A stretch of 38,147 bases of DNA from Methanosarcinales archaeon (lineage in GTDB: Archaea > Halobacteriota > Methanosarcinia > Methanosarcinales > Methanocomedenaceae): NCBI GenBank assembly GCA_030610815.1, contig JAUWRA010000003.1:1-38147 (forward strand), given 5' to 3'. Shown piece after piece: positions 1 through 38,147 of this stretch (its first letter is position 1; the number at the start of each line of letters is the position of its first letter). The notes beneath the pieces are model-generated. The model worked only from the letters and a program-made list of their open reading frames with translations, ran no database searches and was not told where the DNA came from. The position numbers and the translations under genes were made by a program.

Positions 1-128
1 AAATATCTTTTTAAATTTTGACATGATCCTTCTCTCAGTATTTGAGCAGCATAAACTTAAACACACACTCCATTATGTTTTTGTAGCATAAACTATATTC
101 TCAACATCACTGTCAGGAGGAATGACCA

Positions 129-1106
129 CTGGACCTTGAAAAGATCGCACATGAACTCCGTACCTTTGAAGGATTGACACGAAAGAAACCCATAGCAGAC
201 ATTGTAAACATCTTCGAGACCGTACGCTCAGAATACGGTGACTGTATCGTAGACTTCGGGGACGATGCAGCAGTCCTGGATACGGGCACCGATGATGTGG
301 TACTGTTCGCAGCCGACGGGATATGGGGTCGGCTCCTGGATGCCAGTCCCTGGTGGGCAGGCTACAGTTCGGTACTGGTCAACGTCAATGACATCTCTGC
401 CATGGGCGGCAGGCCCCTGGGTATGGTCAATGTACTTGCCAGCAGCAAGAAAAAAGCATGTCTGGAACTGCTAAACGGCATCAAGGCAGGCATCTCCAAG
501 TTCGGCGTCCCGATGGTGGGCGGACACCTGCATCCCGACACACCACATACATCGCTATCAGTGGCCATTGTAGGTACAGCCAAAAAGGACTGCCTGATTC
601 GCAGCGATACCGCAAAAGCAGGGGATATTATCATCGCAGCATACGACATGGAAGGCCAGGTGGGTCCAAATTCTCCGTACAGCTGGGACAGCACCACAAT
701 GAAGAGCCCTGCCGAAGTCAGGGAGAAATACCTGGTAATGCAGACCATCGGTGAGGCGCATGTCGTCAATTCGGGCAAGGATATCAGCAACCCGGGTACC
801 CTTGGTACACTTGGTATGCTGCTTGAGACCAGTCATAAGGGTGCGGTAGTGGACCTGGAAAAGATACCAGTGCCTGAAGGAGTGGACTTTATCCAGTGGC
901 TCAAGATATATCCTGCCACCGGATATATTGTAACAGCCGCCCCTGAAAATGCCAGTCGCTGTATCGAACTGTTCGAAGAAGTGGGTATTACCGCCTGCAT
1001 GATCGGTGAGATCACTGACGATAAGTGCCTGACTATGATACACAAGAATGACAGCTGCCAGTTGTTTGATTTCAACAAGGACATCATCACAGGTATTACC
1101 CTGTAG
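129..1106 (+). CDS. Methanogenesis marker protein 2-like (AIR synthase/PurM-related ATP-binding family)
   Basis: ORF 174-1106; in-frame codons extend upstream to CTG 129 (LDLEKIAHELRTFEGLTRKKP) 8 nt after GGAGG (116-120). Motifs DFGDDAAVL, NVNDISAMGG, VGGHLHPD typical of AIR-synthase-like marker 2 proteins. Confidence 0.85.
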   Translation: MDLEKIAHELRTFEGLTRKKPIADIVNIFETVRSEYGDCIVDFGDDAAVLDTGTDDVVLFAADGIWGRLLDASPWWAGYSSVLVNVNDISAMGGRPLGMVNVLASSKKKACLELLNGIKAGISKFGVPMVGGHLHPDTPHTSLSVAIVGTAKKDCLIRSDTAKAGDIIIAAYDMEGQVGPNSPYSWDSTTMKSPAEVREKYLVMQTIGEAHVVNSGKDISNPGTLGTLGMLLETSHKGAVVDLEKIPVPEGVDFIQWLKIYPATGYIVTAAPENASRCIELFEEVGITACMIGEITDDKCLTMIHKNDSCQLFDFNKDIITGITL

Positions 1107-1117
1107 CTTTGCGGGAG

Positions 1118-1534
1118 GTGCCAATAATTCCTGATATTAAAGGTATAGCCAGGTCGACCCTGGAGTTCATTATTGAGGTTTCCCGCTCATCAGCACCGAA
1201 TGAGTTTGCAGGGTTGATGCGGGCCGAGGAAGGGGTCATCAAGGATGTGATATTCCTGCCCGGCACTGAATCATCCCAGGTCAGCGCCGTTTTGAGATTA
1301 TACATGATGCCCAATCTCAGTATCGCAGGTTCTGTCCACAGCCACCCATCATCCAACAACAACCCTTCAAGGGCCGACCTTGCACTGTTTGCCAGGATAG
1401 GAGATTATCACATTATTGTAGGTGCACCGTATAATATGCGTTCATGGCGCTGCTATAATGCGAACGGTCATTCCAGGGTGCTGGATGTGCTGGATATCGA
1501 GTTCGATGATGACGAAGATTTTGACCTCCTCTGA
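1118..1534 (+). CDS. Mov34/MPN/PAD-1 (JAMM metalloprotease-like) protein
   Basis: JAMM-like signature GSVHSHPSSNNNPSRADL; GTG 1118 or TTG 1109 start. Confidence 0.8.
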   Translation: MPIIPDIKGIARSTLEFIIEVSRSSAPNEFAGLMRAEEGVIKDVIFLPGTESSQVSAVLRLYMMPNLSIAGSVHSHPSSNNNPSRADLALFARIGDYHIIVGAPYNMRSWRCYNANGHSRVLDVLDIEFDDDEDFDLL

Positions 1535-1584
1535 CCCACCTGGAACAGATAATACATATATATAATCCGTATAATTTTATATTG

Positions 1585-2571
1585 ATGCATTCAGTCAGGA
1601 CATGGTTTGGGATTTTTTCAGTTGATGGCGGAATAATACATTCCTGTGATCTTTACCAAAAAGATGTTAAGAGCCTTGCAGGCAGGTTACAAGAGATGCC
1701 CGAGGTACTGGAATGTAATGAGGTCTGTGGGATCGATATATGCAGCCTGGCAAAGGATTGGGGTTTTATCGCATCGGAAAATGAGTATGATGAACTGTTC
1801 CGTGAGGTGAACATAGAATATGCCATGATGCAGGTCACTGCATCCGGGTCGGATGAACATATCCTTATCCAGTTCATTGATGCCCTGGATGACCTTGACA
1901 AGAACACCAATGCACTGTCTGAGAGGTTAAAGGAACTATATGACCTGCATTTTCCAGAACTCGGGTTAAAGGGCGAGCCACTTGTCAGGTTCATATCAAA
2001 GTATGGTGTAAGGAACGATATTTCAAGCTGGAATCTCGAAGATACAAAGATCGTGGAGCGGGCCAGGAACTCATCAGGAATGGAACTGCCGGAACCATGG
2101 GGGACAAGTATAATTGGACTGGCTGCCAGTATTGCAGGGTTATATGACAACAAGAACCGGATATCACTGGATATCGAGGAATACATGAATAACAACTTAC
2201 CCAACCTTTCAGCCGTAGCCGGTGCCCATGTGGGTGCCAGGCTGCTGGGCATTGTGGGGAGTTCAAAAAAACTTGCCAGTATGCCTTCAAGCACTATCCA
2301 GGTACTGGGGGCTGAAAAAGCATTGTTTAAACACCTTAGGGGGAATGCCCCTTCACCCAAACACGGCGTAATATTCCAGCATCCCCTTGTCAAAGAATCA
2401 CCCTGGTGGCTGCGGGGTAAGATCTCAAGGGTGCTGGCTTCTAAAATATCAATTGCTGTACGTATAGATTATTATTCCGGGATATTTAATGACGATATTG
2501 CTAAAGACCTGTACCGAAAAGTGGATGAGCTGCATAAAAAATATCCCAAACCCAGGAGAAAGAGGAAATAG
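1585..2571 (+). CDS. nop5: C/D box snoRNP-like Nop5/Nop56 protein
   Basis: Nop domain motifs: LPNLSAVAGAHVGARLLGIVGSSKKLASMPSSTIQVLGAEKALFKHL, PKHGVIFQHPLV, RGKISRVLASKISIAVRIDYYSG; basic C-terminal tail PKPRRKRK. Confidence 0.92.
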   Translation: MHSVRTWFGIFSVDGGIIHSCDLYQKDVKSLAGRLQEMPEVLECNEVCGIDICSLAKDWGFIASENEYDELFREVNIEYAMMQVTASGSDEHILIQFIDALDDLDKNTNALSERLKELYDLHFPELGLKGEPLVRFISKYGVRNDISSWNLEDTKIVERARNSSGMELPEPWGTSIIGLAASIAGLYDNKNRISLDIEEYMNNNLPNLSAVAGAHVGARLLGIVGSSKKLASMPSSTIQVLGAEKALFKHLRGNAPSPKHGVIFQHPLVKESPWWLRGKISRVLASKISIAVRIDYYSGIFNDDIAKDLYRKVDELHKKYPKPRRKRK

Positions 2572-2746
2572 TTCGATTTAAGTATACGAAGACCCTGTTC
2601 TGTCAGTACGGGGATAGTTATTGAGGACATAGAGAATTATGCTCTTTAATTGCTGATAAAATCCATAATCCATCTAATCACTAAAATTAGGCGCCAATGA
2701 AATTCAAAAATGCCCTAGACATGCACTATCAAAAGGAGAAAATAAT

Positions 2747-3229
2747 TCAATCTTTTAAAATATCTTCTTTTGCTTTTATAATTGTCCAGTCATTCTTTTC
2801 AATATCTTCGATTAGCTTTTTTAATTCCTCATAATTCAGGATATTTTTTAATTTTAACGCTCTCAAAACGTCTTCTAAATCCAGAAAATATGTATTATTT
2901 TTTTTGCAATGATTTTTTACAACTTTATCATTCGTTATCAAAACACCCTTTCTTGATTTGCATAATGCTAGCAATTGGCACTCACCCTCATGCAAATCTT
3001 TTTCATTTTCTAACAGATTTCTAAAATCTCTAAATTCATCTTCCGAAAGGAGAATAATTTCAACTTCAGTTAAGATATCATCCAAATAAGGATACCCTGC
3101 ACGTTTAGCCCGCGCAAGTTATTCATAAATGGATGGAGCTATATTTAGGTTTTGGAAAAGCGCCTTAAGATATTTTATACCCCCAACTTTTACAAATGCA
3201 CTTAGAATATCTGTGTCCACAAAAAACAT
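2747..3229 (-). pseudogene. PIN-domain toxin-like gene interrupted by an in-frame TAA
   Basis: Minus strand reads MFFVDTDILSAFVKVGGIKYLKALFQNLNIAPSIYE-TAA-LARAKRAGYPYLDDILTEVEIILL...; ATG at 3229 and ORF 3085-2747 share one frame, stop codon at 3121-3119. Confidence 0.75.
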
Positions 3230-3555
3230 CAAATTATTCCAATTTTTTTCAGTTTGGCATCCATTTCCAGAGCAGATTTGCCTTCTGTTTCTCTTACTAT
3301 ACCTCTTGCTGCCATAACCTCTTTGAACTCGATTGTAGTGAAACCAGAAAGTTCAGCAGCCCTTCCCATTGAAATTTTTCCTGCAAGGTAAAGTTCTATA
3401 CTCAGAGAAATTTTCAATTCTGTTTTTGTATTTAATAGTGTCCTGAAAGCATCTCTTAATAAATCTGACTTTGAAGCATAATATCCTCTTTTTACAAGAA
3501 TATCAACCTCTTCATTTATATTCTCTGAAATGTCTAATGCTTCCATTTCATTCAC
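3229..3555 (-). CDS. Antitoxin (RHH/UPF0175-like) preceding the PIN gene
   Basis: N-term RHH-like INEEVDILVKRGYYASKSDLLRDAFRTLL plus UPF0175-like MGRAAELSGFTTIEFKEVMAARGI; stop/start overlap (TGATG) with PIN gene. Confidence 0.75.
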   Translation of the reverse strand: MNEMEALDISENINEEVDILVKRGYYASKSDLLRDAFRTLLNTKTELKISLSIELYLAGKISMGRAAELSGFTTIEFKEVMAARGIVRETEGKSALEMDAKLKKIGII

Positions 3556-3719
3556 AAAATTACTATTGAATTCAAAACTTTAAATAGCTTTTCAAATATA
3601 ACTGTATTTATTTTTATTAATCGGTCGCATGCACCTGATTACATACATAAAAATCAAGAAAACCTAACAATGTCAAAAGAATGAGCATCCTCCTGATGCC
3701 TCCCATTTCTAACGGGGGT

Positions 3720-4580
3720 GACTCACCTCAAACAAGCATCAACAAACCTGATCGGGAACTCCTGGTAAGAAGCTGCATGCAAATGGGAATAAACAGCCAG
3801 TGTATTTCCTGACATCAAACCATCATACATTTCTTTTATCCCAATGCCCCTTGTCAGTTTAATCCCGAACTTTACATTATCCGGCAGGTCGATGATCTCT
3901 GAATGATGGAACTCATGCCCTAAAAACATGTTATCTTTACGCCTGCGGGAGTATCCTCGATAAAACTGCCCTGGCTGTAACTTACCACCCTGGTCTGTCC
4001 CATCAATGTCTTGCCTGGCAGTGCGCCCACCATCAGGTGTTCCCCTTAAGGCATATCTGCACTGCGGTAGGATGATGATCGTATCTTTCCAGTGATAAGT
4101 GCCTGGGTCAGGTACATAAGCCCCCCGCATTCTGCAAAGATAGGAAGACCTGATCGGGACATCTCTTTGATGTGGTCCCGCATTTCCTCGTTGGCAGCCA
4201 GTTCCGGTGCAAACAGTTCCGGATATCCTCCGCCTATGTACATACCGTCCACATCAGGCGGGTGGGTGTCGTTCACAGGACTGAAATATTCCAGTTTTGC
4301 ACCCGCCATCTCAAGCAGGTCCAGGTTGTCCCGGTAATATGAGATCCCTTATCCTGCTTATGCGCTGGTCAAAATCATCCGGCTTGCGCCGTCCCTCCAT
4401 TACAGGAATAAGCCCAAGGTGACGCATACTTATCTTCATTAATTCGTCGCGTTTCACCTCGCCTATGACCGGTGTCCCTGTGTATGTCTCTATGGCCTCC
4501 CTGGCCTTGCGTGAGTGCCTGGCTCCGCCGATATTGTTCAGTATTACGCCTGCAATATTGATCTCGGGGTCAAAGGTTTT
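3720..4580 (-). pseudogene. Degenerate partial duplicate of cfbB/cbiA (cobyrinate/Ni-sirohydrochlorin a,c-diamide synthase)
   Basis: Long, nearly identical match to 5579-6590 (minus strand) but with 5' truncation, an internal deletion (~150 bp, equivalent to ~6196-6343), a stop codon in place of the PEG glutamate (ccttaagg vs ccttcagg) and a 1-nt indel; three broken ORFs. Confidence 0.9.
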
Positions 4581-4772
4581 CAGTTGATAATGGAACATTT
4601 AAGATGTTAACTTCGTGTGTTGGAAATTCTTATAACTTTAATGTGTCGTGGAAAGTTGTTTTTGTGACGCCTGCATGGTGTGTTTTATGTGGTGGGTTGC
4701 ATGACTTAATATAGAAGAAGACTGAAACAGGTATTTAATGATTGAAGTTGGTACAATACCAAGAGGAAGATA

Positions 4773-5018
4773 ATGTCTTTAGCAGTTCTAAGTGAAATCG
4801 AAAAAACAGTCAGCCATTTACCTCATAATGAACAGTTACGGTTGATCGAGCAACTTGTTCATCACTTGCGAGAAGATTTGATGGTAAGTGATGAAGTTGA
4901 ACAGGCTACTTTCGAGAGCCAACTTGCTGCGATGGCAGCGGATTCTGAGATTCAAAATGAGTTGCAAAAGATTGATCAAGAGTTTGTTGCATCGGAAGCT
5001 GATGGACTGGAAAATTGA
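4773..5018 (+). CDS. Antitoxin of MazF-type TA pair
   Basis: 81-aa acidic protein, 4-nt overlap with downstream MazF-like gene. Confidence 0.7.
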   Translation: MSLAVLSEIEKTVSHLPHNEQLRLIEQLVHHLREDLMVSDEVEQATFESQLAAMAADSEIQNELQKIDQEFVASEADGLEN

Positions 5019-5368
5019 TAATGAGCATTCATCGCGGAGATATTTATTTTGTTAATCTGAATCCTGTGAAAGGGCGAGAGCAAGCAGGGCCGCGTCCTGT
5101 ATTGGTTTTATCAATAGATGCAATCAATGAACTACCTCTTGTGGTCACGGTTGTTGTTGGAACAAAGGGGCAAAATATTTCCCGTAATTTCCCAACAAAC
5201 GTTCGTGTATCACCAGAAGATAGTGGTCTACCATTAGAGACAATTTTCTTATGCTTTCAAATTCGTTCATTGGATCCAAAACGCTTTCCCGGAAAACCGG
5301 CAGGTAAACTTTCTGAGGATGTATTGGAAAGGATTGAAATGGTCGTTCGTCATTGCCTTGGTCTGTAA
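5015..5368 (+). CDS. mazF: MazF/PemK family endoribonuclease toxin
   Basis: RGDIYFVNLNPVKGREQAGPRPVLVLS ... typical MazF/PemK N-terminus; ...LFCFQIRSLDPKRF region. Confidence 0.9.
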   Translation: MIMSIHRGDIYFVNLNPVKGREQAGPRPVLVLSIDAINELPLVVTVVVGTKGQNISRNFPTNVRVSPEDSGLPLETIFLCFQIRSLDPKRFPGKPAGKLSEDVLERIEMVVRHCLGL

Positions 5369-5578
5369 CAGATGCTATGGTCAGTCTATCATCTGCCGAA
5401 AAATCTCAGGAATTTCAGATAGTATTGTGTATGCAATTTGCTCCATCTCTCAAGTATTCCACACTTCGCAAATGTCGATAACGATAGTCAAACTTGCGCC
5501 GGCATCAGAGAACACACGCCCGACATCATGCTCGTGGATGCCTTGGACTTGTAGTCAGAGCATGGGGTGGTCGTTGAC

Positions 5579-7045
5579 TCACTCCAAGCAAGCATCAACA
5601 AACCTGATCGGGAACTCCTGGTAAGAAGCTGCATGCAAATGGGAATAAACAGCCAGTGTATTTCCTGACATCAAGCCATCATACATCTCTTTTATCCCAA
5701 TGCCCCTTGTCAGCTTGATCCCGAACTTTGCATTATCCGGCAGGTCGATGATCTCTGAATGATGGAACTCATGCCCTAAAAACATGTTCTCTTTATTGCC
5801 TACCGGAGTATCCTCGATAAAACTGCCCTGGCTGTAGCTTACCACCCTGGTATGCCCCATCAATGTCTTGCCTGGCAGTGCGCCCACCATCTGGTGTTCA
5901 CCTTCAGGCATATCTGCACTGCGGTAGGATGATGATCGTATCTTTCCAGTGATAAGTGCCTGGGTCAGGTACATAAGCCCCCCGCATTCTGCAAAGATAG
6001 GAAGACCGGATCCGGACATCTCTTTGATCTGGTCCCGCATTTCCTCGTTGGCAGCCAGTTCGGGTGCAAATAGTTCCGGGTATCCTCCACCAATATACAT
6101 GCCGTCCACATCAGGCGGCTGGGTATCATTCACAGGACTAAAATATTCCAGTTTTGCACCAGCCATCTCAAGCAGGTCCAGGTTATCCCGGTAATAGAAA
6201 TTGAATGCCTCATCCAGCGCTACACCTATAACTGGTTTTTCGGATATCGGTCTGGGAATGAATACCCTGGGTCCCGGCTTCTCAATCGGTATTGTGCCCC
6301 CGGCAATCTCGATCAGCGTATCGATCTCGATCCCTTCCCTGATGATATCCCTTATCCCGCTTATGCGCTGGTCAAAATCATCCAGCTTGCGCCGCCCCTC
6401 CATTACAGGGATGAGCCCCAGGTGACGCATACTTATATTCATGGATTCGTCGCGTTTTACCTCGCCTATGACCGGGGTCTCTGTGTATGTCTCTATGGCC
6501 TCCCTGGCCTTACGCGAATGCCTGACCCCGCCGATATTGTTCAGTATTACGCCTGCAATATTGATCTCGGGGTCAAAGGACTTGTATCCCATTACCAGTG
6601 CTGCCGCACTGCGGGTAATACTGCGGGCATTGATGACCAGAATAACAGGACAGTCCAGTATCTTAGCTATCTGTGCCGTACTTCCAATATCACTTAAACC
6701 CTCCAGTCCTTCATAAAGCCCCCTTACCCCTTCGATAACAGCAATGTCAGCACCGCCTTCATAGTCGATGCCGTGATGGAACACTTCCAGTACTGTGTTC
6801 CTGGACATGAGGTGCCCGTCCAGGTTACGGCTGGGACGGCCCGAGACCTCGGTATGGTAGCTGGGGTCGATATAGTCCAGCCCCACCTTGAAAGGCTGTA
6901 CGCGCATTCCCCTGTGACTCATTACCGATATCAGGCCGGTGGAAATAGTGGTCTTACCGCTGGATGAGCGATCACCTGCTATAAGTATGCGGGGAATGTC
7001 CACTAATTCCCTGCTCTGTTCGTGGTCATTCATGTAATAGGTCAA
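5579..7045 (-). CDS. cfbB: Cobyrinate a,c-diamide synthase / Ni-sirohydrochlorin a,c-diamide synthase
   Basis: P-loop RILIAGDRSSSGKTTISTGL, PFKVGLDYIDPSYH, class I amidotransferase GGYPELFAPELAAN, IFAECGGLMYLTQ, LAVYSHLHAA; start may be ATG 7033. Confidence 0.9.
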   Translation of the reverse strand: MTYYMNDHEQSRELVDIPRILIAGDRSSSGKTTISTGLISVMSHRGMRVQPFKVGLDYIDPSYHTEVSGRPSRNLDGHLMSRNTVLEVFHHGIDYEGGADIAVIEGVRGLYEGLEGLSDIGSTAQIAKILDCPVILVINARSITRSAAALVMGYKSFDPEINIAGVILNNIGGVRHSRKAREAIETYTETPVIGEVKRDESMNISMRHLGLIPVMEGRRKLDDFDQRISGIRDIIREGIEIDTLIEIAGGTIPIEKPGPRVFIPRPISEKPVIGVALDEAFNFYYRDNLDLLEMAGAKLEYFSPVNDTQPPDVDGMYIGGGYPELFAPELAANEEMRDQIKEMSGSGLPIFAECGGLMYLTQALITGKIRSSSYRSADMPEGEHQMVGALPGKTLMGHTRVVSYSQGSFIEDTPVGNKENMFLGHEFHHSEIIDLPDNAKFGIKLTRGIGIKEMYDGLMSGNTLAVYSHLHAASYQEFPIRFVDACLE

Positions 7046-7093
7046 GAGACTCTGAAACTATAAATTAATATTTGTTGGAGCTATGTAGAACAT

Positions 7094-7762
7094 ATGAGAC
7101 TGGCTGCACTTACATCAGGCGGGAAGGATTCTATTTATGCTATACAGCTTGCGATAAGGGAAGGACATGAGATAACCGACCTTGTGACAATTGAACCGGA
7201 TAGGGATGATTCCTACATGTTCCATTCTGCAAATATACATATGGTCGACCTGATATCCAGGTCGGCTGGCATCCCGCTCATTACACGAACCACCCGGGGT
7301 GAGAAAGAGAAAGAACTGGAAGACCTGGAAATGGCTTTAGGGCACCTGGATGTTGAAGGGGTGGTAGTGGGGGCCATCGAATCCGAATACCAGGCCAGCC
7401 GTGTCAGGCGTATATGCAATACACTGGGTATTGAAATGGTGGCACCACTGTGGCACGTTGAACCGGAACTGTTGTTAAGGGATATGATCCGGGCCATGGA
7501 TATTATGATAGTGCATGTATCTGCCATGGGCCTGGATGAAGAATGGCTGGGCAGGACTATTGATGGTACTGCAATTGATGCGCTGATATACCTTAACAGG
7601 CGATATGGGATACATATCTGCGGTGAGGGCGGTGAGTATGAAACGCTTACATTGGATGCCCCATTATACAGGTCAAGGATCGAGATACTTGACACAGAGA
7701 TAATCTGGGAAGGGGACAGGGGCATCTATAAGGTGAAGGATGCACGACTTATTGGTAAATAA
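7094..7762 (+). CDS. Diphthine--ammonia ligase-like PP-loop ATPase
   Basis: MRLAALTSGGKDSIYAIQLA PP-loop; CGEGGEYETLTLDAPLY motif. Confidence 0.88.
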   Translation: MRLAALTSGGKDSIYAIQLAIREGHEITDLVTIEPDRDDSYMFHSANIHMVDLISRSAGIPLITRTTRGEKEKELEDLEMALGHLDVEGVVVGAIESEYQASRVRRICNTLGIEMVAPLWHVEPELLLRDMIRAMDIMIVHVSAMGLDEEWLGRTIDGTAIDALIYLNRRYGIHICGEGGEYETLTLDAPLYRSRIEILDTEIIWEGDRGIYKVKDARLIGK

Positions 7763-7906
7763 GCTAAATATTTCTATATCTGTGAAAAATATTAAATAGT
7801 AGGATTGGATAGTTATTAAAAATTAACCCCCTCCCCTTCCTACCCTTATAATTTGAATCTATTTTAATATATATAGTATTATATGTCTATTACTACAATA
7901 CATTCA

Positions 7907-8164
7907 TTATTCTTTCTTTACACCCATCCAACCCTTACCTTTGCAGGTTCTGCAGGGTGATCCTAGTATCATATAACCTCTACCTTTACAGAACTGGCAT
8001 TTTATTAAAGGCTCTTTTACCATGTAAGTCTTTTTTCCGTCACAAACGATGCATGTCTCGCCCTCTACTTCTCCGGCACCAGCACAATATCCACAAGGTT
8101 GTTCAACATAAGTTTTCTCAGGCATATTTATCATCTCACCAAGATTCATTAATACTTGACACAA
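7907..8164 (-). CDS. DnaJ-type zinc-finger-like small protein
   Basis: Repeated CxxCxGxG-like motifs (CGYCAGAG, CIVCDGKK, CQFCKGRG, CRTCKGKG); likely start ATG 8125. Confidence 0.75.
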   Translation of the reverse strand: MCQVLMNLGEMINMPEKTYVEQPCGYCAGAGEVEGETCIVCDGKKTYMVKEPLIKCQFCKGRGYMILGSPCRTCKGKGWMGVKKE

Positions 8165-8262
8165 TTATCATGGTTTATTATTACTTATATATTTGTGGTA
8201 TTGATTTCCATCGATTAACGCATTTTTTCAACGTATAAGAAAGTATATACTCTCCTGTAGGC

Positions 8263-8937
8263 TTAGAAAATGCGAGCCTCAGCGAGCATTTTCTTGAGCA
8301 AGTTCTCAGATGTTTTCCATGAATGCCTGGCAATATCCGGAAGACTTCCATGTTCTTTTATCCACTTTTCCAGGAATTTCCTTGTTTTCGGATCAGACGG
8401 ATATCCGCTGCCCAGCGGCAAACCAATCGTTTTTTCTATCTCCCTCACACACCTGTCCCTACTGACCTTGGCAAGAATGGAAGCAGCCGAGACAATGGGA
8501 AAAAGGTCATCAGCCTTATGTTTTGCTATGATCTCAATAGAAGCCCCGTGTTTTTTACTTACATTCTCCCCAAACCGCTCTTCATTAACATCAGAGGCAT
8601 CCAGGTAAGCTTTTTGTGGGCTAAGCTGGTCCAGTACTTTAGCGTGGCATATCACCATTACCTGGTTCATGGTCATTATCTTCCTGAACTCGTCGATCTG
8701 TCTGGCACTTAACTCAAGGATATAATAATCATCAACCAACTCCCTTATCTTTGATGCAAGGTAATTCCTTCGCATAGGGGAAATGACTTTTGAATCCTTT
8801 ACTCCAAGTTTTTTAAGTTCAGGGAGCCTGCTCTCCTCAATTAGTACTCCTGCAACTATCATGGGACCTAAAACAGGGCCTTTTCCAGCTTCATCTACAC
8901 CAGCTACAAGCATATTATCCATTCCTGAATGTAACAC
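8263..8937 (-). CDS. rnhB: Ribonuclease HII
   Basis: VAGVDEAGKGPVLGPMIVAGV, YLDASDVNEERF, KHKADDLFPIVSAASILAKVSRD motifs. Confidence 0.95.
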   Translation of the reverse strand: MLHSGMDNMLVAGVDEAGKGPVLGPMIVAGVLIEESRLPELKKLGVKDSKVISPMRRNYLASKIRELVDDYYILELSARQIDEFRKIMTMNQVMVICHAKVLDQLSPQKAYLDASDVNEERFGENVSKKHGASIEIIAKHKADDLFPIVSAASILAKVSRDRCVREIEKTIGLPLGSGYPSDPKTRKFLEKWIKEHGSLPDIARHSWKTSENLLKKMLAEARIF

Positions 8938-9109
8938 ATTTGATAAGAGTGATTATATTTGAATGCTTTCTGAAAAAATATAATCCGATTTAGTATATAT
9001 AATCGTGTAGAATTGCGAAAGCGTTTAATAATATTGAATAAATTTAGAGCCAAACCTTGGTCAAATGATAAAATATAATCAACTATTCCCATATGCATTA
9101 TATTTTTCA

Positions 9110-9266
9110 CTATATGCTAGAATATAAAAAAACAAATATAAAAAAATAATAAATAATTTTTAATAAATTAATATATTTACTTAGTATTATAGTGGGAAAT
9201 TGAATTTTAGAATATTTTAGGTTTATTGTAAATATACCTGACCAAATAAAGGAGAGCATACCCCCA
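9110..9266 (+). promoter_or_regulatory. AT-rich promoter/leader region of the CODH/ACS operon
   Basis: Strongly A/T-rich stretch directly upstream of cdhA; GGAG RBS-like at ~9251; exact TATA/TSS not determined. Confidence 0.4.
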
Positions 9267-11648
9267 ATGGTTATTAAAAAAGGCAAATTTACCATAGAAG
9301 GTCTGGAAAATGTCCAGATAAACATAGGCAAGGTAATATCTTCTGATGAAGAAAAAGAAGAGCCACAAGGTCCGACTCCCGCACCCGATATACATGAACT
9401 GCGGGATTGGGATATGAGGCTGCTTAAGCGGTACGAACCCGTTTATTCGCCTATTTGCGATCTGTGCTGTTACTGCACCTATGGCAAGTGCGACCTGACA
9501 GGTAACAAGGAAGGTGCTTGCGGCATCAACCAGGAAGCCCACCAGGCCCGTGAAGCTATGCTCAGGACCTTGACAGGTGCAGCCGCCCATGCGGGCCACG
9601 GCAGACACCTGCTGAACCATCTTATCGAGCGTTTTGGAGCAGACCATCCTATCGATGTGGGGCCCAGTAACATCAAAGCACCGGTCACCCAGACTGTATT
9701 GGGTATTAAACCGGAGACCATTGGTGATTTTGTCCCTGTACTGGACTATGTGGAAGAGCAGATAACACAACTGCTGGCTACAACCCATATTGGCCAGGAA
9801 GGGAGTGCCATAGATTTTGAATCCAAAGCCCTGCATGCAGGTATGGTGGACCATGTTGGCATGGAAGTATCTGATATTATCCAGATATCCTGCCTGGATA
9901 TGCCAAAAAGCCAGGCCGATGCTCCACTGGTCGATGTGGGTATGGGTATAATTGATTCCACCAAACCAGTGCTTTTATGTATAGGGCACAATGTGGCCGC
10001 TGTCACATATATTATGGATTATATGGAAGAGCATGACCTGTTTGACAAGATAGAATTAGCTGCCATTTGCTGCACGGCACATGACATGACACGGGTCAAT
10101 CCAAAGGCAAAGGTAGTGGGGTCTTTGTCAAAGCAGCTCAAATACATCCGCTCAGGCATCCCTGACCTGATAATTGTGGATGAACAATGTATCAGGGCCG
10201 ATATGATGCGGGAAACCAGTAAACTTCATATTCCTGTTATTGCTACCAATGATAAGGTCATGTATGGTCTGCCTGACAGGAGCAATGATGACATTGATGA
10301 CATAATCAATGACCTCGCATCAGGTGACCAGCCCGGTGTCTTATTGTTCGACTATGATAAGGTCGGTGAACTGGCCCCGAAACTTGTCATGAAGATGGCA
10401 CCAATACGCAAGGAAAAAGGTATTACTGCCCTGCCAAGTGATGAGGAGTTCAAAAAACTGGCATCAAGCTGTACCCAGTGCGGTGCATGTGTGATAGGCT
10501 GCCCACAGGGACTTGAAATTGATAAGGCAATGGAAGCCGCAGTAGAAGGCGACCTGACATTGTTCGAGGAATTGCATGATAAATGTATCGGCTGCGGACG
10601 GTGCGAATTTGAATGTCCCAAGGACATTCCGATATTGAATGTGATCGAGAAAGCGGCCCAGAAGGTCATACGTGAGGAGAAGGGAAAGGTCAGGACCGGC
10701 AGGGGCCAGGTAGGAGACCCTGAGATAAGGGAAGAGGGTGTCAACCTTGTGATGGGGACCACTCCCGGTATTATAGCTATCATTGGCTGCCCTAACTACC
10801 CTGACGGAAGTCGCGATGTATATGAGATTGCCGAAGAGATGCTGCAGCGGAGTTATATTGTCGTTACATCAGGTTGCAGTGCCATGGATATTGGCATGTT
10901 CAAAGATGACGAGGGTAAGACCCTGTATGAGCGATACGGGGGAAGTTTCCTCAAAGGCAACCTGCTAAATACCGGTTCATGTGTTTCAAACGCCCACATA
11001 ACAGCCACTACTATCAAGGTAGCTGCCATATTTGCCAGGCGTGATATTAGCGGCAACTTTGAAGAGATCGCAGATTATGTAATGAACAGGATAGGAGCCG
11101 TGGGCCTGGCATGGGGTGGATTTACCCAGAAAGCACTTTCCATCGGTACAGGCTGTAACCGTCTTGGTATCCCTGTAGTGTTGGGACCTCACGGACCCAA
11201 ATACAGGCGGGCATACACGGGCAAGCCCTATGACAAGGATAAGTGGAACTTACTGGATGCCAGGGACGGTTCAGTGCATAATGTCGAACCTGCACCCGAA
11301 CATTTGTTGATATCAGCAGAAAATAAAGCAGAGCTCATGCCCCTGCTGGCTAAACTCTGCTTTAGGCCAGGTGATAATAACCTGGGACGGATGATCAAGC
11401 TGACCCATTACATCGAACTGAGCGAAAAGTACCTGGGCGTGCTGCCTGATGACTGGCACATTTATGTGAGAAGTGAAGCTGACCTGCCCCTTGCAAAGAG
11501 GGAGAAGCTGCTTAAGGTACTGGAAGAGGAACATGGATGGAAGATCGACTGGGAAAAGAAAAAGATACTTGAAGGTCCGGCCAGGAAGGTCGATGTATCC
11601 TTCCAGCCCACAAATGTACCCAGACTGTGCAAGGGGGCGAGCGAATAA
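9267..11648 (+). CDS. cdhA: CODH/ACS complex subunit alpha
   Basis: 793 aa; [23 protein letters not shown], ferredoxin clusters [12 protein letters not shown] and [21 protein letters not shown]. Confidence 0.97.
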
Positions 11649-12178
11649 TGGCAACTAAAGAACTGGATACCACCAAAAATGCAGTACCCTTTGACAGAGC
11701 TAATATTCCCGGACCAAAGATGGCAAAAGCCGTTAAAGCAGAGGTGGCAGGTAAGTTTATTTCAAAAGCAAAGCGTCCGCTGCTCATCGTAGGGACTGCG
11801 GCTGGTGATGATGGTGTCATTGAAATTGTCAGGAGCATGGCTGAAAAAGGCATACCGGTGGCTGCCACGGGAAGTAGCTTGAAGCGATTGAAAGAGGAAG
11901 GTATTGATGCCACCTACGTCAACCTGCACGCACTGGTCTCATACCTGAAAGATCCTGACTGGAAGGGATTTGATGGCAAGGGTGGATATGATACAACCAT
12001 ATTCCTTGGGCATACGTACTACTATGCCAGCCAGTTGATGTCCACGTTAAAGAATTTTACAAAAATCAAGATAATCTCTATTGACAGGCACTATCATCCA
12101 AATGCGCAGCAATCCTTTGGTAACCTTAAACCGGATGATTTTATCAAGGCACTGGATGTGGTTGTAGCACAATTATAA
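11648..12178 (+). CDS. cdhB: CODH/ACS complex subunit epsilon
   Basis: ATG 11648 overlaps cdhA stop (TAATG); KRPLLIVGTAAGDD..., FLGHTYYYASQLMSTLKNF. Confidence 0.93.
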   Translation: MATKELDTTKNAVPFDRANIPGPKMAKAVKAEVAGKFISKAKRPLLIVGTAAGDDGVIEIVRSMAEKGIPVAATGSSLKRLKEEGIDATYVNLHALVSYLKDPDWKGFDGKGGYDTTIFLGHTYYYASQLMSTLKNFTKIKIISIDRHYHPNAQQSFGNLKPDDFIKALDVVVAQL

Positions 12179-12229
12179 AGAATTACTGGCAAGGAAGATC
12201 AATAAAAAAAGAAGTGTGAGGATTTTATA

Positions 12230-13627
12230 ATGGCAGATGAATTCCCGTTTGAAATATCCCCTATGTTCGAAGGGGAAAGAGTCCGTAAAGATGATATGTA
12301 TGTTGAACTGGCTGGTCCGAAATCCAAAGGGTTCGAACTGGTAAGTGCAGTGGACATAGATGAGATGGAGGATGGTAAATTCACGCTTATCGGTCCCGAC
12401 ATCTCTGATATGGAAGAGGGAGGGCGTTATCCACTGGCTATGATATACCGCATAGCAGGAGAACTGGTGGAACCTGACCTGGAAGCCATTGTTGAAAGGC
12501 GGAACCATGATTTCCAGAATTACATCCAGGGTGTTATGCACCTGAACCAGCGGTATGATGTATGGCTCAGGATCAACAAGGATTCCATTGCGAAAGGGCT
12601 CAATTCTTTTGAAGATATTGCAAAGGCTACCATGATGCTGTTTCGGAATGAACTGCCATTTATAGAGAAGATCGATGCCACATATATCACTGATATCGAG
12701 AAGGTAGAAGATGAACTGGCAAAGGCAATGGAGAGATATGCTGCCAGGGACGAGAGGACACGCAACCTCCATGATGAGGACGTGGATACTTTCTACGGCT
12801 GCAGCCTGTGCCAGAGTTTCGCACCGACCAGTGTATGTGTGATAACTCCCGACAGGATCGCACTATGTGGTGCGATCAACTGGTTCGACGGCAGGGCAGC
12901 AGCAAAGGTGGACCCTGAGGGTCCCCAGTTCCCGATAGAGAAAGGCGAGCTACTGGACGAAATTGGCGGTGAGTACTCAGGTGTCAACGAGGTCGCCCAG
13001 AAACTCTCTGGCGACGAATACAACAGGATCAAGATCCATAGTTTCTTTGAGTTTCCACATACCTCGTGCGGATGTTTCGAGGTTGTAGGATTCTATATGC
13101 CGGAAGTTGACGGTATCGGCTGGGTCGACCGGGATTACACTGGCATGGCCCCTAACGGGCTTGCATTCAGTACGATGGCTGGCCAGACCGGCGGCGGAAA
13201 GCAGGTTATTGGCTTTTTAGGTGTTGGGATCAACTATTTCCGCTCACCAAAGTTCATCCAGGCGGATGGCGGCTGGAACAGGGTGGTCTGGATGCCAAAA
13301 TTCCTCAAGGATAAGGTACTGGCTGATATCCCTGCAGATATCGTAGACAAAGTGGCTACAGAAGAGGATGCACAGGACCTGGATACTTTGAAGGAATTCC
13401 TCAAAGAGAAAGATCATCCTGTGGTCAAGAACTGGGGTGCTGACGAGGAAGAAGAAGAGGATGAAGAATCAACTGGAACTTCAACAGCTATGCCGGTATT
13501 TGGCATGCCTGATCCTGCCATGCTGCAGAACATCCCGCCTATGATCGGCGGTGGTGGTGGTATAAAAATTACCCTGAAGAATGCCAAGGTCTCCATCGAC
13601 AAGATCATACTGAGCAGTAAGAAATAA
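12230..13627 (+). CDS. cdhC: CODH/ACS complex subunit beta (acetyl-CoA synthase)
   Basis: YGCSLCQSFAPTSVCVITPDRIALCGAINW, FFEFPHTSCGCFEVVGFYMPEVDGIG A-cluster motifs. Confidence 0.97.
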   Translation: MADEFPFEISPMFEGERVRKDDMYVELAGPKSKGFELVSAVDIDEMEDGKFTLIGPDISDMEEGGRYPLAMIYRIAGELVEPDLEAIVERRNHDFQNYIQGVMHLNQRYDVWLRINKDSIAKGLNSFEDIAKATMMLFRNELPFIEKIDATYITDIEKVEDELAKAMERYAARDERTRNLHDEDVDTFYGCSLCQSFAPTSVCVITPDRIALCGAINWFDGRAAAKVDPEGPQFPIEKGELLDEIGGEYSGVNEVAQKLSGDEYNRIKIHSFFEFPHTSCGCFEVVGFYMPEVDGIGWVDRDYTGMAPNGLAFSTMAGQTGGGKQVIGFLGVGINYFRSPKFIQADGGWNRVVWMPKFLKDKVLADIPADIVDKVATEEDAQDLDTLKEFLKEKDHPVVKNWGADEEEEEDEESTGTSTAMPVFGMPDPAMLQNIPPMIGGGGGIKITLKNAKVSIDKIILSSKK

Positions 13628-13645
13628 CTTCCCTGAGGCAGTGCC

Positions 13646-14395
13646 TTGAAAGTCGTAGCAATTACCGGGAAGGGAGGTACAGGCAAGACTGCTGTAGCAG
13701 CCATGCTCATCCGCTGGCTGGTGAACAGGGATGCAACCATCCTGGCCATTGATGCTGACCCTGACTCCAATCTCCCTGAGGCACTTGGGGATGTGGTTGA
13801 GGAAACCCTGGCCGACCAGCGGGAGTTCCTGCTGCAGGAGCGGGATAATCTGCCGCCTGATACTGATAAGGAACGGTTGCTTGAATCCAGGATATACAGT
13901 ATACTTGCTGAGCGTCATGGGTATGACCTGCTGGTGATGGGCAGGCCCGAAGGCAGTGGATGTTATTGCTTTACCAACAACTTGCTGCGCAACATAATGG
14001 ACCGGATCATCAAGAACTATGACCTGGTGATCATTGATACGGCAGCTGGCCTGGAACACCTTAGCCGGGGTATCATCCGGGATGTTGACGAACTTGTTGT
14101 GGTGACAGACGGTTCCAGGCGGGGGCTCCAGACTGCCGAGCGGATACGGGACCTTGAAAAGGAACTGGACCTGAAGATACGGCATATGTTTGTGATATTC
14201 AATAAGGTGACACCGCAAAACCGTGAGCGGCTTAATAAATATGCACAGGAATTAGGGCTGGAGGTTGCAGGCATGGTACCATTTGATGAGGATATTGCCA
14301 GATTCGACCTGGACGGAAAGGCACTGAGTGAACTGCCTGCGACATCAACTGCGGTGATTGAAATGGAAAACATTATTATGAAATTGGGGATTTAA
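13646..14395 (+). CDS. CooC-like nickel-insertion ATPase
   Basis: P-loop VVAITGKGGTGKTAVAAML; IDADPDSNLPEALG; MGRPEGSGCYCFTNNLLR; placed between cdhC and cdhD. Confidence 0.9.
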   Translation: MKVVAITGKGGTGKTAVAAMLIRWLVNRDATILAIDADPDSNLPEALGDVVEETLADQREFLLQERDNLPPDTDKERLLESRIYSILAERHGYDLLVMGRPEGSGCYCFTNNLLRNIMDRIIKNYDLVIIDTAAGLEHLSRGIIRDVDELVVVTDGSRRGLQTAERIRDLEKELDLKIRHMFVIFNKVTPQNRERLNKYAQELGLEVAGMVPFDEDIARFDLDGKALSELPATSTAVIEMENIIMKLGI

Positions 14396-14449
14396 GAGAA
14401 CAGATTTACAATTACTTGAAGACATGCGATGAAATAAGGTGGAATCACA

Positions 14450-15754
14450 ATGGCAAAAAAGATCAAGTTATCTGAACTGGGCAGCCTGTTCAATGATATG
14501 GACGTGGAATCCCTGGAAGGTGTGACCATTGAAGGTGACATTGAACTGGAGATGGATACCGGTGGCGGGTTTGATCCGCAACTGGCATATATGCTGGGAC
14601 ATGAAACAGCCCAGATAGCCCGGCACTTGATAAACATATCACGATTATTAGGTTATCCTGTGGACCAGTTGTTCGGGTCAATAGCCCAGGGAGAAGTTCC
14701 AGGTGTTACCAGGCCCAGGCAATTGCTGCCATCTAAATTCGAAGTTGGTAGGATCGAAGAGTGGAAAAACCCCATACAGGAAGTAATACTGGGTGCCACA
14801 TCCTCAGACGGTGGTACCAGGAAGAATACGTTCACCCTGGGTGGTGAGAACGCACTGCCCTATTATTTTGACAGTCCCATGCCGCACCGCAACCACATCA
14901 CTATGGATGTGTTTGATATGCCTATCGGGATGGCAAAGGCTGTGAAGGTTAATTATGAGGATGTGCTCGAAAGCCCGGCAGAATGGGCCAAAAAAGTTGT
15001 CAATGATTTTGGTGCCGACATGGTGACCATCCACCTTATCAGTACAGACCCGAATATCAAGGATACATCTCCCAGGGAAGCTGCCGAGACCGTGGCCGAT
15101 GTGTTACAGGCCGTGGATGTACCTATCGTTATCGGCGGCAGCGGCAACCCTGAAAAGGACCCCGAAGTGCTGGAGAAGGCCGCTGAAGTGGCTGAGGGCG
15201 AGCGTGTGCTGCTGGCCAGTGCAAGCCTGAACCTTGATTATGAACGTATTGCAAAGGCTGCCACTGATTACGGGCATGTGGTGCTCTCATGGACCCAGCT
15301 TGAGATAAATGCCCAGAAGGAGTTGAACCGCAAACTGATGAAGCAGTGCGGGGTTAAGCGTGAGGATATTATCATGGACCCCACAACCGCAGCACTGGGA
15401 TACGGCCTGGATTATGCTTATACCAATATGGAGCGCATCAGGCTGGCAGGTCTTATGGGGGATGAGGAGCTGTCATTCCCGATGAGCAGCGGTACTACCA
15501 ATGCATGGGGTGCCAGGGAAGCCTGGATGGTAGGTTCCCCGCTTAAGGAAGACAGCGACTGGGGACCCAGGGAATACAGGGGTCCGATATGGGAGATCGT
15601 GACCGGCCTGACCCTTTCACTGGCAGGCAACGATCTGTTCATGATGATGCATCCAGGTTCGGTAGCTGTACTAAAGGAGATTACCCAGAGCCTGCACGGT
15701 TCACTTGAGAGGGATGCAGTGGATATATCCGACTGGGTCACGGCGGAGGTGTGA
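14450..15754 (+). CDS. cdhD: CODH/ACS corrinoid Fe-S protein subunit delta
   Basis: [46 protein letters not shown]-barrel [33 protein letters not shown]. Confidence 0.95.
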
Positions 15755-15756
15755 AA

Positions 15757-17163
15757 ATGAAAGTCAACAGCCCACTTGAGGTTTACAAGTTCCTGCCCCA
15801 GACCAATTGCGGTGATTGCGGTGAAGCTACTTGCATGGCTTTTGCATCCCATATGATAGACCGTTCATTGAAACTGGAAGACTGCCCGCCCCTGCTTGAG
15901 GATAAGTTCAGGAAAAAGTACCTGAAGCTGGCAGAACTGCTGGCACCTGAGATAAGGGAAGTGATTATCGGTACTGGCGAACACGCTGTGTCCGTGGGCG
16001 GCGATGATATACTGTACCGTCACCAGTTGACGTTCTTTAACCAGCCTGCACTTGCTGTGGATGTCTGGGATACTATGAGCGAGGATGAACTGACAGAACG
16101 GATCAAGTTCATTAATGAGTATAAGAAATTCTATGTTGGCAGGTTCCTGAAACTTGACATGGTTGCTATTCGCAGTACTTCCGGCGACCCTGACAAGTTC
16201 AAACAGGCTGTAACTATTGCGGCCGGGAATACTGAACTGCCGCTAATCCTGTGCAGCCTGGACCCTAAGGTGCTAAAGGCCGGCCTGGAAGTAGTGGCTG
16301 ACAGGAAGCCTCTGCTATATGCTGCTACAAAGGATAACTGGCAGGATGTGGCCGACCTGATGATGGAGTACGATGTACCGCTGGTACTGTTCTCCCCTGA
16401 CGACCTGGATACTTTAAAGAGCCTGGCTGCCACGTTTTTGGAGATGGGACGTGAGGACCTGGTACTTGATCCGGGCACAAATCCGCAGGGGAAGCCGCTA
16501 CGGGAATCATTTGAGAATTTCCTTATGATAAGGCGTGCCGGAATCAAGGAAGGACAGCATGAGATTGCTTTCCCGCTGCTGGCAGTACCTATGACGGCAT
16601 ACCTTGCCAATGACGACCCTGTTTCTGCCAGTTACTGGGAGACTGTGCTGGCATCGGTATTCACGGTGCGCTACGGTGATATCATGATACTGCACAGCAT
16701 CGAGCCTTATGCCCTGCTGCCTGAGATGCATATCAGGGATACTATCTACACTGACCCGAGAAAGCCTGTAAAGGTGGACCCAAAGGTGTACGAGGTGGGT
16801 TCGCCGGATAAGGATTCACCTGTATTTGTAACAACCAACTTTGCCTTGACATATTATACAGTGGAGAGCGATCTGGCCAGTAACGATATTGACTGTTACC
16901 TGCTGGCGACCGATACTGACGGCCTTGGTGTGGAGGCTGCGGTGGCAGGCGGGCAGATGACAGGGCAGAAGGTGTCTGATGAGTTCAAGAGGATTGGTTT
17001 TGATTTCAGCGAGATGACCGCTCACAATACTGTCATTCTTCCGGGACTGGCTGCACGCCTGCAGGGTGACATGGAGGATGCCAGCGGACTGAAGGTGAAG
17101 ATCGGACCGCCTGACAGCGGCCGGATACCTGGCTGGATGGAGAAGAACTGGCCTCCTGAGTGA
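15757..17163 (+). CDS. cdhE: CODH/ACS corrinoid Fe-S protein subunit gamma
   Basis: MKVNSPLEVYKFLPQTNCGDCGEATCMAFASHMI (4Fe-4S motif), C-terminal corrinoid-binding region. Confidence 0.95.
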   Translation: MKVNSPLEVYKFLPQTNCGDCGEATCMAFASHMIDRSLKLEDCPPLLEDKFRKKYLKLAELLAPEIREVIIGTGEHAVSVGGDDILYRHQLTFFNQPALAVDVWDTMSEDELTERIKFINEYKKFYVGRFLKLDMVAIRSTSGDPDKFKQAVTIAAGNTELPLILCSLDPKVLKAGLEVVADRKPLLYAATKDNWQDVADLMMEYDVPLVLFSPDDLDTLKSLAATFLEMGREDLVLDPGTNPQGKPLRESFENFLMIRRAGIKEGQHEIAFPLLAVPMTAYLANDDPVSASYWETVLASVFTVRYGDIMILHSIEPYALLPEMHIRDTIYTDPRKPVKVDPKVYEVGSPDKDSPVFVTTNFALTYYTVESDLASNDIDCYLLATDTDGLGVEAAVAGGQMTGQKVSDEFKRIGFDFSEMTAHNTVILPGLAARLQGDMEDASGLKVKIGPPDSGRIPGWMEKNWPPE

Positions 17164-17198
17164 GAGGATACGTAAATTCTGAATATTTTCATGGGATG

Positions 17199-17240
17199 GA
17201 TGGGTTTTTCCCATCTGCATTTTTATATTTCTTTATGGAT
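17199..17240 (+). terminator. Hairpin plus T-rich tract after cdhE
   Basis: GATGGG-TTTTT-CCCATC stem-loop (17199-17215) followed by T-rich tgcatttttatatttctttat, 36 nt after cdhE stop. Confidence 0.5.
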
Positions 17241-17316
17241 CGGCTGAATCATCTCTTCTTTCACACTATTACCATGACCAAAAGCGTGCTCAGTTACATT
17301 TGAACATGGCAAGGTC

Positions 17317-17559
17317 CTATCTGTTTTTCGATGTCAGATTCGCCTGTATCTGTTCAAGCACAGTGATTGGTATTTCCAGGCCCGTACCTGTACTGTTCAT
17401 CATGATCCATGTATTCAAGGCTGTTGCAATAGTCAGGGCCTGTTTATCATCATCGGTTATTTCCTCTATCCACTGCACAACCCTGGACTTGTTCAGTATT
17501 TCAACACCATAGACCGATTCGATAATGTCCAGGTGTGCCAGTATACGATCTTCCATCAT
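17317..17559 (-). CDS. Small hypothetical protein (80 aa)
   Basis: ORF MMEDRILAHLDIIESVYGVEILNK...; no recognised family. Confidence 0.5.
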   Translation of the reverse strand: MMEDRILAHLDIIESVYGVEILNKSRVVQWIEEITDDDKQALTIATALNTWIMMNSTGTGLEIPITVLEQIQANLTSKNR

Positions 17560-17568
17560 ATCCCTGCC

Positions 17569-17811
17569 TTAGAATTCTTCACCAACATCCAACTGGTGTT
17601 CAAAATTGCTTGGAAGACACGGCCTGCGCCTCCTATTTTCATGGAATTTTTTCTTTTTTTCTTCCAGAGCATCCACTGCGATACATAATTCATCCTTAAC
17701 AGAATCAGGATTATGTTCCAGTTCTTTGTCCAATTGTACAATAATAAGTTCAAGCTGGGCGGGTGACATTTCTTTGTATCGCTTTTTTAGGTACTCCATT
17801 TTAGATATCAT
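17569..17811 (-). CDS. Small hypothetical helical protein (80 aa)
   Basis: ORF MISKMEYLKKRYKEMSPAQLELIIVQLDKELEH...; 9 nt upstream of preceding ORF. Confidence 0.5.
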   Translation of the reverse strand: MISKMEYLKKRYKEMSPAQLELIIVQLDKELEHNPDSVKDELCIAVDALEEKKKKFHENRRRRPCLPSNFEHQLDVGEEF

Positions 17812-17925
17812 GGATATTCCTCCTTATCAGGCAGACGGTACTCAAAACAACACTGCTTTAGAATTAAACATGGATTGCAATCACATATAATGTTGTTGGG
17901 CAGAACACTGAAGATCTTATGTGCT

Positions 17926-17954
17926 ATTTACTAAACTCACAAATGACCGTTAGG
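17926..17954 (+). repeat. Dispersed 29-nt repeat, copy 1
   Basis: ATTTACTAAACTCACAAATGACCGTTAGG; 26/29 identical to 32662-32690. Confidence 0.6.
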
Positions 17955-18222
17955 TCTCTACACTTGCCGTAATTTGCTTCATTCATTAATCTCCCTCCTC
18001 ATTTAAAATTCTTATGTATTCTTCCACCAGAGACTTCCCCATTCCCAATATCGGGGTAATCTCCTCACTTTTCATCGTCCTGTTCTTTTGACACCCCGTT
18101 AGTGGAAAAACAAACGTAGTGCCCCACGTAACTTGTTTTTATACAATTTATTCGGTATAATGCTTATCTCGTGCAAGCATGCGCAACATATATATGTGAT
18201 GACCTATATATGTAAGTATGAG

Positions 18223-18241
18223 GCTACACATGTCGTGTAGC
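18223..18241. promoter_or_regulatory. Palindromic operator-like element upstream of TATA-like box
   Basis: Perfect inverted repeat GCTACAC-ATGTC-GTGTAGC directly before AGATATATAAG (~18242-18252), ~45 nt upstream of ATG 18288. Confidence 0.55.
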
Positions 18242-18287
18242 AGATATATAAGCAACACATTGAATAAAAAAACGAAGGTGAAGAAAA

Positions 18288-18812
18288 ATGAAAAACAATA
18301 CAACAATTGCACTCCTGCTTGCAGCACTTGTCCTTGGTACAGTTGGGGCAGGTGTCGTAAGCGCAGGAACGAATGACGCTCAAACCGGCAATAGCTGGTA
18401 CGACTGGATGGCAGACCACATGAGATTTGGCAGAGGCTACGGCTATGGCATGATGGGTGCTGCACCCGGATTCTGCGGAGGATACGGTAGCTACGCACCG
18501 GTTGCACCAGGATATGAGACCAATGCTCAAGAAGTAACAGTCTGGACTGTTGAAGATGCACTCGAGATCGCACAGGAACAGATCGATAGCGATGTATCGG
18601 AAAACAACATCTACCAGATGGGCAGATGGTGGATCGTTTACTTCACAGATGATGACGGTACTATCGAGCAAGCTTACATCGATGCTTTCACAGGTGAAGT
18701 AGTGGAAGATATTAATACAGCAACCCAGCAGGCATATGGGTCTACAAACACCCGATCCTACCGTGGTGGAATGGGCTACGGCATGGGCTATGGAATGATG
18801 TATGGCTACTGA
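18288..18812 (+). CDS. Secreted PepSY-like domain protein with Gly/Tyr/Met-rich segments
   Basis: Signal peptide MKNNTTIALLLAALVLGTVGAGVVSAG; PepSY-like VEDALEIAQEQIDSDVSENNIYQMGRWWIVYFTDDDGTIEQAYIDAFTGEVV; C-term GGMGYGMGYGMMYGY; SD GAAGGTGA. Confidence 0.75.
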   Translation: MKNNTTIALLLAALVLGTVGAGVVSAGTNDAQTGNSWYDWMADHMRFGRGYGYGMMGAAPGFCGGYGSYAPVAPGYETNAQEVTVWTVEDALEIAQEQIDSDVSENNIYQMGRWWIVYFTDDDGTIEQAYIDAFTGEVVEDINTATQQAYGSTNTRSYRGGMGYGMGYGMMYGY

Positions 18813-18914
18813 GTCATACGTCACCATTTTTAGTGAATAGTCACGGGCGTTAGCCCGGCGACAGTAGCCGCCTGGATACTGCCCAATCTTCGATTAGAAA
18901 TCTGAGGCATGACT
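18812..18914 (+). ncRNA. Candidate multibranched structured RNA / 3' UTR element
   Basis: Closing stem AGTCAT (18812-18817)/ATGACT (18909-18914) around hairpins CGGGC-GTTA-GCCCG (18844-18857), CAGTA-N10-TACTG (18862-18881), GATT-AGA-AATC (18892-18902). Confidence 0.3.
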
Positions 18915-18955
18915 AAAATTGCAGATGAAGCAGAATGAATAAAGAGGTGTAAAAG

Positions 18956-19051
18956 ATGGTAACAACTGAAATGACATTTGATGAAGCAAAAGAGATTCTA
19001 AAAAAATGGTATCAATACCATGTGTCGCTGACTGACATTGTGATGAACTAA
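18956..19051 (+). CDS. Putative microprotein (31 aa)
   Basis: MVTTEMTFDEAKEILKKWYQYHVSLTDIVMN; SD-like GAGGTG ~9 nt upstream. Confidence 0.45.
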   Translation: MVTTEMTFDEAKEILKKWYQYHVSLTDIVMN

Positions 19052-19111
19052 TATGAATTAAGATAAAATGAAATTAACGTATAAAACAGTTCTAAAAACG
19101 AGGTGAGAATA

Positions 19112-19336
19112 ATGATGGAATATGGCGGATATGGAATGGACGGAGGCGGTTTTGGTCTCGGGTTCATAGGTCCGATCATCAATATCATCATACTTTTTGC
19201 GATAATATGGGCAGTATCATCCATGTTTAACAACAGGCGTGATGGTGGAGATAACGATTCAAGGATCGTAAGACTTGAAAGAGACACCGAACACACAAGG
19301 GATACGCTTGAAAAGATACTCAAAAAACTTGAATGA
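19112..19336 (+). CDS. Small single-TM protein with C-terminal coiled coil
   Basis: MMEYGGYGMDGGGFGLGFIGPIINIIILFAIIWAVSSMFNNRR...RIVRLERDTEHTRDTLEKILKKLE; SD GAGGTG. Confidence 0.7.
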   Translation: MMEYGGYGMDGGGFGLGFIGPIINIIILFAIIWAVSSMFNNRRDGGDNDSRIVRLERDTEHTRDTLEKILKKLE

Positions 19337-19387
19337 TTTCGTTTAATTGGGCTTTCAATGCAAATAAAGATGTGTGAGGATGCATAA

Positions 19388-19462
19388 ATGCGAAAGAATA
19401 ATACACTGCAAAGCATGATACTCCATGAGGCAAAAGCCCGAATATTACAACGAGGTGAATAA
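19388..19462 (+). CDS. Putative leader/microprotein (24 aa)
   Basis: MRKNNTLQSMILHEAKARILQRGE, ends 1 nt before the TTG start of the next gene; SD-like GAGGATG. Confidence 0.25.
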   Translation: MRKNNTLQSMILHEAKARILQRGE

Positions 19463-19463
19463 T

Positions 19464-19706
19464 TTGGCATACAATTCGATGATGGACATGATGTATGGCA
19501 CAGGATACAGCCCATACAGTTCGGTATTGAGCTTTATCCTGAATATTGTAATTATATTGGTGATTGTAGGTGTGGTAGTCGCACTGCTAAATAAGTCCGA
19601 TTTTGTCGGATCCGGCAGCAGTGACCGCCTAACGAGAGTCGAAAAAGATGTGGACGATATCAAGAGAATGGTAGAGGATATTAAAAACAAACTTGATGAG
19701 ATATAA
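19464..19706 (+). CDS. Small single-TM protein with C-terminal coiled coil (paralog of 19112-19336)
   Basis: TTG start after GAGGTG SD; MAYNSMMDMMYGTGYSPYSSVLSFILNIVIILVIVGVVVALLNKSD...DRLTRVEKDVDDIKRMVEDIKNKLDEI. Confidence 0.65.
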   Translation: MAYNSMMDMMYGTGYSPYSSVLSFILNIVIILVIVGVVVALLNKSDFVGSGSSDRLTRVEKDVDDIKRMVEDIKNKLDEI

Positions 19707-19763
19707 TTCCCATTTGCATAATTTTTCAGATCAAGCGTTAGCATTGTCTAACCGGGTTTTAGT

Positions 19764-20057
19764 ATGACAAAAACACTGCAGCAGATCGTAAATATAGGTG
19801 AGGCTATTTCTCACCCACTCAGGTTGAAACTCCTGTACATGCTCTCTGAGCGTGAGTGGTATGTGTACGAGCTTGCCAAAGAGTTGAATATTTCACGGCA
19901 GGTGCTGTATCTTCATTTAAAGCGACTTGAAAAAGCAGATTTTCTGGAAAGCGACCTGCGACTTGAAGATGACGATATGCGGGCAAAGAAATTTTTTAAG
20001 TTGAAGGGGTTTGAGGTTGAACTTGGAGTGGATGACCTTACACCGTTATTCGAGTAA
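19764..20057 (+). CDS. ArsR-like winged-helix transcriptional regulator
   Basis: AISHPLRLKLLYMLSEREWYVYELAKELNISRQVLYLHLKRLEKADFLES. Confidence 0.85.
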   Translation: MTKTLQQIVNIGEAISHPLRLKLLYMLSEREWYVYELAKELNISRQVLYLHLKRLEKADFLESDLRLEDDDMRAKKFFKLKGFEVELGVDDLTPLFE

Positions 20058-20070
20058 AAACAAGAGTGAT

Positions 20071-20670
20071 TCATGGCTTTGATCTTATTAACCTGAATAC
20101 ATCCTTGAGTGCCAGATGCTTTTCTTCAACTACCGAAAGCCCTGCCTTCCTGATGTTTTCTACAGTCTTACGGTTCAGGTTCACACCCATAAAGAACACT
20201 GAAATCGGATTCAATACGTTTTCGAGAAATGTGAGCATACGATTGCTGCTTCGCATGTGCTCAAGATTTATCACCAGACCATCCGGCTTACAAACCCGCC
20301 GCATCTCAAGAAGTGCTGCAACCGGATTTGGTATGGAACAGAGCACAAAAGTTGTTATGACGTAATCAAAACTATTGTCAGCAAAGGCAAGTTTTTCTGC
20401 GTCCATCACCTGAAGTGAAATATCATCCATCCCCTCCATGCGCTTTTTTGCATGTCTTAGCATTTTTGGACTGATATCAATTGCTGTTACTTTGCAGTCC
20501 TCGGGGTAGTATTCAAGGTTCTTTCCGGTTCCGGTACCAACCTCCAGCACACTACCATGCAGATCCGATAGTACTGCACGTCGCCATTTTCTGAACAGGA
20601 ATAGTTCAACAGGCGCTTCCATCATGTCGTAGATGAGTGAGATCCGGTCATATTTTGAAAGCACTGACAT
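20071..20670 (-). CDS. Class I SAM-dependent methyltransferase (UbiE/Methyltransf_11-like)
   Basis: VLEVGTGTGKNLEYYPEDCKVTAIDISPKMLRHAKKR; MDAEKLAFADNSFDYVITTFVLCSI. Confidence 0.88.
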   Translation of the reverse strand: MSVLSKYDRISLIYDMMEAPVELFLFRKWRRAVLSDLHGSVLEVGTGTGKNLEYYPEDCKVTAIDISPKMLRHAKKRMEGMDDISLQVMDAEKLAFADNSFDYVITTFVLCSIPNPVAALLEMRRVCKPDGLVINLEHMRSSNRMLTFLENVLNPISVFFMGVNLNRKTVENIRKAGLSVVEEKHLALKDVFRLIRSKP

Positions 20671-20743
20671 TGAAAAGATGTTGGTCGTTATATGTTATTA
20701 TTGTAATGCTCAGGAAACGATTTTACGATCGATTATGTGGCAA

Positions 20744-20800
20744 CATTTACAGGATTTACAGGATTGGATCCTATCCTGTCAATCCTGTTTATCCTGTCTG
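20744..20800. repeat. ACAGGAT/ATCCTGT palindromic repeat element
   Basis: ACAGGATTTACAGGAT (20749-20764) - tggatcct - ATCCTGTCAATCCTGT (20773-20788), arms 15/16 complementary, plus further TTATCCTGT unit. Confidence 0.75.
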
Positions 20801-22971
20801 AAATTTTCATTTTCTTGAGATTTTCTGCATTTTAATATGTAAGTAATTAGGGATACGACAACAACCCCGGCCAGAATTACAATAAAAGCATACGTATAAC
20901 CCAGCATTTCATACACAAAGATGGCTATGACAGTTACTATGGCAACAGTTACTGGAATAGATAAAGCTAATATCTTACATTCTTTTGTTTCCAAAGATAC
21001 AATATCAGATACAGGCTTACTCATGCCAAGTGCCAAATATGATAATATCCATTCTTTCTTACGAATAACATCAGATGAAAGTGTGAGTAACACACCTAAA
21101 ATCAGCAGCACACATCCACTCCACATCAAACTTGCAAAGGGCTGCTTTTTAACATTTATTTCGATTGTCTCAAGCTCAATCTGGTGCGCCAGTGCTCCAT
21201 GGAATTCAATCTGGGTATCTGAAAGCAAACCGAGTCTTATCGCCGGGCGGGTAATATATCCAAATTGCCGGCTTTTCAAAAAAACAGGAGTTGCTTTATA
21301 CTTTTTATAGTCAATTACTTCAACATCCACGATCTGATACCAGTCCGATCCTTCCTGCTCAACTCTATAATCCAAAAACCGCAATACTATGCCCCCATCT
21401 TCTTTGGAAACTCCCTTCTCAGATAAACTATAACTAAAATTATGTGTAGTTGCAAAGGAAGTGCTCAGAATGGCACCAAGAATAATGAAAACAAACCCCA
21501 CATGAATAAAATTAATCCCATTTAAGTGGAGCGATGCTGTTTTATTCCTAATCCTCAAATCTTTCATCGTTTTAAAGATGACACTACCTGTAACAAAGAA
21601 AAAAGCAGGTATATAAGAAGTAACAGAAATTGAACCTAATATCCTTTCAAAAGATGAACCAGTGTGGGATGCTGCTACAGCATGGGTACCGTACGGTACT
21701 GCTACAGCGAGTATAATGGAGACTGTGAAATAAATAATGCCAACATAGGCCAGTGTGCGGTTCTTCACTCTGCCATACAGCATGCAGATACCGGTAAGAT
21801 AAGACAGGACTACAATAAGGGGATAAAACAATATATTATAAAATTCCATTGGAATAATTATCGCCCGGCCCAAATAACCGAAAATTAAATACACAGTAGG
21901 TCCCCAGAAGGCAATAAATGCCATCATGATCATTATCAATATTGTAAAATAAAAAGTATTGGATGGTTTTAAAATATGAATGCTGTCTGATGTAGTTTGT
22001 CCAGGCTCAACACGCCTTAAAGCCAGCATTAATGAAAAAACAATAATAATTGCCATAAAAACAACAATCATCCACCATGTGGGTGTTCCGGGAAAGCTGT
22101 GTATGGAACCAAAAACATCGCTTCTTGCTAATAAAGTCATATATAAAGATCCAAGAAATGTCCCGATACATAACAGCGGGAACAATCTCTTATATTCTCC
22201 CACATTGAAACGAACAATAGCATGCAGGGCAGCAGTCAACAAAAGCCATGTGCACATTGAAAGCGCTTGTATCGGGTCCCACTGCCAGAAACCGTTCCAG
22301 CCTAAAAGACGATTAGCCCATATACCGCCTGCGATTATACAAATGCTTAAAAATAACCATGTGATCCGGAGAAAATTTTTACTATCCGGCATATTCTCTC
22401 TCTTTGTGAGATAAGCCAGCGACATGGCAGCAGGAATGATTGCAAACGCATACGCAATAAATGTCGTGAAAATATGCAGCGGCATTAAAATATCCATAAG
22501 TTCCGGGCTGATGCCATTTCCAGTGGATGGCAAAGAAGCTCCACCCACCGCGAATATTGATCTAAAAGGTGTCATCGTAATTGTCAGGACAAGCAAAAAA
22601 GCACAGCCTATTAAAGCATATACATTAGTGATCATAGCTGTCCGGTTGTGTATCCCATGCACTTCTGTATACAGCAATACTACCATGAGGGAAAGCCATG
22701 CCCATATCAAATACGTTCCCTCCTGCCCTACCAATATAGCAGCCAGCCGATAAAAAACCGGTAGTTCAGCACTGCTATGCTGCCAAACATAGAACAGACT
22801 GAAATCCAGAAATACAAAGGCAAATACCAGCAACAGCACAGCAAGTGTTGCCAAAAAAGTTGCGGTTCTTAATAGCTGTATGCTTGTTTTTATTCTGCCA
22901 TTAAACATATAAACAGCAGCTGAACATGAAGATAACAAACTGATGTATAAGAGCATGTTCCCAATATTCAT
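20779..22971 (-). CDS. CcmF/CcsA-like cytochrome c biogenesis protein
   Basis: Multi-TM; tryptophan-rich WANRLLGWNGFWQWDPIQALSMCTWLLLTAALHA; AILVGQEGTYLIWAWLSLM. Confidence 0.88.
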   Translation of the reverse strand: MNIGNMLLYISLLSSCSAAVYMFNGRIKTSIQLLRTATFLATLAVLLLVFAFVFLDFSLFYVWQHSSAELPVFYRLAAILVGQEGTYLIWAWLSLMVVLLYTEVHGIHNRTAMITNVYALIGCAFLLVLTITMTPFRSIFAVGGASLPSTGNGISPELMDILMPLHIFTTFIAYAFAIIPAAMSLAYLTKRENMPDSKNFLRITWLFLSICIIAGGIWANRLLGWNGFWQWDPIQALSMCTWLLLTAALHAIVRFNVGEYKRLFPLLCIGTFLGSLYMTLLARSDVFGSIHSFPGTPTWWMIVVFMAIIIVFSLMLALRRVEPGQTTSDSIHILKPSNTFYFTILIMIMMAFIAFWGPTVYLIFGYLGRAIIIPMEFYNILFYPLIVVLSYLTGICMLYGRVKNRTLAYVGIIYFTVSIILAVAVPYGTHAVAASHTGSSFERILGSISVTSYIPAFFFVTGSVIFKTMKDLRIRNKTASLHLNGINFIHVGFVFIILGAILSTSFATTHNFSYSLSEKGVSKEDGGIVLRFLDYRVEQEGSDWYQIVDVEVIDYKKYKATPVFLKSRQFGYITRPAIRLGLLSDTQIEFHGALAHQIELETIEINVKKQPFASLMWSGCVLLILGVLLTLSSDVIRKKEWILSYLALGMSKPVSDIVSLETKECKILALSIPVTVAIVTVIAIFVYEMLGYTYAFIVILAGVVVVSLITYILKCRKSQENENFRQDKQD

Positions 22972-25900
22972 CTAAGCCGTCTCCAGATTAAATATAACAT
23001 TGCAATAAAAATTAATATAGGTAGGATATCTCTTAATATAAGCTCAATAATTGCAAATCCCACAGGCTTTTTCACTGTGAGCACACCGATATCTACATTA
23101 CTCCATTTTCCGGAAGAGTCTTTCACATGTACAAAAATAGTATGCTTTCCTAAGGATAGGTCTGATGTTTCTATCACTGCCCCAAGCAAGACAGATGAAT
23201 CAGATGACCCGCCGACCACAAATTCCAGAGGCATCCCGTATCCTTCCCGACCCATATCATCAATGAAATATTCAGCACCCGTTACTTTTGTAAGCGTTGG
23301 AAGCACCACTGATGCCTGCAAGAGGCTCGTTTCTCCCTGGAATACTTCCTCAGGATTCAATGTGACTGCCAGACGAGGTATAAACTGGGTAGTTGCGAGA
23401 GTATGGAAACTTATAGGGTCAGCCCCGCCGTGACACAATGTGCAGTTAGGTGCCAAACCATGAGCTGTACCCGAAGGTGAGAGACCCTGGGTACCCATAT
23501 TCGTGGCATTGAAAGGTGTAGCTCCGCCGTGATATGTATGACAGTCCTTGCATTTTGTAACATTCCCTGCGGTCCAGTTCGGCCAGCCAGGGTCTTGTAC
23601 AGTACCCATAGGATAAGAATCAAAGTGGAATCTGTTCTCTCCTGTGACATTGTGACATGAGTCACAAGTTATTGTAGCATCTGATACTGTGTGCGAAATG
23701 GTTGCCATGGTTCCCCCTATGATCTTCAATGACCTGACATGGTCCATTAGGGATTCGATGTCTTTATGACAAACACGACAGGGCTCAAGGACTTCGTCCG
23801 TAACTTCGCCCACAAAGTACGTCAGGTTATGATATATATCAGCCTCCTCATTGTGACAAAGGACACATGTAGTAGTTTGATTCGTCATTTTAATTTCTGC
23901 ACCTGCATAATGGACAGTGCCGTATTCAGAGTGACAGTCGACGCACAGTATGCCTTCAAACGGCTGATATTCCTTCCCTTCATGTTCAGGATGACAATCC
24001 AGGCACTCAACATCATGTCTGACCGCGCCTCTGAAAGTGCTCTTGCCCAACAATGTCGGGGTATGGAATTTACTAATACCCTCAGGAGAGTGACATACAT
24101 CACAGCCGGAAATAACTTTTATACCGGATCCGTGGCGCAGTACCTCTATCAGCGCTTCTGATTTGTGGGGGAATTCTCCTTCAACGCTGTGACACGGGAA
24201 GCAATAGCCCATGGTCTCGTTTCGGTATTCTCTTACTTCAAGGTTTATGTGTAATGTTTCATTAGTGGCGTTATGACACACACGACAGGTGTACTCATTG
24301 CGTTTCAGGGTGTTTACACTATCATCCGGTGCACCCGGATAGTGTGTAATAATTGGACTCAGGTTGAATTCATCTGCCCGCTGTTTGTCAACGTGGCAAT
24401 CTTCACAATTCCTTGTTATGGTTATTCCTTTGTCATGGAATGTCGTAACTCCCTCACCTGCATGGCATAGTGTGCAATCATTATCTGCATTGTGTTTTGT
24501 AACCTGTGGTGCATCTCCCCATATGGGTGCATTTGTTTCATTGTTATGGCATACATCGCAACTGGATGTATCTAAAAGGTCTTCCCGTGTTGAATCATGG
24601 GATGTTGCAGCCTTTACATTTTTAGAGGTGCCACTAATGACAGCATTAAAGTGACAGTCCCAGCATGTTGAATCTGTTGAGATTTCAGAGCCCTGGTAGT
24701 GTGTATATATCTGCGTTGCATCAAATTGTGAGTACCCATGACAGCTAATACAGGTTTTTGGCGGGCGCTCACCAAGGTAGGGCGTAGGATGCTCATCCGG
24801 CTCGCTGCCATTGCCGTGACATGCCCAGCATGCTTTGTTTGCCTCGTCAGTGATAAAAGTGTTAAAGGTTGCATTTTGATTCAAATAAGCATGCACACCT
24901 TTTTTAAATGTATCCACATCGATTTTAATGGGGGCTACTCCATTTCCTGCATGGCAGCTGATACAGTCCGAGCTGTATTCGCCAGGTGAAAGGGTATACA
25001 CATGGAATGTCCCTGGTTCCTCTCCAACTGTTATGACACTATCCAGCGGCAGGTCCCTTAATAATTTCTTAGTCTGTAGTATCCATAAGTCACCGTCCAG
25101 GACTATCTGCTCACCTGCAATGAGCCACACATCCTTTAGTATAATAGCCTGGGTTGTTGTACCAACAAAAACAATATCCAGTTTTGCGCTGAATACATCA
25201 ATATCCCGGTCGAATATCCGTTCTTCATATATGAAATTACTTCCCTCATTTATTATTGTATCTTCTACCAGCGTTTCATTTTTATACAGTTGCAGCCGTG
25301 TAGCAGTGCTTTGCAGGTTTACATCTGCAACATAAAGATTATAACCTTCTCCAAGATCCCAGTATTCTCCCATCCTGAGCACTTTTTTATCACTCTTTTC
25401 GAAATTGACATATATACGTCCCAGAGTGACATTTTCATCATCTTTATCCAGGATATAGTAATCCCTGCCGTCCGGTTCATTTGTACGATATTCACGATCA
25501 TGGCAGGCATAGCACGCTATGTTATCTGTTTCTCTGTGGATGCGTGATGCAAGCACATCACCTGACAATTCAACAACGTATGCATATGGATTTATTCCTT
25601 TGAATATTTTGGTTATTGTGAAATTTACGATACTGGTGTTGTCATCTTCTATCCCGCTGATCTCGAAATTAAGCTTATCACCCAGGGACAGGATGTCACG
25701 TTCAAGCAGTTCACCATCCTTTTCAAAGATGAACATGGCAGCATTACTTGTGGTTTCTAATAACGTGATGGAATAATTATCCACAAGTTTCCACGGCCTG
25801 CCTGCAATGATGGTTTTTTCAACAAAGGCATAATCCGTATGGTTTCTTGGATCAGGTGCATTGCCCCATTCCTCTGCATTGTCTTCATCGAGATGACAGT

Positions 25901-28900
25901 AGATACAGTCTGATGTATTTACCAGGTTCCAGGTCGATCCGTAATGTGATACCAGTGAGGTATCATTTGGAACAATATTGTCTCCGTGGCTCATGATGCT
26001 GTTTTTATGGCATACCGAACAATCTGCTGTTGTGTTAACATGCTCGTCGATATCATACAGATACCTGATGTGCTCATAGACCATGGGTTCATAAAAGATA
26101 GATTGGTTGAAATTGTGGCATTCCCTGTTAGCGCAGTTCTTGGGAGTGCTGTAGTTGTCAGGGTGGCCTGTAGGTTGGGCAGCCTCTGATCCGTTCCCGT
26201 CGCCATGACAGGCCCAGCAGCGTACGTTACTCGGATCCAATGTGTCGGCTGCACCTCTGTTGAGATCATAATGAATTGCACCTGACCTGTTCATGGCCTG
26301 TACATCGATCTGGTACTCTTCACTCACCATTCCACCTATATCATGACAGCTCACACAATCATTTCCGGCACCAGAGACCATACTGTCATTGTGGAATGTA
26401 AACCCTGCCACAGGAATTCCATTATCCATTACCCTGTTTGAGATATGGCATGGATAACATCCACTGCTATTAATGAGGTTTAATATCGTAGTATGATTGT
26501 AGTGGGTAGAAGTGAAGGGATCGGTAGGCTCACCCCATGAAACATTATCTGAATTATCAACGTGACACCACCAACAGTCGGTAGTATTATTGGTTGTTGT
26601 CATTAACGTGGCAGTATCTACGTAGTGAGAAACATAGTTCTTGGCTTCAGCGTATTTGACACTAATAGTTGGTATTGGAATGGATAGTGAATTGTTATGG
26701 CAGAAAGTACAGTTGGCAGATATGTTTGTTTGAACATCCAAACCCCGGGGCTGGTGTTCAGGGATCTGTATGGGCGGTATCTTTATCAGGTGTTCACCAT
26801 TTAACGGTGTTTCATTAAAGTGGCAGTCCTCACAATCAGGTAATTCTGATACTTCTCTGGTATGGGCCTGTTCTACAGGTTCTTCAGTATAATTCACATG
26901 ACATCCCCAGCAGACCCTGGATATATCAGAATAATTACTGGCATTGAAATCTCCTGTAATGTTCTTGTGTGAACTATTGAAAAAACCAGTCCTATTTATT
27001 ATTGGCAGATCTGCAGTTGCACTTGCACCCCCCTCCAGATGGCAGTCAGTGCAGTTCCAGCCACCTGCTTCCTCGGGCTCGAAATGTGGATCCCTGTGGC
27101 AGTCCATACAACCAGTATATCCCATCTCATAATAATCTGCCATGACATGACCGCCAGGACGCTGTATATGGCAGTCAGTGCAGTTCCTGATTGAAATATC
27201 ATGGAATGAATTATGACACAACCTGCACGTAACGTCATCCTTGCCATCGCTGTTATGATCAGTATGGGTATATGATAATCCCTGGTTATCCCACGAAGGC
27301 ATGGGTTTATATGTCTGTGCACCTGCTAAACTTCCGCTTGCATTGGGATTGTGGCATTCGCTGCAGTTCCATGGTATATGAATAACCGGTTTTTGCTGGA
27401 TCGGATGACTTGAAGTTATTGTATAATTAAAAGTACCCGGAGACCGCGGGAATACCCTGGCGATCCATATACCGCTTTTGGGAGATGAATCAAAAGTAAC
27501 ACCGCAAAATTTGTCACTCGATGGGAAATATATTTTTGATCCAAATGCGAATGTGGCAGTTCCATTGACGCTGGGTACACAATAGGTGCCATCCCACGGG
27601 TCAGCAGTGTTTAAATCCTGAAGACCGTTGGTATTGTCTATCGGTCCGATAAGTGAAAGAAATATTTGATATTCATCGTCATCACCGGTTACAGTCACAT
27701 CAATTGTCCCGGAATTATCCATATTAATGATATAGGTTTTTGTCACCGCTTCATATGACATGAACTCTGGTCCATAGTCCCCGATTGAATCGTTCAGTTG
27801 TTTTGTGGTGTCAAATGGGGGGTAATATAAACCTTCCCCTGCGGTCTTGCTGTAAATTCCATGACAGGCTTCGCATGTTACATTTATTGCATGAATGCCA
27901 GTACTGCTGATATTAGTTCCTATGAGTTCATCAGTGTTTGCGATCAGATGTTTATCAGTTCCAGTGTTATCATGTATAAAATTAGTATGACAGTCAGTGC
28001 ATTCTGCCACTGTTACATGAGAGGCAACATTGAATGTGGTCTGTAAAATGGGCCGCTTAACAGATGTTTTATAATACATCTGCACGTTTGCATTTGTGCT
28101 ATTGTAAATAGTGGTCCATCCACTTGAACCATAAATAAATCCACCCTCATGGCCGTATTGAAGATCATGTAAGTGAAGGGGAGTTGCCCGCAGGAACTGC
28201 GATGAATAGGTACTGTGACACACGCTCAGGCAGTTTCCACTTAGTTCTGATATAATGTCATCAGGATGTATAATAACTGTCGGGTTACGCTTGGAAGAAT
28301 CGCTTGACGGACTCCATGAATCATGGCAGCCTCTTGCCTGGCAGCCCCATAATGTGGTATTGAAACTGGTTGATGCCTGAAGATCCTTGGAATTTATTGT
28401 AGTGCTGAAATCGACCTGGTATTCACCAGTATAAGCATCATCCGGGTAATTGAACACCCCGTAATATATCTGATGAACATAGTCCTCTACAAGGTATATT
28501 GTTGTGGTTTCACTTGAGAAACCATCACTTGAATAATTGTAATGCGGATAGGTAACATTCGCTGTGAGTACTGGTGGTTGTTGTAAGCCTTCAGCACCAT
28601 CACTGAAAATTTCGTCACCATCCGATCTCACTTTTATATCATCTATCCACCATTCTTCATCGTTATTGTTATTTACGCTGAAATAGAATGCTATGAGTAT
28701 TTGCTGTCCATCATACTTTGTCAGGTTGACTGTTTTTTCCACCCATCCACTGCTGTTGCCCGAATATTCTTCAAGTGTGTCCCAGGTTGCCCCCCTGTCG
28801 ACTGAAACTTTGACAAAACCGTGATTTTCTGTCATATTATACTTAGTCCAGTATGTCAGGTTGATCATTGGCTTTACAGTAGCGGGATCAACTCCTGTGA

Positions 28901-29345
28901 TCAATTTGTTAAACCAGTTATATGTCTTTGCAAAAAAATCCGGATTTTCTTGGGATTCTGATAACACAATATCCTTAAGTGGAGTACCGGGTGAACTATA
29001 GTTATCAAGATAATGCCAGCTATGTATACCCTCTCCTGCCTTCCAGCTATAACTTCCGTTGGATTTCTCTGAGCTGTCTCGCATCCATGCTGGAGGTGAA
29101 AGGCCGCTGACTGGTGTGGCATTCTCCATAATACTTACCAGAATGAGGTTTTTTTGCTGCATCCCGCCGTCAGTATCCCACCAGGTCCAGCCTGTGACAT
29201 TTCCCTGACTTAAGTATCCGAGTTGATACGGGGTCTGACCATAGTTCATTATCACAGTATAATTTTGTGCCTGAACCACAACAACACCCGCACTACACGT
29301 TAGTATGATTAATAAAAATATACGTGCAGTGTTCATGTTTTTCAT
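22968..29345 (-). CDS. Giant membrane-anchored multiheme c-type cytochrome with S-layer-like domains
   Basis: 2125 aa; signal peptide; hand count 34 CXXCH + 2 CX4CH + 1 CX3CH; S-layer (DUF1608-like) sequence MGEYWDLGEGYNLYVADVNLQSTATRLQLYKNETLVEDTIINEG...FSAKLDIVFVGTTTQAIILKDVWLI; C-terminal TM IIELILRDILPILIFIAMLYLIWRRLR. Confidence 0.93.
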   Translation of the reverse strand: MKNMNTARIFLLIILTCSAGVVVVQAQNYTVIMNYGQTPYQLGYLSQGNVTGWTWWDTDGGMQQKNLILVSIMENATPVSGLSPPAWMRDSSEKSNGSYSWKAGEGIHSWHYLDNYSSPGTPLKDIVLSESQENPDFFAKTYNWFNKLITGVDPATVKPMINLTYWTKYNMTENHGFVKVSVDRGATWDTLEEYSGNSSGWVEKTVNLTKYDGQQILIAFYFSVNNNNDEEWWIDDIKVRSDGDEIFSDGAEGLQQPPVLTANVTYPHYNYSSDGFSSETTTIYLVEDYVHQIYYGVFNYPDDAYTGEYQVDFSTTINSKDLQASTSFNTTLWGCQARGCHDSWSPSSDSSKRNPTVIIHPDDIISELSGNCLSVCHSTYSSQFLRATPLHLHDLQYGHEGGFIYGSSGWTTIYNSTNANVQMYYKTSVKRPILQTTFNVASHVTVAECTDCHTNFIHDNTGTDKHLIANTDELIGTNISSTGIHAINVTCEACHGIYSKTAGEGLYYPPFDTTKQLNDSIGDYGPEFMSYEAVTKTYIINMDNSGTIDVTVTGDDDEYQIFLSLIGPIDNTNGLQDLNTADPWDGTYCVPSVNGTATFAFGSKIYFPSSDKFCGVTFDSSPKSGIWIARVFPRSPGTFNYTITSSHPIQQKPVIHIPWNCSECHNPNASGSLAGAQTYKPMPSWDNQGLSYTHTDHNSDGKDDVTCRLCHNSFHDISIRNCTDCHIQRPGGHVMADYYEMGYTGCMDCHRDPHFEPEEAGGWNCTDCHLEGGASATADLPIINRTGFFNSSHKNITGDFNASNYSDISRVCWGCHVNYTEEPVEQAHTREVSELPDCEDCHFNETPLNGEHLIKIPPIQIPEHQPRGLDVQTNISANCTFCHNNSLSIPIPTISVKYAEAKNYVSHYVDTATLMTTTNNTTDCWWCHVDNSDNVSWGEPTDPFTSTHYNHTTILNLINSSGCYPCHISNRVMDNGIPVAGFTFHNDSMVSGAGNDCVSCHDIGGMVSEEYQIDVQAMNRSGAIHYDLNRGAADTLDPSNVRCWACHGDGNGSEAAQPTGHPDNYSTPKNCANRECHNFNQSIFYEPMVYEHIRYLYDIDEHVNTTADCSVCHKNSIMSHGDNIVPNDTSLVSHYGSTWNLVNTSDCIYCHLDEDNAEEWGNAPDPRNHTDYAFVEKTIIAGRPWKLVDNYSITLLETTSNAAMFIFEKDGELLERDILSLGDKLNFEISGIEDDNTSIVNFTITKIFKGINPYAYVVELSGDVLASRIHRETDNIACYACHDREYRTNEPDGRDYYILDKDDENVTLGRIYVNFEKSDKKVLRMGEYWDLGEGYNLYVADVNLQSTATRLQLYKNETLVEDTIINEGSNFIYEERIFDRDIDVFSAKLDIVFVGTTTQAIILKDVWLIAGEQIVLDGDLWILQTKKLLRDLPLDSVITVGEEPGTFHVYTLSPGEYSSDCISCHAGNGVAPIKIDVDTFKKGVHAYLNQNATFNTFITDEANKACWACHGNGSEPDEHPTPYLGERPPKTCISCHGYSQFDATQIYTHYQGSEISTDSTCWDCHFNAVISGTSKNVKAATSHDSTREDLLDTSSCDVCHNNETNAPIWGDAPQVTKHNADNDCTLCHAGEGVTTFHDKGITITRNCEDCHVDKQRADEFNLSPIITHYPGAPDDSVNTLKRNEYTCRVCHNATNETLHINLEVREYRNETMGYCFPCHSVEGEFPHKSEALIEVLRHGSGIKVISGCDVCHSPEGISKFHTPTLLGKSTFRGAVRHDVECLDCHPEHEGKEYQPFEGILCVDCHSEYGTVHYAGAEIKMTNQTTTCVLCHNEEADIYHNLTYFVGEVTDEVLEPCRVCHKDIESLMDHVRSLKIIGGTMATISHTVSDATITCDSCHNVTGENRFHFDSYPMGTVQDPGWPNWTAGNVTKCKDCHTYHGGATPFNATNMGTQGLSPSGTAHGLAPNCTLCHGGADPISFHTLATTQFIPRLAVTLNPEEVFQGETSLLQASVVLPTLTKVTGAEYFIDDMGREGYGMPLEFVVGGSSDSSVLLGAVIETSDLSLGKHTIFVHVKDSSGKWSNVDIGVLTVKKPVGFAIIELILRDILPILIFIAMLYLIWRRLR

Positions 29346-30418
29346 ATTGTCTCCGTTTCGTTTTCTTTTGTATTGTGCTTCAATCTGACACCCAATAGAT
29401 AAAATATTATTGAAAAAATACCTAAGAATACAAATTGATCAAGTGAAAACTTTGGTAGGAATTTTATGTAATATATATTTACGCTGAATAATTGTATTAT
29501 TAGTAAAGATGCGAAAATGATCGAGATAGTTATTAAAATTTTCCCGAATTTATAATGATTTCGTATCAAATAGATCCTTGATGAAGACAGATATGGAATG
29601 ATTTTTTTATCAATTGGAATTTTATTTATGGTTTTATTCAAATCAAATGGTAAAGTCCCCTCTATCAAGTATTTGCTCCATACAAAATAGGCACTTGCAT
29701 ATATTGCAAGTCCAATTCCCATGCTACCTAATAAGATCTCATCACTAAAAATAAATATTGTATTACTTATCACTGTTGTGATAGGAATTGTGAGAATCGG
29801 TATAAAAACCCACCACCATGCGGATGATTTTTCCCAGAGAGTGTATTCATAGGTTATTTCGAGCCACCAAAGAACATATAACATTGTTAATACAAAGGGA
29901 GTATAACTGTATGTGAATCTTAATAAAAATATGAATGCAACGAGAGTAATGTTAATTAAAATAATCAATCGAAGAAAACGTGAGATTTGTGCAGCAATAT
30001 CGATTCCGAATGCTGGCTCAGTCCCGGGAATCTTAAATTCAACCGAACGTTTTTTAAGTTGATCAATATTGATATTCATATTGTTTAGCCGTTCATCCAT
30101 CTTATCAATCACAACCTGGGTGCCTGCGATTTCCTCCAAAATGGGTTCAAGCCTGTTATATACACCATTTTCAAACCCCATATCGATTAGTTGTTCCATG
30201 GCAATGGTTCTTTTTGCAAGAGTAATCCCCCCCCATAAAGCACATAATCCAATTATTAGAATAGTCAGATTCACAATAAAATCCTGTGCATTGAATTCTT
30301 TGCCTGACAGTACATCTATCACTGGCGCATAATATGAGTATATTATATAAAATGCCATGAATAATAAAAATAATATACTAAATTTTTCCAATAGTGAAAT
30401 ACCTATTTTTTCAGTCAT
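29342..30418 (-). CDS. Multi-TM membrane protein of unknown function
   Basis: 358 aa with several hydrophobic segments and an internal soluble/coiled-coil stretch (MDERLNNMNINIDQLKKRS); 4-nt overlap with giant MHC. Confidence 0.75.
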   Translation of the reverse strand: MTEKIGISLLEKFSILFLLFMAFYIIYSYYAPVIDVLSGKEFNAQDFIVNLTILIIGLCALWGGITLAKRTIAMEQLIDMGFENGVYNRLEPILEEIAGTQVVIDKMDERLNNMNINIDQLKKRSVEFKIPGTEPAFGIDIAAQISRFLRLIILINITLVAFIFLLRFTYSYTPFVLTMLYVLWWLEITYEYTLWEKSSAWWWVFIPILTIPITTVISNTIFIFSDEILLGSMGIGLAIYASAYFVWSKYLIEGTLPFDLNKTINKIPIDKKIIPYLSSSRIYLIRNHYKFGKILITISIIFASLLIIQLFSVNIYYIKFLPKFSLDQFVFLGIFSIIFYLLGVRLKHNTKENETETI

Positions 30419-30506
30419 TTATATAATATATTAAGGTTGGCTTAGGTTATTTAATTTTTCATTTATATATCGCAGAATGTTGTTGACCTGCACATTGGAG
30501 AGATAT

Positions 30507-31289
30507 TCAGTAACTTCTACCAGTGGATTTGAAGTTTATGAATATATAAAGCAAAATACAAATTATGAATATTATTAGCCCGAGATTCTTGATATTCTTA
30601 ATGATCTGGCTGACTCTATACATCTCAGATCCGTATTTTGTAATTTGAATATTATTTGGATCGAACAGTAAATATTCGCCAATATTCTTGACTATTATTG
30701 GTTTCCCCTGAAATAATACTGCTTGCCCTTGTATCTGTTCTTTTTTCAATATCCATTCATCCGCAAATTCTGCAGCATCACCCTTTGTCTTGATTTCATC
30801 CTCTGAAACCGAATATATCCTATGGATAACTGGCATTGTTGCCGCTTTTGTCTTGAACATGATGATATCTCCCTGTTGCGGATCGATTTTCACGTTTTGT
30901 ATGAGAACAAGGTCCTTTACTTCAAGGGAGGGGGACATACTGCCTGATGTTATTATGGCTAAAAATATGAGTTGATTAAGAATAATGTATGCTGTAAATC
31001 CTGTGATGATCAGTGGAATTATTACAGGCAAAATTTTCGGTCTTTTTGATAATTCGTGATAACGTTTCATTTGGGGTTTTACAATTTTTACCTGGTTTTT
31101 GTATGATTTTTTACCCATTATTAAGTTAACAAACCTTATAAAAAAAGTAGAATTTTTAACATGCACTCGGTAAAATATTATGAATACTAATAATAAAATA
31201 AAAAATAATATCAGTATGATTTGATTAAAATTATATAGGTAAAAAAAAACAAATAAAAAAAATCCAATTAATTGTTCGAAAAATGACAT
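30507..31289 (-). CDS. Signal peptidase I (archaeal/SipW-like)
   Basis: IITSGSMSPSLEVKDLVLIQNVK catalytic Ser region; GDIIMFKTKAATMPVIHRIYSV catalytic His region. Confidence 0.88.
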   Translation of the reverse strand: MSFFEQLIGFFLFVFFYLYNFNQIILILFFILLLVFIIFYRVHVKNSTFFIRFVNLIMGKKSYKNQVKIVKPQMKRYHELSKRPKILPVIIPLIITGFTAYIILNQLIFLAIITSGSMSPSLEVKDLVLIQNVKIDPQQGDIIMFKTKAATMPVIHRIYSVSEDEIKTKGDAAEFADEWILKKEQIQGQAVLFQGKPIIVKNIGEYLLFDPNNIQITKYGSEMYRVSQIIKNIKNLGLIIFIICILLYIFINFKSTGRSY

Positions 31290-31444
31290 GTTATATGAAT
31301 AATATATATTACAAAAATAATAACATCTTCGACATATTCAGTAAAGCAACAAATATTTAAATTCAAATAAAAAAGTTAAGACAATCCACATTTGGGGATT
31401 ATCTCAACTCGGTACAGTGGTCGCATTTGTTGTAACGTCAACTC

Positions 31445-32113
31445 TTATTCTTGAACGAGGGTTGTATTTGTAGTGACGTTAATTTCCCATAAATTAGTTG
31501 TTCTATTTATGGTCGCATTTATATTAAGTCCACCAAACTTGTACCACGAGATATTTATATCGGTCATGGTATGACATCCAATACATGCGGCACTTTCAGT
31601 TGCACTATCAATAGATTGATTGTAGAAATCACTATGTGCAGAATCAGGATCACTTAGTTGCACTGATGCATTATAGTGGCAATCTGCACAATCCACTTTA
31701 ATAGCAGCATGTGGCGTGTTTTGGGTTCGCCATGTACCGCTGAAGTTAGTCGCACTACTTGTATTATTGAGACCTGCTTGTGTAAAATCTTCGAAACTAT
31801 AATCATACAAAGATGTTAAATTTAGTCCATAATCTTCAAGAGCAGTTGCGTTGACCTGATGGCAAATAGTACATCCTGATCGTGTTGGGTACTCTGTAGC
31901 AAACGTGGCATGTGCACCACCCGCAGCTATGTTTGCCTCCCATTCATCTACTTCTGGTTGATGACATTTTGCACACAATGCTTCCATATCATCTGGATTC
32001 TTAACACTATACCATGTATGTTGTCCCACAAACATTGACAATGTGCTGGGCAATATGAACAATCCAATTGCAATAATAGCAATCGCCAAAATTAATACTT
32101 GATTTCCTTTCAT
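31445..32113 (-). CDS. Membrane-anchored tetraheme cytochrome c
   Basis: N-terminal TM; STLSMFVGQHTWY; CXXCH x4 (CAKCH, CTICH, CADCH, CIGCH). Confidence 0.88.
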   Translation of the reverse strand: MKGNQVLILAIAIIAIGLFILPSTLSMFVGQHTWYSVKNPDDMEALCAKCHQPEVDEWEANIAAGGAHATFATEYPTRSGCTICHQVNATALEDYGLNLTSLYDYSFEDFTQAGLNNTSSATNFSGTWRTQNTPHAAIKVDCADCHYNASVQLSDPDSAHSDFYNQSIDSATESAACIGCHTMTDINISWYKFGGLNINATINRTTNLWEINVTTNTTLVQE

Positions 32114-32211
32114 AAATTTAAGCTCCTTCTCCTTTTTAACACTTTTTACTATATAATTGATGTATATATCCTACTTTATATTTACAAGTTTGGGATTTAT
32201 TTAAAATGTAC

Positions 32212-32625
32212 TCATTCCCATATTATTGTCTCAGTTCCTTTTGCTATCTGATTAGCATTAATGTCATCCACCCTTATGATCACATCAATTCTGTCTCCTT
32301 TTTCCGGCACTTTTCGCAGTTCAGATATTATCTCATACTCTCCCGGGCCATTGTAATTAACTGATCTCCAGTAATCTATCATTATCATGTCGCTGATGCT
32401 TCTCATATAAACACCTGGATAATGAGCCGATGCTTCCCTGTAGTCTTCAACCTTACTTACTTTATCAATTGTAACATCTATACTATCTATAACCGGTGTA
32501 CCGTTGTGCTCTGTAATTGTAATATTGGCTTTTATGACTGTTTTTTCTCCAAGACAGCCAGATGCCATGATGAGCGCAATGAGTATTATGACATAAATTA
32601 ACCTCATGGATAAATAAATAGACAC
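32212..32625 (-). CDS. Putative lipoprotein
   Basis: IYVIILIALIMASGCLGEK lipobox-like signal; no recognised family. Confidence 0.6.
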   Translation of the reverse strand: MSIYLSMRLIYVIILIALIMASGCLGEKTVIKANITITEHNGTPVIDSIDVTIDKVSKVEDYREASAHYPGVYMRSISDMIMIDYWRSVNYNGPGEYEIISELRKVPEKGDRIDVIIRVDDINANQIAKGTETIIWE

Positions 32626-32661
32626 TAATAACTAATAAGTCTTTTGAAGTGATTTGAGATA

Positions 32662-32690
32662 TTTTACTAAACTCCCAAATGACCGATAGG
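32662..32690 (+). repeat. Dispersed 29-nt repeat, copy 2
   Basis: TTTTACTAAACTCCCAAATGACCGATAGG; 26/29 identical to 17926-17954. Confidence 0.6.
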
Positions 32691-32802
32691 ATTCAAATCA
32701 AAAAACTTAATAAGCAAGTATGAGAATTCTTTATAGGATTAAGTAACTGGCAGTATCAGCAAGTAGTTTTATATAAATTTGATAGATACGGATGTAAATC
32801 TA

Positions 32803-33246
32803 ATGGCCCTGAATATTTCAATCAAAACCGTGGCAAGTGCTGGCGCTGGCGGTATTATCTACGGAATAGTCGTTATACTCCTGAACTATTTTGCACCAAT
32901 TATTGGAATTATCGCTGGTTTTATTAGTGGGATCGGACTTGTGGTCTTAAGTGGCCAGGACGATGAAGATAATATGGATATTTCACCAGTTAACCTGCTC
33001 TATTTTGCAGGGGTTGCAATAGTTTCTCTTCTTATCGGATATATCATAATTTATTATTTTAAAACCGAGATCATCCACGGCATGCCATATTACCCAAAGG
33101 ACTTCACAACACTTACAGATTTTATATTATCCACACTCAGAATCCGGGATATACTCAGCACAATAATCGGTGGTCTCATTGCATTTTCATTATCTGATAA
33201 AATAAGTGCAGTTTACAGGTATTTACGCGGTGGCCCACCGGTGTGA
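32803..33246 (+). CDS. Integral membrane protein of unknown function
   Basis: ATG 32803 (ORF track start 32779); Gly-rich hydrophobic segments, ~4 TM. Confidence 0.65.
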   Translation: MALNISIKTVASAGAGGIIYGIVVILLNYFAPIIGIIAGFISGIGLVVLSGQDDEDNMDISPVNLLYFAGVAIVSLLIGYIIIYYFKTEIIHGMPYYPKDFTTLTDFILSTLRIRDILSTIIGGLIAFSLSDKISAVYRYLRGGPPV

Positions 33247-33980
33247 TTGTACTCACCCGGAATGATCTCTATATCGACCTGAACCCCGGAATGACATCCG
33301 ACACATGCCCAGTAACCCTTTGAAAAATAATCTCCTTTAACATTTCCCATTGTATGGTCGAAAGGATTACCTGCTGTGTACCTAGTTGCCTCGTTGCACT
33401 GGCTTAGATAGAACGCTCTGTGAAGGTTACCTGAGTAATTTAAGACCATTCCCACATTGAGTCTTGTCTGCGACGTATCGAACAGTTCAGGGTCATTTAA
33501 AGTATAATTCCTGTTGCCATGACACCAGTCATCATCACATGTTCTCATAGATATTGCATGGGCATCAGGTTTGTCTAATAATGATTTATTGTGGCATAGG
33601 TGACAGATTTCATTTCCATTGATATCTGAATCACCATTATGATCCAGACTGACTAATAATGATGTTATATCATTGGTCCATAAAGTGCCGTCCCATGTCC
33701 AGGTCTTATTATCTACCGAATAAATTGTGCCGTTTGATGGACAATAATCAATGCCTCCAATGGCAAGATAAGTAGTATAATTAGTATTGCTGGCTGCCCT
33801 GATATGTACTTGACCGGTAGCAGACCCATTTACCTCATTATATTCTGCTATATGGCATTTCTTGCAGTTCACTTCATCATAAAACACATGCTGTCCCGTA
33901 AACATTGAAAGTATATCGGGCACAATAAATATTGCAAGCGCTAATAAACCAATTATCAATAATATCTTACCGCGTTCCAT
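33213..33980 (-). CDS. Membrane-anchored multiheme cytochrome c
   Basis: N-terminal TM; DILSMFTGQHVFY; CKKCH, CHLCH, CVGCH and CX4CH (CDDDWCH). Confidence 0.85.
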   Translation of the reverse strand: MERGKILLIIGLLALAIFIVPDILSMFTGQHVFYDEVNCKKCHIAEYNEVNGSATGQVHIRAASNTNYTTYLAIGGIDYCPSNGTIYSVDNKTWTWDGTLWTNDITSLLVSLDHNGDSDINGNEICHLCHNKSLLDKPDAHAISMRTCDDDWCHGNRNYTLNDPELFDTSQTRLNVGMVLNYSGNLHRAFYLSQCNEATRYTAGNPFDHTMGNVKGDYFSKGYWACVGCHSGVQVDIEIIPGEYNHTGGPPRKYL

Positions 33981-34098
33981 GATTCACCGAACATTATTAT
34001 CAGGCATTTGGCACTTCATATCCACCGTTGCATATCTATGCACTTTTTGATTGAATAAACAGGTCACATCCCAGTATTTCAAAATAATATATTTACTC

Positions 34099-34512
34099 TT
34101 AATCACTGAAAAACCCCCTGCTGTTGCTGTATAATTGAGAGTCTGTTTTGTTTATGATGTAATGCGCAGACTGGTTTAATCCGCTTATGCCACTATGGAT
34201 CATGATATCTCCGGATGTTTCATTGTACTTTGAGTGACAGTTGGTACAATATATCTTCTTGGTAAGATTGTGTGTCATATTGACATTATATTCCGCACTT
34301 GAATTTGGATTGTATCCATGACATATGCAGTTTGCCGGGCTGTGTGCGCCAGCGCTGACATTGGCTGCAGATGCAGAGTGACATTTGCTGCAAAATTCCT
34401 GTGGAGTGGTCTCACTTTTAGATAATTCGTGACTGCCTGAGAGCATAGCATTAGCTATGCCTATGATCAATATAATTAAGATTCCCGCGATAATTATTCT
34501 TTTTGAGATCAT
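34099..34512 (-). CDS. Small c-type cytochrome
   Basis: N-terminal signal/TM; CSKCH, CTNCH plus non-canonical CICH. Confidence 0.75.
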   Translation of the reverse strand: MISKRIIIAGILIILIIGIANAMLSGSHELSKSETTPQEFCSKCHSASAANVSAGAHSPANCICHGYNPNSSAEYNVNMTHNLTKKIYCTNCHSKYNETSGDIMIHSGISGLNQSAHYIINKTDSQLYSNSRGFFSD

Positions 34513-34518
34513 AGATTT

Positions 34519-37500
34519 TCAGTACCACTCCTGACTTGTTCTGTTACCTTTATCCGGATATACGTGGCAGTATCTGCAATTATATGCAGGATCATAATAA
34601 CCAACAGCAGCATTATATGCCGTTGCATTATGGCAGGTGGTGCAGTCCGTGATATTGAGCACGTTCATTCCTCCGACCGAATATGTGGATGGTGTGGTTG
34701 TTACATTGTGGCGATCGCTTTCGTTTATAGGATCTGCTTGATACGAATGGCAGCACTCGCACCATTTCCAGGTATAATCCTTGATCGGGTGTTCTATCTG
34801 CGTATTGATATGGCACATCGTGCAGTTCAACCCCCCGTGCACACTCGCATCGAACATCGTCTCGTTCACATACGCTTCAGAGTCGTCCAGTCCGAAGTGG
34901 CAGTTTTCGCACTCTTCTGACCAGTTCACTGTTGCTGGGATCGTAAGACTTGAATCATGTATCCTGCCTATATTATGGCATCCCATAACGATGCAGCCAG
35001 ATGTCTTTGTCGCATGTGTGATGTTTGCGGTGTAGTTCGGGTATCCTGCATATTCGAATATGCTGATGAACTCGTTTGTCGAGTTTTTGTGGCACCATGC
35101 GCAGTCAGAGTAACCGCCACTTACGTTTGCGATATCAGGACGGCTTATCGCATAATGCGATGCCTGCGACATGTTTACACGGTACGACGCGTTCCCGCCA
35201 GCATCAAAGCCCGGAACCTTCATCGTGCTTAAGTTGTGGCACCCGTATCCGCATGAGGTCGAGTTCGTCGTGGCATTCGTGCGTGCTGTGATATTGATGC
35301 CGCCCTTGAAGTGGTTATAGACCGCGGTTGCGTTGCTCACGTTCAGGTACGCATAAGTGTCGTTGTGGCATTCATAGCAGAGGTAAGCGTCGTTGTTGAA
35401 GGTGTCTCTGTGTCCGTTTTCGGGGTACGCCCCTCCTGGCACATGGCAGCCCCAGCACATTGAATTGTTGGGGTCATTGATCGGTGCTGCGGATGCAACT
35501 GGGGTCATGTTATTGTTCAAGTTCGCATGTACCCCCAGATTCATCGCGGTAACATTGATCTCGTAGACCGTGTCCGTCTTGTTAACCCCATAGAGCGCGT
35601 GGCAGTCTGTGCAGTTTCCGCTCGTCAGAACCCGTGTCAGGGTCTCGTTGTGAAGACTGCCATTACCATGACAGTAGTTGCAGTCCTGGCCTCCTGCGTG
35701 CTGGATATTCTTGTCGTTCGTAAATTCTATGAACGGAGTCGATGTATTGACGTGGCAGTATGAGCAGTACGCGGTGCTGTTATTCCCCACGAACAGATCG
35801 ATGAGATCTGTCCGGTTATTCCCATAGTGTGATGTGATCGAGAAGTTCGTGCGGTAGATATCGTTCTCTGTGAACGGATAGAACATCTCTGACTGGTTGT
35901 GGCAGCCCATGCACGAGTCCGAGTCTGTCGGGCGGTTCCAGTACGCAGAGATGTTGGTTCCGTTCTTGAAGTGGTTGTGAACCTCTGGTGCATCGCTCAC
36001 ATTGCTGAATGGACCTCCGGCTTTGTTGTGGCAGTCGTAGCAGCGATACGGCGTATCCTTTAGCATACTATGCTTATCCGCGTTCATGCCATTTTCGAAG
36101 TGGCAGACCCAGCACGACTGGTTGGTGCCGTATAGACCGGTGGTCGCGTTGTTCATCCTGGCGTGGATCGCACCCCCATAGACGCTCCCATTGATCAGTT
36201 TTTTCTTTGCAAACCCATCATTGTCGTGGCAGTCCAGACACGTGAATCCACCCTGTCCCGACCACAGATTCGCTGCATGGAAGTCCACTGGGGTTACTTC
36301 GTTATTTGTGTGGCAGACGTAGCAGCCATCATCCTGGTCTGCCTCGTTTGTGAAGTTGCCGTGATCATTCTGCAGAGCGCCCCCCCATTTCGTTGCATTC
36401 TCTGGTGTAGTGTTGTGGCAGATGCTGCAGTCCTCGGTCGGATAGATCAGATACGTCGTTGTGCCGTAGTGCGAGACATTGGCAAAGATCGTGTTTCCGA
36501 TGATCTTTTCTGCAGTATCGTTGCGATGTGGGTCGATGCTGTTGTTGTGGCAGTCAACGCACCTCCCATCTCCGTCTACATTGGTTTTTAGCGTTGAAGA
36601 GTTCGGATAGTGCGCATATATCACCGGTGGCAGCCTGTTCAGACCGAGATCCGGATCACTTGCACTCTGCCATGTCTCGCCATTACTGGTGGCACTGTTC
36701 CATACATCACTCCTTGCATGGCAGTCCTCACAGGTATACGGCAGCTCATCAGCGGTGATGCGCCCATCATCATTCAGATCAGTGATCCCGTTGCGGTCGC
36801 CCATGCCCTCAGGAATCGTGCCATCGCTGTTGTGGCAACCCCAGCACGGGTTTGACCTGTTATCCATCCCGTACCCCTCGGGGACGAGGGTGTTGTTCAG
36901 GATGTTTCCGTGAATCCCCAACTTGATCGATGTGGAATTGACGAGCGACTGCACCCCGTACGTGCTATCCACATCATGGCATAAGACGCAGTTCGGACCG
37001 CCGCCTGCATATATCGATTCGTTGTGGAAGTGTGAGAGCGTGCTGTTGTCGACGATCCCTACCCAATCAGGTCGGACGTGGCAGTAGGTGTAGCACATAG
37101 AGATGTTCGTGGTGTCTGCACCGTACATATTCCCGCTGATGTTCGTGGCATTGCCCCAGATCTGTCCGTTCGTCCAGTTGCAGTGGCAGAAGAGGCAGTC
37201 AGTGGTGTCGCACAGAACGTTTGGACTGTCGATGCCAAGTATGTCTATTCCCTGCGATCTGTTCAACCCGTAGTGCGAGACATTGCCCATCGTGGTTCTG
37301 CCTTCGTAATCGCGCAAGTGATCATCCTCGTAGGCACCCCCATCAGTGCCCGTTCCCCATTTCCACACCTTGAGATTCCCCTCTGGATTGATCATACTTT
37401 CCGGAAGAACGCTCGGAGCGTGGCAGTCGCCACATGATCCGCCCTTGCCGATATCGGTCTGGATGAGGATCGATTCTGCGCCCTTCGTGGTCGGACCATG

Positions 37501-38147
37501 GTTATCGATTGCAGCAACCAGTCCCTGTGTGTGCGGGGGCTGACCATCGTAGGGTCCGTGGCACTTCGGGCATTTGTACGGGCCCAGTGCCCGATCGGGA
37601 TGGTATCCAGGATACGGCGGCGTGCCATTGGTAGAGTGACATGCCCAGCAGATCGCGTTGTCTTCGGTGATATTGTTGATCTGTTCAGATGTGTAAGTAC
37701 GATTTTCGAGCCATCCGTTAAAGGTCCTCGTGGTTCCCTGAAGAATGCTGCCAGTGCGGAACGCTCCGCTCAGATTGGTGTGCATCGCAAGTTTGATCGC
37801 GGTCAGGTTCACGATCGGGCGGATAGGGGTTTCGTTGTATGCGGAAGCATTGTTGTCATGGCACTCGAGGCAGCCCGCGCCGCCTGCGGGTTCGTAGTCG
37901 ATGAATTCGCGGTAGGTGAAATAACCCTTCTGGTTCTGAAGGTCGTATTTGAACCAGTCGTGGCATCCACAACCATCCGCCGCCCCCGTATAAAGTCCAC
38001 CCCCTTTATTCATCGTTGTATTGTTCCAGCTCGCATAATCCAGTACCTCCCATGATATACTGTCTGGAGGCGCGACATTGGTGATGTATGTGTAATTAAA
38101 AATATTGCCATATGCTTTATCTATGAGCCGTGTCGTTGCCGGATTAT
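34519..38147 (-). CDS. Giant multiheme c-type cytochrome, N-terminus beyond window
   Basis: Frame stays open from ORF start 38013 to window edge (NPATTRLIDKAYGNIFNYTYITNVAPPDSISWEVLDYASWNNTTMNKGGG...); 26 CXXCH + 2 CX3CH + 1 CX4CH + 1 CXCH in visible part. Confidence 0.92.
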   Translation of the reverse strand, partial: NPATTRLIDKAYGNIFNYTYITNVAPPDSISWEVLDYASWNNTTMNKGGGLYTGAADGCGCHDWFKYDLQNQKGYFTYREFIDYEPAGGAGCLECHDNNASAYNETPIRPIVNLTAIKLAMHTNLSGAFRTGSILQGTTRTFNGWLENRTYTSEQINNITEDNAICWACHSTNGTPPYPGYHPDRALGPYKCPKCHGPYDGQPPHTQGLVAAIDNHGPTTKGAESILIQTDIGKGGSCGDCHAPSVLPESMINPEGNLKVWKWGTGTDGGAYEDDHLRDYEGRTTMGNVSHYGLNRSQGIDILGIDSPNVLCDTTDCLFCHCNWTNGQIWGNATNISGNMYGADTTNISMCYTYCHVRPDWVGIVDNSTLSHFHNESIYAGGGPNCVLCHDVDSTYGVQSLVNSTSIKLGIHGNILNNTLVPEGYGMDNRSNPCWGCHNSDGTIPEGMGDRNGITDLNDDGRITADELPYTCEDCHARSDVWNSATSNGETWQSASDPDLGLNRLPPVIYAHYPNSSTLKTNVDGDGRCVDCHNNSIDPHRNDTAEKIIGNTIFANVSHYGTTTYLIYPTEDCSICHNTTPENATKWGGALQNDHGNFTNEADQDDGCYVCHTNNEVTPVDFHAANLWSGQGGFTCLDCHDNDGFAKKKLINGSVYGGAIHARMNNATTGLYGTNQSCWVCHFENGMNADKHSMLKDTPYRCYDCHNKAGGPFSNVSDAPEVHNHFKNGTNISAYWNRPTDSDSCMGCHNQSEMFYPFTENDIYRTNFSITSHYGNNRTDLIDLFVGNNSTAYCSYCHVNTSTPFIEFTNDKNIQHAGGQDCNYCHGNGSLHNETLTRVLTSGNCTDCHALYGVNKTDTVYEINVTAMNLGVHANLNNNMTPVASAAPINDPNNSMCWGCHVPGGAYPENGHRDTFNNDAYLCYECHNDTYAYLNVSNATAVYNHFKGGINITARTNATTNSTSCGYGCHNLSTMKVPGFDAGGNASYRVNMSQASHYAISRPDIANVSGGYSDCAWCHKNSTNEFISIFEYAGYPNYTANITHATKTSGCIVMGCHNIGRIHDSSLTIPATVNWSEECENCHFGLDDSEAYVNETMFDASVHGGLNCTMCHINTQIEHPIKDYTWKWCECCHSYQADPINESDRHNVTTTPSTYSVGGMNVLNITDCTTCHNATAYNAAVGYYDPAYNCRYCHVYPDKGNRTSQEWY

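Follow-up and report, generated by a model that had tools for sequence, protein, structure and literature searches.

An ANME-2a gene for a giant S-layer multiheme cytochrome of the MHC-B family, with a mosaic heme block next to the S-layer domain

The window (the whole stretch of DNA that was analysed, 38,147 nucleotides) carries a gene for a giant multiheme cytochrome (MHC) within a cluster of genes on the minus strand (Table 1). The protein contains 34 CXXCH motifs, one CX3CH motif (residue 372) and two CX4CH motifs (residues 335 and 1071), whereas shuffled versions of the same protein contain on average 0.13 CXXCH, and at most 2 (2000 shuffles). A match to a CX5-15CH pattern at residue 710 was left uncounted: it consists of two ordinary motifs close together. 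The initial annotation had described a frame of 2125 residues with about 37 heme motifs and a transmembrane anchor at its C-terminus; its count and coordinates are correct, and a hydrophobic segment is indeed found at that end. The plasmid records that were compared gave no match.

Table 1. Genes and features of the MHC locus; positions are those of the window, residues (res) those of the MHC protein.
Feature	Position	Strand	Basis or remark
CcmF-type heme lyase (published CcmF2)	20779..22971	(-)	4-base overlap with MHC gene
ANME MHC-B gene	22968..29345	(-)	2125 aa, 37 heme motifs, S-layer domain, C-terminal membrane anchor
C-terminal hydrophobic anchor (res 2086-2124), WRRLR at end	22974..23090	(-)	hydropathy
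S-layer subdomain II (res 1315-1417)	25095..25403	(-)	PF07752 62.3 bits; 3u2g
CYACH linker heme (res 1278-1282)	25500..25514	(-)	invariant in 36 aligned sequences
His1270, probable distal ligand of linker heme	25536..25538	(-)	invariant in alignment
S-layer subdomain I (res ~1170-1268)	25542..25838	(-)	PF07752 21.7 bits (under single-hit cutoff); model strands, pLDDT mostly 70-90
Mosaic block (res ~911-1170, 7 heme motifs), kin to other S-layer MHC lineage	25836..26615	(-)	identity windows, trees
CANRECH expanded heme motif (res 1071-1077)	26115..26135	(-)	CX2CH outside genus
Second heme-free beta domain (res ~515-650), weakly PPC-like	27396..27803	(-)	heme-motif gap; weak Foldseek
CLSVCH expanded heme motif (res 372-377)	28215..28232	(-)	CX3CH conserved
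CQARGCH expanded heme motif (res 335-341)	28323..28343	(-)	CX4CH in 7 homologues
Heme-free N-terminal region (res 27-330), MAM/jelly-roll-like; published 'peptidase M6-like' region	28356..29267	(-)	PF20773, choice_anch_J, Foldseek
N-terminal signal peptide (res 1-26)	29268..29345	(-)	by eye: hydrophobic 6-24, then AQA; hydropathy
Polytopic membrane protein (published '8x TMH')	29342..30418	(-)	4-base overlap with MHC gene; synteny
Signal peptidase I	30507..31289	(-)	TIGR02228 57 bits (cutoff 51.85); PF10502
Small MHC, 4 CXXCH, conserved cluster	31445..32113	(-)	
Small MHC, 3 CXXCH + 1 CX4CH	33213..33980	(-)	
Small MHC, 2 CXXCH	34099..34512	(-)	
Second giant MHC, C-terminal 1208 aa only (contig end), 26 CXXCH here; MHC-C-like	34519..38145	(-)	

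On the other side of the MHC and CcmF genes, a CODH/ACS-like cluster, recognized by reading the sequences, follows directly (9267-17163, plus strand); CODH/ACS-like genes also come after CcmF at two other loci (L010 and L011). The window further contains a cobyrinate amidase-like frame (5579-7045, minus strand). An incomplete near-copy of its C-terminal part is present at 3723-4130, which looks like the duplication of a gene fragment.

In all seven full-length homologues, which come from four genera, 36 of the 37 heme motifs are retained, the exception being that at residue 1043. The motif at residue 1147 seems to be lost in the full-length comparison because of a gap in the alignment; in an alignment of 36 rows both cysteines and the histidine are invariant. 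The expanded motifs at residues 335 and 372 are still expanded in the seven homologues, and that at residue 1071 is CX4CH within the genus and CX2CH outside it. Outside the motifs, 43 histidines are invariant among the eight full-length proteins, a number sufficient for the bis-His ligation of 37 hemes.

The N-terminal region matches PF20773 (residues 189-255) and the choice-of-anchor J family. In Foldseek, its AlphaFold model, which is of low confidence (mean pLDDT 50), matches InhA-type MAM proteins and CBM16 modules. The HEXXH zinc-binding motif was sought in the MHC protein and is absent, so that protease activity is unlikely, and a catalytic M6 protease was rejected. The 'M6-like' label used for this region in the literature appears to go back to the MAM domain that InhA-type peptidases carry, and the region presumably serves in binding.

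The identity of the heme-poor block in the middle of the protein is supported by sequence and by structure. The block matches the Pfam family PF07752 (DUF1608) with 74.9 bits (cutoff 30), and in a profile built from 36 sequences the only solved structure that was matched is MA0829 (3u2g/3u2h, E 3.9e-11). The AlphaFold model of residues 1040-1540 has two confident beta subdomains, and its top Foldseek match is again the S-layer protein MA0829 (3u2g, E 1.1e-9, probability 1.00, 301 columns). The rmsd between the model and 3u2g is large (20 Å), which we attribute to a difference in the hinge that joins the subdomains and to the unmodelled flanks.

A genome-level profile search splits the PF07752 match into two stretches, 25101-25403 (62.3 bits) and 25572-25820 (21.7 bits, under the cutoff for a single hit). 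On the minus strand, the heme-poor stretches run from 25805 to 25107, with the CYACH motif in between. The initial annotation had read them as two S-layer-like domains separated by one heme. The two PF07752 stretches and the single heme between them stand, but the stretches are subdomains of one domain. Two tandem domains are very improbable even though two stretches are matched, because each of them covers only about 90-105 of the 259 profile positions, a full PF07752 domain elsewhere in the genome spans profile positions 6-259, and the model fits the single two-subdomain unit of MA0829 across 301 columns. Thus, given the profile matches and the alignment of the model with MA0829, the S-layer block is one DUF1608 domain of two subdomains, with CYACH in the linker. 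Another contig of the same genome (C57, locus L001) has a full-length PF07752 match in a frame of 2005 aa, and the part of it that was read lacks heme motifs; this frame is a candidate for the true surface protein of the organism.

The CXXCH motif of the linker is invariant in the 36 aligned sequences, which come from five families of the order and include some near-identical members. A histidine eight residues ahead of its first cysteine (His1270, in I-H-x-E) is invariant in the same set and probably serves as distal ligand to this heme. The heme-free stretches on either side of this heme are 131 and 183 residues long. Since these steps are long, the crossing of the S-layer is the weak point of any model in which electrons pass along the protein. 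The pLDDT of the heme modules is mostly below 40 in the AlphaFold models (residues 1040-1540 and 1-700).

Published MHC-B proteins (Chadwick 2022, PMC9012536) have 20-80 heme motifs, an S-layer domain with a single heme motif in its linker, a C-terminal transmembrane helix and a heme-free N-terminus labelled 'peptidase M6-like'. Their genes adjoin CcmF2 and, in ANME-2a/2b/3, have a signal peptidase and an 8xTMH gene upstream. The protein described here has the same features, with 37 heme motifs, a DUF1608 domain, CYACH at residue 1278 in the linker, an N-terminus with an InhA-like MAM match in which the first heme motif occurs at residue 335, and a C-terminal helix. The neighbouring genes are also those expected, the lyase being CcmF-type by its sequence. 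The same set of CcmF, 8xTMH protein and signal peptidase lies beside the MHC gene at other loci (L051-L053, L056-L058, L066). Relatives occur in 80 of 188 genomes of the order; among the named genomes the nearest is that of Methanocomedens S7142MS1 (L010), whose protein is 88% identical over the full length. S7142MS1 is an ANME-2a Methanocomedens (PMC9012536). The gene product thus belongs to the published ANME MHC-B family, in an ANME-2a archaeon, and the fusion of an MHC with an S-layer domain that had been recognized from the DNA is borne out by the profile, the fold and the membrane anchor. The MAM-like N-terminus and the grouping of the S-layer block with MHC-B in trees (100/100) speak against an assignment to ANME MHC-A, the S-layer MHCs devoid of the M6-like N-terminus.

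The product of the second giant MHC gene matches, at 77%, the last 1200 residues of a protein of 2315 aa from a sister genome (L073:8590-15537). It is considered MHC-C-like because this full-length homologue has beta-helix domains at its N-terminus. In two related genomes (G181 and G186) a homologue of the second MHC (44% over ~2070 aa) forms one chain with the S-layer block and the C-terminal arm of MHC-B (P0004, 3136 aa), and the same order is found in G044. The lineage of G181, and of G182 from the same genus, is probably ANME-3, for which a B/C hybrid has also been reported (PMC9012536). Since they are fused in related genomes, the two neighbouring giant MHCs may act together here. In yet another genome (G046), frames of 5442 aa (L060, C86) and 5615 aa (C49) match the MHC; the frame at L060 joins a huge N-terminal region to the C-terminal half of an S-layer/MHC-B protein, and CcmF adjoins it.

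One part of the protein departs from the MHC-B pattern. In windows of 40 residues, the segment from about 911 to 1170 is only 19-57% identical to MHC-B orthologues outside the genus and 40-90% identical to other S-layer MHCs, including a paralogue in the same genome. In trees, this block groups with the other S-layer MHC lineage (100/100), and it alone does so: block 1171-1540, which contains the S-layer domain, groups with the MHC-B orthologues (100/100). The right breakpoint, at about residue 1171, coincides with the start of the S-layer domain, and the identity pattern switches there within some 20-40 residues; the left edge is gradual, from about 780 to 910. An assembly artefact was rejected because two more genomes of the genus (L051 and L010) carry the same block. 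The paralogue lies on contig C111 (L050:7764-11924), in a frame of 1387 aa with 30 CXXCH, and a gene for an 8-heme protein is directly upstream of it.

Judging from these identities and trees, the block looks like a segmental exchange from a paralogous S-layer MHC in the ancestor of the genus. The direction, from the paralogue to MHC-B, is suggested by the presence of the orthologues' version in several families. Nowhere does the Chadwick paper (PMC9012536) use the words recombination, chimera, mosaic or gene conversion. A general scheme can be put forward tentatively, at less than even odds: ANME S-layer cytochromes would evolve by swapping heme arms at the border of the S-layer domain. In this genus a paralogue would have supplied the arm beside that domain, and the neighbouring beta-helix MHC would have taken the place of the whole outer arm in another lineage. 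The domain and its invariant, presumably bis-His, linker heme would then serve as a common socket for outer arms that differ with the partner or electron acceptor.

We consider, with a probability of about three in four, that this exported and membrane-anchored 37-heme protein is an electron conduit inserted in the S-layer. The analysis establishes family membership, domain order, the conservation of the heme motifs, the linker heme and His1270, and the gene cluster; topology, lattice insertion, heme ligation and electron flow are inferences. The protein would be held in the cytoplasmic membrane by its C-terminal helix, and its C-terminal heme arm would lie in the pseudoperiplasm. The DUF1608 domain, whose linker carries one heme that is probably bis-His ligated, would be part of the S-layer, and the N-terminal heme arm would be outside, together with the jelly-roll domains. 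Methane oxidation would supply electrons that go from the methanophenazine pool to small MHCs, then through the hemes of MHC-B, and in the end reach extracellular cytochromes or a partner bacterium. Maturation of MHC-B would be the task of the CcmF, polytopic protein and signal peptidase encoded next to it. The conduit idea is the published one, including the linker heme as crossing point, which has been proposed for all ANME S-layer MHCs (PMC9012536), and the gene adds a member of a described kind.

In Ca. Methanoperedens, upregulation of an S-layer MHC was seen on electrodes (PMC10874420), which supports such a role for this class of proteins. In some iron-reducing or syntrophic cultures, cited in PMC10874420, S-layer MHCs were reported not to be expressed, which calls for caution.

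The S-layer domain could instead be a mere surface anchor that fastens the cytochrome to the lattice. Electrons would then cross at other sites, such as small MHCs seated in pores of the lattice, and the linker heme would be structural or a side relay. There is just one heme between two beta subdomains of about 100 residues, and the same cluster has several small MHC genes. We regard this as unlikely, since the linker heme and His1270 are invariant over five families while the surrounding S-layer sequence drifts to 30-40% identity, which points to a redox role. It is even less probable that the main function is adhesion or partner recognition, in which case the heme chain would be an extracellular capacitor or a part of the matrix and the jelly-roll domains would bind glycans or partner surfaces. 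This idea comes from the MAM-like and CBM16-like folds of the N-terminus, the model of which is of low confidence, and from the replacement of the outer arm by a beta-helix domain in related genomes. It is compatible with a conduit, and the C-terminal membrane anchor and S-layer domain indicate a role through the layer.

The passage of electrons across the protein coat of ANME archaea is a major open problem of the anaerobic methane cycle. This locus contributes a complete and syntenic MHC-B, with testable details (the invariant linker heme, the invariant histidine nearby and the exchangeable heme arms). The gain is modest because the main idea was published years ago. The small new point is the heme block beside the S-layer domain, apparently swapped in from a sister gene. 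The fusion of the neighbouring giant MHC to the S-layer half in relatives, and a MAM-like N-terminus devoid of HEXXH, are further small additions.

Compared with the MHC-B of S7142MS1, the protein is alike in its N-terminus, its S-layer domain and linker heme, its transmembrane helix and its gene neighbours, with no difference in kind. The genus-shared mosaic block, the invariant His1270 and the MAM nature of the N-terminus are not mentioned in the text of Chadwick 2022 (PMC9012536). The C111 paralogue, of the MHC-A/other S-layer MHC lineage, likewise has an S-layer domain with a linker heme and is 53-72% identical in block 911-1170, but it is shorter, has no Pfam MAM-like match, and its S-layer block is only 20-35% identical. 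MA0829 from Methanosarcina acetivorans, a DUF1608 protein, shares the fold and the sequence profile of the S-layer block; it has no heme arms, whereas the linker of MHC-B holds CYACH. The bacterial MtrCAB/porin-cytochrome conduits resemble MHC-B in sequence only by generic multiheme motifs (PF22113). An analogy of function is drawn in PMC9012536, since these conduits carry electrons across the outermost layer of the cell; in MHC-B, a single polypeptide in a protein lattice, with no beta-barrel porin, would do the same.
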